From Caulobacter soli (GTDB lineage Bacteria; Pseudomonadota; Alphaproteobacteria; Caulobacterales; Caulobacteraceae), in contig NZ_CP049199.1 of NCBI RefSeq assembly GCF_011045195.1, forward strand, positions 2,108,001 to 2,172,000: a DNA stretch of 64,000 bases, given 5' to 3'. The notes beneath the pieces were generated by a model. The model ran no database searches, was not told the origin of the DNA, and saw only the letters and a list, made by a program, of their open reading frames with translations. The first letter of the stretch is position 1. Every line of letters starts with the position of its first letter. Positions 1-64,000 of the stretch are shown piece by piece. A program made the position numbers and the translations under genes.

Positions 1-629
1 AAGAGCAGATCGCCCGGGCCCAGGACCGAGCGCGGGCGGCCGGGCTGGCCGATCGCGCGCGGTTCGCGCTGACCGACTATCGCGCGGTCGAGGGCCAATT
101 CGATCGCATCGTTTCGGTCGGGATGTTCGAGCATGTCGGCCTGGGCAACTATGAGACCTTCTTCCAAACCTGTCGCGAGCGCCTGGCCGACGACGGCGTG
201 ATGCTGCTGCACACCATCGGCTGTTCCGACGAGCCCAGCGTCACCAACCCCTGGATCACCCGCTACATCTTTCCCGGCGGCCACCTGCCGTCGCTGTCCG
301 ACATTCTCAAGGCGGTCGAACGGTCGGGTCTGATCGTCGCCGACATCGAGGTGCTGCGGCTGCACTACGCCGACACCCTGCGAGCTTGGCGCACGGCCTT
401 CATGGCCCGCCGCGCCGAGGCGGTCGCGATGTTCGACGAGCGGTTTTGTCGGATGTGGGAATTCTACCTGGCCATGTCGGAGACGGCCTTCCGCTACGAG
501 CAGGTCGTCGTTTTCCAGCTGCAGTTGATGCGACGGCAGGACAGCGCGCCACGGACTCGCGACTACCTCGCCGCCGCCGAGGCTGATCTGCGGGCGAGGG
601 AAAACGCCATTTCGATTGGCGATCGGTAA
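1..629 (+). CDS. cfa: Cyclopropane-fatty-acyl-phospholipid synthase, C-terminal part (5' end outside window)
   Basis: The reading frame is open from the first bases of the window and ends in TAA at 627-629, so the gene starts upstream. The visible part (about 208 residues) begins with the SAM-binding methyltransferase fold: a GL-ADRARFALTDYR segment followed by FDRIVSVGMFEHVG, the typical motif of CFA synthases. Further on, IGCSDEP, NPWITRYIFPGG and a LHYADTLRAW segment are also characteristic of the family. The enzyme transfers a methylene group from SAM onto unsaturated acyl chains of membrane phospholipids. The C-terminus (VFQLQLMRR) fits the usual end of the family, so only the N-terminal part is missing. 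It appears unrelated to the efflux locus that follows. Confidence 0.93.
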   Translation, partial: EQIARAQDRARAAGLADRARFALTDYRAVEGQFDRIVSVGMFEHVGLGNYETFFQTCRERLADDGVMLLHTIGCSDEPSVTNPWITRYIFPGGHLPSLSDILKAVERSGLIVADIEVLRLHYADTLRAWRTAFMARRAEAVAMFDERFCRMWEFYLAMSETAFRYEQVVVFQLQLMRRQDSAPRTRDYLAAAEADLRARENAISIGDR

Positions 630-700
630 TCCAGCGGCCATCGCCCGCAAAGGTGGCGACAGGCAGGGTGTTTCGGTGGGGCGCTAACTGGAGACCCGCC

Positions 701-1009
701 ATGAAACGTCTGATCATCACCGTCGCCCTGATGGCCGCCGCGCCCGTCGCCGTCCTGGCCGCGGCCAAGCCCTATACGGGTCACGAACTGGCCAAGTCCG
801 CGCACATCACGGTCGAGCAGGCTCAGGTCCTCGCCCTTAAGGCGCGGCCCGGCAAGGTCACGGACAAGGAACTGGAAAAGGAGCCCGGCGGCAGCGGCCT
901 GCGCTACAGTTTCGACATCGTCGCCGGCGGCAAGACCTATGAGGTCGGGATCGACGCGTCGGACGGCAAGGTGCTGGAGAACGCCGCCGAGGGCGGTCAT
1001 CCCGACTAG
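701..1009 (+). CDS. Small secreted PepSY-domain protein
   Basis: 102 residues. Residues 1-21 (MKRLIITVALMAAAPVAVLA) form a clear signal peptide, so the start at 701 is preferred over in-frame positions upstream. The remainder is a single PepSY-like unit: ITVEQAQVLALKARPGKVTDKELE followed by a YSFDIVAGGKTYEVGIDASDGKVL strand pattern. Small PepSY proteins are periplasmic and often encoded beside two-component systems and transporters that respond to metals or envelope stress. Here it lies 39 bp before the response regulator on the same strand, which fits a regulatory or accessory role in that locus. The precise function cannot be read from the sequence. Confidence 0.85.
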   Translation: MKRLIITVALMAAAPVAVLAAAKPYTGHELAKSAHITVEQAQVLALKARPGKVTDKELEKEPGGSGLRYSFDIVAGGKTYEVGIDASDGKVLENAAEGGHPD

Positions 1010-1048
1010 ACGATTTCTTCTCACGACAAATCGAGGCAGGTTGGCCGC

Positions 1049-1726
1049 ATGAAACTGTTGCTGGTCGAAGACGACAAGGAAGCCGCGGCCTATCTGAAGC
1101 GGGCCCTGTCCGAGGCCGGTCATACGGTCGACTACGCCGCGACCGGCCGCGAGGGGCTGATGCTGGCGGCCGCCGAGCCCTACGACGTGATCGTGCTGGA
1201 TCGCATGCTGCCGCAGGTCGACGGCCTGGCGATCCTGCGGACGATCCGCGCATCCGGGGTCAAGACGCCGGTGCTGTTGTTGACCGCCCTGGGCGGCATC
1301 GACGACCGGGTCGAGGGCCTGGAGGCGGGTGGTGACGACTATCTGGTCAAGCCGTTCGCCTTCGCCGAGCTGCAGGCTCGGGTCAACGCCCTGGCGCGGC
1401 GGCCCCCGCCGCAGGACGCGCCCACCACCTTGCAAGTGTTTGACCTGACGCTGAACCTTCTCAAGCGCACCGTCATGCGAGGCGGCGTGCGGATCGAGCT
1501 GCAGCCACGCGAATTCCAGCTGTTGGAATATCTGATGCGCCATGCCGGCCGCGTGGTGACCCGGACCATGCTGCTGGAAAGCGTCTGGGACTTCCACTTC
1601 GACCCGAAGACCAACATCGTCGAGACCCACATGAGCCGGCTACGGGCCAAGGTCGATCGTGGTCAACGGCACGAGTTGATCCACACGGTGCGCGGCGCGG
1701 GCTATTGCCTGCGCGAGCCGGACTAG
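1049..1726 (+). CDS. OmpR/PhoB-family response regulator
   Basis: 225 residues. The receiver domain (about 1-115) has the acidic pocket in LLVEDDK, the phospho-acceptor D51 in DVIVLDRMLP, the switch Thr in LLLTAL and the conserved Lys101 in LVKPFAF. The C-terminal winged helix (about 130-223) has ELQPREFQLLEYLM, an EThMSRLRAK recognition helix and the closing HTVRGAGYCLR hairpin. The kinase gene begins directly after its stop codon (TAG then ATG), so the two are certainly one operon. The protein probably controls the adjoining RND efflux genes, as in CzcRS/CusRS-type systems; that target is inferred from position. Confidence 0.95.
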   Translation: MKLLLVEDDKEAAAYLKRALSEAGHTVDYAATGREGLMLAAAEPYDVIVLDRMLPQVDGLAILRTIRASGVKTPVLLLTALGGIDDRVEGLEAGGDDYLVKPFAFAELQARVNALARRPPPQDAPTTLQVFDLTLNLLKRTVMRGGVRIELQPREFQLLEYLMRHAGRVVTRTMLLESVWDFHFDPKTNIVETHMSRLRAKVDRGQRHELIHTVRGAGYCLREPD

Positions 1727-3049
1727 ATGTTCCGCTCCACCAGTCTGCGCCTGGCGGCCCTCTATACCGCCGCCTTCGCGCTGTCGGTGGTGGCGTTGGG
1801 GGTGATCACCCTATTCACGACGCGCAGCGCGCTGTCCGAACAGTTCAACGCCCGCATACAGTCGGAATCCGTCGCCCTGACCCAGGAGTTCTATAGCGAA
1901 GGCCTGGACGGTGTGGTGCAGGCGGTCCGCGAGCGGGATCGCACGCCCGGCGCGCTCGACTATGGCCTGGTGGGTCCTGACAAAAAGCCGATGGCCGGCC
2001 GCCTCGCCGTCAGCGGCGCCAGGCCGGGCTGGTCCACGGTGCAGAGCACGCAGCGCGACGGCGAGCTGGAGCCGATCCGGGTGCTCGCCGTGGCGCTGCC
2101 GGGCGGCTACAGCCTGCTGGTCGGCGACGACGAGGAGCGGATCGAGGCGCTGGATGGGGCGGTGCTGCGCGGTTTCGGCTGGGCGTTCGCGGGGGTGGTG
2201 ATCCTGGGCGTGGTCGGCGGCTTCGCGCTCAGCCGCGACGTCCACCAGCGGCTGGCGGCGATCTCGGGCACGGCCGAGGCGATCATCGATGGCGACCTCA
2301 GCCGCCGCGTGCCCGTTCGCGGCTCGAACGATGATCTGGACCGCTTGGCCGAGACCATCAACCGCATGCTCGACCGGATCACCGCCTTGATGGAGAGCCT
2401 GAGGCAGGTGTCCAACGACGTCGCTCACGACCTGCGCACGCCGCTGACCCGGCTTCGCCAGCGGCTGGAGGTCGGCTTGGCGCGCGAGGCCGAACGGGGC
2501 GAGGCTATCGAGGGCGCGCTGGGCGACCTGGACACCATCCTCGACACCTTCGCGGCCCTGCTGCGCATCGCCCAGATCGAGGGCGGCGCTCGCCGCGCGG
2601 CGTTCCGCGCCACCGACCTGGTCCAGTTGGCCGGCACGGTCGTCGACGCCTTCGCGCCCTCGGCCGAAGACGCGCGCCAGACCCTGCGGCTGGAGGGGGC
2701 AACGGCTCTTACGATCGACGGCGACCCCGAACTCCTGACCCAGATGCTGGTGAACCTGGTGGAGAACGCCCTGCGCCATGCGGGGGAGGGAACGGTCATT
2801 CGGGTCGGGGTCGGACGAGTCCAAGGCGCTCCGGTTCTTTGGGTCGCCGACGACGGTCCCGGCGTTCCGGCGGCCGAACGCGAGAAGCTGTTTGATCGGT
2901 TCTATCGCCTGGAGCGCAGCAGGTCGGCGCCCGGCAGCGGACTGGGCCTGGCCCTGGTGGCCGCCGTGGCGCGCCTGCACGGCGCGGAAGTGCGGCTTCT
3001 GGACGCCCAACCGGGGCTGGAAGCCAGGGTCAGCTTTTCCGGTTCCTGA
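1727..3049 (+). CDS. Membrane sensor histidine kinase (HAMP, HisKA, HATPase)
   Basis: 440 residues. Two transmembrane helices (about 8-31 and 149-168) bracket a periplasmic sensor region of about 115 residues. A HAMP linker follows (about 170-222), then the dimerisation H-box with H234 in SNDVAHDLRTPLTRLRQ, the N-box LVNLVENALRHAGEG, the G1-box VADDGPGVP, the F-box DRFYRLERSR and the G2 box GSGLGLALVAAVARLHG. The layout is that of classical EnvZ/CusS-type kinases that phosphorylate the OmpR-type regulator just upstream. No spacing separates the two genes. The short sensor region shows no His/Cys-rich metal-binding cluster, so the stimulus is not evident. Confidence 0.95.
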   Translation: MFRSTSLRLAALYTAAFALSVVALGVITLFTTRSALSEQFNARIQSESVALTQEFYSEGLDGVVQAVRERDRTPGALDYGLVGPDKKPMAGRLAVSGARPGWSTVQSTQRDGELEPIRVLAVALPGGYSLLVGDDEERIEALDGAVLRGFGWAFAGVVILGVVGGFALSRDVHQRLAAISGTAEAIIDGDLSRRVPVRGSNDDLDRLAETINRMLDRITALMESLRQVSNDVAHDLRTPLTRLRQRLEVGLAREAERGEAIEGALGDLDTILDTFAALLRIAQIEGGARRAAFRATDLVQLAGTVVDAFAPSAEDARQTLRLEGATALTIDGDPELLTQMLVNLVENALRHAGEGTVIRVGVGRVQGAPVLWVADDGPGVPAAEREKLFDRFYRLERSRSAPGSGLGLALVAAVARLHGAEVRLLDAQPGLEARVSFSGS

Positions 3050-3139
3050 GGGGAGGCCTGGGAGGTTGGGAATTCGCAATGCGCCCGTCATGACCTCGTC
3101 AGTTCGCCGCCGTTAAATCGGGTCCGTCCAGGAGCCCGC

Positions 3140-4498
3140 ATGCCCGTCGTTCGCCTCGCCGTCGTCCCCTTTGCGCTCGTCGGCGCCGCGATCCTGCTGG
3201 CGGGCTGCACGACCTACGTCGCTGCGCCTATCCACCTGGAAACCTATCCCTCCGCGCTGGCAGCCCGCCGGCTGGACGAAAAGGCCGCGGGGGCGACCTG
3301 GAGCGGCGGCGACCTGCTGGCCGCCGCCCTGGCGCGCAACGCCGCCGTCGCCGAGGCGGCGGCCAAGTACCGCACGGCGGTCGCGGCGGCCAAGGCTTCG
3401 CGCGCCGCGCCGGGCATGACCCTGACGCTGACGGCCGAATACGCCAGGGCCGAGCCCAAGCAATGGTTGTACGGCCTTGGTTCGGATATCCCGCTGGACA
3501 TCGGCGCGCGGCGCGGCGAGCGGTTGAACGCCGCTGACCTGGCCGCCGTACAGGCGCTCTACGACTACGGCGAGGTGGTCTGGACCGTCCGCACAGCCCT
3601 GACGCGGGCTCGGGCCGATCGGCTGTCGGCGGACGCCGAGCTTGTGCTGGCCGGGCGCCTGGAAGCGGTCCGGCAGGCCCGCGCCGATCGTCTGGATCGT
3701 CGCGTCGCGGCCGGTGAGGATGATCGCGGCCCGGCGCTGATCGCCCGGACCGACCTGGCCGTGGCCCGCCGTCGCGTCGCCGACGCCCGGGCCCGCCGTG
3801 TCCAGGCCGACGCCACGCTGGCCCAGGCGTTGGGCGTGCCGGTGGCCGCTGTCGCCGACCTGTCGTTGGCGTCGGTCGCGTCGCCGCCGCGGGATCCGGA
3901 CCCGACCCAGGCCCGCCGCGACGCCGCCCTGACCCGTCGTGACGTGCTGAGGGCGGTGGTCGACTACGACCTGGCCGAAAGCGCTCTGCGGCTGGAGATC
4001 GCCAAGCAATATCCCGAGATCCACATCGGGCCGGGCTACACCTATGATCACGGTGTCAGCAAGCTGCCCTTCAACCTCGGCCTGGTCCTGCCGCCGATGG
4101 ACATGAACCGCTCGGCCATCGCCCAGGCCGAGGCCAAGCGCGCTGAGGCGGGGCGCTCGCTGGAAGCGGTTCAGGCCGCCGCCTTGGGCGCGGTGGACCA
4201 GGCATGGGCGACCCTGGGTGCGGCGCGAACGACCGAAGCCTCGACGCGCGAGCGTGACCTGCCCATCGCCCAGCATCTGGCCGACGGGGCCGCCCGCAGC
4301 GCCAGGGCCGGCGAAGCCGATCGCATCGACGACCTGGCCGCCCAGGCCGTCCTGATCGAAGCCGAGCTGGCCGTGCTCGACGCCGACCGCGCCGCCACGA
4401 CCGCCGGTATCGACCTGGAGGACGCCCTGCGCGCGCCATTCGATCCAGCCGAGACCACCCTGTTGCAAAACGCGTCCCGCGCGCTTGGAGGCCGATAA
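3140..4498 (+). CDS. TolC-family outer-membrane efflux lipoprotein
   Basis: 452 residues. The N-terminus has a lipoprotein signal with lipobox LLAGC (acylated Cys at residue 23). The body is rich in Ala/Arg/Asp heptads: two long alpha-helical hairpin repeats separated by beta-strand segments such as IHIGPGYTYDHG, the pattern of outer-membrane channel proteins of the CusC/CzcC/NodT type. It would form the exit duct of the tripartite pump encoded next. Its stop codon overlaps the adaptor start by one base (TAATG), which indicates translational coupling. Confidence in the family is high; the exported substrate is unknown. Confidence 0.9.
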   Translation: MPVVRLAVVPFALVGAAILLAGCTTYVAAPIHLETYPSALAARRLDEKAAGATWSGGDLLAAALARNAAVAEAAAKYRTAVAAAKASRAAPGMTLTLTAEYARAEPKQWLYGLGSDIPLDIGARRGERLNAADLAAVQALYDYGEVVWTVRTALTRARADRLSADAELVLAGRLEAVRQARADRLDRRVAAGEDDRGPALIARTDLAVARRRVADARARRVQADATLAQALGVPVAAVADLSLASVASPPRDPDPTQARRDAALTRRDVLRAVVDYDLAESALRLEIAKQYPEIHIGPGYTYDHGVSKLPFNLGLVLPPMDMNRSAIAQAEAKRAEAGRSLEAVQAAALGAVDQAWATLGAARTTEASTRERDLPIAQHLADGAARSARAGEADRIDDLAAQAVLIEAELAVLDADRAATTAGIDLEDALRAPFDPAETTLLQNASRALGGR

Positions 4499-5391
4499 TG
4501 AACAAGCTCGCGGTGCTCGCCCTCGTCGTCGGCGTGGCCTGGACTGGTCTGGCCCAAGCAGCCGAGGTCCAGGTGGACGCGGCGACCCAGAAGCGGCTCG
4601 GCGTCGCGACCGCGCCCCTGGCCGCCGCTCGGCGTCAAGTCGCGGCGAACGGCTTCGCGCGGGTGCTGGATCCGGTGCCACTGGCCACTCTGGACGGGGA
4701 CCTGATCACCGCCGCCACGGCCGCCGCCGCCTCGCGCGCCGAGGCGCAGCGGACCAAGGCCCTGGCCGCCGCCGACGCCACCGTTTCGCTGAAGGTCGCC
4801 CAGGCCGCCCAGGCCCAGGCCAGCGCCGACGCCGCCAAGCTGACCCTGCTGCGCCGCCGCGTCGGACTGGAATGGGGGCCGGCCTTCGCCAGCGACGCGA
4901 GCCGCTCGCGCCTGATCGCTGAGCTCGTCGCGGGACGGGCCACGCTGGTGCGGATCGACGCCCCGACCGGGACCGGCGGCGCGCGCGGCGCGCGCATGCA
5001 ACTGAGTGGCGGCGAAGCCGTCGATGTCGCGATCCTGGGTCCGGCCCGGACCGCCGATCCGCGCGTCCAGACGGGCGGACTGATGGGCGTCGTGCGTGGC
5101 CCGGCCGCCGCGCGACTGGGCATCGGCATGTCAGCGCCCGTGACCTTGTCCGGCGCGGCGGGCGGGGCAGGGGTGATCGTGCCCCGCTCGGCTCTGATCC
5201 GCACCGCGGGTCAGACCTTCGCCTATGTCCGCAGGAACGCCACCCGCTTCGAGCGGCGTGCGCTGGTCGCCCCGACATCGCAGCCGGAAGGCCTGTTCTC
5301 GGCGGGAGGTTTCGTGCCCGGCGAGCTGGTGGTGGTGTCCGGCGCTTCGGCTCTGCTGGCCGCCGAGACCGCGCCCAAGGCCGGGGAATAG
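4498..5391 (+). CDS. Efflux RND periplasmic adaptor (membrane-fusion) protein, short form
   Basis: 297 residues, shorter than usual adaptors (about 350-420). Residues 1-21 form a signal peptide ending in AQA. The central part (about 55-125) is an Ala-rich helical hairpin; the C-terminal half has the beta-barrel and membrane-proximal pattern (VIVPRSALIRTAGQTFAYVRR, then GELVVVSGASALLA) typical of CzcB/CusB-like adaptors. It sits between the channel and pump genes, overlapping the former by 1 bp and ending 3 bp before the latter. The shortness affects mostly the lipoyl/hairpin region. It is likely functional since the frame is intact and coupled. Confidence 0.87.
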   Translation: MNKLAVLALVVGVAWTGLAQAAEVQVDAATQKRLGVATAPLAAARRQVAANGFARVLDPVPLATLDGDLITAATAAAASRAEAQRTKALAAADATVSLKVAQAAQAQASADAAKLTLLRRRVGLEWGPAFASDASRSRLIAELVAGRATLVRIDAPTGTGGARGARMQLSGGEAVDVAILGPARTADPRVQTGGLMGVVRGPAAARLGIGMSAPVTLSGAAGGAGVIVPRSALIRTAGQTFAYVRRNATRFERRALVAPTSQPEGLFSAGGFVPGELVVVSGASALLAAETAPKAGE

Positions 5392-5394
5392 GTC

Positions 5395-8300
5395 ATGTTG
5401 AGCGCCATTGTCCGTTGGTCGTTGGCCAGGCCTCGCCTGGTCGCCGTCGCCGCCTTGCTGCTGTTCATCTACGGCTGCATCGTCCTGGCCCACGCCAAGT
5501 TCGACGTCTTTCCCGAGTTCGTGCCGGCCCAGGCCGAAATCCAGACCGAAGCGCCCGGCCTGACCGCCGAGCAAGTCGAGCAACTGGTTACGCGGCCGGT
5601 CGAGCAGGCGGTGAACGGGGCATCGGGCGTGGCCACGGTGCGCTCGGAGTCCATCCAGGGCATCTCGATCGTCAGCGTCACCTTCGCCCAAGGCGCTGAA
5701 CCCTATCGCGCCCGCCAGGTGGTGGCCGAGGCGTTGGGCGAGGTTCAGGGCAATCTGCCGGCCGGCGTCATGCCGCCCAAGGTCGCGCCCCTGACCTCCT
5801 CGACCATGGATCTCCTGAAAATCGGCTTCACCTCCGACAAGCTGACGCCCATGCAACTGCGGGATCTGGTCCAGTGGACCGTGCGACCGCGCCTGCTGGC
5901 CGCCGCCGGCGTGGCGCGCGCCACGGTCTATGGCGGCGAGATGCGGCGCTTCGAGGTGCGCGTCCGGCCAGACGACCTGGCGTCGCGCGACCTGTCGCTG
6001 GCCGACATGGTGGCGGCGGTCAAGGCGTCCACCGGCGTCAGCGGCGGCGGCTATATCGACACGCCCGAGCAACGCATCCTGATCGACGCGCGCGGCCAGG
6101 CGATGACCGTCGCTGACGTCGCCGCGGCCCTGATTCCCAGTCCGACAGGCGGGACGCCCGTACGCGTGGGCGACGTGGCGGACGTGGTCGATGCGCCGGC
6201 GCCCGATACGGGAACGGCCCTGATCATGGGCAAGCCCGGCGTGCTGTTGAACCTGTCCAGCCAATACGGAGCCAATACTCTGGACGCCACTCACGCCGTC
6301 GAGGCCGCCCTGGCTGAACTGAAGCCGGCGCTTGATGCTCAAGGCGTGAAGGTCGACGCCGGCCTGCACCGGCCCGCCAACTTCATCGCCGCCGCCCTCA
6401 GCGGCATCGCCGAGGACCTGGTGATCGGCGCGGTGCTGATCGCCGTGGTCCTGCTGCTGTTCATGCGCAACCTGCGCACGGTGCTGGTGTCGTTCGTCTC
6501 GATCCCGCTGTCGCTGCTGACCGCGGTGATCGTGCTGGACGCCATGGGCTGGACCATCAACACCATGACCCTGGGCGGCCTGGCGGTGGCCCTGGGGGTC
6601 GTGGTCGACGACGCGGTCATCGATGTGGAGAACATCGTCCGCCGTCTAAGGGCGCGTGGCGACGAGCCGGCCGCCGCAACCGTGCTGGCCGCCTCGCTGG
6701 AGGTGCGCGCGCCGGTGATCTACGCCACCCTGGTCGTGGCCCTGGTGCTAACGCCGGTGCTGATGCTGGGCGGTCTGCAGGGCGCGTTCTTCTCGCCCCT
6801 GGCGGCCTCGTTCATCCTGGCCACCGTCGCGTCGCTGGCCGTGGCCATCGTCGTCACGCCGCCGCTGTGTCTGCTGCTGCTGTCCAACACGCGCCTGCCG
6901 GACGAACCGGGCGTGATCCTGCGGGCCAAGGCCTGGCACGAGACCGTGCTGGTCCGCGCCGCCGGACGTCCCGTGCTGGCGGTGATCGGCGCGGTCTTGG
7001 CGACGATCATCACGGTCGCCGGCCTGATGCTGTTCAATTCCGAACTGCTGCCCAGCTTCCGTGAAGGTCACTTCGTGCTCGGCGTCGCCGGTCCGCCCGG
7101 CACGTCGCTGTCGGTGATGCGCAAGTACGGCGAGGGGATCACCCACGACCTGCTGGCGATCGACGGCGTCCAGAGCGTCGAGCAGACGATCGGCCGCGCC
7201 TCGGGCGGCGAGGACACCTGGGGCACGGAGCGCAGTGAGTTCCACGTCGAGCTGAAGCCCAAGCTGTCGGGCAAGGACCAGGACCGCATCCAGGAGGAGA
7301 TCCACAAGACCCTCGACGCCTATCCGGGCCTTGAGACCGAAGTCCTGACCTTCCTGGGCGACCGCATCGGCGAGTCCCTGTCGGGCGAAACCGCCGCCCT
7401 GGCCGTCGGCGTCTATGGCGCCGATCTCGACACCCTGGACAAGACCGCCGCTCAGATCGCCGCCGTCATGGAAAAGGTCCCCGGCGCGGTCGACGTGAAG
7501 ATCCAGACGCCGCCCAGCACGCCTGTGGTCCGCGCCGATCTCGACCTGCCGGCCATGGCCCGCTACGGCTTGGCGCCGGCCGAAGTGCTGGACGCGGTGC
7601 AGACCGCCTATCAAGGCTCGGTCGCCGCTCAGGTCTATCAGGAGAGCCGGGCCCTCGACATCGCGGTGACCACCACGCCCGACACCCGCCAGGATCCCGA
7701 GGCGGTGGGCGAGCTGCTGATCCGCTCGACCAGCGGCCAGGTCGTGCCGCTGAAGGAGGTGGCTCATGTCTACCTGACCGACGGCCGCACCAGCGTTTCC
7801 CACGAGGGCGGTCGCCAACGCCAGGTGATCACCACCAATCCGTCGCCCAAGGACGCTCAGAAGGTGACCAAGGCCGTCGAGGCCGCCATCGCCGCCCAGG
7901 TCAAGCTGCCGGCGGGGGTCTATATCGACTATACCGGCACGGCGGCGGGGACCCAGGCGGCGCAACGTCAGCTGCTGTTCAACATCGCCGTCGCCCTGGT
8001 CGCCGTGGTGGCCGTGCTGCTGATCACCTTCGGCGACGGGCGGGCGGTGTGCCTGATCCTGGCCTCGGCGCCGTTCGCCCTGGTCGGCGGGGTGATCGCC
8101 GTGGCCCTGACCGGTGCGAGCCTGTCGCTGGGCTCGCTGGTCGGCTTCGTGACCCTGTTCGGCGTCGCCGCCCGCAACGCCATCCTGTTGGTGTCGCACC
8201 TGGATCATCTCATCAAGGTCGAAGGTCACGACTGGTCGCTGACCACCCTGGCCCAGGCGACCCGAGAGCGGGTGACGCCTATCCTGATGACCGCCCTGGT

Positions 8301-8481
8301 CACGGCCCTGGGCGTGCTGCCGCTGGCCATCCAGACCGGCCAGGCCGGCCGGGAGATCCAGGGGCCGATGGCCATCGTCATCCTGGGCGGACTGATCACC
8401 TCGACCATCGCCAGCCTCGTCGTCTTGCCGTCTCTGATCTGGCGCTATGGCCGCGCGCCGCGCAAGGCGGAAGCGCTCTAG
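5395..8481 (+). CDS. RND efflux permease, CzcA/CusA-like
   Basis: 1028 residues, the normal size for an RND inner-membrane pump. The N-terminal stretch (FDVFPEFVPAQAEIQTEAPG, then TAEQVEQLVTRPVEQAVNG and VRSESIQGISIV) follows the heavy-metal-efflux (CzcA/CusA) pattern. Two blocks of membrane helices are visible (about 335-530 and 860-1010), each preceded by large periplasmic loops. The TM4 region reads LGVVVDDAVIDVENIVRR, with two adjacent Asp residues that could form the proton relay; the DFG motif of classical CzcA is absent, so a metal substrate is not assured. With the two genes upstream it forms a complete tripartite exporter, presumably controlled by the adjoining two-component system. 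Confidence 0.93.
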   Translation: MLSAIVRWSLARPRLVAVAALLLFIYGCIVLAHAKFDVFPEFVPAQAEIQTEAPGLTAEQVEQLVTRPVEQAVNGASGVATVRSESIQGISIVSVTFAQGAEPYRARQVVAEALGEVQGNLPAGVMPPKVAPLTSSTMDLLKIGFTSDKLTPMQLRDLVQWTVRPRLLAAAGVARATVYGGEMRRFEVRVRPDDLASRDLSLADMVAAVKASTGVSGGGYIDTPEQRILIDARGQAMTVADVAAALIPSPTGGTPVRVGDVADVVDAPAPDTGTALIMGKPGVLLNLSSQYGANTLDATHAVEAALAELKPALDAQGVKVDAGLHRPANFIAAALSGIAEDLVIGAVLIAVVLLLFMRNLRTVLVSFVSIPLSLLTAVIVLDAMGWTINTMTLGGLAVALGVVVDDAVIDVENIVRRLRARGDEPAAATVLAASLEVRAPVIYATLVVALVLTPVLMLGGLQGAFFSPLAASFILATVASLAVAIVVTPPLCLLLLSNTRLPDEPGVILRAKAWHETVLVRAAGRPVLAVIGAVLATIITVAGLMLFNSELLPSFREGHFVLGVAGPPGTSLSVMRKYGEGITHDLLAIDGVQSVEQTIGRASGGEDTWGTERSEFHVELKPKLSGKDQDRIQEEIHKTLDAYPGLETEVLTFLGDRIGESLSGETAALAVGVYGADLDTLDKTAAQIAAVMEKVPGAVDVKIQTPPSTPVVRADLDLPAMARYGLAPAEVLDAVQTAYQGSVAAQVYQESRALDIAVTTTPDTRQDPEAVGELLIRSTSGQVVPLKEVAHVYLTDGRTSVSHEGGRQRQVITTNPSPKDAQKVTKAVEAAIAAQVKLPAGVYIDYTGTAAGTQAAQRQLLFNIAVALVAVVAVLLITFGDGRAVCLILASAPFALVGGVIAVALTGASLSLGSLVGFVTLFGVAARNAILLVSHLDHLIKVEGHDWSLTTLAQATRERVTPILMTALVTALGVLPLAIQTGQAGREIQGPMAIVILGGLITSTIASLVVLPSLIWRYGRAPRKAEAL

Positions 8482-8521
8482 TCCATCCTTCGTCGTTCGG
8501 TTCGTCTCAAAGGGATTTCCC

Positions 8522-9541
8522 ATGAAAACCAAGCTTTTGGCCGCCTCTCTTCTGGCCCTGATCACCGCGACGACCACTCAGGCCCTGGCCGCCGCAGCAC
8601 CCGCGCCGATGAAGATTGTCGACCGCATCGCCGGTCCGGACGGCGGGTGGGACTACGCCAATTTCGATCCGGTCCATCGTCGCCTGTATGTCGCGCACGG
8701 CGCCGCGGTTACGGCGATCGACGTCGATACCGGCAAGGTCACGCCGGCGCTCGTGGCCGCACAGCATGCCCATATCGCCTTGCCGCTGCCCGGCGGCGAC
8801 GAACTGCTGGTGACCAACGGCGCCAATGACACCGCCACCCTGGTCGACGCCCTGACCGGCGCGGTGCGGGCTACCGTCTCGACCGGCCAGAACCCAGACG
8901 CGGCCCTGTTCGACCCGGCCAGCGGCCTGGCCTTCGTGATGAACGGCCGCAGCGGCGACATCACCCTGATCGACACCAAGGCCGCCAAGGCGGTGGGCGC
9001 GATCCCCGTCGGCGGCAAGCTGGAGTTCGGCGCGACCGACGGCCAGGGACGGGTGTTCGTCAATGTCGAGGACAAGAACGAGATCGCCGTCATCGACACC
9101 GCCGCGCGCAAGGTCGTCGCTCACTGGGCCATGGCCGGCTGTGAGGAGCCCAGCGGCCTGGCCTATGTCGCCGACGACCACCTGCTGATCGCCGCCTGCG
9201 CCAACGGCAAGGCCGAGGTGGTGTCGTCGACCTCGGGCACGGTCGTGGCCAGCCTGGCGGTCGGCGAGGAGCCGGACGCGGCCTTCTACGACGCTCAGCG
9301 CCACCTGGCCTATGTGCCCAGCGGCGGGGACGGGACGTTGTCGGTGATCGCCGTGCGCGGCCCCACCGACGTGGCGGTGATCGGCAAGATGGCGACGAAG
9401 CCGGGGGCTCGGACGGGCGCGCTCGATCCGGTGACGGGAAGGGTCTATCTGCCGTCGGCCGACTACGCCCCACCTGCACAGCCAGGCGGTCGCCGGGTCG
9501 CCAAGAGCGGAACGTTCGCGGTGCTGGTGCTGGGGCGCTAG
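8522..9541 (+). CDS. Secreted YncE-like beta-propeller protein
   Basis: 339 residues, starting at the ATG at 8522 because this gives a good signal peptide (MKTKLLAASLLALITATTTQALA). The rest consists of repeated four-strand blades with motifs such as RRLYVAHGAAVTAIDVDTGK, DELLVTNGANDTATLVD, GLAFVMNGRSGDITLID and RVFVNVEDKNEIAVID, as in YVTN/YncE-family seven-bladed propellers. Such proteins are periplasmic and often of unknown function. It lies 40 bp after the RND gene on the same strand and is probably the last gene of the efflux operon. It converges with the TpsB gene at 9582. Confidence 0.85.
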   Translation: MKTKLLAASLLALITATTTQALAAAAPAPMKIVDRIAGPDGGWDYANFDPVHRRLYVAHGAAVTAIDVDTGKVTPALVAAQHAHIALPLPGGDELLVTNGANDTATLVDALTGAVRATVSTGQNPDAALFDPASGLAFVMNGRSGDITLIDTKAAKAVGAIPVGGKLEFGATDGQGRVFVNVEDKNEIAVIDTAARKVVAHWAMAGCEEPSGLAYVADDHLLIAACANGKAEVVSSTSGTVVASLAVGEEPDAAFYDAQRHLAYVPSGGDGTLSVIAVRGPTDVAVIGKMATKPGARTGALDPVTGRVYLPSADYAPPAQPGGRRVAKSGTFAVLVLGR

Positions 9542-9581
9542 CCGTTCGCCGAATGGCGTCGCGAACGTGCGAAGCTTCGAC

Positions 9582-11312
9582 TCAAAACGCTAGCGATGTC
9601 ACGACCTGGACCATCGTGTCGCGCTTCTTGGTGTCGGGCGTGCGGCGCAGCTGGGAGCCGACCTCAAGCTGAATGTTGAAGTTGCGCGCGATGTTGTAGT
9701 GCGCGTTGAAGCCGACGCTGGCCAGTTTCACATTGCCCGGCAGATCCGCGAAGTCGGTCTTCTGGCCCAGGTCGGCGTAGTCGAAGAACACGCCCAGCTG
9801 CACTTCGTCCTCGAACAGGTCGCGGGCCAGGCTGAAGGCGGGCGCGCGCAATTCGGTGCTCAGCAACAGGGCCTGGCTGCCCAGGGCGATGTTGGTGTCG
9901 TAGCCGCGAACGCTGCCGATACCGCCGGCCCCGACCTGTTCGCTGTAGGGCAGGTTGTCGGTGGCGGCCTGTCCCAGCACGCGGGCGATCCAGACGACGC
10001 CGTGGGGCAGTTGGGTGGTGCGGGTGATCGACAGGCGATCGTAGAGATAGCTGGCGTTTCCGCCCGGGACCAGCATCCGCAGGGCGGCGTCGGTGTTCTT
10101 GTCGGTGATCCCGCCGGGCGAGAAGACCAGCTGGTTCTCGATCTCGGTCTGGCCGTGGCGGTCGCTCAGGCTGGCGTTGTAGATCAGCGGGAACTGGTCG
10201 ATCTCGACGGCGGTGTCGAGCAGCTCGAAGCCGGAGAATTCCAGGTTGTTGTCCACCCGCTTGTAGTCGAAGCCGATCTGCAGACTCTGCTTGAAGCGCG
10301 TCTCTCCGGGCAACTTGCGCACGTAGCGGAGGCTGACCTGGGACGAATGGCCCTTGCTTTCGAAGTCGGGGGCGATCTCCGGAACCTGGGTGGCGTAGGC
10401 CCCGAACAGCAGGATCTTGTCGCCGCCGCGCAGCGGAATGACGTCCGACACCGAGTGGGAGTCGTAACGGCCCGAGACGCTGCGCGTGTACTGGTAGGAC
10501 AGGATCTGGCCCGCGCCGAAGGCGTCGCCCCAGTTCACCCCGACGTTCCATTCGGCTCGGCCGAGAGTGCGCGAGCCCAGATTGTCGTAACCGGCATAGA
10601 CCCGCCAGGGGGAGCGGTCGTCGACTTGCAGGGTCACGTCGCTGATGCCGGTCTGGACGCCGGGACTGACCACGGCGTCGACGGTGGCGAACGGGTTCTG
10701 GTTGTAGTCCTCCAACGCGTCGCGGAACCGGGGCAGGGTCATCACCTCGCCGGGCCTCAGGTCGCCCCAGCGCCGGATCAGGTTCGGCGGGAAGTGGCGC
10801 GCGCCGGCGACCTTGACCTCGCCGACCCGGTATTCGGTGACGACGATCTGGATGACGCCGCCGCTGACGTTTTGCGGCGGGGCCACGATCTCCATGAAGG
10901 GTCGGCCGGCGGCGCGATAGGCTTCCCGGGCCTGGCGGACGATCTGGTCGAGGCCCGCGCGGGTCAGCGGCTGGCCGACCAGGGGGCGGATCCTGGCGAG
11001 AAAGGCCTCATTGGCCAGCACCGGCAGCCCGGCGGCCCGCACGCCGCCGGCGACATCGCCCGCACCCAGGCCGTCCGTTCGCAAGGCCGACAAGCCGTCG
11101 ACGAACACCACCCCGGACAGCCGGGGTACGAGGACGGTTTGGTCCTGGGAGGCCTGGTCGGTCGCCGTTGGAGCCGTGACGGTGGGTTTTTCCTGGGCGG
11201 GCAGGGACGGAACCACCTTCTTGAAGTCCTGGGCGTCGGCCCAGGACGGCGCGAGCCAGGCCGCCAGGCCCAGCGCCGCCAGTCGCGACAGGAGGCAGGA
11301 TTGGAGGCTCAC
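9582..11312 (-). CDS. TpsB two-partner secretion pore (ShlB/FhaC/HecB family)
   Basis: 576 residues from a GTG start at 11312. This start gives a signal peptide (SCLLSRLAALGLAAWLAPSWADA) and overlaps the TGA of the TpsA gene as GTGA, so translation is coupled. Longer versions would run back into TpsA. The mature protein has POTRA-type domains (about 65-210; VFVDGLSALRTDG, QIVRQAREAYRAAGRPF, EVKVAGARHFP) followed by a 16-strand barrel. The barrel includes the conserved GSVRGYDTNIALGSQ segment, whose VRGY tip lies in the pore lumen of FhaC-type proteins. It would export the adjoining giant exoprotein across the outer membrane. The order A-then-B is the reverse of many TPS loci. Confidence 0.92.
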   Translation of the reverse strand: MSLQSCLLSRLAALGLAAWLAPSWADAQDFKKVVPSLPAQEKPTVTAPTATDQASQDQTVLVPRLSGVVFVDGLSALRTDGLGAGDVAGGVRAAGLPVLANEAFLARIRPLVGQPLTRAGLDQIVRQAREAYRAAGRPFMEIVAPPQNVSGGVIQIVVTEYRVGEVKVAGARHFPPNLIRRWGDLRPGEVMTLPRFRDALEDYNQNPFATVDAVVSPGVQTGISDVTLQVDDRSPWRVYAGYDNLGSRTLGRAEWNVGVNWGDAFGAGQILSYQYTRSVSGRYDSHSVSDVIPLRGGDKILLFGAYATQVPEIAPDFESKGHSSQVSLRYVRKLPGETRFKQSLQIGFDYKRVDNNLEFSGFELLDTAVEIDQFPLIYNASLSDRHGQTEIENQLVFSPGGITDKNTDAALRMLVPGGNASYLYDRLSITRTTQLPHGVVWIARVLGQAATDNLPYSEQVGAGGIGSVRGYDTNIALGSQALLLSTELRAPAFSLARDLFEDEVQLGVFFDYADLGQKTDFADLPGNVKLASVGFNAHYNIARNFNIQLEVGSQLRRTPDTKKRDTMVQVVTSLAF

Positions 11313-14300
11313 GGCGGAGGCGCGCCGCCGCCGAAGCTGACAGGCGGGGGTCTGGGCGTGAATCGGACGCTCCATTGCTTCTGCTTGTCGCCCTGGGTCA
11401 GGACGCTCTGGGTGGAATTGATGACCGGGGCGCCGCCGTCGACGATCGCGCTGTCCAGGGCCACCTCCGTCACGGAGGGACGGATCACGCTGGGCAGGCC
11501 GCCTAGGCCGTTGGTGTAGGCGGCGTAGAGACCGTGGACCGTGGGATAGGGGATGAAGAAGCGCCAGTTGCCGACCGTGTGGAGGAAGGTGGGCAGGACG
11601 TTGGGGAAGTCGGGATCGCATCCGACGCCGAGGATCGAGGCGCAGATATTGTCGCCTCCGCTGATCTTGCCCGGGCCGCTCGCGGTCGTCGGCAGAATGT
11701 AGTTCGACAGCAACGTTCCGTCGGTGGCGGCGTAGTCGCCGGCGCCCAGGGCGGCGGTGATCAGATGGTTGCCGATCTCCGGACTGTCATAGGTTCCATG
11801 CGGTTGGGTGACCTGGGCCCCTTCGCCGGGGGCGAAGCCGCTCAGCGTATAGCTCGACGGATGCAGATAGGCGTCGGTGGTCCCATCATAGACCTTCGAA
11901 GGATTGCTGGTGATGGCGGCGGCCAGCAGCGCGCGGTCGATCCGCCCCGTGCCCGACGCCGAGGTCGGCAGGACGTAGTTGGAGAGCAGGGTCCCGCCGC
12001 TGGCCAGATAGTCCCCGGCGTTCAGGCTGGCGGTCACAGCCCAGTCGCCGGCGTTGCGGTCGGCGTAGGCCCCCACGGTCTGAGTGATCGTGGCGCCTTG
12101 GCCAGCTATGAAGCCGGTCAGTTGGTAGTCCGAGGCGCCCAGGGTCGCTGTCGCCATCCCATCGTAGGTCTTGACCGGCGCGCCGACGATGATCGCTTGC
12201 AAGGGCGCGGGGGCGATGTGCCCGAGCCCGGAGGCGAGGGCGGGCAGGTCGTAGTTCGACAACAGGGTGGCGCCGTCGGCCGTGAAGCCGGTTCCGCTCA
12301 GCGTCGCGGTGATTATGCGCGCCCCGGCGTCGGCGGAGCCGTAGGTCCCGGTGGTCTGGGTGACGGTCGCGCCCTCGCCGGCGACGAAGCCGAGCATGGC
12401 GTAGTTGGCCGAGGTCAGGACCACGCCGGTGGTCGCGTCATAGGTCTTGGTGGGATCGCCGATGATCGTGGCGACCAGCCCGGCCTTGGTGATCAGGCCA
12501 AGGCCCGTGGCGCCAGTGGGGAGGTCGTAGTTGGAGAGCAGCGTGCCGGCGTCGGCGGCGAAGTCGGACGCCGCCAGGCTGGTGGTCACGACATGCGCGC
12601 CGACATTGCGGTCGGTATAGGTTCCGGCGGTCTGGGTCACGCTCGCGCCTTCGCCGGAGACGAAGCCGCCCAGGATGTAGTCGGACGCGTCCAGCACCGC
12701 GTCGGTCGTGCCGTCATAGGTCTTGGCGACGCCGTTCAGGATCGCGGTCAGGGCGGCGCGGTCGATGCGCCCCACGCCCACGGCCGTCGTGGGCAGCAGG
12801 TAGTTGGAGAGCAGCGTGCCGCTGTCGGCCGTGAAGTCGGTCGCGCCCAGCGCGGCGGTCACGGCGCGGACGCCGGTGTTGCGGTCGGCATAGGTCCCGG
12901 CGGTCTGGGTGATCGTGGCGCCTTCGCCGGTGATGAAGCCGGTCAGGGTGTAGTCACCGGCGCCGAGGACGGCCGAGGTGTTCCCGTCGTAAGTTTTGAC
13001 CGGGATCCCGACGATCAGCGCCGTCAGCGCGGCCTGGTCGATGCGTCCCGTGCCGCTGGCGACGGTGGGCAGGACATAGTTCGACAGCAGGGTGGCGCCG
13101 CCGGCCGTGAAGTCGCCGGCGTCGAGCGCCGCCGTGACCGTGCGCGGGCCGGCGTTGGGCGAGCCGTAGGTCCCGACCGTTTCGGTCACGCTGGCGCTGT
13201 CCGTTCCTCGCAGGCCGACCAGGGTGTAGTTGCCCGTCGACAGCGTGGCGACCGTCGTGCCGTCATAGGTCTTGAAGACGCCGTTCAGGATCGCGACCAG
13301 GCTGGCCTGGTCGATCTGTCCCGCGCCGCTGGCCGAAGTGGGCAGGACGTAGTTCGACAGCGACGTGCCGCCGTTGGCGGTGAAGTCGCCAACGCCCAGC
13401 GAGGCGGTCACCGTCCGTGGGCCGGCGTTGGGGCTGTCGTAGAGCCCGACCGTCTGGCCGATGGTGGCGCCTTGGCCGCCGACGAAGCCGGCGAGGCTGT
13501 AGTTGGCCGAGGTCAGGATCGCGCCCGCCGTCGCGTCGTAGGTCTTGGTCGGGTTGCCGATGATCGCGGCGGTGAGAACGGCCTGAGTGATATGCCCCAG
13601 GCCGCTGGCGGTGGTCGGCAGCGCATAGTTGGTCAGCAAGGTGCCGCCGTTGGCCACGAAATCGGCGCTGCCCAGGCTGGCTGTCACGGTCCGTGCGCCG
13701 ACATCTGCGCCGCCGTAGGTTCCCACCGTCTCGGTGATCGTCGCGCCCTGGCCGCCGACGAAGCCCGTGAAGCTGTAGTTGGCCGAGGTCAGGACCGCGC
13801 CAGTGGTCGCGTCATAGGTCTTGGTCGGATCGCCGATGATCGCGGCGGTCAGCGTCGCCTTGGTGATGACACCGGCGCCGTGGGCGCTGGACGGCAGGAC
13901 GTAGTTGGAGAGCAGCGTGCCGGAATTGGCCGTGAAATCGCCGGTCGTCAGGGTGGTCGAGACGTTGCGGATGCCCGCGTTCGCCGTGTCGTAGAAGCCG
14001 ACGGTCCGCGTGACACTGGCCCCTTCGCCGGCGGCGAAGCCGGAGAGGCTGTAGCTGGCCGGGGCCAGCAGCGCGTTGGTCGTCGCGTCGTAGGTCTTGG
14101 TCGGCAGGCCGACGATCGCGGCGGCGAGGATGGCCTGGTCGATCTGGCCCGCGCCGGTGGCGGTGGTCGGCAGGACGTAGTTGGACAGCAGCGTCCCGCC
14201 GTTGGCGGTGAAGTCGCCGCTGGCCAGGCTGGCGGTGACCGTGCGCGCTCCGGCGTTCTTGGAATCGTAGGTTCCGACGGCCTGGCTGACGGTGGCGCCC

Positions 14301-17300
14301 TGGGCGCCGATGAAGCCGGACAGGCTGTAGTTGGCCGAGACCAGATGGGCCGCCATCGTGCCGTCATAGGTGCGGGTGGGATTGCCGATGATGCTGGCGG
14401 TCAGCTGGGCCGGATCGATTTGGCCAAGGCCGCTGGCGGTGGTCGGCAGGACGTAGTTGGCCAGCACCGTCGCGCCGGTGGCCGTGAAATCGCCGGCGTC
14501 GAGCACGGCGCTCACGTTGCGCGTGCCGGCGTCGGCCGAGGCGTAGGTCCCCACCGTCTCGGTCACGCTCGCGCCGTCGGCGCCGACGAAGCCGGACAAG
14601 CTGTAGTTCGTCGTGGTCAGGATCGCCCCGGTGGTCGCGTCATAGGTCTTGGTCGGCGTGCCGATGATGCTGGCGATCAGCGACGCCGGGGTGATCGTAC
14701 CCGCGCCGCTGGCGGTGGTCGGCAACACGTAGTTGGCCAGTAGCGTGCCGCCATTGGCCGTGAAGTCGCCGGTGTCGAGGCTGGTGGTGACCGTGCGCGG
14801 GCCGGCGTTGACGCTGTCGTAGAGGCCGGCGGTCTCGGTGACGCTGGCCCCCTGGCCGGCGACGAAGCCCGAGAGACTGTAGTTGCCGGTCCCCAGCGTC
14901 GCCGCCAGCGCGCCATCATAGGTCTTGGTCGGGTTGTTGACGATGCTGGCCGTCAGGATCGCCTGGTCGATCTGGCCGCCGCCGATCGCCGTGGTCGGCA
15001 GAACGTAGTTGGAGAGCAGGGTCCCCGAGCCGGCGGTGAAGTCGCCGGCGGCCAGGGCGGCGGTCACCACGCGGGCTCCGGCGTCGGCCGAGGCGTAGGT
15101 TCCGGCGATCTGGGTGACGGTCGCGCTTTCCGAACCGATGAAGCCAGCGAGGCTGTAGTTGGCGCTGGTCAGCACGGCGTTGGTGGTGGCGTCGTAGGTC
15201 TTGGTCGGCGTTCCGATGATCGAAGCGGCCAGGGTCTTGGGATCGATCGTCGCCGAAACGCCCGTCGGCTGGACTAGGATGTAGTTGCCGGCGTCGACGC
15301 CGGTCAGCAGGTAGCCGGTGGGGTCGACCAGATAGTTGCCCACGTTGGGCGAGCCGAAGGCCGCGTTGGAGGCGCTGCTGTCGACGTCGAGATCGTCGGA
15401 GCCCAGCGTACCGACCACGGTGGTCCCGGCGTTGTTCAGGGTCAGGGCCGTCGTGCCGTCATAGGTCTTGGTGTTGGCCAGCATGCCGGCCAGGGTGACC
15501 GTGGCGGGCGTGATCTCGCCGATCGGGGCGTTGGTCAGGCTGGAGCCGATGCTGTAGTTGCCCGCGTCGGCGCCGCCCAAGGCGAGGCCGGTGAGCGTGA
15601 CGCCGATGCCGCTGTTGACGTTCTTGTTGGCGTAGAAGCCGGCGATCGACGCGGTGTCGACACTGACATCCTCGCCCGCCACGAAACCGGCCAGGGTGTA
15701 GGCGCTGGAACTGGTCGGCAGCTCGACCCCCGAGGTGTAGATCCGCGTCACCTTGATCAGGTTCAGCAGGGCCGCGGTGATGTCGGCGGTCAGGTAGTTG
15801 GGCTGTTGCAGGATGTAGTTGCCGGCGTCCGCGCCGCTGAGGGCGTAGCCGGTGGTGGTCACGGCCTTGCCGGTCCCGACATTGGGATCGCCGAACAGGC
15901 CCGTCGTGGCGTTGACTAGGGTCAGGTCGTCCGCGCCTAGCCGGCCACCGAGGGTGGTCGCGGCGTTGTTCAGCGTCGCGGCCGTCGTGCCGTCATAGAC
16001 CTTGCTGTTGGCGATCGCACCGACCACGGTGGCCGGCGCCTGGTCGACATGGCCAGCGCCCGTGGCGCTGGTCGGCAGGATGTAGTTGGTCAGCAGCGTG
16101 CCGCCGTCGGGGCTGTAGTCGGCGTTGTCCAGCGCGGCGGTGACCGTTCGGTCGCCGGCGTTCTTGCTGTCATAGGCGCCCAGGGCCTCGGTGATGGTGA
16201 TCGCCTCGCCCGACACCACGCCGACTAGGTCGTAATTGGCCGAGGTCAGGGCGGCGTTGGTGTTGGTGTCGTAGATCTTGGTCGGATTGCCGATCAGGCT
16301 GACGCTCAGCGCCTTGGGCGTGATGATCCCGATCGGCTGGGCGGTGACGGTCGGTGAGATCGAATAGTTGCCCGCGCTGGCGCCCGACAGGCTCAGGCCG
16401 CTGAGCGTGACGTCGATGCCGCCGATCACCACGCCGCCGCTCAGCGCCCCGGCCACGTTCTTGTCGGCATAGGCGCCCGAGAGCGACCCGGTGTTGGCGA
16501 TGACCGTGTCGCCAGCGAAGACCCCGGTGAAGGTGTAGGCGGACGCCGCGGTCGGCAGGGTCAGGTCGCCGGTATAGACGCGGCTCACCGAGGCCAGGGT
16601 GATCGGGGCGGGGGTGATGTCGGCGGTCAGGTAGTTGGGCTGTTGGACGATGTAGTTGCCCGCGTCGGCGCCGGAGATGGCGTAGCCCGTGGTGGTGACC
16701 GGCTTGGCCGTCCCGACATTGACGTCGTTGAACTGACCCGTGGTGGCGTTGGTCAGGGTGACGACGTCGGTTCCCAAGACGCCGGCCAGCTGGGTGTTGG
16801 TGTTGTTCAGCGTGGCGGCGGTGGTGCGGTCATAGACCTTGTTGTTGGCCTGGGCGCCGCTGACCGTCAGGGTGGCCGGGGTGATGAAGCCGATAGGCTG
16901 GGCGGTGACGGTCGAGGCGATGTCGTAGTTGCCCGCGTCGGCGCCCGACAGCGCCAGGCCGGCCAGGGTCACGTTGATGTTCGAGGCGACGTTCTTGTCG
17001 GCGTAGGCGCCGGTGATACTGGCGGTGTCGACGGTGACGGTGTCGCCGCCCACCACGCCCGAAAGGGCGTAAGCCCCGCTGGCGGCCGGCAGGTCGACGT
17101 CGGCGTCATAGACCCGCGTGACCGAGGCCAGGGCGATCGTCGCCTTAAAGATGTCGGCGAACAGGCCGGTGGGCTGCACGACCGTGTAGTTGCCCGCGTC
17201 GACGCCCGCGATCGCGTAGCCTTGGGCGGTGACGGCGATGTTCGTCCCGACGTTCTTGCTGGCGAAGGTCCCGGTCGCCCCGGTCGAGACCACGGTGACG

Positions 17301-20300
17301 ACGTCGGCGCCCAGCCGGCCCGCCAGACCGGCGGCGCTGCTGTCGAGGGCGGCGTTGGTATTGCCGTCATAGACCTTGTCCAGCGCGGAGATGTTGATCA
17401 CCTGAATGCTGGCGGGTGTGATCGCGCCCGCGCCGGCCGCCGAGACGGGCAGGGTGTAGTTGGCCAGGTTCGTGGATCCCGAGCCGGTGAAGTCGCCCGC
17501 GCCCAGCGTGGCCGTGACCGTGCGGACGCCGACATTGTCGCTGTCATAGGTCCCGACCGCCTGGCTGACCGTCGCGCCCTGACCGGCCACGAAGCCGGCC
17601 AGCTGGTAATTGCCGCTGGTCAGCGCGGCGAGCGTGGTGTCGTCGTAGATCTTGGTCGGATTGCCGACGATCGTGGCGCTGAGCACGGCCTTGTTGATCG
17701 TGCCGCCGCCCTGGATCGACGTGGGCAGGGCGTAGTTCGACAGATCGGTGCCGCTGTTGGCCACGAAGTCGGAGACCACCAGCGAGGCGGTCACGGTGCG
17801 AGCCCCGGCGTCGGGGCTGTCGTAGGCGCCGCCGGACGACTGGGTGATCGTCGCGCCTTCCCCGCCCACGAAGCCGGTCAGGCTGTAGTTGGCGGCGGTC
17901 AGGAAGGCCTGGCTGCTGGCGTCGTAGCCCTTGGTGGGATTGCCGATGATCGATCCCGTCAGGAGGGCGGGGGTGATGTCGGCGACCAGATAGCTGGGTT
18001 GGCTGAGGCTGTAGTTGGTGGCGTCGGCGCCGGTGAGGGCGAAGCCGGAGGCGACCACCGGCAGGTTGGTCCCGACGTGGGTCTGGCGGAAGACGCCGCT
18101 GGCCGAACCACCGGTGAAGCCGATGGCGTCACCCGAGAAGGCGCCGTCCAACACCGCCAGCGACAGATCCAGCGACGCCGTCGTCGTGGCGTCGTAGGCC
18201 TTGTCCAGGGCCACGACGCCCTGGACGGTCACCGGCCTGGGGGTGATGTCGGCCGTCAGGCCGGTCGGCTGGAACAGCTGGTAGTTGTCGGTCGACGAGC
18301 CGCTCAGGGTGAAGCCCGTGGCGGTCACCGTGATCCCCACGCCGACGTTGCGGGTGGCGAAACTGGCCGTCGCGCCCGAGGTCACCAGGGTGATCGAGTC
18401 TGTGGGCACCACGCCGAACACGCCGGCGCTCGCGACATTCAGGGTGGCGACCGTGGTGGTGTCGTAGACCTTGTTCCGCGCCGTGGCCCCGACGATCGTC
18501 AGGGGCGCCTTGGTGATCGTGCCGGGCCCGTTGATGTCGACCGGCAGGAAATAGTTGGCCAGCCGTGTCCCGGGGTTGGCGATGATATAGGCCGGGCTGA
18601 CGATCGCGGAGACGAACCGAGCCCCGGCGTTGGAGCTCTCATAGGCGCCCAGCGAGGTTTCGGTGATCGTGGCGCCTTCCCCCGCGACGAAGCCGCTGGC
18701 GGCGTAGTTGGCCTGGGTCAGCAGGACCGTGGTCGTGCCGTCATAGACCTTGGTCGGGTTGCCGATGATGCTGGCCGTCAGGGTCCTGCGCAGGATCGAG
18801 CCCAGGCCCGTGGCTTCGGTCGGCAGGTTGTAGTTGTCGAGATTGGTGCCGGGATTGGCCGTGAAGTCGCTGGGCGAGAGCTGGGCGGTGACCACCTGGG
18901 AGCCGGCGTTGATGTCGCCATAGGTGCCGACCGTCTGGGTGACGAGCGCGCCTTCGCCGGTGATGAAGCCGCCCAGGGTGTAGTCGGTCGGAGTCAGGGT
19001 GGCGACGTTGTTGCCGTCATAGACCTTGGTGGGGTTGCCGGTGATGTCGGCGAAGATCACGCCCGGGCCGATGTCGCGGCGGATGATGGTGCCGATCCCC
19101 GTGACGGGGGAGGGGATGATGTAGTTGGAGACCAGCGTGTTGGAGGCCGGCGCCATGTCGCTGGCGTCCAGATTGACGCTGACGGTGCGCGTGCCGGCGT
19201 CGGCCGAGCTGTAGGTCCCGTGCGTCTCGGTGATCGTCATGTCCTCGTCGGAGATCAGGCCGAGGATTTGGTAGTTCGCGTCGGTCAGGGTCGCGCTGTC
19301 GTTGCCGTCATAGGTCTTGGTGGGATTGCCGATGACGGTGATCACCAGGGGCGCGGGATTGATCGTGCCGGGCCCCGTGGCGGCGGTGGGCAGGATGTAG
19401 TTGGAGAGCAGGGTGCCGGCGTTGGCGACATAGTCGGGCGGGGTGAGCTGGGCGACGACCGTGCGCGCGCCGGCGTCCTTGGACGAATAGGCGGCGCTGG
19501 CCGACTGGGTGATCGAGCCGCCCTCGCCGGCGACGAAGCCGCTCAGGAAGTAGTTGCCCGCGCCCAGGGCGGCGGCCGTCGTGCCGTCATAGGTGCGGGT
19601 GGGGTTGCCGACGATCGAGGCGGTCAGCGGCGCGGCCAGGATATTGCCCGACGGCGCCGTCGGGGGCGTGACGATGTAGTTGCCGGCGTCCGCGCCCGTG
19701 ACCGAGACGTTGCTGGCGATCACCGGAATGTTCACGCCGACGTTCTTGTTGCTGAAGTTGAAGATCGCGCCGACGGGCGAGACCGTCACGTCGTCGGTCC
19801 CCAGGCGTCCGGCCAGGGTGGCGTTGCTGACATCGATGGTCGCGACGGTCGTGCCGTCATAGACCTTGTCGTTGACCCGCACGTTCTGGACCAACAGCGT
19901 GGCCTTGGTGATGTCGGCCGTCAGGCCGCCGGGCTGGCCGACCGTGTAGTTGGCGGCGGCGGTCCCCGTGAGGGTGAAGCCCGCCGTCGTCACCGCGATG
20001 CCTGTACCGACGTTCTTGGTGGCGAAGGTTCCGGTCGCGCCGGCTCCGCTCAGCGAGACGTCGTCGCCGCTCACGATCCCGAAGATGCTGGCGCCGCTGG
20101 TGTTCAACGTGGCCGACGTGGTGGCGTCATAGACCTTGTTGCTGGCGGTCACGCCGTTGAGGATCAGGGTCGCCTGGTTGATCAGGCCGGCTCCGAAGCC
20201 CGTGGTCGGCAACACGTAGTTGTCCAGACTGACGCCGCCGCCGGCCGTGAAGTTGGGGATCGCGAAGGTGGCGTTGACCGTGCGCGCGCCGGCGTTGGCG

Positions 20301-22324
20301 GAGTCGTAGGTCGCGGTGGCCGCGCCGTTCAAGGTCACCGTCTCGCCGGCCGCGACGCCGCTCAGCGACAGATTGGCGGCGGTCAGGGCCACCGACGTGG
20401 TGGCGTTGTAGGTCTTGGTGGGCGTGCCGATGATGCTGGCGGTCAGCACCGCCCGTTCGATGACGCCGGTGTTGGCGCTGAAGCTGGGCGCGACCGTGTA
20501 GCCGTAGACATCGACGCCGCCGTGGGTGGCGGTGAAGTTCGTCGCGGTGACGGTCAGGCCCGTCCCCGCGTTTTTGGTGGCGTAGGCGCCGTCCAGGCTC
20601 CAGTCGTCGCCATTGACCAGGCCGGTGACCGTGGTGTTGGCGTCGTCGAGCAGGGCGGTGGTCGTGCCGTCATAGGACTTGGTGATCGCGCCCAGCGTGA
20701 CGCCGATGGTCGGGGCGAGGCTGTAGAGCAGGCCGTTTCCGGCCGCCGCTGGCGTCGCGCCCGCCGGGGCGTTGTACTGGTAGAAGTCGGGCGTCAGTCC
20801 GCCCACGGTGTCGTTGGCCGGGTTGGCCGAATAGACCCGCCAGGCGCCGCCGGAGGAGGAGAGGGCGTTCGCGCCCCGCTGGTTGACGAACAGCGTGGTG
20901 GTCAGGGTGATGTCGGACGTGCTGGCCACGGTGCCTGCGGCGGCGAGCGTCAGCTGTCCGGTGGCGCGCAATGTCACGTCGCCGCCGCCCGAGATGGCGG
21001 CGTTGACCGACAGGTTACGATAGGCGTCCAGGGTCAGGTCGCCCGAGCCCGTCCAGATCACCGGCGCGGCCACCGTGATGTCGCCTGCGCCGCCCGCGCC
21101 GCCGGCCGTGGTCTGCTGGGTGACGTTCGTGCCGCCGTTCAGGGTGGTGGTGATCGTCGAGGCCGCGGCCGCGTCGATCGTCAGGTCGTCGGGGTCGACC
21201 AGCCAGTCGCCGCCCCGGCCGGCGTCGATCCGCGCGGCGCCCAAGGTCAGGGTTCGACCCGAAGTCTCGATCCGCCCGCCGCCCAACGGGCCGCCCGCCA
21301 GGATGCTGGCGCCGCTGGCCACTGTCGTCCGCTCGGCCAGGTCCGCTCCAGTGCGGTAGCCGCTGGTCCCGATCAGCACCTCGCCGCCGGCGCCGGGGGC
21401 CGACACCCTGGCGGTGGACGCCAGGACGACGTCCTTGCCGTTGACCGTCACCTTGCCGCCCGCGCCCGACAGGTTGCTGGCGCTCAGAACGCCGGAGACC
21501 TCGACCACGCCCTTGGGCGCCGTGAGCCACAGCTGGCCGTCGATGGTCTGGCTGCCGGTGGCCTGGATCAAGCCGTCGCGATTGCCGGCCAGGGCGAAGA
21601 CATTGCCCTCGGCGGCCTTCAGCGCCACGGCCGCGGCCTGGATGCGGCCGGTCTGGGTGACGTCGCCGCCGCCGGAGCGCACCGAGACGAACAGGCGATC
21701 GGCCTGGCCGTCGGCGGCGCCCAGCAGCACGTCGTCGGCGGCGGCCAGGGTGACCCGACCGTTGCCGGCGGTGATCGTTCCGCTGTTGGTCACCGAGCGG
21801 GCGATCATCACCACGCCGCCCTCGCGCGAGACGATCTCGCCGGCGTTGACGATCGCGCCGCCGGACTCGCCCTTCACGCTCAGCGGGCCGCCGGCCATGA
21901 ACGCGTCGATGTTCATCTCGCGGGTCGAGGCGACGAAATTGCCGCCGGCGATCACCCGCCCGCCCGCGCCGATGATCACCCCGTTGGGGTTCATCAGATA
22001 GACCGAGCCGGTGGCCGACAGCAGGCCGTCGATCCGCGAGAGCTGTCCGCCCGTCACCCGGTTCAGGGTGGCCCCGTTGGCGTTGTTGATCAGCACCTTG
22101 CCGGTCTCGCCGATCGAGAAGTCGTTCCAGTTGATCACGCCACGCGCGGACACCTGGTCGATGGTCAGGAGGTTGGGCGAAGCGGAGGCGATCGCGCCTT
22201 CGCCCCTGACGAAAGCGCCGCCCGACGGCAAGGCGGCCGGCGCTTGAGCCAGGGCCGGCGCCGTGCCCGCGAGCATGAGCATGGTCCCGCCCAGCAGCCA
22301 CGACCGCAGACGCTGGGCTCGCAT
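11309..22324 (-). CDS. Giant TpsA exoprotein: filamentous-haemagglutinin N-domain plus YDG/MBG-type repeats
   Basis: 3671 residues from the ATG at 22324 (a GTG lies one codon upstream; GGGAGG is 8 bases before the ATG). Residues 1-27 are a signal peptide ending in ALAQ. Residues about 30-260 are the TPS secretion domain ([37 protein letters not shown]), followed by a beta-helix-like stretch to about 530. Nearly all the rest is a tandem array of about 33 Ig-like units of 70-80 residues, each opened by a [13 protein letters not shown] motif and closed by [13 protein letters not shown]. The tail ends in a Pro-rich [18 protein letters not shown]-type haemagglutinin repeats are not seen. It is probably a secreted or surface-bound adhesin exported by the coupled TpsB. 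Confidence 0.93.
11665..20705 (-). repeat. Tandem array of about 33 YDG-type coding repeats inside the TpsA gene
   Basis: About 33 units of roughly 210-270 bp were counted by following the (T/N/D)K-x-YD motif through the translation. Units near the C-terminus (11.7-15.2 kb) are very alike and use nearly the same nucleotides, for example tggtcggcaggacgtagttg recurs. Units towards the N-terminus (15.2-20.7 kb) are more diverged and include shorter MBG-like variants ([26 protein letters not shown]). This gradient suggests recent expansion at the distal end. Confidence 0.85.
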
Positions 22325-22676
22325 CACGACGACCTCCCGCCAGCTGAAACCTTTGATCAGGCGTCAGTTTTGGCCCCCGCGCGAGGTCGGGCAATCAGGC
22401 GGATACCTAGGTCTGAGCTCCGAAAACGCTGGCTGGGAGGCTGGCCGCTTCCTCGAACGTCGGCTTCCCGACTCGTGGTCGACGACCTTGAGCTTTCGGC
22501 CCCGCGCGAGCGTGGCCCATGAAGAGAACTGGACCGCCAAAGGCTGCGAACTTGAAGGAACACGAGCCTGTCCGGCTAGGGATCTGGACCCTCACGCCCT
22601 GGGGTTTTCCTCGATACTCGCTGCCGACCGGCGCGCGCAAAGTCCCCCGCGAGCAGCGGCTCGCGAGGAAAACGCC
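22325..22676. other. Divergent intergenic region between TpsA and sulfatase genes
   Basis: About 350 bp without a convincing gene. It must hold the promoter of the TpsA-TpsB operon (ribosome site GGGAGG at its left edge) and that of the sulfatase, whose likely ribosome site GAGGA lies 8 bases before its ATG. No clear palindrome or terminator was seen. Confidence 0.6.
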
Positions 22677-24191
22677 ATGGCCAAGAAGCCCAACATTCTC
22701 GTCATCTGGGGTGACGACATCGGCTGGCAGAATGTCAGCGCCTATGGCCTGGGCACCATGGGCTACACCACGCCCAATATCGACAGCATCGGCTATGAAG
22801 GCATCCGCTTCACCGACCACTACGCCCAGTCGTCCTGCACCGCTGGGCGAGCCTCGTTCATCACCGGCCAGTATCCGATCCGCTCGGGCATGACGACAGT
22901 GGGCATGCCGGGCGACCCCCTGGGCCTGCAACCGGAGTCGCCATGCCTGGCCGAGGTGATGAAGGCCCAGGGCTACGCCACCGGCCACTTCGGCAAGAGC
23001 CACCTGGGCGATCGCAACGAGCACCTGCCCACCAATCACGGCTTCGACGAGTTCTTCGGCAACCTCTACCACCTCAACGTCTCCGAGGAGGAAGAGCAGC
23101 GCGACTACCAGAACTTCGCCAAGGGCTATGCGGGCAGTCTTGAAGCCTACGAGAACAAGTTCGGCGCGCGCGGCGTGATCCACAGCTTCGCCACCGACAA
23201 GGACGATCCGACCGTCGACCCGCGCTTCGGCAAGATCGGCAAGCAGACCATCAAGGACACCGGTCCGCTGCACCAGGAGCGCATGCACGACGTCGACGGG
23301 GCCGAGTTCATCCCCAAGGCGCTGGACTTCATGAAAAAGGCCAAGGCCGACGACAAGCCGTTCTTCGTCTGGCTCAATTCCAGCCGCATGCACCTCTATA
23401 CGCGCCTGAACGAGCAGTGGCGTTACGCGGCCGAGAAGTACACTTCCGAGGTCGACCTACACGGCTCGGGCATGCTGCAGCACGACCACGACGTCGGCGT
23501 GGTGCTGGAGTTCCTCAAGGCCAACGGGCTCGAGGAGGACACCATCGTCTGGTATTCCACCGACAACGGCCCCGAGCACTCGTCCTGGCCGCACGGCGGC
23601 ACGACCCCGTGGCGCGGGGAGAAGATGACCACCTACGAGGGCGGGGTGCGGGTGATCTCGATGATCCGCTGGCCGGGCCACATCAAGCCGGGGCAGTTGC
23701 TCAACGGCATCCAGGCTCATCAGGACATGTTCACCAGCCTGGCGGTCGCCGCCGGCGTGACCGACGTGGTCGAGAAGGTGAAGGCCGAGAAGAAGCAGTA
23801 CATCGACGGGGTCAACAACCTGCCCTACTGGACCGGCGAGGCCACGGAATCGGCGCGCAACTACATCTTTCACTACAGCGAGAGCAAGCTGACGGCGGTG
23901 CGGTTGGGGCCGTGGAAGTGGCACTTCGCGACCACCGAGGACTATTACGGCACCATCACTGGGCGGAGTAAGCCGATGGTGTTCAACATCCGCATGGACC
24001 CGTTCGAATCCTACGCCAGCACGGACGCTTACGGCCACCTTCTGCAGAAGGTGTCGTGGATGGTCGCGCCGATCGGCGAACTGATGAAGGAACACCTGGG
24101 CACCTTGGCCGAATATCCGCCGGTGCAGGGCGGCAAGTCGTTCGACATGTCGCAGGTGGTCGAGCAGTTCCTCAGCCACGGGCATGATTGA
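22677..24191 (+). CDS. Type I sulfatase (arylsulfatase family)
   Basis: 504 residues. The start at 22677 fits the family N-terminus ([15 protein letters not shown], whose DD ligates the metal) and has a GAGGA site 8 bases upstream. The sulfatase signature is [15 protein letters not shown]54 in CTAGR is the residue oxidised to formylglycine. [10 protein letters not shown] and [24 protein letters not shown] supply other catalytic and metal-binding residues. There is no signal peptide, so the enzyme may be cytoplasmic, unusual for a scavenging sulfatase. No formylglycine-generating enzyme is encoded nearby. The substrate is not deducible; it is close to plant-polymer and phosphonate-type sulfatases only in the general sense of the family. 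Confidence 0.93.
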
Positions 24192-24239
24192 GGCGACACG
24201 AAAGCGGGTCTTCCACACGAACGCGTGACGTGCGTCGGC

Positions 24240-24484
24240 CTGAAGTACGGACGCGCTGGGCCGAGGGGATTTACGTGCCGGCCTATGTGCGCCGTTACCC
24301 GTTCGTGTTCATCGAGGCCGGGAACGGCAAGCCTTCGGCCCTGACCCAGGGGGCCATGGCCTTCTGCGGCGAATTCCACGCCCAACACCTGCAGACCCGG
24401 GCCTTCGGCGCGGCCTTGGTGCAATTCCACCTGGCTTCGCTGGAGCGCTTCACCGACTTGCTGGGTCGTGAAAGCCAGAATGTG
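24240..24484 (+). pseudogene. Possible remnant of a SapC-family gene
   Basis: Translation of this stretch contains GIYVPAYVRRYPFVFIE and then AMAFCGEFHAQHLQTRAFGAALV, which resemble two separate conserved parts of SapC-family proteins. The region normally between them is largely missing, there is no good start codon or ribosome site, and the tail (SLERFTDLLGRESQ) is more like a phasin. I read it as a decayed, internally deleted fragment. It is in frame with the OmpH-like gene downstream, but that gene has its own signal-peptide start. Confidence 0.4.
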
Positions 24485-24568
24485 GCGGCCACTGACGATG
24501 AATTGTCATCAGACGGTGGCAAAAGCGCCAAGAGATCCACCGTCCGCCCCTCCAAGAAAGACCAGGTC

Positions 24569-25168
24569 ATGGCGTTGCTTCCCGTTCGCGTTCTCACGCT
24601 TGTTTTTCTCGCCGGCGCGGCGACGCCGGCTCTGGCCCAAGCCCCGGCCGGCCAGGCCGCCCCGTCGCTGGGCGGCAATCCCGTGCCTGGCGTGTGCCTG
24701 CTGTCGCGCGAGGCGATCTTCGCCAACGCCAAGGTCGGCGTGGCCGCCTCGGCCCGGCTGCAGCAACTGACCCAGGAGGCCCAGGCCGAGGTCGAGACCG
24801 ACCGCAAGGCGCTGGATGTGGACCTGAAGGCCTATCAGGCCGAGCAGGCCAAGCTGACCCCGGCCCAGCGCCAGGCCAAGGAACAGGCCCTGGCGCCGCG
24901 CGTCCAGGCCATGCAGGCCAAGGCTCAGCAGCGCTCGCGCGAGATCGAGGCCACCCGCGAAAAGGCCCTGGCCCAGATCTCCACCGCGGCCCAGCCGGTG
25001 ATCGCCCAGGCCTACAAGGCCAAGAGCTGCGGCCTGCTGATCGACCGGGGCGGCGTGCTCGGCGGCAACCTGACCAACGACCTGACCGCCGACGTGGTCA
25101 AGGGGCTGGACGCGACCATGACGACCATCAGTTTCAACCGCGAAGTCCTGCCGGCCGCGCCGCGCTGA
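24569..25168 (+). CDS. OmpH/Skp-like periplasmic chaperone
   Basis: 199 residues from ATG 24569, chosen because it gives a clean signal peptide (LPVRVLTLVFLAGAATPALAQ). After VCLLSREAIFANAKVGVAAS (the strand that starts the OmpH body) comes a long coiled coil (about 65-150, rich in Gln/Ala/Lys/Glu heptads such as AEVETDRKALDVDLKAYQ) and a return strand SCGLLIDRGGVLGGN. This is the jellyfish layout of Skp, which holds unfolded outer-membrane proteins in the periplasm. Skp is normally beside bamA; here a copy lies in an adhesin island, so it may serve TpsA/TpsB or the autotransporter. A second paralogue lies at 27299. Confidence 0.85.
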   Translation: MALLPVRVLTLVFLAGAATPALAQAPAGQAAPSLGGNPVPGVCLLSREAIFANAKVGVAASARLQQLTQEAQAEVETDRKALDVDLKAYQAEQAKLTPAQRQAKEQALAPRVQAMQAKAQQRSREIEATREKALAQISTAAQPVIAQAYKAKSCGLLIDRGGVLGGNLTNDLTADVVKGLDATMTTISFNREVLPAAPR

Positions 25169-25169
25169 C

Positions 25170-25215
25170 GAGATAGGGCGAGCCGCTCAAAGCGCCGAGC
25201 GGCTCGCCCTATCTC
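25170..25215 (+). terminator. Perfect 19-bp hairpin after the OmpH-like gene
   Basis: Arms 25170-25188 and 25197-25215 are perfectly complementary over 19 bp (GAGATAGGGCGAGCCGCTC and its reverse complement) with the 8-base loop AAAGCGCC. It begins one base after the stop codon. There is no long T-run, so it could be a terminator, an mRNA-stabilising hairpin or both. The next gene starts 19 bp after it. Confidence 0.6.
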
Positions 25216-25233
25216 AACTTGAAAGGACATCCG

Positions 25234-25698
25234 GTGCGCAGACTTCTTGCCTCACTCGCCGCGGTCGTCGGCCTGTCGCCCTCGGCGGCCGGCGCCGCGA
25301 CGCCGACCACGATGTCGCCCCAGGCGGCGCCCGCGGCCTGGGTCGCTTACGCCAACCTGGTCAATCAGGCGATCACCAGTCAGCTCGGCGGATTCGATCC
25401 CGCCGCCACGCGGCTGCGCGACTATCTGGACGAAATCCCGGGGGCGACACCGGAGGGCCGCGTTCAACTGCCGCTCCGGGTCTGGATCGATGGCGCGGGG
25501 GTGATCACCCGGATCGATTTCGCGCTCTTCGCCCATCCCGAGCCCAACGCCGACCTCCAGGCCCTGCTGGTCGGCCATCGCCTGCCGCAAGTTCCGCCCA
25601 AGGCCATGCTGCTGCCGATCCGCTTGATGATCGGGCTGGAGCCAGCGCCGGCCGACGCGGGGTCACCGGCGGCCGAGCGCCCTCGATCCTCCTTCTAG
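25234..25698 (+). CDS. Small secreted protein, TonB C-terminal-like
   Basis: 154 residues from GTG 25234, preceded by GAAAGGA at good spacing. Residues 1-22 form a signal peptide ending in SAAGAA. The middle (about 38-125) has the order helix, then PEGRVQLPLRVWIDGAGVITRIDF and LVGHRLPQVPPKAMLLPIRLMI, which resembles the C-terminal domain of TonB/TolA-like proteins (a partner-binding fold) but without the transmembrane anchor and Pro-rich spacer of TonB. It may act in the periplasm with outer-membrane components. The name is tentative. Confidence 0.6.
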   Translation: MRRLLASLAAVVGLSPSAAGAATPTTMSPQAAPAAWVAYANLVNQAITSQLGGFDPAATRLRDYLDEIPGATPEGRVQLPLRVWIDGAGVITRIDFALFAHPEPNADLQALLVGHRLPQVPPKAMLLPIRLMIGLEPAPADAGSPAAERPRSSF

Positions 25699-25732
25699 AT
25701 CGCGCGCGCGTAGGCGGCGTCGACGCGCGATC
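25698..25732. terminator. Hairpin between convergent genes
   Basis: Arms GATCGCGCG (25698-25706) and CGCGCGATC (25724-25732) pair over 9 bp in the 38-bp gap between two convergent genes. No T-run. A candidate bidirectional terminator. Confidence 0.4.
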
Positions 25733-25736
25733 GTGA

Positions 25737-26520
25737 TCAGTTGAAGGTCTTGGCCTGTTGGTCGATCAGGCTCACCTCGACGCGGCGATTGAGGCGACGG
25801 CCATCCGGCGTGGCGTTGGTGGCGGTAGGCAGGGCTTCGCCGTGACCTTCCAGGCGCAACCGCCCGCGATCGACTCCCATCACCGCCAATGCGTCGGCGA
25901 CGGCTTGGGCGCGGTCGCGCGACAGGGTGAGGTTCGCCGCCGTTGAGCCGACCGAGTCGGTGAAGCCGTCGATCCGCAGCCGCGTGCGAGGATTGGCGCG
26001 CAGATAGCCCGCCAGAGGCTTCAATTGGGCCTCCATGCCCGGACGCAGGGCGGCGCTGCCGGTCTTGAACAACGTATCCTGCAGCGTCAGCATCGCGCCG
26101 TAGCGCCCTTGCTTGAAATGGTAGTTGCGCATCCCCTGGCGGTCCCAGTCGCCCGCCGTGACGCGGGGGTCCTGCCCGGGTTGGTCCCAATGGCCGCGGC
26201 GCTCCCAGTCGAAGTGATCGCGGTCGCGGCCGGCGATCTCGAAGAAGGCGCGATTGGCGGCCTGGGCTTCTCGCAGATTGATCTGGCCGTCGTGGTTGAA
26301 ATCGAAGTTGCGTCACGAAGGCCTGGCCGCGACGCGTGTCGCGTAGGGCCGGCGCCAGCTCGCGGACGCCGGAACCGTGCAACTGATAGGCGCGGCGATC
26401 GTCCACGCCTCCGCCGCTCCAGTCCCAGCGGTCCTGCGCGTTCGCGGCGACCGGGAGCTGACTGGCGGCCAGGACGCACAGAAGGGCCGCGCCGAGCTTT
26501 GATCGAATGTGGGTCATCAT
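25737..26520 (-). pseudogene. EF-hand/OmpA-family outer-membrane protein gene with a frameshift
   Basis: The 5' part (ATGs at 26520 and 26517, ribosome site GAAAGG) encodes a signal peptide (KLGAALLCVLAASQLPVAANA) and runs in frame to RRGQAFV near 26310. Homology-like content then continues in another frame: NFDFNHDGQINLREAQAANR (an EF-hand calcium loop), a linker, and an OmpA peptidoglycan-binding domain with TLQDTLFKTGSAAL, GFTDSVGSTAANLTLSRDR and RLNRRVEVSL, ending at 25737. The second frame is closed upstream by a TGA, so one base extra or two missing near 26308-26315 break the gene. Either a true mutation or a sequence error. Restored, it would be a calcium-binding OmpA-like protein. Confidence 0.8.
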
Positions 26521-26619
26521 CGTGCCTTTCAAATTGCCTCGCCATCCATGGCGAAGCTGGCTTGAACGCCCCCTGTGAGGGCGAGTCAGGATCTGTTCAG
26601 GTCGGGCCAAGGCGGGGTC

Positions 26620-27219
26620 TCAGGAACGGAAGAACCGCAGGGCGTTTTGCCAGGCGCGGCGCTTCTGGCCGGCGATCAGGCAGATGCACGGCCCTTCGCT
26701 GGTGACCTGCAGGACGGGGCCGTCGCCGATTTCCAGCTGGAGAAAGTCGCCGACCTGGAAGGTGCGGTATCGGTCCCGAAAGGCGCCTTGCAGGACATGG
26801 ATGTATTCGGGGCTCCGATGGCCCCGATCGGGGATGCGCCCTCGAGCGCCGATGGCCAGGACGATGGCCCGCCAGCGATGGTGAGTCGGCGCATGGACGC
26901 GGGCGATCCAAGCGCCCGGCGCGATCCAGCGACGCCGGTCGATCTGGAAATCCAGAAGCGCCAAGGCGCCTGATCGGTAGACGCCGTGGAAGGTGGTTCT
27001 GCGTCGCCGTCCGGGAGATGGGGCGCGCGCTTCCAGACCGCCTGCGGTCTCCGGCGAGATCGGGAGCGCCAGATCGTCGTCCTGCCCGAACTCGGCGATC
27101 ACCGCGCGACAGTCGGCGCAATCCTGAACATGGATCATCACGGGCAGGTTGGCCGCCATCGGCTGGGCGCTGGCGACAAAATCCAGGAGGGCGGCTGCGG
27201 AAGGATGATGGTTGGGCAT
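26620..27219 (-). CDS. ChrR-like cupin anti-sigma factor
   Basis: 199 residues. The N-terminal part (about 1-45) includes HVQDCADC, an H-x3-C-x2-C pattern like the zinc-binding centre of ZAS-type anti-sigma factors. The C-terminal half (about 85-195) is a cupin: GHRSPEYIHVLQGAFRDRYR, FQVGDFLQLEIGDGP and GPCICLIAGQ. This is the ChrR layout, in which the N-domain binds an ECF sigma factor and the cupin senses stress. No ECF sigma gene is adjacent, which is unusual. The start is ATG 27219. Its neighbours are surface-protein genes on the same strand; it may link their expression to envelope or oxidative stress. Confidence 0.75.
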   Translation of the reverse strand: MPNHHPSAAALLDFVASAQPMAANLPVMIHVQDCADCRAVIAEFGQDDDLALPISPETAGGLEARAPSPGRRRRTTFHGVYRSGALALLDFQIDRRRWIAPGAWIARVHAPTHHRWRAIVLAIGARGRIPDRGHRSPEYIHVLQGAFRDRYRTFQVGDFLQLEIGDGPVLQVTSEGPCICLIAGQKRRAWQNALRFFRS

Positions 27220-27298
27220 CGGATTTCGCGGTTCGGCGCGCCCTCGCGAAATCGCGAGGGCGGACAGGCCTCGTCCAGAAGCGGAAGCGTAAAACGCC

Positions 27299-27913
27299 CT
27301 AGGGCGCGGCGGTCGGCGGAGCCAGGACGACCTGGACCTGCGGCAGGGAGACGTTCACGCGCTGGATCACGTCGCTGGTCAGGTCGGCGTTGCCGTTGAA
27401 GCCATAGGCGGCTCCGCGGTCCAGAAGCACGCCGCATTGGCGCGCCGTCACCAGGTTGGAAAGGATGGGATTGATCGCGGCGCTGATCTGGCGTTCGGCG
27501 TTCACGCGCGTCTGGACGATCTGGTTCTCCCGGGTCTGACGCAGACGCAGGAAGGCCTGGGCCCGCTGCTGCAGCTGCGCGGCGGCTTGCTGATACTGGC
27601 CGGCCGGCATGGTCTTGCTTTGGGCCTGAAGCGTGCGTGTCTGGGCCAGAATGGCGCCTTCTTCCTGATCGAGCTCGGTCTTAATCGACGCCTGGAGCTG
27701 CTGAAGTCGCTGGGTGCCGTCCTGGCCGGCGCGCGAGCCGCCCAAGGCCATGCTGAGAGAGAAGAGGCAGACGCCGGCCGGCGCGGCGCCGTAGGCGATG
27801 CGGACCGGCTGCGGCCGCGCCTGGGCATGAGCCGAGCCGTAGAGTCCGCCGAGGGCGACAACCCCGGCGGCGACATGCCCCGCTCGCCGAAAAATTCCGC
27901 GCCATTCGATCAT
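27299..27913 (-). CDS. Second OmpH/Skp-like periplasmic protein
   Basis: 204 residues from ATG 27913, which opens a signal peptide ([21 protein letters not shown]). GVCLFSLSMALGGSRAGQDG corresponds to the first OmpH strand; the coiled coil follows (about 75-150: QLQASIKTELDQEEGAILAQ and LQQRAQAFLRLRQTRENQ), then ARQCGVLLDRGAAYGFN as the return strand. The arrangement matches the paralogue at 24569, including the CGxLxDRG motif. Longer starts at about 27988 are possible but give no better signal sequence. Two Skp-like proteins flanking an OmpA gene suggest dedicated helpers for the large adhesins. Confidence 0.82.
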   Translation of the reverse strand: MIEWRGIFRRAGHVAAGVVALGGLYGSAHAQARPQPVRIAYGAAPAGVCLFSLSMALGGSRAGQDGTQRLQQLQASIKTELDQEEGAILAQTRTLQAQSKTMPAGQYQQAAAQLQQRAQAFLRLRQTRENQIVQTRVNAERQISAAINPILSNLVTARQCGVLLDRGAAYGFNGNADLTSDVIQRVNVSLPQVQVVLAPPTAAP

Positions 27914-28381
27914 CTTCGTTGCCCCTATGTCCAAGCGAGAATCCGGTTTCGGATGAATTCGCATGTTGATGTTCTGACTTAGTGCCAAATCCGGAGATGA
28001 TTTGTTGTAAACTATTGCAACGTGCCTTCGTTGTACTCGCTATTCTGGTCGGAATATTGAGTGATTTTCGAGCTTAGGCGCTGTGCGCGGCTGCCAATAT
28101 TCCCTGGCGTGGCGAGCGGCGGTCATGGGGAGCGCGCCTTGTTGTTCCGGTGATTCCCGGATGGCGCGGCGGCGGCCCAAATCCTCGATTTTCTTCTGGA
28201 AAATCTTGCGGGCAGGGCGTCTTGACCTGCTCGTGGCTTTTTCAAGGCGCGCCGTAAGGCGTCACTCTTCCTGCCTAGATCGAGCGAACAGCCGAGGGGC
28301 GATCATCTTCCCCTCGGGCGCCGTGGAAATTCTTGCAGAGATCGCTGTGTCCATCGAAGAGAAGTGAATTGTTTAGTATTG

Positions 28382-28397
28382 TTACATTTCGATGTAA
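28382..28397. promoter_or_regulatory. Inverted repeat TTACAT-N4-ATGTAA
   Basis: TTACAT (28382-28387) and ATGTAA (28392-28397) are perfect inverted 6-mers separated by TTCG. It lies in the AT-rich block before the trimeric adhesin. A candidate operator; no regulator can be assigned. Confidence 0.4.
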
Positions 28398-28402
28398 TGA
28401 TA

Positions 28403-28420
28403 GTTTATACTTGTATACTT
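28403..28420. promoter_or_regulatory. Direct repeat TATACTT in the adhesin promoter region
   Basis: Two copies of TATACTT occur one base apart (TTTATACTTGTATACTTTT). OmpR-type regulators bind direct repeats of this sort, and an orphan regulator of that class is encoded at 37090. Equally, this could be part of an AT-rich promoter. Confidence 0.3.
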
Positions 28421-28437
28421 TTGTGAAGTCACAAAAG
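28418..28437. promoter_or_regulatory. Perfect 20-bp inverted repeat with CRP/FNR-like half-sites
   Basis: CTTTTGTGA-AG-TCACAAAAG: 9-bp perfect arms with a 2-base spacer. The half-sites TGTGA/TCACA look like CRP-type half-sites, but the spacer is 2 rather than 6, so a standard CRP dimer would not fit. It lies about 265 bp before the adhesin start. Confidence 0.5.
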
Positions 28438-28700
28438 GTCACACCTAAATCCGCCGATTGGCAGCTAACGTCCCAAATATAGAACGGGGTTATCTGTTGG
28501 AGAGGGCGGATATTGCATTCATGCATATCCATGACGCAGGGGCAGGCTGATCGAGAAGATCAGCAAAAAGTCACGATTGCTGAGGGCTTTACCGCTGCTC
28601 GGCCGCGACTTCGCGAACTCGCGCCTTCCTTCACGACCGCGTTCGACCCGACGGGGCACTCCAGCGCCGCCGGTTCCCGGAAGCCCGGAAAGAAGGCGTC

Positions 28701-31700
28701 ATGAGCAAGATCATCGAACCGAAACGCGCAGAGACCGTCTACGGCCGTGAGTTCAGAGGCGGACGCCTCACCAAGTGGTGTGGGCGGACGGCAAGTATTG
28801 GTCCGGACGCGACCAGCACAGCGACCCTGGCCCCGGTGATTTCCAGCGCGGCGATCGGCGCGCTCATGGCGATCGGATTGGGGGCCGCCAACCCGGCTCA
28901 CGCTCAGAATATGGTGGTCATCAAGGGCGAGGGCGGCAGCGTCGGCATCTGCGAGGCCGGATCGGGCGTGACGATCGGCGGGATCGTCGCCCCCTGCACG
29001 CCCGTCAATCAGCAGGCCAGCGTTCGGATCGGCAACAACGAAACCGGGGCCAATGTCGCCACCGGCCAGCGGGGCGTCTTCATCGGCGACGGCGCCGGCC
29101 AGTTCATGACCGGCGCGGACAATGTGGTGCTCGGCACGAACGCCGGCGCGGGATCCGCGGGCGCGCTCTCGGCCGTGGCGAACACGGTCGCGATCGGCAA
29201 GACCTCGGTCGCCTCGGGCGGCAACAACGTCGCGATCGGCGCCACCGCGGTCGCCTCGGGCGACCAGTGGGCGACGGCGGTCGGCGGCCTGGCGAAGGCC
29301 ACGGCTCGGGCCACGTCGGCGTTCGGCGAGGAAAGCCAGGCGACCGGACAGGATTCGACGGCCTTGGCCTACAAGGCCGCCGCGTCGGGTCCGGGTTCGA
29401 CGGCGGTGGGCGCCTACAGCCAGGCGACCGCCCTGCAGGCCGTCGCGCTGGGTACCTATGGGACGACCGCGACCGGCGTCTCAAGCACCGCGGTGGGCGC
29501 TTATTCGAGCGCGACCGGCGGGAATAGCACCGCGCTCGGCGTCGGCGCTCAGGCGCTTGCCGATGGCTCGCTCGCGGCGGGCGATCAAGCGGTGGCGACC
29601 GGTGCGCGCGACGTCTCGATCGGTTCGCTGGCGGGCGTCGGCTCGGCTTCGACGGGCGGATCGACCTTCGTCGGAATGGATGCGGGCCGCCAGCAGAGCG
29701 GGGGCAACAACACTTCGATTGGCGAAGGCGCCGGCCTTGCCAGCACCGGCGATCTCAACACCGGCGTCGGCCCGGGCGCCCTGCGCAATGTGGTCGGCGA
29801 CCGCAATGTCGCGATGGGCGTCGGCGCGCTGCAGCTCGCCCAGGGCAACTCCAACGTCGCGATCGGTGACGGCGCCAATCTGTCGACCACGCAGACAACG
29901 TTCACCGATACAGTCGCCATTGGCGCCGCATCGAGCGCCAGCTCCGACGGCGCTGTCGCCGTTGGCAGGTCCGCGGTCGCCAAGGGCGGCAAGTCGGTGT
30001 CGATCGGCGTCGGCAACACGGCCTTCGGCGACGGCGCGGTGTCGATCGGCGATCCCAGCTACGCCAGCGGTACGGGCGTGTTCACGGGCGGCGCCGACAA
30101 CATCGCCAACAGCGACGGCAGGGCCGCGGCGGACGCGACGAACCAGACGGTCGGCGCGGTCGCCATCGGCAACGCCAACCAGGCCATCGGCCAGGGCGCG
30201 GTCGCGATCGGCAACAGCACCTACACCTCCGGCGGCGTCGCCATTGGCGACAGGGCCTATGGCGGCCGGGCGGGCGGTATCGCCATCGGCCAGCGCGCGA
30301 ACTCTTCGGACTGGAGCGGCACGATCGCGATCGGCCAGGACAGCGCGGCCGAGGAAGGCGGCGTGTCCTTGGGGCAGTACGCGGGGGCGAAGGATTTCTC
30401 CGTCGCGATCGGCTCTCAGGCCACAGCCAATGTGGCGGAAGCCTCGGTCGCGCTCGGCCAGGGGTCGGTGGCGGACCGGGTCGGAATGCTCGGCGGCACG
30501 GAGCTCTTCTCCAACGCGGCGGTCAATTCCTTCAGGGGCGCGGTTTCCGTCGGCTCGGCCGGGCTCGAGCGCCAGATCACCAACGTCGCGGGCGGCACGC
30601 AGGCGACCGACGCCGTCAATGTCCGCCAGCTCCAGGCGGTCGCCGACGATCTCACGCATTACTACAGCGTCAACGACGCCGGCGTGCAGCAGGCCAACTA
30701 CAACAACGACGGCGCGTTGGGCGCGAACGCGATCGCGGGCGGGGTGAATGTCATCGCCCGGGGCTCGGGCGACTTGGTGATGGGGAGCGGCTCACAAACC
30801 CTGGGTCTGCTCGGTGGCAACGCGATCGCCATGGGCGTCGCGGCTCAGGCGAGCGGAACCAATGACACCGCGATCGGTCATGGCGCGCTGGTTTCGGAAA
30901 ATTACACCAACGACGGGTTGCACAATGGCGGCGGTATTGCGCTTGGCCTCAACGCCCAGGCGCTCAGCAACAACGCGAACGGTAATATCGCGATCGGTGC
31001 GAACGCGGTTTCCGCTGGGCAATTCGGCGCGTCGGTCGCCATCGGGCAAAATGCGTCGACGGTCAGCGGCGGCGCCGCGGTCACGATCGGTGCGTCAAGC
31101 GTGGCCGGTGACAGCGCCGTAGGCATCGGCGGCGCAGCTAAGGCTACCGGGTTCCAATCGATCGCGCTGGGGCGTGAGGCCCTCGCCAGCGGACAGAACA
31201 CCCTGGCCGTCGGCACGCTCTCGAATGCGAGCGGAACCTATGCTTCGACCGCGGTCGGCGCGCTGACCAACGCCAATGCCGACTACGCCACCGCGATCGG
31301 TGGCGGCCGGTACGATTTCTACACGCCGGTCGTCCTCGGTGCGCAGGCGACGGGGGTGGGCGCCACGGCGCTGGGCGTCAATGGCGTCGCGGGCGCGATC
31401 GCCAGCGCCGATGACGCCATCGCCATCGGCGGCCAATCGAAGGGGTCGGGCGTCGCCGCGGTCGCCACGGGCAAGGCGGCGACCGCCTCTGGCGACGATA
31501 GCATCGCGCTCGGCACGTCGGCGACGGCCTCGGCCGCGGGCGCGGTCGCGATCGGCAAGAACACGGTCAGTTCCGGTCTCGATACGATCGCCATCGGTAC
31601 GGGCGCCAGCGCCACCAATTCCGTGGCGCTCGGCGCGGCGGCCTCGGCGGGCGCGGGCGGCACGGCGCTGGGCGATGGCGCCGTCGCGACGCTCGCGGGC

Positions 31701-34700
31701 GGCGTGGCGCTGGGCAAGAACTCGGTCGAGGGCGCGGCCAGTCCGACCGCCTCGGGCGTGATCAACGGCGTGACCTACGCCTATGCCGGCGCCAATCCGA
31801 CCAGCGTGGTCAGCATCGGTAGCACGGGCGCCGAGCGGCAGATCACCAACGTCGCCGCCGGCCGGGTTTCCGCGGCGTCCACGGACGCGATCAACGGCAG
31901 CCAGCTGTTCGCCACCAACTCGGCGATCCAGGACGTCACTGGCCAGCTGACGCACTACTACAGCGTCAACGACGGCGGGGTGCAGGGACCCAACTACAAC
32001 AATGACGGTGCGACCGGACTGAACGCGCTGGCTGGGGGTATCGGGGCCAGTGCGGCGGGGGGCAGCGCGGTGGCGCTCGGACAGGGGGCGACCGCCTCCG
32101 CACAGAATAGTTTTGCGGGCGGGCTCAACGCTAACGCCGCCACGGTCAATAGCGTGGCTCTTGGCGTGTTCGCCAACGCCAGCAACGGCGGATTGGTGGC
32201 GATCGGCCAAGGCGCACAGTCGATCGCGCAGAACACCATCGCCATTGGCGGCAGCGCTTCCGTGCGATTGGGGATCGCGATCGGCTTTGCGTCGAATTCG
32301 GCGGGTAACGGCGCCGTCGCCATCGGCGACGCGACCACGTCCAACGCCTTCTCGACCGTCGCCCTGGGTCAAAGCGCGACGGCGACCAACGACTATGCGG
32401 TCGGTATCGGCCGCCTGGCCGACGCCGGCAATCTGCGGGCCAGCGCGCTCGGCGCCAATTCGGTCGCGACCGGCACGGCTGCGACCGCGGTGGGCAGCAA
32501 CGCCATCGCCACCGGCAATTACGCGACGGCCACGGGGAGCCGCATCTACATGGTGAATGGCGTTCCACGCACCGATCCATATGTCCCGGGCGTCGGCTTC
32601 ACCGGCTTGACGACCAGTACGCTCGATACGCTGGCGTCTGGTTTGCTCTCCTCCGCTTACGGCTCCGCGGCCGTCGCGTCGGGTGAGCGCAGCCTCGCGC
32701 TGGGTTCGCTCAGCACGGCCAATGCGCTCGGCGCGGTGGCGATCGGCTCCTCGTCGCGGGCCACCAATGTCGGCGCGGTCGCGCTGGGTACGGGATCGGA
32801 AACGGCGGCGGCCAATCCGACCGCCTCGGGTACGATCAACGGCGTCACCTACGCCTTTGCCGGGGCGACGCCGACCAGCGTGGTCAGCGTGGGCTCGGGC
32901 GGCTTCGAGCGGCAGATCACCAATGTCGCCGCCGGCCGGATCAGCGGGACGTCGACCGATGCAATCAACGGCTCGCAGCTGTTCGCCACCAACTCGGCGA
33001 TCCAGAACGTCACCGGTCAACTGACGCACTACTACAGCGTCAACGACGGCGGGGTGCAGCAGGCCAACTACACCAATGACGGCGCGACCGGAAACGGCGC
33101 CCTGGCCGCTGGTATCGGCGCGCAGGGTGTTGGCGATGACAGCGTCGCCATCGGCCGCAACGCCGTTGCGGATGGTTCGGCCGGCGGGGGTAAGGCGGTG
33201 GCCATCGGCGCGTCCGCGCAGGCGACCGGCTTCTCCAGCATCGCCATCGGATCATCCGCCGGTGGCAGCGGCCCGATCGCCTCGGCGGATGGCGGCATCG
33301 CTATCGGCGCGGAAGCGGTCGCCAGCGGCCTGGGAGAAGCGGCGGCCCTGGGTGTTCGGTCTCAGTCGACCGGCGAAGCCGCGACGGCCCTGGGATCCCA
33401 GTCGATCGCGTCGGGCAAGTTCTCGGCCGCTGTCGGACGGCAGGCCGCCGCGACGGGCGACTTCAGCACGGCGTCCGGCTTCCTGGCCACCGCGTCTGGA
33501 GCAGGCTCGCTGGCGCTGGGTTCCACCGCCACGGCGACGACGATTGGCGGTGTCGCCCTCGGTGGTGGCTCGGTCGACGGCGCGGCCAGCCCGACCGCCA
33601 GCACGGTGATCAACGGTGTCTCCTACAACTTCGCGGGCATCGCGCCGACCAGCGTGGTCAGCATCGGTTCGGCCGGTTTCGAACGGCAGATCACCAACCT
33701 GGCCGCCGGCCGGATCAGCGACACCAGCACTGATGCGATCAACGGCAGCCAGCTGTTCGCCACCAATTCGGCGATCCAGACCATCAACGGTCAGCTGACG
33801 CACTACTACAGCGTCAACGACGGCGGCGTGCAGCAGGCCAACTACAGCAATGATGGCGCGACGGGGATCGACTCGGTCGCGGCGGGCGCCGGGGCTTCGG
33901 CCAGCGGGGCCGGCGCGGTGGCCATGGGGGCCAATACGACGGCCGGCAACGCCGGCGACGTGGCCCTGGGCTCCGGCTCGGTGACCTCGGCGGTGACGCA
34001 AACCGCTTCGGGCACGATCAACGGCGTGACCTACGCCTATGCCGGCGGCGCGCCCACCAGCGCGGTCAGCTTCGGCTCGGTCGGCAACGAGCGGCAGCTG
34101 CAGAACGTGGCGGCGGGCCAGGTCTCGGCGACCTCGACGGACGCGGTCAACGGCAGCCAGCTCTACGCCACCAACCAAGCGATCAGCACGATCAACAATG
34201 GCGGGGGCATCAAGTACTTCCACGCCAACTCGACCGAGGCCGACAGCAGCGCCGTCGGAACCAACTCCGTCGCCGTGGGTCCGACCGCGACGGCGACCGG
34301 AAACGACAGCATCGCCATGGGCCACGGATCCCAGGCCCAGGCTCAGGGCGGTATGGCCTTGGGCGCCGGGGCCTCGGCCAACAACGCCGGCGACGTGGCC
34401 CTGGGCGCCGGCTCGACGACCGCCGCGGCGGTCGGCACCTCCGGCACGACGATCAACGGCACGACCTACGCCTTCGCGGGCGCCAATCCGACCAGCACCG
34501 TCAGCGTGGGCTCGGCCGGGGCGGAGCGGACGATCACCAATGTCGCGGCCGGTCGTCTCGACGCGGCCTCCACCGACGCGGTCAACGGCAGCCAGCTGTT
34601 CGCCACCAACCAGGCGATCACCAATCTGACGTCGGGCGGAGCGGGGCCGGTGCAGTATTCCAACGCCGCGACGCCGACCACGCCCAACGGCGGGATCGCC

Positions 34701-35489
34701 TCGCAGGACCTGACCCTGGTCGGGGCAGGCGCGGGTCCGGTGAACCTGCATAATGTCGGTCCCGGGGTGATCTCCAACACCTCGACCGATGCGGTCAACG
34801 GCAGCCAACTCTTCGCCACCAACCAGAACATCCAGAACGTCTACACCACCGGCACCAAGTACTTCCACGCCAACAGCACCGCGGCCGACTCCGTGGCCAC
34901 GGGGATCGACAGCGTGGCGATCGGACCGACCTCGACCTCGATCGGCGCCAGCTCGGTCTCGATCGGCAGCGGGGCGAGCGCCAACAACGTCAACGACGTG
35001 GCCCTGGGCGCTGGCAGCACCACCGACAAGGCGGTGGCCACCACGGGCGTGACCGTCGGCGGCAAGACCTACGCCTACGCCGGCACGGCGCCGACCAGCA
35101 CGGTCAGCGTGGGCAGCTCCGGCTCCGAGCGGACGATCACCAACGTCGCGGCCGGTCGCGTGAGCGCCACCTCGACCGACGCGATCAACGGCTCGCAGCT
35201 CTTCGCCTTCGGCCAGGCGGTCGGGTCGGTGCGCGAGGATCTCAACAACGCGGTCCGGCGGGCCGACGCGGGCACGGCCGCGGCGATGGCCGTCTCGGCG
35301 ATCCCGCAAGCCTTCACGCCGGGCCAGGGGATCATCGGGGCGGGGATCGGCACCTGGGGCGGCGAGAGCGCGATCGCCTTCGGGATCTCCAAATCTTCGG
35401 ACAACGGCCGTTTCGTCTTCAAGGCGGGGGCTGCCTACAACTCCCAGAACAAGGGCGGCGTCAGCGCCGGCGCGGGCTGGGCCTTCTAG
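28701..35489 (+). CDS. Giant YadA-type trimeric autotransporter adhesin
   Basis: 2262 residues; ATG 28701 with GAAGG before it. Residues 1-68 form an extended signal peptide (basic N-region, hydrophobic SSAAIGALMAIGLGAANPAHA). The body is a chain of YadA head repeats (xAxAxGxxxxA pattern, such as NSVALGAAASAGAGGTALGD) broken by neck/stalk units of the form ERQITNVAAGR-STDAINGSQLFATN. The last 85 or so residues are the membrane anchor (NNAVRRADAGTAAAMAVSA, then the strands FVFKAGAAYNSQNKGG and AGAGWAF with terminal Phe). Three chains would form one barrel and one fibre. It is monocistronic, with a hairpin after it, and probably mediates attachment or aggregation. Confidence 0.96.
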   Translation: MSKIIEPKRAETVYGREFRGGRLTKWCGRTASIGPDATSTATLAPVISSAAIGALMAIGLGAANPAHAQNMVVIKGEGGSVGICEAGSGVTIGGIVAPCTPVNQQASVRIGNNETGANVATGQRGVFIGDGAGQFMTGADNVVLGTNAGAGSAGALSAVANTVAIGKTSVASGGNNVAIGATAVASGDQWATAVGGLAKATARATSAFGEESQATGQDSTALAYKAAASGPGSTAVGAYSQATALQAVALGTYGTTATGVSSTAVGAYSSATGGNSTALGVGAQALADGSLAAGDQAVATGARDVSIGSLAGVGSASTGGSTFVGMDAGRQQSGGNNTSIGEGAGLASTGDLNTGVGPGALRNVVGDRNVAMGVGALQLAQGNSNVAIGDGANLSTTQTTFTDTVAIGAASSASSDGAVAVGRSAVAKGGKSVSIGVGNTAFGDGAVSIGDPSYASGTGVFTGGADNIANSDGRAAADATNQTVGAVAIGNANQAIGQGAVAIGNSTYTSGGVAIGDRAYGGRAGGIAIGQRANSSDWSGTIAIGQDSAAEEGGVSLGQYAGAKDFSVAIGSQATANVAEASVALGQGSVADRVGMLGGTELFSNAAVNSFRGAVSVGSAGLERQITNVAGGTQATDAVNVRQLQAVADDLTHYYSVNDAGVQQANYNNDGALGANAIAGGVNVIARGSGDLVMGSGSQTLGLLGGNAIAMGVAAQASGTNDTAIGHGALVSENYTNDGLHNGGGIALGLNAQALSNNANGNIAIGANAVSAGQFGASVAIGQNASTVSGGAAVTIGASSVAGDSAVGIGGAAKATGFQSIALGREALASGQNTLAVGTLSNASGTYASTAVGALTNANADYATAIGGGRYDFYTPVVLGAQATGVGATALGVNGVAGAIASADDAIAIGGQSKGSGVAAVATGKAATASGDDSIALGTSATASAAGAVAIGKNTVSSGLDTIAIGTGASATNSVALGAAASAGAGGTALGDGAVATLAGGVALGKNSVEGAASPTASGVINGVTYAYAGANPTSVVSIGSTGAERQITNVAAGRVSAASTDAINGSQLFATNSAIQDVTGQLTHYYSVNDGGVQGPNYNNDGATGLNALAGGIGASAAGGSAVALGQGATASAQNSFAGGLNANAATVNSVALGVFANASNGGLVAIGQGAQSIAQNTIAIGGSASVRLGIAIGFASNSAGNGAVAIGDATTSNAFSTVALGQSATATNDYAVGIGRLADAGNLRASALGANSVATGTAATAVGSNAIATGNYATATGSRIYMVNGVPRTDPYVPGVGFTGLTTSTLDTLASGLLSSAYGSAAVASGERSLALGSLSTANALGAVAIGSSSRATNVGAVALGTGSETAAANPTASGTINGVTYAFAGATPTSVVSVGSGGFERQITNVAAGRISGTSTDAINGSQLFATNSAIQNVTGQLTHYYSVNDGGVQQANYTNDGATGNGALAAGIGAQGVGDDSVAIGRNAVADGSAGGGKAVAIGASAQATGFSSIAIGSSAGGSGPIASADGGIAIGAEAVASGLGEAAALGVRSQSTGEAATALGSQSIASGKFSAAVGRQAAATGDFSTASGFLATASGAGSLALGSTATATTIGGVALGGGSVDGAASPTASTVINGVSYNFAGIAPTSVVSIGSAGFERQITNLAAGRISDTSTDAINGSQLFATNSAIQTINGQLTHYYSVNDGGVQQANYSNDGATGIDSVAAGAGASASGAGAVAMGANTTAGNAGDVALGSGSVTSAVTQTASGTINGVTYAYAGGAPTSAVSFGSVGNERQLQNVAAGQVSATSTDAVNGSQLYATNQAISTINNGGGIKYFHANSTEADSSAVGTNSVAVGPTATATGNDSIAMGHGSQAQAQGGMALGAGASANNAGDVALGAGSTTAAAVGTSGTTINGTTYAFAGANPTSTVSVGSAGAERTITNVAAGRLDAASTDAVNGSQLFATNQAITNLTSGGAGPVQYSNAATPTTPNGGIASQDLTLVGAGAGPVNLHNVGPGVISNTSTDAVNGSQLFATNQNIQNVYTTGTKYFHANSTAADSVATGIDSVAIGPTSTSIGASSVSIGSGASANNVNDVALGAGSTTDKAVATTGVTVGGKTYAYAGTAPTSTVSVGSSGSERTITNVAAGRVSATSTDAINGSQLFAFGQAVGSVREDLNNAVRRADAGTAAAMAVSAIPQAFTPGQGIIGAGIGTWGGESAIAFGISKSSDNGRFVFKAGAAYNSQNKGGVSAGAGWAF
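30546..33870 (+). repeat. Four copies of a neck plus LTHYYSVNDGG module in the adhesin
   Basis: The sequence ERQITN(V/L)A-G-TDA-N-QL followed by LTHYYSVNDGGVQxxNYxNDGA recurs at about 30546-30720, 31801-32010, 32880-33090 and 33655-33870. The HYYSVND block is absent from the last stalk units (34062-35215). At the DNA level the copies share long identical runs such as actacagcgtcaacgacggc, so recombination between them is possible. Confidence 0.8.
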
Positions 35490-35557
35490 TCGCGCGGGGC
35501 CCCCATCCGGGTTCGGTCACCCTCCACCTTTGCCGATCCCGCGCCCTACGCGACCAG

Positions 35558-35591
35558 GACGGACGCGCCTCTAAGGCGGGGCGCGTCCGTC
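35558..35591 (+). terminator. Hairpin after the trimeric adhesin
   Basis: GACGGACGCGCC (35558-35569) pairs perfectly over 12 bp with 35580-35591 around a 10-base loop. No T-run follows. It lies 68 bp after the adhesin stop and 25 bp before the next start; probably a terminator or attenuator-like hairpin. Confidence 0.5.
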
Positions 35592-35616
35592 AGCTTCCAA
35601 CATCAGGACATCCGCC

Positions 35617-36414
35617 ATGATCAAAAGACTCGTTCTAGGGCTGGCCGCCACGGTCGCCGCCCACGCCACGGCCTTCGCCGCCGATCCGGCCTTCCGGGCC
35701 GTGGCGGATCCGAGCGTCTCGTTCCCGGACATCAGCCACGCGACGCTGAAGCAAGGTGTGTTCCCCAACCGCGCCAATCTTCGGATGATCGCGCCGGGCA
35801 TGACCAAGGATCAGGTCTATCTGCTGCTGGGTGTTCCCCACTTCCACGAGGGCGTGTTCGGCGTTCACCGCTGGAACTACATCCTGAACTTCTACACCGG
35901 CGCCGGCGACGAGCACATCACCTGCCAGTTCCAGATCCGCTACGACGCGCACATGCGCATCGACGGAGCCTGGTGGAAGGGCCAGCAATGCGCGGACCTG
36001 GATCGCGCGCCCGTGGCGATGGTCAGGAACGATCCGCCCGCGCCGGTCTATGCGCCTCCCGAGCCGCGACCCACGTCGCCGCCCGAACGGAGCTTCGTCG
36101 TCTATTTCGCGTTCGACGGCAGCGACGTGTCGGCGCCCGGCGAGCAGGTGCTCAGGGCGGCGGCCGAGGCCGCATCGACGGGGCCGTCGAGCATCGCGCT
36201 TGTGAGCCATACCGATACTTCCGGCGACGCGGCCTACAATCTGGCGCTCTCCGAACGGCGCTCCCGCGCGGTGCTGGATGCGCTGGTGGCGCTGGGCGTG
36301 CCCGCCGGCCGGATCCGCGCTGAGGCCGTGGGCGAAAGCGATCCCGCCGTGCCGACCGCCGACGGGGTCAAGGAGCCCCTGAACCGGCGCACCACGCTGA
36401 TCATCGGGTCCTGA
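35617..36414 (+). CDS. BamE/SmpA-like plus OmpA-like fusion protein
   Basis: 265 residues. Residues 1-22 are a signal peptide (ending in TAFAAD). Residues about 47-110 resemble SmpA/BamE (NLRMIAPGMTKDQVYLLLGV, then GVHRWNYILNF), a domain found in the beta-barrel assembly machine. A Pro-rich linker (about 138-155) leads to an OmpA peptidoglycan-binding domain (SFVVYFAFDGSDVSAPGEQV, SHTDTSGDAAYNLALSERRS, LNRRTTLIIGS). There is no lipobox Cys, unlike BamE itself. It could tether outer-membrane assembly to the cell wall and may help insert the adhesin encoded upstream; that link is inferred from position. Confidence 0.88.
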   Translation: MIKRLVLGLAATVAAHATAFAADPAFRAVADPSVSFPDISHATLKQGVFPNRANLRMIAPGMTKDQVYLLLGVPHFHEGVFGVHRWNYILNFYTGAGDEHITCQFQIRYDAHMRIDGAWWKGQQCADLDRAPVAMVRNDPPAPVYAPPEPRPTSPPERSFVVYFAFDGSDVSAPGEQVLRAAAEAASTGPSSIALVSHTDTSGDAAYNLALSERRSRAVLDALVALGVPAGRIRAEAVGESDPAVPTADGVKEPLNRRTTLIIGS

Positions 36415-36528
36415 GGTCGTTGCGTGGGGCGGTCAGCCTTTCAGCGTTTGGGGCCGAGCAGGTTCGTTTCGAAACCTGGGCGCGGCGTCTCGACCGTCTG
36501 GGTACGGATGACAGGAATCGGAGGCTTC

Positions 36529-36831
36529 ATGCGAGCGCCTGAGCGATCGTCGCAACGTCACTTCGAGCTGCTGCAATTTCCGAATGCGAAAGAGGCCAGG
36601 CCGCTCGACGACACAGGCAGGCGCCAACCGCCTTGGTGGCGGCGCGTGCTCATCTTCAACATGTTCACCCTGGCGATCCTGGCGTGGCTCGCCTTTGGGC
36701 TCCTGGCCTGGGCGACGGTCTCAACCTTGAGAAGCGTGTCCCGCGTCCTTGGCGCGCACGGCGTCGCCGTTCCAGCCGTGGAGACCTTGGATCGTCACGT
36801 CGACCACGCACCGACAGGAGGCGATCGGTAG
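36529..36831 (+). CDS. Small single-pass membrane protein of unknown function
   Basis: 100 residues from ATG 36529, with GGAGG four bases before it. A basic, Trp-containing segment (RRQPPWWRRVLIF) leads into one strong transmembrane helix (about 47-69: NMFTLAILAWLAFGLLAWATV), followed by a short tail. The positive residues before the helix suggest that the N-terminus is cytoplasmic. No family is recognised. A longer start at 36508 is possible. It follows the BamE/OmpA gene by about 115 bp on the same strand. Confidence 0.6.
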   Translation: MRAPERSSQRHFELLQFPNAKEARPLDDTGRRQPPWWRRVLIFNMFTLAILAWLAFGLLAWATVSTLRSVSRVLGAHGVAVPAVETLDRHVDHAPTGGDR

Positions 36832-37089
36832 CCAGTATACGGAATCCGAGTTTCTTCGCCTCACGAGAAAAGTGAGCGGGACGAAATTCTGCGCGAGAAT
36901 CCATGAGTCAAGGATTGCAAACAAACGTAACAACGAGTCATTGCTTCTTGAGGTTGCAGGTGAGGTCTGCGTTCATTGTTTGCGATAGTCGTAAATAGGA
37001 ATGGATATTCTAATCTGTTCCTGAGAATTCTCAAAAAATGGGAATTCTATTTCGAATTATTCCTGTATTTTGAGTTGGGGGAGGGGAAC

Positions 37090-37794
37090 GTGCGGGTCGG
37101 GGTAGTTGAAAGTGATCCTTCTTGGGCGCGCTTGGTTGCGGACACGCTTTCGGAGAGTGGTCATTTTTGTCATCTCTTCGACAACGGGCGCGATTTTGTC
37201 CGTCATCTGAGCTGGAACGCGTTCGACCTCACGATTATCGACATCGATTTCTCGGGCGTCCCAGGACTGGACCTGATCGATTGGGTCAGACACGAGGCGA
37301 GATCGTGGGTTTTGGTGTTAGCGTTAACCGAGAGTTCGACCGAGACCGAGGTCTCCGCGATCCTGGACGTCGGCGCGGATGACGTCATGTGCAAGCCCTT
37401 CACCACGAAGGCCATGATGTCTCGCGTCAACGCGATGACACGTAGAATGAACAGCTCGATATCGAATGATGACGAGATCTATGATGGATTTCGTTTCATT
37501 AAATCCACGGAATCCATCATTCGAAATGGAGTCGAGTTTAATCTGACCTCGAAGGAATTCCATTTGGCGTTAACGATGTTCAAGAGGATGTCGCAACCTC
37601 TGTCGCGAGCGTTCCTTCTGGAATCGGTCTGGGGGCGAGACCCAAATCTGCCCACCAGAACATTGGATGCCCATATTTCGAGAATCCGGCAGAAGCTGGC
37701 CCTGACGCCGGAGCGAGGTTATCGGATTTCTCCCGTCTATAGCCTGGGATACCGTTTGGACGCCGTGCGGGTGGGAAATGAGTATCCAATCTAG
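37090..37794 (+). CDS. Orphan OmpR-type response regulator, AT-richer than neighbours
   Basis: 234 residues from GTG 37090, preceded by GGGGAGGGGAAC. The alternative start at 36976 would add an implausible Phe/Leu-rich stretch. The receiver domain (about 1-115) has an acidic pocket (VESD), phospho-acceptor D51 in DLTIIDIDFSG and the conserved Lys in DVMCKPFTTK. The winged helix (about 130-228) has FNLTSKEFHLALTMFKRM, TLDAHISRIRQKL and the closing SPVYSLGYRLDA hairpin. No kinase is encoded nearby. The gene and its 250-bp leader are noticeably AT-richer than the rest of the window. A role in adhesin control is possible but not shown. Confidence 0.85.
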   Translation: MRVGVVESDPSWARLVADTLSESGHFCHLFDNGRDFVRHLSWNAFDLTIIDIDFSGVPGLDLIDWVRHEARSWVLVLALTESSTETEVSAILDVGADDVMCKPFTTKAMMSRVNAMTRRMNSSISNDDEIYDGFRFIKSTESIIRNGVEFNLTSKEFHLALTMFKRMSQPLSRAFLLESVWGRDPNLPTRTLDAHISRIRQKLALTPERGYRISPVYSLGYRLDAVRVGNEYPI

Positions 37795-38287
37795 AGGTGT
37801 CCGCGCCGACACAATGCGGGGAAGGTCTTGAGGGGCCGGGGCGCGAATGAAGGCCATGTCGATGGCGGATTTCACACCGACGCTGATTTCAGAGCATTCT
37901 TCGTTCGCACAGGGCTGGTCTCTACCTCGCGCGAGAAGGGCGCGAGAGCGTTTTCAGGGGCGCCCTCGCTGGAGAGCTTGTCCGTGGCGGCGCCGCCATG
38001 ACGCAGGATGAATGCCATGAACTGGCTTCGGCGTTGCTGATTGGCGAGATGGTGGCGGTTCTCGACAAGGCCGGTCTGGAGCTGATCGAACGCGAGCTGC
38101 TTAGTCTGGCGACACGGGCCAGGCACGAAGACGGCCTCCTGGTCGTCGCCTGGGCTATCACGATCCTCCGAACGGAGCGCGACCTCGGCGGGCGAGGGGG
38201 ATACTTCCTGCATTGAAGCCGGTCCTGATCGTCTTCGCCGATCCAAGGCGGGGATGTGACGGCCCATCTGGATCCCTGGTCCCGCGG
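37795..38287. other. Gene-poor stretch between the orphan regulator and the phospholipase C-like gene
   Basis: About 490 bp. The only candidate gene is a 72-codon frame at 37998, listed separately. No hairpin with a T-run was recognised. Confidence 0.5.
37998..38216 (+). CDS. Hypothetical 72-residue protein
   Basis: ATG 37998 to TGA at 38214-38216. The protein is helical and protein-like (MTQDECHELASALLIGEM, then ELIERELLSLATRARHEDG), with balanced charge, but no ribosome site is obvious and no family is recognised. It could be a small cytoplasmic protein cotranscribed with the response regulator, or a chance frame. Confidence 0.4.
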   Translation: MTQDECHELASALLIGEMVAVLDKAGLELIERELLSLATRARHEDGLLVVAWAITILRTERDLGGRGGYFLH

Positions 38288-39484
38288 TCAGCGAGAACCC
38301 GGGGCGTTCAACGGGTTGAGCCGCGCCACACCGCCGCCGGGCAGGCGAACGACATAGGGCGTGCCGTAGGCGTTGCCCGGATGCTCGAAGTCGGTCGACA
38401 CCACCTGGGCGCCGCTGGCGAAGGCGGCGTCGGCGCGGGTCATGTCGTTGGTCTTGGCCTCAAAGGTCTCGATGTCCGACCGGGCCCGAACGATATAGCC
38501 CTGGCGGACGTAGTCCTGGATCTGCGTCTGGCGGACCAGGGCGTTGTCGAACATCAGGAAGGCGGCGTGGTCCTGGCCCGGCTCGGCGCGCAGGAAGGCG
38601 ACGCGGCCCTTCAGCGAGGGGTGGCCGTCCAGATAGCCCTGAGTGGCGGCCTCGCCGGTGGCGGTGATCATCAGGATCATGATCTTGCCGCGCGCCGCCT
38701 TCAGCGTCGGCCAGGCGCCGGCCCGGATCGCCGCGTTCAGGGTGGGATAGGCGCCGCGCACGTCGTCGGGGGTGATCAGGCGACGGCGGTCCAGGACCGA
38801 CAGGATCTCCTGGTCCAGGTCGTCGAACAGCGCCGGGGTGAACGGCACGGTGTAGGTCGGGTTGGGGAAGACGGGCAGGTCCGAGACCTTGGCTTCCAGC
38901 ACCAGGAACAGCGGCACGTGGTCGGGATGGGCGTCCGACCAGTCGCGCACCTGGGTCAGGCACTGCTTCAGCGTCGGACAGTGGCTGCGGAAGTCGATGT
39001 CGGGGATGTGCAGCACCTTGTAGCCCGGCTGGCTCATGACCTTGGCGTCGAAGGGCAGGAGGTCGCCGACGCCCTGGGCGCGCAGCGCGCGATAGCCGGC
39101 GGGATCGGCGAAGTTGCCGCCCTTGGGGTCCGGATTGACGTCGATCTCCAGGCTGCGCATGCCCTCGTTCAGCTGGGTCGTCAGGTCGGGGTGGTCGTAG
39201 CTCAGGCCGTCGCTGACGATGACGTCATTGGGGTGCTCCTCGCGAAACAGCGCCCACTCCTGCGGCGGCAGCTTGGTGGCCAGCTGGCTCGTCACGCGGC
39301 CCAGGATCGGATCGACGATGGTCAGCAGGCGCTTGTCGACCGGCATGGCGTAGCTGTTGTGGGTGCCCAGCACCTGCAGCTGGTTGACCTTCAGGTCGGG
39401 GCTGAGGTTGGCGGCTTCTTCGGCGAAGGCCGGAGCGGCGCTCAAGGCCAACAGGGCGGCGAGCGAGACGTGGAGCCGGGACAT
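38288..39484 (-). CDS. Secreted calcium-dependent phosphoinositide phospholipase C-like protein
   Basis: 398 residues from ATG 39484 (AGGA eight bases before; longer versions spoil the signal peptide). Residues 1-21 are the signal (LHVSLAALLALSAAPAFA). The mature part opens with LQVLGTHNSYAMPVDKR, the catalytic-His motif of PI-PLC X-domain proteins, then LNEGMRSLEIDVNPDP, which carries the acidic metal ligands, and PLFLVLEAKVSDLP. This matches the bacterial Ca2+-dependent PIPLC1-like family, presumed to split phosphoinositides or related phosphodiesters outside the cytoplasm. It is encoded about 105 bp after the TonB receptor gene on the same strand, so uptake of the released product is plausible. 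Confidence 0.88.
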   Translation of the reverse strand: MSRLHVSLAALLALSAAPAFAEEAANLSPDLKVNQLQVLGTHNSYAMPVDKRLLTIVDPILGRVTSQLATKLPPQEWALFREEHPNDVIVSDGLSYDHPDLTTQLNEGMRSLEIDVNPDPKGGNFADPAGYRALRAQGVGDLLPFDAKVMSQPGYKVLHIPDIDFRSHCPTLKQCLTQVRDWSDAHPDHVPLFLVLEAKVSDLPVFPNPTYTVPFTPALFDDLDQEILSVLDRRRLITPDDVRGAYPTLNAAIRAGAWPTLKAARGKIMILMITATGEAATQGYLDGHPSLKGRVAFLRAEPGQDHAAFLMFDNALVRQTQIQDYVRQGYIVRARSDIETFEAKTNDMTRADAAFASGAQVVSTDFEHPGNAYGTPYVVRLPGGGVARLNPLNAPGSR

Positions 39485-39588
39485 GCGGAGGTTCCTGGAA
39501 AAGGGAAAAGGTCCCGCCCGGCCTTCAAGGCGCGGGCGGGACAGGCGCGCGGACAATCAAGCCGAGGGAGCGGCGTCCGCGCGGGGGA

Positions 39589-41871
39589 TCAGAAGGCGTA
39601 TTTGGCGAAGACGCCGACGGTGCGGTGAGCGTCGCGGACCGTGTAGTGGACGAGGCTCAGCGTGCTGTACTGCTGCAGGCCGGCCGAATAGTACTTGTCG
39701 AGCAGGTTGCGGCCGTAGAGGCCCACTTCCAGCGTGCTGTCGACCGGCGACAGGCTGACGCGGCCGTTCAGCAGGCCGAAGGCCGGCAGCTCGGTATTGG
39801 CCGGCTGGCCCAGCTGGGCCCAGCTCTTGCTGCGCCAGGCGTAGTCGAGGTTGCCCCTCAGGCGCATGTTGGCCCCGACCTCGTGGTCGTAGGCCAGGCT
39901 GAACGAGCTCGACCACTTCGGGGCCTGGGTCAGGGCCGTGCCGCCGTAGTTGGTGGTGGCGTTGTACTGGTAGTCGACGAAGTGGGCGTCGGCGTAGGTC
40001 ACGCCGCCGTTCAGGGTGAAGGCCTCATTGATCCGCCAGGCCAGGGTCGTTTCCACGCCCTGGCTCTTCAGCTCGCCGGCGTTGCCGATGGCGATCTGCG
40101 GGATCGGGTTGCCCGGGATGTTGGTCAGGACCGAGGCCTGGAAGTCGGTGAAACGCGAGCTGAAGACGTCGGCGTTCAGGCGCACGCGGTGCTGGAACAG
40201 CTCCGACTTGATCCCGGCTTCGAGGGCCTTGACCGTCTCGTCGGCATAGGGCGCGTACTGATTGCCGACCACGGCCACGCCGCCCGGCTTGTAGCCGGTG
40301 GAATAGGTCACGTAGGCCATGGCGTCGTCGGTCAGCTTGTACTGGCCGGCCACGCGGTACGAGAAGTTATGGTCCTTGACGCGGCCGCTCTGCTTGAACG
40401 GCTTGGCCGAGGTGGGGGTGAAGGTGGCCTTGACGCCGGTGATCGGCAGCGGGTCGATCCAGATGTAGTCCAGCGACTGGCCGTTGTTGTCCTCGGTGTA
40501 GCGGCCGCTGACGGCGAGGCTGGCCCGGGGGGTGATGTTGAACTTCAGCTGGCCGAAGGCGGCGACCGTGGTGTTCTGGGTCTTGAACAGCGAGGCGTTG
40601 GCGTTGCTGACGCCGATCGGGCTGGTCAGGGTGTAGAAATTGGTCAGCTTGACGCCGGTCGGCGAGACCAGCGGCGCGCCCAGGGTGGCCCACTGCAGCT
40701 GGGTCGAGCGAGCGATCAGCCGGTCGTAGAACAGCCCGCCCAGATATTCGACGAAGCCGCCGGTCGGCGAGGCCCAGCGCAGTTCCTGGCTGACCTTCTC
40801 GGTGTGCAGCTCGCCGGTGTTGTAGGGCAGGAAGGCGAACTCGTTGGAGGGGACCAGATTGGCGTTGGCCTCGCCGTGATAGTCGGTCTCGCGATAGGCG
40901 GTGATCGAGGTCAGGGTGTCGCGGCCGAGATGGTACTGGACCCGCAGCGCATGACCCTGGGTCTTGGTGCGCGTTACGCCCATGCCGGAGTCGGCGTCGT
41001 CGTCGTTCTCCAGGCCCGGCGTCACGCCGTGGGCGAGCTGCAGGGCGGTGACGGTGGCGTTGCCGCCCGACACCGAGGTGCGGATGAAGTTGTCCCAGTG
41101 GTGCTCGAAGTCGTTGGTGTAGAGCACTTCAAGGCCTTCGATCGGCTCCAGCAGCAGCTTGGCGCGATAGCCGTATTCCTTGAACGAATTCAGCGGCTGG
41201 CGGAGCGTGGTGTAGTCGCCATAGCCCTCCTGGCCCTGGCTGAAGGCCGAGACGCGCAGGGCCGCCTTGTCGCCCAGCGGGGCGTTGACGACCAGGTTGG
41301 TGTTGCGGTCCTCGCGCTGGCCATAGCTGGCGCTGGCCTTGGCCGACCACTCGCCCAGCACCGGCTTGACGGTGGCGATCGAGATCACGCCCGAGGTGGC
41401 GTTCTTGCCGAACAGCGTGCCTTGCGGGCCCATCAGCACGTCGATCTGCTGGACGTCGGTTAGGCCGGTCAGGCCGTTGTCGCGCTGGGCGTCCATGACG
41501 ACGTCGTCGACCACCAGGCTGACCGACTTCTCGTTGGAATAGTCGAACGAGGTGCTGCCCACGCCGCGGATCTGGAACGCCGCGCCGTTGGTCGCGTCGA
41601 ACTGCACGCCCGGGACGACGTACTGCAGGTCGGTCACCGACTGGAAGTTGGAGGCCTCCAGCGCCTTGCCGCTGACCGAGGTGATCGCGACCGGCACGTC
41701 CTGCAGGTTTTCGCTGCGGCGCTGGGCCGTCACCACGATGGCCTCGAGCTCATCGGTCTGGCGCGGCGCGTCGGCGCTCGCCGGGGCCTGGGCATACGCT
41801 TGTGCGAAGGTCAGGCTGCTCACGCCGGCGGTCAGGAGCAGCCCGAAACGAAGGCGGCGCGTCGAAGTCAT
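39589..41871 (-). CDS. TonB-dependent outer-membrane receptor
   Basis: 760 residues. A signal peptide (about 1-28, ending in AYAQ) is followed by the TonB-box-like region (ELEAIVVTAQRRSENLQDVP) and the plug domain (VAITSVSGKALEASNF, LVVDDVVMDAQRDN, IDVLMGPQGTLFGKNATSGV). The remainder is a 22-strand barrel ending in RTVGVFAKYAF with the terminal Phe needed for outer-membrane insertion. It belongs to the large family of Caulobacter/Sphingomonas receptors for siderophores and small organic molecules. Two perfect palindromes upstream and a TetR-type regulator suggest repression by that regulator. Confidence 0.94.
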   Translation of the reverse strand: MTSTRRLRFGLLLTAGVSSLTFAQAYAQAPASADAPRQTDELEAIVVTAQRRSENLQDVPVAITSVSGKALEASNFQSVTDLQYVVPGVQFDATNGAAFQIRGVGSTSFDYSNEKSVSLVVDDVVMDAQRDNGLTGLTDVQQIDVLMGPQGTLFGKNATSGVISIATVKPVLGEWSAKASASYGQREDRNTNLVVNAPLGDKAALRVSAFSQGQEGYGDYTTLRQPLNSFKEYGYRAKLLLEPIEGLEVLYTNDFEHHWDNFIRTSVSGGNATVTALQLAHGVTPGLENDDDADSGMGVTRTKTQGHALRVQYHLGRDTLTSITAYRETDYHGEANANLVPSNEFAFLPYNTGELHTEKVSQELRWASPTGGFVEYLGGLFYDRLIARSTQLQWATLGAPLVSPTGVKLTNFYTLTSPIGVSNANASLFKTQNTTVAAFGQLKFNITPRASLAVSGRYTEDNNGQSLDYIWIDPLPITGVKATFTPTSAKPFKQSGRVKDHNFSYRVAGQYKLTDDAMAYVTYSTGYKPGGVAVVGNQYAPYADETVKALEAGIKSELFQHRVRLNADVFSSRFTDFQASVLTNIPGNPIPQIAIGNAGELKSQGVETTLAWRINEAFTLNGGVTYADAHFVDYQYNATTNYGGTALTQAPKWSSSFSLAYDHEVGANMRLRGNLDYAWRSKSWAQLGQPANTELPAFGLLNGRVSLSPVDSTLEVGLYGRNLLDKYYSAGLQQYSTLSLVHYTVRDAHRTVGVFAKYAF

Positions 41872-41913
41872 TGGTCAAAATCCCCTAGCCATAAGTTGGC
41901 AAAGGGCGATTAG

Positions 41914-41925
41914 CATCACGTGATG
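41914..41925. promoter_or_regulatory. Palindrome CATCACGTGATG upstream of the TonB receptor
   Basis: A perfect 12-bp palindrome about 45 bp before the receptor start codon. Short palindromes of this kind are typical of TetR-type operators, and a TetR-type gene follows on the same strand side. A candidate operator. Confidence 0.5.
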
Positions 41926-41961
41926 ACGGCTACGTGACGGTTGTGCGAGTAATATTCCCGG

Positions 41962-41977
41962 TATTTCGGCCGAAATA
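41962..41977. promoter_or_regulatory. Palindrome TATTTCGGCCGAAATA upstream of the TonB receptor
   Basis: A perfect 16-bp palindrome about 95 bp before the receptor start codon. It lies 36 bp from the shorter palindrome at 41914. Candidate operator or regulatory site. Confidence 0.5.
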
Positions 41978-42016
41978 ATCCGATCGCGTACGCTTGTGCG
42001 ATTTGATGCGTGACCT

Positions 42017-43213
42017 TCAACGGGAGTGGAGCGCGATGGCCCGCAGCTGGTCCACCAGGGTGAAGTCGATCGCGCCCGGCCCGCCTTCGAGCAGTCCGTC
42101 CAGGATCATCTGGCCGATGCCGGTGATCGACAGCATCTGGGCCGACAGCAGGTCGAAGGGCGAGGGGCCGGTCACCTGGCGGTTCAGGATGAAGAGGTAG
42201 TTCTCGCCCCGGCGACGACGCATGTCGGCGGCGCAGGCCTTGAGGGTGGGGATCCTGGTCGCCGCCAGGGCCACGGCGAAGGTCGCGCGGGCGATCTCGA
42301 CGCTGCTGAGATCCTCGTCGGCCTCGCTGACGCTCTGGGGCGGCCGGTACACGCGTCCGTGCAACCGGGCGATGATGTCCTCCAGGCCCGCCTTCAGCAG
42401 GTCCTCCTGGCGTGGGAAATGATAGGCCAGCGTCGAACTGGCCACCCCGGCGCGCGCGGCGATGGCCCGGTGGGTGACCATGTCGGTCCCCTCGGTGATG
42501 ATCAGCTTGGCGATGTCGCCGGCCACGTTGGCTTGCCATTCGCTGAGCTGCGGCGGCTGGTAGCCGTCCGGGCCGTCCATCAATTCGCCCAGCGTGGCGT
42601 GAAACACGGCGAACTCGCGCAGGTCCGACGCGCCCGCGGCGGGAACCACGCCGCCGCACAGGCGGCGCAGGTTCAGGCGACGCAGCCAGCGATAGGCGGC
42701 GAGGTCCCCGATCGCCAGGCCGTGGGCCGCTTCATCCGTGCTGAAGGCGTGCAGGGCGCCGCCGAGATCCACGGGGTCCGACGATCCGGCCAGGGCCCGC
42801 CAGAACGAAAGCCGCCGGTCCCGCCAGGCGGCGAGGGGAGCGGCGATCTCGGGGCGCGACGGCGCGCCCAGCAACAGCTCGCAATAGAATTGGGTGCGCG
42901 CGGCGTGTGGGCCGGCCATGTCCTCGAGGATCGCGTCCGCCAGATCGGCCAGCAACGTCCCGTCCAGCGGCGCCATCGCCCGGGCTCGCGCCAGCCAAGC
43001 GTCCAGGAACCGGCCGTCCTGGTCGCGCGCGGCGTCGATCAGAGCGGCGACCAGATCGTCCTTGAGGCCGAACCGGTGCGAAAGGGCCGAGACGGTCGTT
43101 CCCATTTGTTCGGCCAGGGGGCGCAGGCTCAGGCCCCGGAGGCCGCTCGCCGCGACCAGCGTCATGGCCGCCTGCAGAACGGGCTGGATGTCTGCGTCGG
43201 GGCGGGGGGTCAT
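42017..43213 (-). CDS. Regulator with two tandem TetR-type units
   Basis: 398 residues from ATG 43213 (GGA seven bases upstream). Two TetR-like helix-turn-helix domains are present: residues about 5-55 (AAMTLVAASGLRGLSLRPLA then EQMGTTVSALSHRFGLKDD) and about 225-275 (LIITEGTDMVTHRAIAARAG then VASSTLAYHFPRQEDLLKAG). Each is followed by a helical ligand-binding-like region, so the protein is twice the usual TetR length and probably a fused dimer. It lies directly upstream of the TonB receptor gene, which has two palindromes in its promoter. It likely represses the receptor and perhaps its own gene and the divergent hydrolase operon. Confidence 0.85.
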   Translation of the reverse strand: MTPRPDADIQPVLQAAMTLVAASGLRGLSLRPLAEQMGTTVSALSHRFGLKDDLVAALIDAARDQDGRFLDAWLARARAMAPLDGTLLADLADAILEDMAGPHAARTQFYCELLLGAPSRPEIAAPLAAWRDRRLSFWRALAGSSDPVDLGGALHAFSTDEAAHGLAIGDLAAYRWLRRLNLRRLCGGVVPAAGASDLREFAVFHATLGELMDGPDGYQPPQLSEWQANVAGDIAKLIITEGTDMVTHRAIAARAGVASSTLAYHFPRQEDLLKAGLEDIIARLHGRVYRPPQSVSEADEDLSSVEIARATFAVALAATRIPTLKACAADMRRRRGENYLFILNRQVTGPSPFDLLSAQMLSITGIGQMILDGLLEGGPGAIDFTLVDQLRAIALHSR

Positions 43214-43321
43214 CGCGGGTCCATCATGGTCGAACCGGAAAGCCTTTACGATCAGGTCGGCGGGCTTCGCAACCCCGGCGCCCGGACGGCCGCCGTGTTT
43301 TCCGAAGTGTCCAATGAATCG

Positions 43322-43342
43322 TACATCCGTGTGCAGTATGTA
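43322..43342. promoter_or_regulatory. Inverted repeat TACAT-N11-ATGTA between the TetR-type and hydrolase genes
   Basis: Arms TACAT (43322-43326) and ATGTA (43338-43342) lie in the 231-bp divergent gap. The following bases (about 43353-43375) are AT-rich. A candidate operator shared by the two divergent units. Confidence 0.35.
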
Positions 43343-43444
43343 TGAACGCGCCATAATAAGGCGATATTAAATCGCACATCTGTCACGTATCGGTCGCGGT
43401 GCCCTGCTATCGCCGCTCGCATCGAACGACGTCGGAGGTGACAA

Positions 43445-44326
43445 ATGCGATCGACCAATCCCGGCCGGCCACTGTCCAGGCGTCGCCGCCAGGCCGTCGG
43501 GTTGGCGCTGTCGGCGCCGTTCTGGTTCACACCGCTCGGCGCCGTCTGGGCGCAGGAGGGACAGGCTGGCGCGGAACGCCCGCTGACCGTGAGCGAGCCC
43601 TGTCCGGCGACGCCCGAGGTGCTGGTCAAGTACAGGGCCGTGCGCGGAGAGCCGCCGACGCCCACCGCGCAGGACCGCGAGACCTACAATCGCTACCTCC
43701 AGATTCTGCAGGCCAATGACTGGGCCTATCTGTGTCGCTATCGGGACGAGAATCCCGCCCTGGCCGGCGCGCGTCCGCGCGTGGTGTTGATCGGCGACTC
43801 GATCACCGAAAATTGGAAACAGCGTGATCCCAGCCTGTTCGTCGATGGCGTCGTCGACCGGGGAATCAGTGGCCAGACCAGCCCGCAAATGGTGTTGCGG
43901 TTCTATCAGGACGTGATCGCCCTGCGTCCGCGCGTCGTCCACATCATGGCCGGCACGAATGACATCGCCGGCAACACCGGCCCCACCCGCGACGAGCAGT
44001 TTCAGAACAACATAAAGGCGATGGTCGACCTCGCCCAGGCGCACGGGATCAAGGTCATCTTGGCCAGTATCCCGCCCGCCAAGGCGTTCTACTCACGACC
44101 CGGAGTGCGTCCCGCCGAGCGGATCCGCGCCTGGAACGTCTGGCTCCGGGCCTATGCCGTCGAGCGGGGCCTGACCTTCGTCGACTACTATCCCGTGCTC
44201 GCTGATCCGGAGGGCGGATTGAAGCCGGAGCTCGGCGGGGACGGGGTGCATCCGTCTCGCGCGGGCTATGAACGGATGGACCCGCTGTTCACGGCGGCGC
44301 TGGTCCAGGCCGAGCCTCGGCGATGA
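43445..44326 (+). CDS. Secreted SGNH/GDSL-family hydrolase
   Basis: 293 residues; GGAGG lies seven bases before ATG 43445. The N-terminus has a basic region (SRRRRQAVG) and a hydrophobic stretch to about 36 (GAVWAQ), a signal sequence with a possible Tat character. Block I is VVLIGDSITENW with nucleophile S119; block II RGISGQTSPQM supplies the Gly; block III is MAGTNDIAGN; block V is DGVHPSRAGYE with the catalytic Asp and His. These are all the motifs of SGNH lipase/esterases. Its stop overlaps the next start (ATGA), so it forms an operon with the alpha/beta hydrolase. Deacetylation of a carbohydrate is a reasonable guess. Confidence 0.92.
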   Translation: MRSTNPGRPLSRRRRQAVGLALSAPFWFTPLGAVWAQEGQAGAERPLTVSEPCPATPEVLVKYRAVRGEPPTPTAQDRETYNRYLQILQANDWAYLCRYRDENPALAGARPRVVLIGDSITENWKQRDPSLFVDGVVDRGISGQTSPQMVLRFYQDVIALRPRVVHIMAGTNDIAGNTGPTRDEQFQNNIKAMVDLAQAHGIKVILASIPPAKAFYSRPGVRPAERIRAWNVWLRAYAVERGLTFVDYYPVLADPEGGLKPELGGDGVHPSRAGYERMDPLFTAALVQAEPRR

Positions 44327-45306
44327 GCGGCCAGGAGGTCGGCTTGAACCGGCGGGCGTTCGGCGCAGGCGCGGCGCTGTCGCTGCTGGCGGCGGGAGGC
44401 GCGCGGGCGGGCGCCGCGAGCGATCCGCGCGGTCCGGCGGACTGGTCCGGCGTCTGGCCGCCGAAGGACGTCATCCCGCTTTGGCCGGGCGATCCGCCGG
44501 GATGGCGCGGCGGCGTGACGCCCGTGCTGCCGCCGGACTGGCCGCCGAATTTCCTGCGGGGCACGGCGAAGCCCACCCTGAACGTGTTTCGGCCTGATCG
44601 CCCGAACGGCCAGGCCCTGCTGGTCTGTCCGGGCGGGGCCTACATGGCCGTTTCGGCGGCCAACGAAGGCGTCGATGTCGCGCGGGTCTTCAACGCCATG
44701 GACGTGACCGTCTTCGTGCTCAGCTATCGGCTGCCTGGGGAAGGATGGGACAATCGCGCCGACGTGCCGCTGCAGGACGCGCAGCGCGCGATGCGGCTTA
44801 TCCGGACGCGCGCGGCGGCCTACGGGATCCGGCCCGAGGGCGTCGGCGTCCTCGGCTTCTCGGCCGGCGGGCACCTGGCGGCGACGCTGGCGACGGACCA
44901 TGCCGAGCCGGTCTATGCGCCGATCGACGCGGCCGATCGGCGGAGCGCTCGCCCGGCGTTCGCCGGGCTGATCTACCCGGTGATCGCGATGAGCGGTCCT
45001 AACGTTCATGCGCGCTCCCGCGATCAATTGCTGGGCGGCCAGCCATCGGTGGCGGCGATGGCCCGGCGTTCGCCGGCGTCGCGCGTCTCCGACACGACCC
45101 CGCCATGCTTCGTCGCCCACGCCGTCGACGACACGACCGTCTCCGTCGAAAACAGCCTCGAAATGCTGGTCGCTCTGCGCGCCGCCAAAACACGCTGCGA
45201 AGGCCATGTCTTCGAGGTGGGGCAGCACGCGTTCGGGGTCGGTCGCCCCGGCGAACCGACGGAGCTCTGGCCGCAATTGTTCGCCCGCTGGATCAGCCGG
45301 GCATGA
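44323..45306 (+). CDS. Secreted alpha/beta hydrolase (acetyl-xylan-esterase-like)
   Basis: 327 residues. A Tat-like signal is seen at 8-30 (LNRRAFGAGAALSLLAAGGARAG). The core shows the oxyanion segment LLVCPGGAYMAVSAANEG, the nucleophile elbow GVLGFSAGGHLAATLA with S180, the acid in VAHAVDDTTVSVENS and the His in VGQHAFGVG. This is the pattern of BD-FAE/acetyl-xylan-esterase-type enzymes. The gene overlaps the SGNH hydrolase by 4 bp, so the two esterase-type enzymes are made together, probably for removing ester groups from a polymer or small substrate in the periplasm. Confidence 0.9.
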   Translation: MSGQEVGLNRRAFGAGAALSLLAAGGARAGAASDPRGPADWSGVWPPKDVIPLWPGDPPGWRGGVTPVLPPDWPPNFLRGTAKPTLNVFRPDRPNGQALLVCPGGAYMAVSAANEGVDVARVFNAMDVTVFVLSYRLPGEGWDNRADVPLQDAQRAMRLIRTRAAAYGIRPEGVGVLGFSAGGHLAATLATDHAEPVYAPIDAADRRSARPAFAGLIYPVIAMSGPNVHARSRDQLLGGQPSVAAMARRSPASRVSDTTPPCFVAHAVDDTTVSVENSLEMLVALRAAKTRCEGHVFEVGQHAFGVGRPGEPTELWPQLFARWISRA

Positions 45307-45358
45307 GCCGCCGCCGCAGGGCCACGCGAGGCTCCAGGGTGAGAGACCGTCTCGGCCT

Positions 45359-45898
45359 TCAAGCCTTCGGGTGGAGAACAAGGCCGGGGAGGTCGTTGCC
45401 AAACACGTGCCTTACGGCGATCTGTTCGACTTCAGCGACTTCTGGACGGCATCGCAACGCGCGCGCCCATTTGGCGGCTTCGGCCCAGTCGCGGTGGTGG
45501 GTCGACAGGCGGTAATCGAAGCCGCCGGTCACACGCTGGGCGCTTGTCACGGCGTGATCGGCGACCAGATCGCCCTCGAATTGGTCGATGTGTTCTGGCC
45601 TCATCGACGCCATCCGCACCCACGTGGTGCTGCGGTGCTTGGCGCCGCGCGCCAGTGGGTCGTGGAGGGTCACGGTCCTGGCCACGCCCAGGCTGCGCAG
45701 GATGGAAAGGCGGTGTCCCAGAACCCGTGCCGTCAGGCCGAGGTCTTCGAGCATCCCGCTGATCTGCCCCTGGGACGCCATGGCCGCCTGATAGAGCTCG
45801 CGCATCCGGGGTTGATCGCTCTTGTCGACCGGTCCGACGGCCGGCTTGGCCCGGAGACCTCCGCGAGTCTTCGATGAAGCGGCTTTTGCTCTGGTCAT
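45359..45898 (-). CDS. Divergent Lrp/AsnC-type regulator
   Basis: 179 residues. The C-terminal half is like the Lrp ligand-binding (RAM) domain: AQRVTGGFDYRLSTHHRDWA, then WARALRCRPEVAEVEQIAVR, matching the usual V-GxxDY-L and PGV-x-V pattern. The N-terminal part (about 30-85, MRELYQAAMASQGQISGMLE then LTARVLGHRLSILRSLGVAR) would be the winged helix but diverges strongly from the classical Lrp motif. It lies beside the PLP enzyme gene and may control it, or the wider peptide-use cluster. A second, typical Lrp protein is encoded at 50546. Confidence 0.7.
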   Translation of the reverse strand: MTRAKAASSKTRGGLRAKPAVGPVDKSDQPRMRELYQAAMASQGQISGMLEDLGLTARVLGHRLSILRSLGVARTVTLHDPLARGAKHRSTTWVRMASMRPEHIDQFEGDLVADHAVTSAQRVTGGFDYRLSTHHRDWAEAAKWARALRCRPEVAEVEQIAVRHVFGNDLPGLVLHPKA

Positions 45899-46073
45899 GA
45901 CCGGGTCCTGCGCGCTGGCGCGACGCTCTTTGCCAATCGGCGTCGACCTGCAGAAACTAACCCGTATCAGGTGGTGGATTTATTCATATGAAGCGCATCC
46001 GAAGGGATTTGCGCATACTCCAGTCCGATTCCTGGGGCCCGATTGGATAGGCGCTCAAAGTGCGGCGGGATGA

Positions 46074-47363
46074 TCAGGCCGGCCGTCGCTGGGCCATTTC
46101 GCTCAAGGCGTCGTGCAGGTGGGCCAGGGCCCGGTCGAGCGCGGCCGGCTCGGACCCGAAGCCGAGGCGAATGTGCCCGGCGAGGCCGAAATACTCACCC
46201 GGAGCCACCAGCAGGTCGTGTCGGATCCAAAGAGCCTTGGCCAGGGCAAGCGTGTCGTCGACCCCGACCACCTTGGGGAACGCCATGCTGCCGAAGGCGG
46301 GCATCGGACCTTCCAGCAGGCCGTCGGCGATCATGGCGCGTAGACGCCGCTCGGCGACCGGTCGGGTTTCGGTCAGGAGCCGTTTCCAATGCAGGTCGAA
46401 CACATCGGATTCTTCCAGCACCTGGGCGGCCACCGCGTGGGCCAGCTTGGACACGCCGATGTCACCCTCGGGCGAACGGGCTTGGATCCGTGCGATGTCG
46501 CCTGTCGAGGCGCAGATCCAGCCGAACTTCAGGCTGAAGAGGCCGAACACCTTGGTCAGGCTGGAGACCGTGATGATGTTGTCGGCCAGGCCGGCGGCTG
46601 ATCGCGACAATTTCGGCCGGGCGAAATCGGCGTAGACCTCGTCGATGATGACGCGCGCTCCGACCTGGTCGGCCAGGGCCGCGATCTTCAGGAGATCGGC
46701 GTCGGAAGTCAGGGCTCCGGACGGGTTGTGCAGGTTGGTCAGCACGATCGCGCGCGTTCGGGGGCCGATCTTGCGCGCCAGGTCGTTCAGGTCGACGGCG
46801 AAGTCCGGCGCCCGCCGGGCGAAGGTTTCGACGCGGGCCCGGCTATCGCGCGCCACGCGGGCCAGCAGGTCGAAGCCCGGACTTTCGATCAGCACGTGAT
46901 CGTCGTCCTCGACCAGGGCCTTCAGCGCCAGTCCAAGCGCGCTGGTCGCGCCGGTGGTGGTCAGGATCTGGTCGACGCCAACGCCATAGCGGCGAGACAG
47001 CGCCTCGATGGCGAACCGGTTGCCGCCGGCGAACACGCTGACATAGCGCGGCGAGACGTTCAGCGAGAAGGCGTACCGGATCACCTCCATCAGGGCCGGC
47101 AGCGGCTCGTCGATCGTGCTCTCGAACAGGGCGATGGTCGTGGGATGCTCGGCCCGCAGGCGCATGCTCTCGCGCACCCAATCGGAATAGGTCGAGGCCG
47201 AGAACAGGCGCTCGGCCTGGCCTGGCCGGCCTTCGGGCGCGGGTGGTGGGGCGAAATCCAAGTCTGTGTCCGAGGCCTTGAGCGCGCCGCGCGATGAGCA
47301 GCGATACAAGCCTAAGGCGATGGGCCGGAGTTTCTTTGCGATCTGCCCGTTCGCGACCCTCAA
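46074..47363 (-). CDS. Class I/II PLP-dependent aminotransferase
   Basis: Up to 429 residues; the start is uncertain because no ATG exists before the conserved region, and TTG 47363 (with AAGG nine bases upstream) is the farthest choice. Fold-type I motifs are clear: TTTGATSALGLALKALV (cofactor phosphate region), NLHNPSGALTS with the conserved Asn, VIIDEVYADF with the Asp and Tyr, and SSLTKVFGLFSLKFGW with the Schiff-base Lys. The C-terminal Arg for the substrate carboxylate is likely in GHIRLGFGSE. The enzyme is cytoplasmic with no regulator domain attached. It sits at the left border of the amino-acid cluster; the substrate is unknown. Confidence 0.88.
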   Translation of the reverse strand: MRVANGQIAKKLRPIALGLYRCSSRGALKASDTDLDFAPPPAPEGRPGQAERLFSASTYSDWVRESMRLRAEHPTTIALFESTIDEPLPALMEVIRYAFSLNVSPRYVSVFAGGNRFAIEALSRRYGVGVDQILTTTGATSALGLALKALVEDDDHVLIESPGFDLLARVARDSRARVETFARRAPDFAVDLNDLARKIGPRTRAIVLTNLHNPSGALTSDADLLKIAALADQVGARVIIDEVYADFARPKLSRSAAGLADNIITVSSLTKVFGLFSLKFGWICASTGDIARIQARSPEGDIGVSKLAHAVAAQVLEESDVFDLHWKRLLTETRPVAERRLRAMIADGLLEGPMPAFGSMAFPKVVGVDDTLALAKALWIRHDLLVAPGEYFGLAGHIRLGFGSEPAALDRALAHLHDALSEMAQRRPA

Positions 47364-47437
47364 ATTCGTTGGCCTTATGCGTGACGCGACCGCAGCCCGA
47401 ATAAGTTATGTGTGCGCTCTCGGCGCGCGCGGAGCTC

Positions 47438-47450
47438 GCATAGACGATGC
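47438..47450. promoter_or_regulatory. GCAT-N5-ATGC dyad (site 1)
   Basis: GCAT-AGACG-ATGC, centred about 142 bp before the start of the S10 peptidase gene, and also in the promoter region of the divergent aminotransferase gene. It is one of a series of the same dyad in this cluster. The spacer AGACG recurs at 60576. Confidence 0.6.
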
Positions 47451-47585
47451 CTTCCGCGACGGCTTGGCGACTAGACTGCGCGCCGGATCGGCTCGCCGCA
47501 GCGCCGATTGCAAAGATATTGTGGCTGGCGGCGACTAGACTTTCTGTACCCGGCGCGACCGGGCAAGGGGAGACCACGTTCGATC

Positions 47586-49088
47586 ATGAAGACCGCGACC
47601 ACCTGCGCGCTCGCCGCCGTCCTGCTGTTCACCGCCCCGGCCCTGGCCGCCACGCCGGACGCGCCATCCGCCCCCGCCGCCGCGGCGCCGGTCCAGCAGG
47701 TCGCCATCACCAAGCACAAGGGCGTCTTCAACGGCCAGGCCGTCGCCTACACCGCCACCGTCGCCGACTATGTGGTCGCTGGCGCGGACGGCAAGCCGGG
47801 CGCGTCCATCGTCACCATCGCCTATACGCGAGACGTCAAGGACGCGGCCAAGCGGCCGGTGATGTTCGTCTATAACGGCGGACCTGGCGCCTCCTCGTCG
47901 CCGCTGCACCTGGGAGCCCTTGGGCCGATGCGGAAGGCGGCGGCCGATGCGCCCAAGGACGCGCCGCCGCGCGACAACCCCTTCAGCCCGCTGGACGCCT
48001 TCGACCTGGTGTTCATCGATCCGGTGGGCACCGGCTTCAGCCGGCCGTTCCCGGGCGCCGACACCAAGGCCTGGTACTCGCGCTCCGGCGACGCCAAGGC
48101 CGTCGCCTCGGCGATCGAGCAATGGCTGAAGGCCAACAAGCGCGAGGCCTCGCCGCGCTACATGACCGGCGAGAGCTACGGCACGACCCGCGCCGCCATG
48201 ATCCTCAAGGAAGCGCCGAACCTGCATTTCGACGGCGTCGCGCTGGTCGCCCTGGTCGGCGACGCCAAGGGCAAGGAGATGCCCTATGTCGCGGCCTTGC
48301 CGACCATGGCCGCCGGCGCCTGGTATCACCAGCGTGTCGACCGCAAGGGCCGCACGGTGCAGCAAGCGTACGACGAGGCGCTGGAGTTCGCGCGCGGCGA
48401 CTACGTCAAGGCGCTCATCCAGGGTTCCAGCCTGCCGCCGGCCGAGCACAGGCGCATCGCTGAACGGATGTCGGAGCTCACCGGCCTGCCGGTCGATCTG
48501 ATCGAGTCCAAGGACCTGCGGCTGTCCAAGAATGACTTCATGTTCAACCTGCTCAAGGACAAGACCCTGCGCACCGGCCTGCTGGACGTGCGCGTGACCG
48601 CGCCGCTGGAGCCCGGGCAGGAGGGGTCGATCGACGATCCCGCGCTGGGCGTCATGCCCAAGCGTGCGGCCGGCGCGCCGGCGGTCGACAACAAGTCGTT
48701 CAATCCGGCCAGTCTGGGCGCGATCCCCAATCCGGCCCTGGGCCGCTACCTGACCGAAGACCTGAAGTTCAAGTCGGCGGAGCCCTACTACGCGCTGAAC
48801 TTCATCGTGAACTCGGCCTGGAACTACGAGGGCGGCGGCGACGTCAACGACGCGGTGGGCGAGGCGATGAAGGCCGATCCGAAGCTGCGCCTGTTCTGGG
48901 CGGCCGGTCTCTACGACCTGACCACGCCCGCCTACGCGGCGCGCTATACGCTGGACCACGCGGGCATCCCCGTCGACCGGCTGACGGCGGTCTATTTCGA
49001 CGGACCGCACGGGGTCTATGACGGGGACGACAACCTGGCCAAGTTCAACGCCGCGCTGAAGGCCTTCGTGGCGGCCGGTCAGCCCTGA
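47586..49088 (+). CDS. Secreted S10-family serine carboxypeptidase
   Basis: 500 residues from ATG 47586, which opens a signal peptide (TTCALAAVLLFTAPALAA). Motifs of the S10 family are complete: RPVMFVYNGGPGASSSPLHL (oxyanion region), FIDPVGTGFSRPF, the nucleophile S197 in YMTGESYGTTRAAM, the Asp in FWAAGLYDLTTPAYAAR and the His in FDGPHGVYDGD. Such enzymes trim residues from peptide C-termini in the periplasm. The gene is monocistronic between a dyad site upstream and a strong hairpin downstream. A paralogue with the same layout is at 53646. Confidence 0.94.
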   Translation: MKTATTCALAAVLLFTAPALAATPDAPSAPAAAAPVQQVAITKHKGVFNGQAVAYTATVADYVVAGADGKPGASIVTIAYTRDVKDAAKRPVMFVYNGGPGASSSPLHLGALGPMRKAAADAPKDAPPRDNPFSPLDAFDLVFIDPVGTGFSRPFPGADTKAWYSRSGDAKAVASAIEQWLKANKREASPRYMTGESYGTTRAAMILKEAPNLHFDGVALVALVGDAKGKEMPYVAALPTMAAGAWYHQRVDRKGRTVQQAYDEALEFARGDYVKALIQGSSLPPAEHRRIAERMSELTGLPVDLIESKDLRLSKNDFMFNLLKDKTLRTGLLDVRVTAPLEPGQEGSIDDPALGVMPKRAAGAPAVDNKSFNPASLGAIPNPALGRYLTEDLKFKSAEPYYALNFIVNSAWNYEGGGDVNDAVGEAMKADPKLRLFWAAGLYDLTTPAYAARYTLDHAGIPVDRLTAVYFDGPHGVYDGDDNLAKFNAALKAFVAAGQP

Positions 49089-49095
49089 CGGCGAG

Positions 49096-49120
49096 GGCCG
49101 CGTCCCCGGGGGACGCGGCC
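49096..49120. terminator. GC-rich hairpin between convergent genes
   Basis: GGCCGCGTC (49096-49104) pairs with GACGCGGCC (49112-49120), with CCC/GGG able to extend it. It fills the gap between the S10 peptidase and the convergent PLP-enzyme gene. Probably a bidirectional terminator despite the lack of a T-run. Confidence 0.6.
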
Positions 49121-50398
49121 TCAGGCCGGCGGCGCCTTGGGCAGTACGCTCAGCAGGCGGTCGATGTCGTTGGCGTCGTTGAAGGCGGCCAGTGATACGC
49201 GGAAGCGGTTCTGCGAGACGGTGATGGTCACGCCGGCCTTCTTGAGCGGCTCGCTCAGCTTGGCGCGCGCGTCCTTGAGGGCGAAGGCGACCAGCTGGGT
49301 GCGGCTGTCGAGCGGAGTCAGCGGCTCGTAACCGCGCCGGCGCAGGTCGTCCTGGACCATCCGCGCGAGCGGTTGGCGGTGGGCCTGCAGGCGATCGACG
49401 CCGACGGCCTTGATCCAAGGCAGCGAGTAGGACAGCTGCACCATGCCGGTCCAGCCGGTGGTGCCCGCGCCAAAACGACCCGTCGCCGTGTTCGCGCCGG
49501 CCGCATCAGCCACGGTCGAGCCCGGCGGATCGTAGGGGAAGACGTGCGACTGGAAGCTGGCGACCTGCTCATAGCCCCACCAGGGCCGCGCGATCTTCTC
49601 CTGGATCTCCTTGCGCACATAGAGGAAGCCCAGGCCGAAATCGCCCATCAGCCATTTGTAGGAAGACGCGGCGGCGAAATCGACGCCCGAGGCGCGCAGG
49701 TCCACGGGCACGACGCCGGCCGCGTGGACGATGTCGGCATAGACATAGGCGCCATGGGCATGGGCCAGGTCGCAGACGGCCTTCAGGTCGTGCTCGAAGC
49801 CGTTGGTCGTCGAGACCAGGCTGATCGACACCAGCTTGGTCTTGTCGTTCACGGCCGCGGCCATCTCGTCCATGTCGATGCGGCCGTCCTGGGTCATCCG
49901 CAAGGTGACCACGTCCATGCCGGCCTTGCCCAGTTCCCCATAGGTGTAGAACGAGCCGAAGAAGTGCAGGGCGTCGGTGACGATCCGGCCGCCGGCCTGC
50001 GGAAAGCCCAGGGCCTTGAGCACCAGGTTCTCGCCCATGGTCGTGGACTGGATCACGCACAGCTCGTCGGGCGTGGCGCCGACCAGCTCGGCGAAGGTCT
50101 GGACGGCCAGCTTCTCCTTGGCGCCGTAGCTGTAGTCGGGCGTGGAACCGTCGCGGGTCTTGTAGCGGAGGTATTCCTCCAGGGCGGCCTTGGCGCCCAG
50201 CGGCATGGGGTGGGTGGCGCCGGAGTCGAGATAGGTCACAGGCATCTTGGCGAACGCGGCCTTGGCGGGCAGGGCGATCGGCGTCGAGGGCAGGGCGGAC
50301 GACGGGGCGGCCGGGGCCTTGGCGGGCGCGTCGGCGGCCCGGGCCAGGGTGGGCGACAGGGCCGCGGCGGCGACGAGGGCGCGTCGGGTGAACTTCAA
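49121..50398 (-). CDS. Class V PLP-dependent enzyme with a Tat-type signal peptide
   Basis: 425 residues from TTG 50398, chosen because AGGAG lies seven bases before it and it gives a compact signal peptide (KFTRRALVAAAALSPTLARA) with a twin-arginine motif. After an Ala/Pro-rich spacer (about 22-45) comes the class V fold: TYLDSGATHPMPLGAK, QSTTMGENLVLKALG, NGFEHDLKAVCDLAHAHGA, YADIVHAAGVVPVDL with the cofactor Asp and SSYKWLMGDFGLGF with the Schiff-base K248. Relatives include isopenicillin-N-epimerase-like and cysteine-desulfurase-like enzymes. Export of a folded, PLP-loaded enzyme by Tat is uncommon. A signal-less paralogue is at 57456. Confidence 0.88.
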   Translation of the reverse strand: MKFTRRALVAAAALSPTLARAADAPAKAPAAPSSALPSTPIALPAKAAFAKMPVTYLDSGATHPMPLGAKAALEEYLRYKTRDGSTPDYSYGAKEKLAVQTFAELVGATPDELCVIQSTTMGENLVLKALGFPQAGGRIVTDALHFFGSFYTYGELGKAGMDVVTLRMTQDGRIDMDEMAAAVNDKTKLVSISLVSTTNGFEHDLKAVCDLAHAHGAYVYADIVHAAGVVPVDLRASGVDFAAASSYKWLMGDFGLGFLYVRKEIQEKIARPWWGYEQVASFQSHVFPYDPPGSTVADAAGANTATGRFGAGTTGWTGMVQLSYSLPWIKAVGVDRLQAHRQPLARMVQDDLRRRGYEPLTPLDSRTQLVAFALKDARAKLSEPLKKAGVTITVSQNRFRVSLAAFNDANDIDRLLSVLPKAPPA

Positions 50399-50526
50399 CG
50401 GACGTCTCCTGAACCGGCCTGCGCCGGGCAAGTCGAAAGGCTAGCCGACCCGCGCGGAATAGTCCGTTCGTTGTCGGCCCCGCGCCGGACCGCGCGTGGA
50501 TAGCCTATCTCGTGCAGGCGCGCGGA

Positions 50527-50543
50527 GCGCATCGACCATGCGC
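50527..50543. promoter_or_regulatory. GCAT-N5-ATGC dyad (site 2)
   Basis: GCGCAT-CGACC-ATGCGC, perfect 6-bp arms, centred about 137 bp before the TTG start of the exported class V enzyme gene and ending 3 bases from the stop codon of the Lrp gene. The most symmetrical member of the series. Confidence 0.65.
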
Positions 50544-50545
50544 GA

Positions 50546-51028
50546 TCAGCGGAAGCCGCGCGCCTTCAGCGGTACGGCGGTGGTGCTCTTGGTTTCGGTC
50601 AGGGTGACGATGGAGCGCACGTCGACCACGCCAGGCAGCTTCAGCAGGACGTGGAAGATGAAGTCCTGGTACCACTTCACGTCCGGAGCGACGATCTTCA
50701 GCATGCAGTCCATCTCGCCGAACACGGTCCAGCACTCCAGGATTTCCGGCGTGTTGCGGATGGCTCGGTGGAATTTCTCGCGGTCCTCGTCGTTCAGCGT
50801 CGTCATCTTCACCTGGGCGAAGATCTGCATGGTGAAGCCCAGCTTCTCCTGGTCGACGATGGCGACGACGGCCTTGATGTAGCCTTCCTCGCGCAGGCGC
50901 TGGATGCGCCGCCAGCAGGGCGACTGCGACAGGCCCACGCGTTCGGCCAGTTCCGACGACGACAGCGATGCGTCGCGTTGCATGACCTCGAGGATCTTGA
51001 GGTCGATGGCGTCTGGCTTGAATGACAT
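50546..51028 (-). CDS. Lrp/AsnC-family transcriptional regulator
   Basis: 160 residues. A classical Lrp N-domain: DAIDLKILEVMQRDASLS, then SSELAERVGLSQSPCWRRIQ (the helix-turn-helix with the usual SxxxxxRRIxRL pattern). The RAM domain follows: FAQVKMTTLNDEDREKFHRA, ECWTVFGEMDCMLKIVAPDV and LPGVVDVRSIVTLTETKSTT. Proteins of this size form octamers or hexadecamers and answer to amino acids. A dyad of the series found across this cluster overlaps its own start codon, so it likely regulates itself and the neighbouring peptide-use genes. Confidence 0.95.
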   Translation of the reverse strand: MSFKPDAIDLKILEVMQRDASLSSSELAERVGLSQSPCWRRIQRLREEGYIKAVVAIVDQEKLGFTMQIFAQVKMTTLNDEDREKFHRAIRNTPEILECWTVFGEMDCMLKIVAPDVKWYQDFIFHVLLKLPGVVDVRSIVTLTETKSTTAVPLKARGFR

Positions 51029-51037
51029 ATCCTATGT
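51025..51037. promoter_or_regulatory. ACAT-N5-ATGT dyad over the lrp start codon (site 3)
   Basis: ACAT-ATCCT-ATGT. The bases CAT at 51026-51028 are the reverse complement of the Lrp start codon, so protein bound here would block its transcription or translation start. Suggests autoregulation. Confidence 0.6.
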
Positions 51038-51348
51038 TTCCTCACGTCATTTTTTGCATTGAGCATGTGGCCGGGCGTTTGGATGCGCAAGTGTTAGCTG
51101 TTAGGTGAGTTTTCCGTGATGTCGGCCGTCGGCGCCTATCGGTTGGGCCGAGGCGCCGCTTCGGCGCCTCTCCGCCGTGCGTTTTCAAGGCGCGAAGGGC
51201 GGCTTGGCCGCGAGGATCATGCTGGCCTGGTGGGCCGGCCGCATGGCTTATGCGCCTGTCTTTCCTCCGGACGCGGAAATCACAAAGATCAGTCGCCCGG
51301 GTCAGGCTAGGCTGGCGCCAGGCGGCCATTGCAAGGAATGAGGTCGGG
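51029..51348. other. Divergent control region between lrp and the ornithine-cyclodeaminase-family gene
   Basis: 320 bp without a gene. It carries dyad site 3 at its left edge and site 4 at 51241. A GGCGCCG-rich part at 51145-51180 may form weak hairpins; nothing else is evident. Confidence 0.6.
51240..51254. promoter_or_regulatory. GCAT-N5-ATGC dyad (site 4)
   Basis: CGCAT-GGCTT-ATGCG, perfect 5-bp arms, centred about 102 bp before the ATG at 51349. Confidence 0.65.
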
Positions 51349-52317
51349 ATGAGCGCGCTGAAAGACCGTTCCCTGATCGTGCTCGACGCGACGGCCGTGC
51401 GGCGCATGCTGACCGTTTCGACGGCCATCGCCCCGGTGCGCGAGGCGATGATCGCCCTGTCCAGCGACCGCGTCCGCCAGCTCCTGCGCAGCTTCATCGC
51501 GCTCGATGCGGGCAAGACCTTCGCGATCATGCCCGCCGCCTTGCTGGACGCTCAGGTGTTCGGGGCCAAGCTGGTCTCGGTGTTCGGCGACGGCCAGGGG
51601 CGCAAGGCGCATGAAGGCGTCGTGGTGCTGTTCGACGGGATTGGCGGCGCGCCGGTCTGCGTGGCCGACGCCGGCGAGGTCACGGCCATCCGCACCGCCG
51701 CCGCCAGCGCCGTGGCGACCGACGCCCTGGCCCGTCCCGACGCCGACCGCCTGGCGGTCCTGGGGATCGGCCGCCAGGCCGCCGCCCATATCGAGGCCAT
51801 AGCCCAAGTGCGGTCCCTGACCTCGGTGGCCGTCTGGGGTCGCGACGCCGGGCGCACGCGCGCCTTCGCCGAAGACATGGCCACGCGAACCGGCCTGAAG
51901 GTCGAGGCGGCGTCCGACGTCCAGGCCGCCGTCGCCGACGCCGCGATCATCTGCACCGTCTCGGCCGCCGTCGACCCGATCCTGAACGGGGCCTGGGTCG
52001 CGCCGGGAACCCACGTCAACGTGGTCGGCTCCAGCGGGCCGATGGCCGCCGAGATCGATGGCGAGCTGGTCCAGGCCGGCCGCTTCATCGTCGATCATCG
52101 CGAGCATGTGCTGGTCCATGGCGGCGAGTTCCTGCGCGCCAAGGCCCAGGGCCTAGTCGGCGACGAGGCCATCGCCGCCGAGATCGGTGAGGTGTTGGCC
52201 AGCCATGCGCCGGGTCGCCAAGGCGCGGACCAGATCACCGTCTACAAGTCGCTCGGCCACGCCGCGCAGGACTTGGCCGTCACCGCTTGGCTCTATGCCC
52301 AGGCGCGCGACGCCTGA
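51349..52317 (+). CDS. Ornithine cyclodeaminase / mu-crystallin family protein
   Basis: 322 residues from ATG 51349 (GAGG five bases before; upstream in-frame sequence is not family-like). The family pattern is clear: FIALDAGKTFAIMPA, VFGAKLVSVFGDGQ with the substrate Lys, the Rossmann motif LAVLGIGRQAAAHIEAIAQV (GxGxxA) for NAD(P), VWGRDAGRTRAFAEDM and HVNVVGSSGPMAAEID with the catalytic Asp. Members act as ornithine cyclodeaminase, alanine dehydrogenase or pyrroline-2-carboxylate-type imine reductase; sequence alone does not decide. It probably forms an operon with the amidohydrolase 25 bp downstream. A second copy begins at 63814. Confidence 0.92.
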   Translation: MSALKDRSLIVLDATAVRRMLTVSTAIAPVREAMIALSSDRVRQLLRSFIALDAGKTFAIMPAALLDAQVFGAKLVSVFGDGQGRKAHEGVVVLFDGIGGAPVCVADAGEVTAIRTAAASAVATDALARPDADRLAVLGIGRQAAAHIEAIAQVRSLTSVAVWGRDAGRTRAFAEDMATRTGLKVEAASDVQAAVADAAIICTVSAAVDPILNGAWVAPGTHVNVVGSSGPMAAEIDGELVQAGRFIVDHREHVLVHGGEFLRAKAQGLVGDEAIAAEIGEVLASHAPGRQGADQITVYKSLGHAAQDLAVTAWLYAQARDA

Positions 52318-52342
52318 ACGCCATCCATCATCGGGAACGCCC

Positions 52343-53644
52343 ATGAAGATCCGAGCTCTCGCCGTCGCCGCCGCCGTGGCCTTGTTGCCCGCCACGACCT
52401 GGGCGGAAGACCTGGTGGTCCACGCCGGCCGCCTGCTGGACGGGGTCTCGCCGACGCCGCGCGCTCAGGTCTCGATCCTGGTGCACGACGATCGGATCGT
52501 CGGCGTCCAGGACGGCTTCACGGCGCCGGCCGGCGCGCGCGTGATCGACCTGTCCAAGGCCACGGTGCTGCCGGGCCTGATCGACACCCACACCCACGTC
52601 ACCTATCGGCGGGGCGGTCTGACGACCCAGCTGACCGGGTCGCTGCTGGACGACGCGCTGCATTCGACGGTGGCGGCGCGCAAGCTGCTGATGGGCGGCT
52701 TCACCTCGATCCGCAATGTCGGGGCCGACGGGGGGACGGACGCGGCCCTGAAGCGGGCCATCGAGCGCGGCGACGTGATCGGCCCGCGCATGTGGGTGTC
52801 GCTAGAGCCGCTCGGCCCGACCGGCGGCCACAGTGATCCGCGCAACGGGATCGACGAGTCCTGGCACAACGACGACTGGGGCAACGAGGTGATCGATAGT
52901 CCCGAGGCGGCGATCAAGGCGGTGCGCGAGCATAAGCGACGCGGGGCCGACCTGATCAAGATCATGCCCTCGGGCGGGGTCGGCTCGATCGGCGACGATC
53001 CCAAGCGCATGCTGATGACCGAGGCCGAGATCAAGGCGACGATCGACACCGCCCACAGCCTGGGCCTGAAGGTCGCCGCCCACGCCCACGGTAAGGCGGC
53101 CATCGACACGACCGTGCGGCTGGGCGTCGATTCCATCGAGCACGGCAGCTATGCCGACGCGGAGTCTTTCAAGCTGATGAAGGAGCACGGGACGTACCTG
53201 GTGCCCACCGTGCTGGTGGGCCGGCTGGTCGCCGACATGGCCCGCAGCGCGCCCAACCAAGCCAATCCCGGCTCGGCGGAGAAGGCGGCGGCGATCGTAC
53301 CGATCATCTTCAAGATGCTGCACGACGCCAACGCCGCCGGGGTGAAGATCGCCTTCGGGACCGACGTCACCGGCCTGATCCCGTTCGACGCCAACGCCCG
53401 CGAGTTCAAGGTGATGGTCGACGCCGGGGTGACGCCGTCCGACGCCATCTTCGCCGCCACCCGCAACGCCGCCGACCTGATCGGGGCCTCGGACCGCATC
53501 GGTTCGATCCAGGCCGGGCGCTTCGCCGACATCGTGGCGGTGTCGGGCGATCCGCTGGCCGACGTCACCGAGCTGGAACGGGTCAAGTTCGTGATGAAGG
53601 GCGGCAAGGTCTATCGCGACGACCTGGCCGCCGCCGCGCCCTGA
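52343..53644 (+). CDS. Secreted metal-dependent amidohydrolase (imidazolonepropionase/Xaa-Pro dipeptidase-like)
   Basis: 433 residues with a signal peptide (KIRALAVAAAVALLPATTWA). Metal ligands of the amidohydrolase barrel are all present: LIDTHTHVTYRR (H83 and H85), the carbamylated Lys in GADLIKIMPSGGVG, the His in KVAAHAHGKAAID and SIEHGSYADAE, and the Asp in KIAFGTDVTGLIPF. Exported members of this subfamily act on dipeptides, often with proline or N-acyl groups. The gene directly follows the ornithine-cyclodeaminase-family gene, which suggests that its product amino acid is handled by that enzyme. It ends one base before the convergent S10 gene. Confidence 0.9.
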   Translation: MKIRALAVAAAVALLPATTWAEDLVVHAGRLLDGVSPTPRAQVSILVHDDRIVGVQDGFTAPAGARVIDLSKATVLPGLIDTHTHVTYRRGGLTTQLTGSLLDDALHSTVAARKLLMGGFTSIRNVGADGGTDAALKRAIERGDVIGPRMWVSLEPLGPTGGHSDPRNGIDESWHNDDWGNEVIDSPEAAIKAVREHKRRGADLIKIMPSGGVGSIGDDPKRMLMTEAEIKATIDTAHSLGLKVAAHAHGKAAIDTTVRLGVDSIEHGSYADAESFKLMKEHGTYLVPTVLVGRLVADMARSAPNQANPGSAEKAAAIVPIIFKMLHDANAAGVKIAFGTDVTGLIPFDANAREFKVMVDAGVTPSDAIFAATRNAADLIGASDRIGSIQAGRFADIVAVSGDPLADVTELERVKFVMKGGKVYRDDLAAAAP

Positions 53645-53645
53645 T

Positions 53646-55130
53646 CTAGGCCGGCGCGCCGCCCGTGACGAAGGCGCGGATGTCGTCGGTGAAGGCCTTC
53701 AGGCTGGGCAGGTGCGAATAGGCCATGTGGCCCCCCACGTACTGGCGCAGGAACACCCGCTCGCGGGGGAAGTCGCTGCTGGACACCAGATAGCGCGCCG
53801 GGCCCACGGTGGTCGTCAGGTCGTAGATGCCGGTGCCGACCATCAGGCGGAACTTCGGATTGGCCTTGAAGGCCTTCTGGATCTGGGCGGGATAGTCGTA
53901 GTCCCAGAAGGGGCCGCCCATGCCGCCGGTCGGGCTCCAGGTCCAGGCGTCGGAGCCGGGAGCGATGTCGCGGTAATCGGACAACGGCCAGGTCACGCCC
54001 AGGCTCTTCAGCTGTTCGGCGATCATCGGCGCGATGGCCCCGGTGATCCGACCGGCCGGATCGACCGGACGCGCGCCTGGCGCCGGAGCCGGGCCGGTGT
54101 AGCGGGCGTCGTAGGTTCCCAGGATGAGGCCTTGGTCCTTCAGCAACTCCCGACCGAAGGCCACCTTGCTGATGACCAGGTCGTGGGCGAGGTAGTAGTC
54201 GACGCTTATGCCGGTCAGGGCTTGCAGCTTTTCGGCCATCTGGCGACGCTCGGCGGCCGGCAGGTCCTGGCCCTTGGCCAGCGCCAGCAGGTAATCGCTC
54301 ATGGCGAAGGCGTAGGTCTTGTCGATGAACGCCGTGGCTGACAGACCGCCGGTGTCGGCGCGACCGTGATAGGCGGCGATCGAGGCCAGCTGAGGCAGGT
54401 TGGTGGCGTAGGACACGATGTTGCGCGCCCGCTGGCTGGTCTCGATCATGTTGGCCGCCTGACCAAACAGGAAGACGCCCTCCAGCGGCATCACCGCCGA
54501 CAGCTTGCCCGCCATCAGCGAGGCCCGGACGGTGCCGTAGCTTTCGCCCAGCACGTATTTCGGCGAGGCCTCGCGACCGTTGGCCTTGCTCCAGGCGACC
54601 ACGAAATCGGCGATCGACTGGGCGTCGCCGTCAGCGCTGTAGAAGCGCTCGCGCGAGCCGGCCGGAGCGATGCGCGAAAAGCCGGTCTCGGCCGGATCGA
54701 TGAAGACGAGATCGGCGACATCCAGCACGGTGGCGTCGTTGTCGACCAACTGGGGCGGCGGCTGCGGCGCCTTGACGTCCTGGGCGATGACGACGCGACG
54801 AGGGCCGAGCGCCACGGTGTGCAAGGTCGCCGACGAACTGCTGGGCCCGCCGTTGAACACGAACAGCACCGGCCGCGTGGGTGAGCCTTGAGCGGCGACA
54901 TAGCTGGTGGTGACCAGGCGCAAGGTGGCGGCGCCCTGGCTGTCGACCAGCACGGTCTCGCCCACCGTGGCGATGTAGTCGACGCGCTTGCCGTTGAACA
55001 CGCCGCGTCGCTTGGCGACGAACGGTCCGCCGGCGCGGGCGTCTTCGGCGTGAGCGGGCAGGCCGCTGGCCAGGGCGCCGGCTCCCAGCATCGCGCCCGT
55101 CAGCAGAGCGCGCTTGGTCAGGGAAGGCAT
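53646..55130 (-). CDS. Secreted S10-family serine carboxypeptidase (second copy)
   Basis: 494 residues from ATG 55130 (a GTG five codons upstream is possible). The signal is SLTKRALLTGAMLGAGALAS with a Lys-Arg rather than a twin Arg. Family motifs: RPVLFVFNGGPSSSSATLH, FIDPAETGFSRIAP, nucleophile S197 in YVLGESYGTVRASL, the Asp in MVGTGIYDLTTTVGPAR and the His in YVGGHMAYSHLP. It differs from the copy at 47586 in the oxyanion stretch (PSSSS for PGASS) and the residue before the catalytic glycine stretch (AETG for VGTG), which may mean a different specificity. Three dyad sites lie upstream. Confidence 0.93.
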   Translation of the reverse strand: MPSLTKRALLTGAMLGAGALASGLPAHAEDARAGGPFVAKRRGVFNGKRVDYIATVGETVLVDSQGAATLRLVTTSYVAAQGSPTRPVLFVFNGGPSSSSATLHTVALGPRRVVIAQDVKAPQPPPQLVDNDATVLDVADLVFIDPAETGFSRIAPAGSRERFYSADGDAQSIADFVVAWSKANGREASPKYVLGESYGTVRASLMAGKLSAVMPLEGVFLFGQAANMIETSQRARNIVSYATNLPQLASIAAYHGRADTGGLSATAFIDKTYAFAMSDYLLALAKGQDLPAAERRQMAEKLQALTGISVDYYLAHDLVISKVAFGRELLKDQGLILGTYDARYTGPAPAPGARPVDPAGRITGAIAPMIAEQLKSLGVTWPLSDYRDIAPGSDAWTWSPTGGMGGPFWDYDYPAQIQKAFKANPKFRLMVGTGIYDLTTTVGPARYLVSSSDFPRERVFLRQYVGGHMAYSHLPSLKAFTDDIRAFVTGGAPA

Positions 55131-55251
55131 AGGTCCAATCTCCACGTCGTCGACTCGTCGAGCCTATCGGGAGGAGGGGAGATTATCTTTGCATTCTCGC
55201 TGACCCGAGCCGGCGGGGGCGCCCAACCTATGCGGCCGGTTCGATTTCGAC

Positions 55252-55264
55252 ACATGGATGATGC
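55252..55264. promoter_or_regulatory. ACAT-N5-ATGC dyad (site 5)
   Basis: ACAT-GGATG-ATGC, centred about 128 bp upstream of the S10 peptidase start at 55130. Confidence 0.5.
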
Positions 55265-55315
55265 GGGCGATGTTCAGGAGGCGGCGCGGGGAGGTCACGC
55301 CCCGTTCTTTGAGGC

Positions 55316-55328
55316 GCATGGCCTATGT
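55316..55328. promoter_or_regulatory. GCAT-N5-ATGT dyad (site 6)
   Basis: GCAT-GGCCT-ATGT, centred about 143 bp before the RidA start and 26 bp from site 7. Confidence 0.55.
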
Positions 55329-55340
55329 TCCGAGCCGTCA

Positions 55341-55355
55341 CGCATAATCCATGCG
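55341..55355. promoter_or_regulatory. GCAT-N5-ATGC dyad (site 7)
   Basis: CGCAT-AATCC-ATGCG, perfect 5-bp arms, centred about 117 bp before the RidA start. The spacer AATCC recurs at 60607 and, inverted, at 58615. Confidence 0.65.
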
Positions 55356-55464
55356 CGACTTGTGTGAACGACGACCAGAACGCCAGGCTTATGCGGCGTG
55401 GTTCTGACAGATAGAGCGACCTGTGCGGGCGCCGAAAGGCCTCCGCGAAGTTTCGGAGCGCCGT

Positions 55465-55851
55465 ATGGAAATCGTTGGACCGCCCCTGACCGGCCCCGCG
55501 GGGATGATCCTGCCGCTGTCCCAGGCCGTCACCGTGGGAGACCTGGTGTTCGTATCCGGCCAGATCGCCTTGCGGGACGGCAAGATCATCGGGCGCGACG
55601 TGGCCGAACAGACCGAGATCGTCTTCGACGGGATCGAGTCCATCCTGACCATGGCCGGCTTGACCCTGGGCGACGTCGCCAAGACCACCGTCTGGTTGGC
55701 CCGCGCGCCTGACTTCGGTGAGTTCAACCGGGTCTACGCCGCGCGCTTTGGCGATTGGCGGCCAGCCCGTTCGACAGTCGTCAGCGCGCTGGTCTTTCCA
55801 GAGGCCCTGGTCGAGATCGAGGTGATCGCCGCGCGCCGCGCCGCGCGCTGA
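55465..55851 (+). CDS. RidA-family (YjgF/UK114) imine/enamine deaminase
   Basis: 128 residues from ATG 55465, preceded by GGAG at six bases; this matches the usual RidA length, while earlier starts add a non-conserved stretch. Family motifs: LVFVSGQIALRDGK, LTLGDVAKTTVWLA, FNRVYAARFGDWRPARSTVV with the conserved carboxylate-binding R102, and ALVEIEVIAAR with the Glu. RidA hydrolyses reactive imines and enamines released by PLP enzymes. Two class V and one class I/II PLP enzymes are encoded in this cluster, so it may protect against, or take part in, their chemistry. It is transcribed alone or with the permease gene downstream. Confidence 0.93.
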   Translation: MEIVGPPLTGPAGMILPLSQAVTVGDLVFVSGQIALRDGKIIGRDVAEQTEIVFDGIESILTMAGLTLGDVAKTTVWLARAPDFGEFNRVYAARFGDWRPARSTVVSALVFPEALVEIEVIAARRAAR

Positions 55852-56130
55852 TCGCCATTCGTGAACGCCCAAGCCAAGCTCTGACCTAATCGCGCAGAAA
55901 CTATCCGCCCTATTGAGCCGATGAGACTAATTCGTCCGCGCGTCGCGATGGTGAGGGCAAGTTCGAATAGTTGATGCGAAGCCCTGGTCCTATGCTGGCC
56001 GCGCAAGACGCCGCGTCCGCGCGGCCGACCCTGGGGGAGTGGACATCGGCGATCATCGTGGTCGCGGCGGTCGCACGCCTGGCGTGGGCGGCCTGGGGCG
56101 GGCGCGAGATCCTGGAGTGCGCCCGACACG

Positions 56131-57459
56131 ATGACCGGCCCTGTTTCCACTTCCCCGCCGGCCTTGAAGCACGGGGTCGGCCTTGTCGACCTGGTCATGC
56201 TGGGCGCCGGCACCGCGATCGGCGCGGCGATCTTCTCGGTTCTGGGGCCGGCCAGTCAGGTCGGCGGGGCGGGGATCCTGATCTCGGCCGGGCTGGCGGC
56301 GATCCCGATGATTGTCTTCGCCCTGGTCTATGCCTACATGGCCTCGGCCCTGCCCAAGACCGCGGCGTCCTACGAGTGGCAGCGCATTCTGACCAAGCCG
56401 TGGATCGCTTTCGCGGTGGTGTGGATGCGCATCCTCAGCAACGCGGTGGTGATGATCGTGCTGGGCCGGGTTCTGGTCAGCTACCTGTCGATGGTGATCG
56501 ACCTGCCGGCCGCCCCCACCATGCTGGGGCTGTTCTTCCTGATCTTCTGCCTCAACTACGTGGGCGTGAAGGTCGCGGCCCGAGCGCAGACGGTCCTGAT
56601 GGTGCTGCTGCTGGCGGTGTTCGCCGTGTTCGTGGCGGCGGGCGCGCCGCGCCTGCAGCCGCATCTGTTCGTCGAAGCCGTCGGCGGCGGCTGGGGTCCG
56701 ATCCTGGCGGCCTTGCCGCTGATGATCCAGCTGTTCCTGGGCATCGAGACCGCCACCGAGGTCGGCGAAGAGGTCCGTGATCCCAAGACCACCGTGCCGC
56801 TGGGCCTGGCCCTGGCGCTGCTGCTGACCGTCGTCGTCTATGTGACCATCGCCTTCACCGCGCTCAGCCTGGTGGGACCCGCCGGTCTGGCCGCCAGCAA
56901 GGCGCCGCTGCTGGCCGCGGCCGAGGTCACGTTGGGCGGCTGGGCCAAGCCCCTGATCGTCGGCGCGGCCGTGCTGGCCCTGACCAAGTCGATGAACGCC
57001 ATCTTCCTGGTGTTCACCCGGTTCCTGTACGCCATGGGGCGTTCGGGCGTGTTGCCGTCCGGCCTGGGCGCTCTGCATCCCAAGTTCGGCACGCCGCACC
57101 GCGCCACGATCGTCGCCTTCGTCTTGACCGCGGCGTGCGTGGTGCTGCCGTCCAGCCTGCTGTTCCTGCTGCTGGCGGTGAACATCCCGACCATGATGAA
57201 ATACGCCGGCTCGTGTCTGGCCGCGTTCAACATGGCCCGCCATCACCCCGACCTGCACGCCCAGGCCCGCCTGCCGTTCAGCCGCGTCGGTGTCCAGGCC
57301 CTGGCGGTCGCCGGGATCATCGTGGCCGTCATCGTCGCGGCCCTCGGGCTGGGTTCGGACTGGCGACCCTACGTGCTGCTCGCCGCCTGGTTGGCGGTCG
57401 GCATGGTCTACTACGTCGCCACGCGCGGCCGACAGGCTCGGGACGAGGCGGCCGCATGA
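56131..57459 (+). CDS. APC-superfamily amino-acid permease
   Basis: 442 residues with about 12 hydrophobic helices. The N-terminal motif VGLVDLVMLGAGTAIGAAIF (TM1, with the unwound GAGTAIGAAIF that binds the amino-acid backbone) and the TM6-region LMIQLFLGIETATEVGEEV followed by RDPKTTVPLGLALAL are the diagnostic parts of APC transporters. It would import an amino acid or a small peptide product across the inner membrane. Its TGA overlaps the ATG of the following PLP-enzyme gene (ATGA), so import and processing of the substrate appear linked. The start at 56131 fits the family N-terminus although the ribosome site is weak. Confidence 0.93.
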   Translation: MTGPVSTSPPALKHGVGLVDLVMLGAGTAIGAAIFSVLGPASQVGGAGILISAGLAAIPMIVFALVYAYMASALPKTAASYEWQRILTKPWIAFAVVWMRILSNAVVMIVLGRVLVSYLSMVIDLPAAPTMLGLFFLIFCLNYVGVKVAARAQTVLMVLLLAVFAVFVAAGAPRLQPHLFVEAVGGGWGPILAALPLMIQLFLGIETATEVGEEVRDPKTTVPLGLALALLLTVVVYVTIAFTALSLVGPAGLAASKAPLLAAAEVTLGGWAKPLIVGAAVLALTKSMNAIFLVFTRFLYAMGRSGVLPSGLGALHPKFGTPHRATIVAFVLTAACVVLPSSLLFLLLAVNIPTMMKYAGSCLAAFNMARHHPDLHAQARLPFSRVGVQALAVAGIIVAVIVAALGLGSDWRPYVLLAAWLAVGMVYYVATRGRQARDEAAA

Positions 57460-58604
57460 CGCTGGTCGTGGATCGACCCCTGGGCGCGGCCCGTCGCGCC
57501 GACTTCGGCCCCATGGCCCGGATCCATCTGGACTCGGCCTACATGCACCCGATGAGCCTGGGCGCGCGCCGGGCCCTGGACCGTTATGCCGAGTACCGCA
57601 TGGGCGGGGCGGCCAATTCGCCCCACGACGACGCCACGGTGCGCGAGTCGGTCCAGCGCATGTTCGCCACCCTGATCGGCGCCTCGCCCAGCGAGATCGC
57701 CTTCGTGCCCAGCACCATGGCCGGCGAGAACGCTGTGCTGTCGGCCCTGGGTCTCAGCGGCGGCAAGGGCAGGGTGGTCACCGACGCCCTGCATTTCACC
57801 GGTTCGCTCTATCTCTACGAACGCCTGGCCGAGAACGGTCTGGACGTCGAGGTGCTGCCGGCCCGTGACGGCCGCGTCGACCTGGCCGACCTCGAAGCGG
57901 CCCTGAAGACGCCGACCGATCTGGTCGCCGTGTCGCTGGTCTCCAACTACAACGGCTTTCGCCATGACCTGGACGCCGTCTGCGACCTGGCCCATCGCCA
58001 GGGGGCGCTGGTCTATGCCGACATCATCCAGGCGGCGGGGGCGACGCCCTTCGACGTGAAGACGTCCGGCGTCGATTTCTGCGCCTGCGCGACCTACAAG
58101 TGGTTGATGGGCGATTTCGGCGTCGGCTTTCTCTACGCCCGCGCCGACCGCCTGGACCGCCTGGATCCGACCGCGTTCGGTTATCGCCAGGTCAGCGAGA
58201 TGATCGCCCAGCCCGAGGCCGATCCGCCCGTGCTGTGGCGGGCCCGACCCGACGCCATCGGCGCGTTCGGCATGGGCACCACGGCCGATGGCGCGGTGGC
58301 CCAGCTGCATCATTCGCTGGACCATATCCTGACCGTGGGGGTCGAGGCGCTGGCCCGCCACCGTACGAGCCTGCTGGCGCCGTTGCGCGAGCGGCTGATC
58401 GGTCTGGGCGCCCGGATCCTGACGCCCGATGACCCGGCGACTCCGATCCTGGCCTTCGCGCCGCCGCGCCTGGCCGAAGCGAGCGCGCGACTGGCGGCCG
58501 CCGGCGTCTTCGCCTCGGTCTACGAGGACCGCGTGCGGGTGGCGCCGACGCTGTTCAATGACGCCGACGACATCGACGCCCTGGTGGCGGCGCTCTGGGG
58601 CTGA
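57456..58604 (+). CDS. Cytoplasmic class V PLP-dependent enzyme
   Basis: 382 residues, ATG overlapping the permease stop by 4 bp. Class V motifs: IHLDSAYMHPMSLGARRALD, PSTMAGENAVLSALG, SNYNGFRHDLDAVCDLAHRQ, VYADIIQAAGATPFDV with the cofactor Asp and ACATYKWLMGDFGVGF with Schiff-base K215. It is clearly paralogous to the exported enzyme at 49121 but has no signal peptide. Family members act as aminotransferases, epimerases, lyases or desulfurases, so the reaction is uncertain. Coupling to an APC permease suggests that it acts on the imported compound. Confidence 0.92.
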   Translation: MTLVVDRPLGAARRADFGPMARIHLDSAYMHPMSLGARRALDRYAEYRMGGAANSPHDDATVRESVQRMFATLIGASPSEIAFVPSTMAGENAVLSALGLSGGKGRVVTDALHFTGSLYLYERLAENGLDVEVLPARDGRVDLADLEAALKTPTDLVAVSLVSNYNGFRHDLDAVCDLAHRQGALVYADIIQAAGATPFDVKTSGVDFCACATYKWLMGDFGVGFLYARADRLDRLDPTAFGYRQVSEMIAQPEADPPVLWRARPDAIGAFGMGTTADGAVAQLHHSLDHILTVGVEALARHRTSLLAPLRERLIGLGARILTPDDPATPILAFAPPRLAEASARLAAAGVFASVYEDRVRVAPTLFNDADDIDALVAALWG

Positions 58605-58614
58605 CCTCAGGGGC

Positions 58615-58627
58615 GCAAGGATTATGC
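58615..58627. promoter_or_regulatory. GCAA-N5-ATGC dyad, imperfect (site 8)
   Basis: GCAA-GGATT-ATGC, seven of eight positions matching the series, centred about 179 bp before the gluzincin peptidase start. On the opposite strand it reads GCATAATCC, shared with sites 7 and 10. Confidence 0.45.
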
Positions 58628-58799
58628 AAAGTTCGCGGGCGAGGGCAGGGGCGCGAATGACTCTTGCGCCAAGGCTGTCGTCGGCGGTTAGGTCATGCGT
58701 ATTCGGTCGTGACGGCGTGATCCTAAACTCGAAGTAATTCAAAGTCTTGCCGCGAAGGCGGCATAGTCGAGCGAACGAAACAGGGCCTTGGGGGCGACG

Positions 58800-60506
58800 A
58801 TGTTGAACCGCTTTTCGATGATGACGTGCGCGGCTGTTCTGGCGCTGAGCGCGGGCATGACCCAGGCCGCCGAACCGGCCCTGCCAAAACTGAATGTCCA
58901 ATTGACGCCTCATGCCGAGGGCGGTGCGCAAAGCTATATGGCCGTGCGCGAGACCCTGGAGGCGCCGAGCCTGCCGGCGGGCGGGGTGCTGGTGCGCCTT
59001 CCGGTGAAGCTGGTCGGCATTCCGGGGTCGCAGTTGCTGGGCGATGGGCTGACGGCGCGCGATGCGTCGGGTCCCCTCTCCTTGACGGAGGAACTGGAGC
59101 CGCCGACCCCGCAGGGCGGCTACCGCCATTGGAAGGTCTCGCGCGCCACGGTCGGCGACGTCGTCGTCGACTACCGCGCCGCGCCCCGCCAGATCAGCGC
59201 GGCCACCAACAACGGTCCGCTGTTCGACCTGCGCGAGGAAAGCGGCGGCTTCGCCGGGGCCGGGGTGACGTTCCTGGCCGTTCCGCCCGGCGAGCGTCCC
59301 TATCGTCTCGCCGTGGACTGGGACCTGTCGCAGGCGCCGAAGGGCTCGCGCGGGGTCTCGTCGCTGGGTGAAGGTCATGTCGAGACGGTGGGGCCGGCCG
59401 AGCGTCTGGTCTTCTCGTTCTACGCCGCCGGCCCGCTCCAGACTCTTCCGGGGCAAAGCGACGGCTTCGGGCTCTATTGGCTGAGCCCGCCGCCGTTCCC
59501 GGCCGACACGCTGGGCGCGCGCATCAAGACGCTGCACGCCGCGATGGCCAAGTTCTTCGGCACGAGCGATTCCGCCTATCGTGTCTTCATTCGCCAGAAT
59601 CCCTATGCGGGCACGGGCGGCACGGCCCTGCCGAGCTCCTTCATGTTCGGCTATCGCGCCAGCGACAAGCCGACGCTGGAGGCGCTGCAGAGCCTGGTGT
59701 CCCACGAGATGGCCCACAACTGGCCGGCCATGCAGGGTGAGCACGGCGACACCGCGTGGTACAGCGAGGGCACCGCCGAATTCTATTCGATGCTGCTGTC
59801 CTATCGGTCGGGCCTGCTGTCGCTGGACGGTTTCGTCGACTCCCTGAACGACAAGACGGCGGCCTACTACACCAATCCCTATCTGCGCCTGACCAACCCC
59901 GAGGCGGCGAAGATCTTCTGGAGCGATCCGACCGCCCAGACCGTGCCCTATGGCCGGGGCTTCCTCTATCTGGTCGACACCGACGCGGCGATCCGCGCCA
60001 AGTCGGGCGGCAAGCATAGCCTCGACGACGTGGTCCAGGAGATCTATCGCCGCCAGAAGGCCGATCAGCCCTATGCGATCGAGACTTGGCTGGATCTGGT
60101 CGGCAAGGAGATCGGGGCCGACGCCGCCAAGGCCGGCTACCAGGCCATGGCGAACGGCGAGGTCCTGCATCCGGCCAACCGCTTCGCCGGTTGCCTGGTC
60201 GCCAGCCCCAAGACGATGCGGATCTTCGAGCTGGGCTTCGATCGCGCCTCGCTGGCCGACGCGCGCATCGTGCGCGGCCTGAAGGCCGGCTCGGAAGCCG
60301 ACAAGGCCGGCGTGCGCGACGGCGATCAGATCCTGACCGAGAGCGGCCTGCTGGAAGCCCGCAAGGACGAGACCCGCGCCCTGACCTTGACCCTCAAGCG
60401 CGACGGGGCCGAGCGCACGGTCACCTTCCAGCCGCGGGGCGCGGGCGTCGAAGGCGTCGTATGGGCCAAGGGGCCTGGCGCGAACCCGGAGACCTGCCGG
60501 TTCTGA
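58800..60506 (+). CDS. Secreted M61-like gluzincin peptidase with C-terminal PDZ-like domain
   Basis: 568 residues from ATG 58800, which gives a signal peptide (MMTCAAVLALSAGMTQAA). The zinc site is SHEMAHNWPAM (H302, E303, H306) with the third ligand E323 in WYSEGTAEFYS, as in M1/M61 peptidases. The N-terminal part (about 30-240) is beta-rich. The C-terminal region (about 475-555) has the PDZ-like pattern RIVRGLKAGSEADKAGVRDG followed by DQILTES. This is the M61 (glycyl aminopeptidase) layout. It would remove N-terminal residues from peptides in the periplasm, complementing the S10 carboxypeptidases. A hairpin follows the gene. Confidence 0.9.
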   Translation: MLNRFSMMTCAAVLALSAGMTQAAEPALPKLNVQLTPHAEGGAQSYMAVRETLEAPSLPAGGVLVRLPVKLVGIPGSQLLGDGLTARDASGPLSLTEELEPPTPQGGYRHWKVSRATVGDVVVDYRAAPRQISAATNNGPLFDLREESGGFAGAGVTFLAVPPGERPYRLAVDWDLSQAPKGSRGVSSLGEGHVETVGPAERLVFSFYAAGPLQTLPGQSDGFGLYWLSPPPFPADTLGARIKTLHAAMAKFFGTSDSAYRVFIRQNPYAGTGGTALPSSFMFGYRASDKPTLEALQSLVSHEMAHNWPAMQGEHGDTAWYSEGTAEFYSMLLSYRSGLLSLDGFVDSLNDKTAAYYTNPYLRLTNPEAAKIFWSDPTAQTVPYGRGFLYLVDTDAAIRAKSGGKHSLDDVVQEIYRRQKADQPYAIETWLDLVGKEIGADAAKAGYQAMANGEVLHPANRFAGCLVASPKTMRIFELGFDRASLADARIVRGLKAGSEADKAGVRDGDQILTESGLLEARKDETRALTLTLKRDGAERTVTFQPRGAGVEGVVWAKGPGANPETCRF

Positions 60507-60514
60507 AGTCGGGT

Positions 60515-60544
60515 CGCCCCGTCGAACACGAGTTCGGCGGGGCG
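60515..60544 (+). terminator. Hairpin after the gluzincin peptidase gene
   Basis: CGCCCCGTCGAA (60515-60526) pairs with TTCGGCGGGGCG (60533-60544) over 12 bp with one G-T wobble. It begins 8 bases after the stop. No T-run. Confidence 0.5.
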
Positions 60545-60575
60545 TCATGACGATTGCGCCGCTTACCCAAGCTTC

Positions 60576-60588
60576 ACATAGACGATGC
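60576..60588. promoter_or_regulatory. ACAT-N5-ATGC dyad (site 9)
   Basis: ACAT-AGACG-ATGC, centred about 200 bp before the TonB receptor start. The flank CATAGACGATGC is shared with site 1, 13 kb away. Confidence 0.55.
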
Positions 60589-60606
60589 TTTCCGACGCGG
60601 CGGCTC

Positions 60607-60619
60607 GCATAATCCATGT
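60607..60619. promoter_or_regulatory. GCAT-N5-ATGT dyad (site 10)
   Basis: GCAT-AATCC-ATGT, centred 31 bp from site 9, three helical turns, so both would be on one face of the DNA. It shares the 13-mer CGCATAATCCATG with site 7. Confidence 0.6.
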
Positions 60620-60782
60620 ATGTCGCCCACGCGACGGTTCGAAGAACGAAAAGATAAACTGTCCTCCTTGACCTAGCCTTATGGCGTGGAAACGACCTGA
60701 CCGGCCGCTTGGCGGATCTGTCGGGCGATTTCCCTAGACGTCGCTTGGGGAAGAGCGCGTTCCAAAACCATAAGGGGGTACC

Positions 60783-63743
60783 ATGCGAAACTCTTCGACC
60801 CGAGGCCGTCTTCTGGCCACGACGATCGTCAGCGGCGCGGCCCTGGCCGCCGTCTTCATGCCCGCGCTCGCCATGGCGCAGGAAGCATCCGAGACCGTCA
60901 CCGAAGTGGTGGTCACCGGCTCGCGCATCCGTCGCGCCGAGACCACCACGCCGGCTCCGGTCACGGTGATCGGCCAGGAAGCCATCACCGAGCGGGGCTA
61001 TGTCCAGGCCGGCGAAGCCCTGAACCAGGTCTCGTCGATCGCGCCGACCTACGGCCAAGCCGACGGCAGCGGTTCGGCGGCCGGCGCGGGTCAGCAGTTT
61101 CCCAACCTCTTCAGCCTCGGCTCGGGCCGCACCCTGACCTTGGTCAATGGTCGCCGCACCGTGACCTCGTCGTCCGGCCTGGGCGACCGCGTGGTCGACG
61201 CCAACATCATTCCGGTCGGGCTGATCAAGAACGTCGAGATCGTCCAGGGCGGCGGCGCGGCCGTCTACGGCTCGGACGCCATCGCCGGCGTCGTCAACTA
61301 CATCCTGAAGGACGACTTCGAGGGTGTGGAGATGGACGCCCAGTACGGCATCTCCTCGCGCAACGACAACGAGAAGCCCAGCCTGCGCGTCACCGCCGGC
61401 AAGAACTTCGCCGAAGGCCGCGGCAACTTCGCCATCAACGCCGAATGGTCCAAGACCGACCCGCTGTACGACCGCGACCGGCCGCTGACCAACATGGGCC
61501 GCATCACCTATTCCAACCCGGCCGACGGCGGACCCAACGACGGCGTCTCGGCCTTGGCGCCGGCCACCAACGCCAAGTTCTACGCCTTCAACAACACCGG
61601 GGTGATCTTCACGACGCCGGCGCCGGTGCCGAACTTCTTCCTGCGTAGCGCCGGAACGCCCCAGCAGTTCACCGCGTCCGGCGATCTCGCGGCCTACAAT
61701 CCGGGGACTTTCCTGACCGTTCCGTTCGCCAGCGGCGGCGATGGCTTCGCCTATCAGGACCTGGCGACGCTGCGCACCGGCGTCGAGCGCAAGAACTTCA
61801 ACGCGCTGGGTCACTACGACATCAACGACCACCTGAAGCTTTCGGGTGAGCTGCTCTATTCGAACACGGTCGGCAAGGATCCCTACGGTTCGCTGGCGTC
61901 CAATACCGTGCTCAACGCTCCCGCGACCGGCTCGGGCTACATTCCGTTCTTCGCCACCAACCCGTATCTGAGCGCCACGACCCTCGCGACCTTGAAGGCG
62001 TCGAGCCCCAGCTTCGGCTTCGGCGCGCCGTTGTTCCTGTCCAAGGCCTGGACGGACCTGCTGCCGACCCGCGAGATCAAGTACACCACCGACACCTGGC
62101 GGGCGCTGCTGTCGCTGGAAGGCGACTTCAACCGCGCCGACCGCGACTTCTATTGGAGCCTGTCGGCCAGCCACGGCGGCACGGAAGGCACCCAGGCCGG
62201 CTGGGACGTCAACACCGCGCGGATGGCCAAGGCCGTCGCGGCGGTCAAGAACGGCGCGGGCCAGATCGTCTGCGGCGTCAACGCCGACGCCAACCCCGCC
62301 AATGACGACGCCGCCTGCGCCCCGTTGAACATCTTCGGTTCGGGCAATGTCAGCGCCGAGGCGCGAGCCTATGTCACCGCGCCCAGCGGCCAAGACTACA
62401 GCAACACCCAGGACGACGTCCTGGCCACCTTGGGCGGCGACCTGCTGAGCCTGCCGGCCGGCAAGGCCAAGTTCAGCGCCGCCTACGAGTATCGTCACGA
62501 GTGGGCGCGTTACACCCCGTTCGTCGCCGACCAACTGGGTCTCCTCGGGGCCGGCGTGGCCACCCAGGCGACCTCGGGCAAGTTCCACACCAACGAACTG
62601 TCGGGCGAAGTGCTGGTCCCGATCCTCGGCGGCGACTTCACGCTGCCGGGCGCCAAGCGACTGGAGTTCGACGGCTCGTACCGCTTCGTCGACCATTCGG
62701 TCGCCGGCAAGGAAAAGGTCTGGGGCGCGGGCCTGCAGTGGGAGGTCGTCTCCGGCCTGACCTTCCGTGGATCGCGCAGCCGCAACTTCCGCGCGCCGAC
62801 CCTGGATCAGCTGTTCGCGCCGTCGCGCACGGCCCTGGGCGTGATCGAGAAGGATCCCTGCGATTCCGACCGCATCAACGCCGGTCCGGCCCCCGCCACT
62901 CGCCGGGCCAACTGCCAGGCGCTGTTCGCGGCCCATCCGGGCTATGGCCCGTTGGCGACGTTCCAGGATCCGGCGGAAAACTTCAACAACACGCTGATCA
63001 CCACCGGCGGCAACCCCGACCTGAAGAACGAGATCTCCGACACCAAGACCCTTGGCGTCATCCTGCAGCCGACCTTCATCCCGGGCCTGACGATCATCGC
63101 CGACCGGATCGAGATCGACCTGACCAACGGGATTTCAGACTTCACCGCGGCCGACTTCCTGGCCACCTGCTACGACTCGAGCGCGCCGTCTCCGGGGGTG
63201 TGCGGCACGTTCACGCGTGACGCCAACGGCTACGTGTCTTCGGCCATGTCGACCACCTACAACGCCGGTAGCGTCAACTATCGGGGCGAGGTCTACAACA
63301 TCAACTACCGCCTGCCGCTGGCCAACCTGTTCCCGAACCACGACTATGGGACCCTGGAGTTCGGCCTCGAGGCGACGCACAACACCCGCTACGAGACCTC
63401 GGTCACGGGCTTCGACGAAAGCCGCATCGACGGCACCGTCGAGATGCCCGACTGGCGCGGTCGCTTCGACCTGCGCTACTCGCGCGGCCCGCTGAAGCTC
63501 TACTACTCGGTCGACTACATGCCCGAGGCGCTGAGCGAATGGGGCGCGACGATCGAGACCACCCCGAACCCGACCCTGGCGGCCAACATCCGCCACAACA
63601 TCTCGGGCTCGTATGACTTCGGCAAGTACACCGTGCGCGCCGGCGTCACCGACCTGACCGACGAGATGACCTCCTATCCCAGCCGTTCCTACGGCGACAT
63701 CGCCGGTCGTCAGTTCTTCGTCGGATTGAACGCCCGGTTCTAG
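60783..63743 (+). CDS. Large TonB-dependent outer-membrane receptor
   Basis: 986 residues; GGGGG lies just before the ATG. Signal peptide about 1-33 (ending in ALAMAQ), TonB-box-like ETVTEVVVTGSRIRR, then the plug domain (TTTPAPVTVIGQEAITERGY, FSLGSGRTLTLVNGRRTV, GGGAAVYGSDAIAGVVNYIL). The barrel has the RNFRAPTLDQLFAPSR signature common in this receptor type and ends in FFVGLNARF with terminal Phe. Receptors with the GSRIRR plug and length near 1000 are typical of Caulobacter and sphingomonads, and several are linked to peptide or polymer uptake. Dyad sites 9 and 10 lie upstream and a textbook terminator downstream. Confidence 0.95.
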   Translation: MRNSSTRGRLLATTIVSGAALAAVFMPALAMAQEASETVTEVVVTGSRIRRAETTTPAPVTVIGQEAITERGYVQAGEALNQVSSIAPTYGQADGSGSAAGAGQQFPNLFSLGSGRTLTLVNGRRTVTSSSGLGDRVVDANIIPVGLIKNVEIVQGGGAAVYGSDAIAGVVNYILKDDFEGVEMDAQYGISSRNDNEKPSLRVTAGKNFAEGRGNFAINAEWSKTDPLYDRDRPLTNMGRITYSNPADGGPNDGVSALAPATNAKFYAFNNTGVIFTTPAPVPNFFLRSAGTPQQFTASGDLAAYNPGTFLTVPFASGGDGFAYQDLATLRTGVERKNFNALGHYDINDHLKLSGELLYSNTVGKDPYGSLASNTVLNAPATGSGYIPFFATNPYLSATTLATLKASSPSFGFGAPLFLSKAWTDLLPTREIKYTTDTWRALLSLEGDFNRADRDFYWSLSASHGGTEGTQAGWDVNTARMAKAVAAVKNGAGQIVCGVNADANPANDDAACAPLNIFGSGNVSAEARAYVTAPSGQDYSNTQDDVLATLGGDLLSLPAGKAKFSAAYEYRHEWARYTPFVADQLGLLGAGVATQATSGKFHTNELSGEVLVPILGGDFTLPGAKRLEFDGSYRFVDHSVAGKEKVWGAGLQWEVVSGLTFRGSRSRNFRAPTLDQLFAPSRTALGVIEKDPCDSDRINAGPAPATRRANCQALFAAHPGYGPLATFQDPAENFNNTLITTGGNPDLKNEISDTKTLGVILQPTFIPGLTIIADRIEIDLTNGISDFTAADFLATCYDSSAPSPGVCGTFTRDANGYVSSAMSTTYNAGSVNYRGEVYNINYRLPLANLFPNHDYGTLEFGLEATHNTRYETSVTGFDESRIDGTVEMPDWRGRFDLRYSRGPLKLYYSVDYMPEALSEWGATIETTPNPTLAANIRHNISGSYDFGKYTVRAGVTDLTDEMTSYPSRSYGDIAGRQFFVGLNARF

Positions 63744-63757
63744 CCTGCCTCTCTGCC

Positions 63758-63790
63758 GGCCCCCGCCTCGCGCGGGGGCCTTTCTTTTTT
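63758..63790 (+). terminator. Rho-independent terminator after the TonB receptor
   Basis: GGCCCCCGC (63758-63766) pairs perfectly with GCGGGGGCC (63772-63780) around a 5-base loop and is followed by TTTCTTTTTT. The only textbook T-tract terminator seen in the window. Confidence 0.9.
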
Positions 63791-63813
63791 CGTCGCGTTG
63801 AGGACGATCCCCC

Positions 63814-64000
63814 ATGAGGTACATCGGCGCCTCCGAGGTTCGTTCGGGCCTGCCGTACGAGGTCTGCATTCCGGTCGTGCGCGAGGCGATGATCGCCTTT
63901 TCCGCCGGCCGGACCCGCCAGTTGCTGCGATCGATCATCCCCCTCGACCAGGGCCGGATGTTCGGCGTGATGCCGGGCGCGCTGGGCGGCGAGGATCCGT
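63814..64000 (+). CDS. Ornithine cyclodeaminase / mu-crystallin family protein, N-terminal part (runs off window)
   Basis: ATG 63814 with GAGGA upstream; 62 residues are visible and the frame is open to the window end. MRYIGASEVRSGLPYEVCIP, then REAMIAFSAGRTRQLLRSII and LDQGRMFGVMPGALGGEDP, align closely with the N-terminus of the protein at 51349 (REAMIALSSDRVRQLLRSFI, LDAGKTFAIMPAAL). It is thus a second copy in the same cluster, presumably with a related but different imine or amino-acid substrate. The C-terminal part with the nucleotide-binding motif lies outside the window. Confidence 0.88.
   Translation, partial: MRYIGASEVRSGLPYEVCIPVVREAMIAFSAGRTRQLLRSIIPLDQGRMFGVMPGALGGEDP

Follow-up and report, generated by a model that had tools for sequence, protein, structure and literature searches.

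The DNA between the genes of this peptide-use cluster raises a question: whether the short palindrome RCAT-N5-ATGY that recurs there is an operator and, if so, which protein reads it. Very probably, the repeated palindrome is the docking site of the Lrp-type protein encoded in the cluster itself. Specifically, we predict, with a probability of about 0.8, that it is the operator of the Lrp protein encoded at 50546-51028 and that this protein is an autorepressing activator of a peptide-use regulon.

A dyad concentrated in one gene cluster

Within the window (the whole 64-kb stretch of DNA that was analysed), RCAT-N5-ATGY has 10 exact matches, every one within 47438-60619. A preliminary description of this DNA had located nine of them correctly and overlooked the tenth, at 51056; its 7/8 match at 58615 was confirmed by reading the sequence. 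The ten are intergenic, as it stated of its nine, except that the site at 51025 overlaps the lrp start codon. The genes, dyads and promoter elements (an A-rich box plus a -10-like TAG) are as follows.

46074..47363, minus strand: AT1, PLP aminotransferase class I/II; true start downstream of 47314
47308..47337, minus strand: A-rich box plus TAG, AT1 promoter; gap of 11, not 12
47399..47411: 7/8 dyad of AT1; centre 91 bp before the AT1 TAG
47438..47450: dyad GCATAGACGATGC; centre 92 bp before the S10a TAG
47512..47541, plus strand: A-rich box plus TAG, S10a promoter; 3 mismatches to consensus
47586..49088, plus strand: S10a, serine-carboxypeptidase family (Pfam, ORF from 47508)
49121..50398, minus strand: AT5a, class-V PLP enzyme
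50529..50541: dyad GCATCGACCATGC, in the gap separating AT5a from lrp; centre 92 bp before the AT5a TAG
50546..51028, minus strand: lrp, Lrp/AsnC-family regulator, 160 aa; predicted dyad-binder
51025..51037: dyad ACATATCCTATGT; lrp start codon (complement) in its left half
51056..51068: dyad GCATTGAGCATGT; 31 bp from dyad 51025; predicted to cover the lrp promoter
51241..51253: dyad GCATGGCTTATGC; centre 61 bp before the OCDa TAG
51284..51313, plus strand: A-rich box plus TAG, OCDa promoter; 3 mismatches
51349..52317, plus strand: OCDa, ornithine cyclodeaminase/mu-crystallin family (Pfam, ORF from 51250)
52343..53644, plus strand: AMH, amidohydrolase, after OCDa (Pfam, longer ORF)
53646..55130, minus strand: S10b, serine-carboxypeptidase family (Pfam)
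55161..55190, minus strand: A-rich box plus TAG, S10b promoter; 2 mismatches
55252..55264: dyad ACATGGATGATGC; centre 92 bp before the S10b TAG
55316..55328: dyad GCATGGCCTATGT, first of two ahead of RidA
55342..55354: dyad GCATAATCCATGC, second ahead of RidA; 26 bp from dyad 55316
55465..55851, plus strand: putative RidA-like ORF, named from its sequence
56131..57459, plus strand: amino-acid permease (Pfam); no dyad of its own
57456..58604, plus strand: AT5b, second class-V PLP enzyme (Pfam, longer ORF)
58615..58627: 7/8 dyad before M61, off the canonical distance
58800..60506, plus strand: M61-type peptidase (weak Pfam match)
60576..60588: dyad ACATAGACGATGC; centre 92 bp before the TonB-receptor TAG
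60607..60619: dyad GCATAATCCATGT; centre 61 bp before the TonB-receptor TAG; 31 bp from dyad 60576
60650..60679, plus strand: A-rich box plus TAG, TonB-receptor promoter; 2 mismatches
60783..63743, plus strand: TonB-dependent receptor

The number of sites expected by chance, put earlier at about four per 64 kb, was too high: dinucleotide shuffles of the window (n = 100) contain a mean of 2.51 and a maximum of 7, compared with 10 observed. Other spacings (N2-N4 and N6-N12) yield 0-3 matches each in the whole window, and within 46-61 kb there are two off-spacing matches only, N9 at 60607 and N10 at 48454. The whole-genome count that had been proposed as a check gave 98 sites in 5,676,814 bp, so about 0.2 would be expected in the 13.2 kb of the cluster, and the clustering of 10 sites there has a Poisson P of ~3 × 10−14. 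Under a pessimistic null, in which every background site is packed into an assumed 10% of intergenic DNA, 0.28 sites are expected in the 1831 intergenic bases of the cluster (P ~ 7 × 10−13). The strict form, GCAT-N5-ATGC, occurs 18 times genome-wide, 4 of these in the cluster, and an eleventh loose site lies 0.8 kb beyond the end of the window (L090:2806), ahead of another S10-type gene. Distant sites, examined in nine stretches outside the cluster plus L090, gave no lead (13 outside sites, 6 within called genes and 7 not). Four of these 7 share one stretch in which the gene caller found no gene.

Promoter geometry and an A-rich box

Among the cluster's unrelated promoters, the dyad centres stand 92 and/or 61 bp ahead of the -10-like TAG, and the A-rich box comes after them. 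On this basis the AT1 ORF start at 47363 is too far upstream, since the AT1 box and TAG lie at 47308..47337. The A-rich box of AT5a is poor (5 mismatches); RidA, M61 and the permease fall outside the -92/-61 geometry, and no A-box promoter was recognised upstream of RidA. The earlier view that nearly every transcription unit is marked thus has to be qualified, as no exact dyad immediately precedes the permease-AT5b unit, and M61 has only the 7/8 match. The suggestion that most dyads are centred 100-200 bp upstream of start codons does not hold at lrp, where the centres of 51025 and 51056 are 3 and 34 bp from the start codon.

The same distances recur in other genomes. In 22 of 24 TonB-receptor leaders, dyads with no more than 1 mismatch stand precisely at -91 and -60 relative to CTA, although the CTA-to-start distance varies from 73 to 127; TTGAC was not found in these leaders where a -35 would normally be (leaders close to the end of a locus were set aside and L033 was not anchored). 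Among 48 non-redundant promoters found by the A-box and TAG alone, dyads (at most 2 mismatches) lie at -61 in 35 and at -92 in 33, and the next commonest offset occurs 5 times; the near-duplicates L039, L048 and L049 were left out of this count and of the TonB-leader count. The A-box is nearly confined to clusters with an orthologous Lrp. At up to 1 mismatch it was found at 19 places in 13 of 149 genomes, of which 15 (in 9 genomes) are within ~11 kb of an lrp orthologue and the other 4 stand alone, in genomes that have no close orthologue. The genome of the window itself has none at this threshold. At up to 3 mismatches that genome has 14 matches, 4 of them in the cluster, including both 2-mismatch ones (reversed control, 5), on which grounds we rejected the box as a general promoter element. 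It is possible, although we put this forward tentatively, that the cluster relies on a core promoter of its own, non-canonical in form (ACGAAARGAWAATCCG-N12-TAGNCT), which works only with Lrp wrapped on the -92/-61 dyads. The A-box would then be a third sequence-specific contact or a bend and not an ordinary -35, in a rigid-geometry, Lrp-dependent promoter class that is rare or absent elsewhere in these genomes.

The leader of lrp is arranged differently. Across 34 lrp leaders (a sample that includes near-duplicate loci and from which leaders too near a locus end were dropped), a dyad is present at the position of 51056 (-39 to -41) in 31, the position of 51025 is conserved in 20, and TTGAC stands exactly 18 nt ahead of the dyad in 28. 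In the lrp leader of the window itself TTGAC is missing at this spacing, and L031, the closest relative, carries no dyad in the 200 bp nearest to lrp. The lrp dyads probably cover the -10 element, whose place is guessed from the sequence, and frequently the start codon too, from which it follows that Lrp most likely represses its own gene. At the other promoters, to judge from the position of the sites, Lrp bound upstream would most likely activate.

A much less probable reading, though the best of the alternatives, keeps the dyad as the operator of the cluster Lrp and has the targets repressed as well, or switched in both modes by the effector. The overlap with the probable -10 at lrp fits this, as does AT1, which in many orthologues has dyads near its tblastn-derived start; but the constant -92/-61 placement ahead of the A-box core, seen in promoters that are unrelated, resembles activator geometry, and the want of TTGAC in TonB leaders also argues for activation.

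Conservation with the orthologous Lrp

The Lrp protein matches Pfam HTH_24, HTH_AsnC-type and AsnC_trans_reg above the gathering cut-offs; an N-terminal AsnC-type HTH with a C-terminal RAM ligand domain places it in the Lrp/AsnC family, and its whole-length sequence relatives among solved structures are 3i4p, 2p5v and 2gqq. Loci of other genomes with an orthologous Lrp (27 loci, 72-87% identity) contain 126 N5 dyads, compared with 3-24 at other spacings, near-duplicate loci included. In the motif scan of orthologous loci that had been suggested, GCAT-N5-ATGC came top of all the symmetric dyads that were scanned, with 64 occurrences for an expectation of 1.37 (near-duplicates L039, L046 and L048 dropped); the intergenic mask used is approximate because the simple gene caller misses OCDa in the window. 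With near-duplicate loci kept in, 46 site pairs lie 31 bp, or three helical turns, apart, and the two peaks that follow comprise 8 and 7 pairs. Of 149 family genomes, 8 contain the exact tandem pair, every one of them among the 18 with an orthologue (hypergeometric P ~ 9 × 10−9), and 10 of its 11 places are just upstream of lrp. Ten of the 18 orthologue-bearing genomes lack the exact pair, five of them with orthologues of at least 73% identity.

The 27 loci of paralogous Lrp proteins (up to 3.5 kb each) contain no dyad. Orthologues in Brevundimonas and sphingomonads show no N5 excess despite cluster genes and a nearly identical recognition helix; a search of these 16 loci for a distinct operator gave no convincing dyad, and the A-box (at most 3 mismatches, gap 12) appears once in the 16. 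The conservation at 27 loci, the co-occurrence of all 8 tandem pairs, the absence at paralogous loci and the 31-bp phasing, none of which depends on the window itself, strongly support the original proposal that the dyad is the predicted operator of the cluster's Lrp.

It is improbable that another protein, either a second Lrp or a different regulator, reads a dyad that merely travels with the cluster. Further Lrp-type genes exist in some loci, and the window has a second Lrp-like ORF (45359-45898, minus strand), but this ORF is present in one of the 49 loci searched (L031, 47%) while other loci share the dyad, making it an unlikely reader; moreover, the 27 dyad-rich loci were found by the Lrp query, the tandem pair sits at the lrp start and paralogous loci lack the dyad. 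Short palindromes are common and the genome holds 98 copies of this one, but we rejected both chance and a repeat spread through intergenic DNA as very improbable, given the clustering (P ~ 10−13), the spacing controls, the fixed promoter geometry and the co-occurrence with the regulator.

A predicted regulon and its relatives

For the cluster Lrp as reader of the dyad, binding, activation, autorepression and effector are all predicted from sequence. One Lrp dimer would read one dyad, and dimers on tandem dyads 31 bp apart would share a helix face, as in a DNA-wrapping Lrp multimer. Predicted targets are S10a, AT5a, OCDa, S10b, the TonB receptor and probably AT1, with dyads centred 92 and/or 61 bp before the T in TAG and the A-rich box apparently taking the place of the -35. 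Fixed dyad-promoter distances would let one regulator switch the gene set and check its own gene. Given that these genes encode peptidases, amino-acid enzymes and a TonB receptor, the probable effector is an amino acid or a dipeptide released by them.

Escherichia coli Lrp regulates globally, through degenerate sites rich in A and T. The cluster Lrp differs from it (2gqq) in appearing to be a local regulator with a sharp predicted site, GCAT-N5-ATGC. Lrp-type operators have been described as palindromes of 13-17 bp, with neighbours two or three helical turns apart (PMC2995911); here the dyad is 13 bp and 46 pairs are spaced by 31 bp. BarR of Sulfolobales is a repressor of its own gene and an activator of the aminotransferase gene beside it, with several 15-bp semipalindromic sites spaced by two or three helical turns, with the DNA wrapped round an octamer (PMC10201364). 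A comparable layout, with sites over the regulator's own promoter and upstream of its targets, may apply here: the positions would agree with it in 28 of the 34 lrp leaders and in 22 of the 24 TonB leaders, the lrp leader of the window lacking TTGAC at that spacing. BarR, in contrast, is archaeal, responds to beta-alanine and has one divergent target, whereas here one code precedes several promoters of a bacterial cluster.

Another close likeness is PutR of Caulobacter crescentus, an Lrp-like, proline-dependent activator of putA (PMC6168545). The genus is the same, and PutR is likewise a local regulator of the Lrp family concerned with amino-acid use; the words 'motif' and 'binding site' are absent from the main text of that paper. 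Identity with PutR, which is expected next to putA, was rejected, as the sole proline dehydrogenase (Pro_dh) match of this genome lies at C1:1114074-1114952, ~1 Mb away. That gene adjoins another Lrp paralogue (37% identity), and RCAT-N5-ATGY is absent between 1,075,758 and 1,157,863 around it. The kind of switch is familiar in bacteria; the particular regulator-operator pair appears to be new and distinct from PutR, and the regulon, as first proposed, seems undescribed, none having been found in the literature among the matches listed.

The analysis thus points to a predicted regulator-operator pair in Caulobacter and Phenylobacterium with an unusually sharp code and a fixed promoter geometry, and brings the peptidases, the PLP enzymes and a TonB receptor together in one predicted regulon. 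The peptide or amino acid that induces the cluster becomes directly testable, and the locus offers a clear example in which to study how a protein of the Lrp family may activate promoters from phased sites upstream.

The dyad in the window and the genome

An exact search for the dyad RCAT-N5-ATGY, the predicted operator of the cluster's Lrp, returned 10 matches in the 64-kb window, all of them within 47438–60619, compared with a mean of 2.51 and a maximum of 7 in dinucleotide shuffles (n = 100). Other spacers (N2–N4 and N6–N12) gave 0–3 matches each over the whole window. The nine sites named in a preliminary description are all correct, and one at 51056 had been overlooked; the intergenic placement proposed there holds for nine of the ten sites, with that at 51025 overlapping the start codon of lrp (50546..51028, minus strand; Lrp/AsnC-family regulator gene). 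The whole genome (5,676,814 bp) contains 98 matches, a density at which 0.2 would be expected in 13.2 kb; the strict form, GCAT-N5-ATGC, occurs 18 times, 4 of these in the cluster. One more site lies 0.8 kb past the window end, ahead of a further S10-type gene. A strict site some 1.8 Mb away from the cluster (L083:6995; G000:C1:3981995), flanked by two TonB-receptor genes and ~90 bp ahead of one, is possibly a distant regulon member or a chance occurrence.

Pfam matches identify a class I/II PLP aminotransferase (AT1), two S10 serine-carboxypeptidase proteins (S10a and S10b), two class-V PLP enzymes (AT5a and AT5b), the Lrp/AsnC regulator, an ornithine-cyclodeaminase/mu-crystallin enzyme (OCDa), an amidohydrolase (AMH), an amino-acid permease, a TonB-dependent receptor and, weakly, an M61 peptidase. 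Comparison with solved structures puts the amidohydrolase close to Caulobacter Cc2672 L-arginine carboxypeptidase (3mtw) and to further amidohydrolases; the nearest match of the cyclodeaminase-like enzyme is a delta1-pyrroline-2-carboxylate reductase, and AT5a resembles cysteine desulfurases. Several cluster proteins have export-signal-like N termini, as judged by eye. 'Peptide-use cluster' is a fair putative label for this gene set. The window also encodes:

11309–22324, minus strand: TPS secretion-domain protein of 3671 aa that contains 33 YDG-domain stretches
28701–35489, plus strand: 2262-aa YadA-type trimeric autotransporter adhesin
45359–45898, minus strand: ORF with a weak Lrp/AsnC ligand-domain match, under the curated cut-off; found elsewhere only in L031 (47%) among the 49 loci searched

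Conservation and association with lrp

From a collection of named genomes we obtained 47 loci. The 27 at 72–87% identity (L031–L057; labelled Caulobacter, Phenylobacterium, Caulobacteraceae, one Brevundimonas MAG and unassigned MAGs) contain 126 N5 dyads, versus 10 at N2, 7 at N3, 24 at N4, 3 at N6, 11 at N7, 13 at N8, 6 at N9, 22 at N10, 7 at N11 and 3 at N12. GCAT-N5-ATGC also tops a scan of symmetric dyads (3- to 5-mers, spacers 0–13) over intergenic sequence from 25 loci (64 observed, 1.37 expected). The N5 excess over other spacers is absent from the Brevundimonas and sphingomonad orthologue loci (L058–L072 and L077), where many cluster genes are retained and the recognition helix is nearly identical: 14 mostly sphingomonad loci have 27 N5 dyads versus up to 24 at other spacers, and two Brevundimonas loci have 4 versus up to 3. 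Four outgroup loci have 1 versus up to 5.

Within the genus, an orthologue of lrp at 78% or above occurs in 3 of 41 genomes (the window's own included), a patchiness that suggests whole-cluster loss or transfer. Both other genomes carry a dyad pair, 31 bp apart, directly upstream of lrp, and the 27 paralogous-Lrp loci of the same comparison (≤3.5 kb each) contain no dyads. Across 149 family genomes, the exact 31-bp tandem pair occurs at 11 places in 8 genomes, all of which are among the 18 with an orthologue at E ≤ 1e-50. Ten places are directly upstream of lrp; the eleventh is upstream of the TonB receptor in the window's cluster. The orthologues of the ten genomes lacking an exact pair have 61–64% (five) or 76–80% (five) identity. 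Between neighbouring dyads (one exact, the other with ≤1 mismatch), a 31-bp separation was found in 46 cases, followed by 78 bp (8) and 109 bp (7); a review gives Lrp-family sites as 13–17 bp, two or three helical turns apart (PMC2995911).

Of 34 lrp leaders, 28 have a dyad exactly 18 nt after TTGAC, where it would overlie the expected −10; a dyad lies at −39 to −41 in 31, and a second dyad contains the start codon in 20. TTGAC at 18 nt is absent from the lrp leaders of the window, L031, L033, L034 and L057, and in L035 it occurs only at 28 nt. L031, the closest relative, lacks any dyad within 200 bp of lrp; the pair was either lost or never present. Six loci (L040, L043, L044, L046, L049 and L052) each have two closely similar lrp copies (75–78% identity to the window's), both with dyads in front; apparently the regulator was duplicated along with its operators.

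Genes with an exact dyad between 25 bp inside and 400 bp upstream (32 loci, window excluded)
TonB receptor: 25/27
AT1: 23/27
Lrp (matches include distant paralogues): 34/41
S10a: 14/24
S10b: 10/41
AT5a: 4/27
M61: 4/22
OCDa: 1/16
S10c: 1/12
OCDb: 0/19
Permease: 0/7
AT5b: 0/1
AMH: 0/1
TBDT0 (unrelated TonB receptor): 0/1

Promoter geometry and the A-box

The preliminary description, whose dyad sites stand, did not include a fixed promoter geometry. In 22 of 24 TonB-receptor leaders, the dyad centres (≤1 mismatch) fall at exactly 91 and 60 bp before a CTA; L031 has them at 92/61, and for L033 anchoring was not possible. Because the distance from CTA to the start codon ranges from 73 to 127 across 25 leaders, length is free downstream of CTA and fixed between the dyad and the −10-like element. 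An A-rich box (A-box; consensus about ACGAAARGAWAATCCG) is common to these leaders, separated by 12 bases from a downstream TAGNCT; TAG starts one base past the C of CTA, so that 91/60 becomes −92/−61.

With only box and TAG as the query (≤3 mismatches), the window and orthologous loci yielded 60 promoters (TonB receptor 21, AT5a 13, S10b 12, S10a 11, and OCDa, M61 and unassigned 1 each), of which 48 remained once similar leaders were removed. Of these, 35 have a dyad with ≤2 mismatches at −61 and 33 have one at −92 (next offset, 5); for exact dyads the counts are 21 at −92 and 13 at −61. Promoters other than those of the TonB receptor (the unassigned one counted) have 26 exact dyads no more than 125 bp from TAG, and 21 of them sit at −92/−61. 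In the window, exact dyads are at −92 for S10a, AT5a, S10b and the TonB receptor and at −61 for OCDa and the TonB receptor; AT1 has a 7/8 dyad at −91 and a box–TAG gap of 11, the AT5a A-box is poor (5 mismatches), and RidA, M61 and the permease fall outside the geometry. In the 27 orthologous loci (L031–L057), a 12-base gap gives 60 matches, 11 bases 19 and other gaps ≤10 each.

The A-box is nearly restricted to these clusters. At ≤3 mismatches it has 14 matches in the window's genome (reversed control, 5), 4 of them in the cluster, including the two best; at ≤1 mismatch it has none there, and 19 places across the 149 family genomes, 15 near the orthologue (9 genomes) and 4 isolated.

A proposed mechanism and the novelty of the predicted regulon

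The dyad, its phasing, its geometry and its association with the lrp gene are established at the level of sequence. We propose that Lrp dimers bind the dyads and assemble, wrapping the DNA; targets would be activated from −61/−92, and lrp would be repressed by the covering of its own promoter. Two reports offer precedents: BarR for combined target activation and self-repression (PMC10201364), and PutR, in Caulobacter, for an amino-acid-dependent Lrp activator (PMC6168545). The regulator is not PutR itself; the genome's sole proline dehydrogenase match is at 1.11 Mb, beside another Lrp.

Among the matches listed, open-licence literature on Caulobacter/Sphingomonas Lrp/AsnC regulons and TonB does not mention this regulon, and neither Lrp nor AsnC occurs in the main text of one regulon paper (PMC5343134). 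Within that scope the predicted regulon is new and of a kind already known; the rigid A-box promoter class may be more than that.
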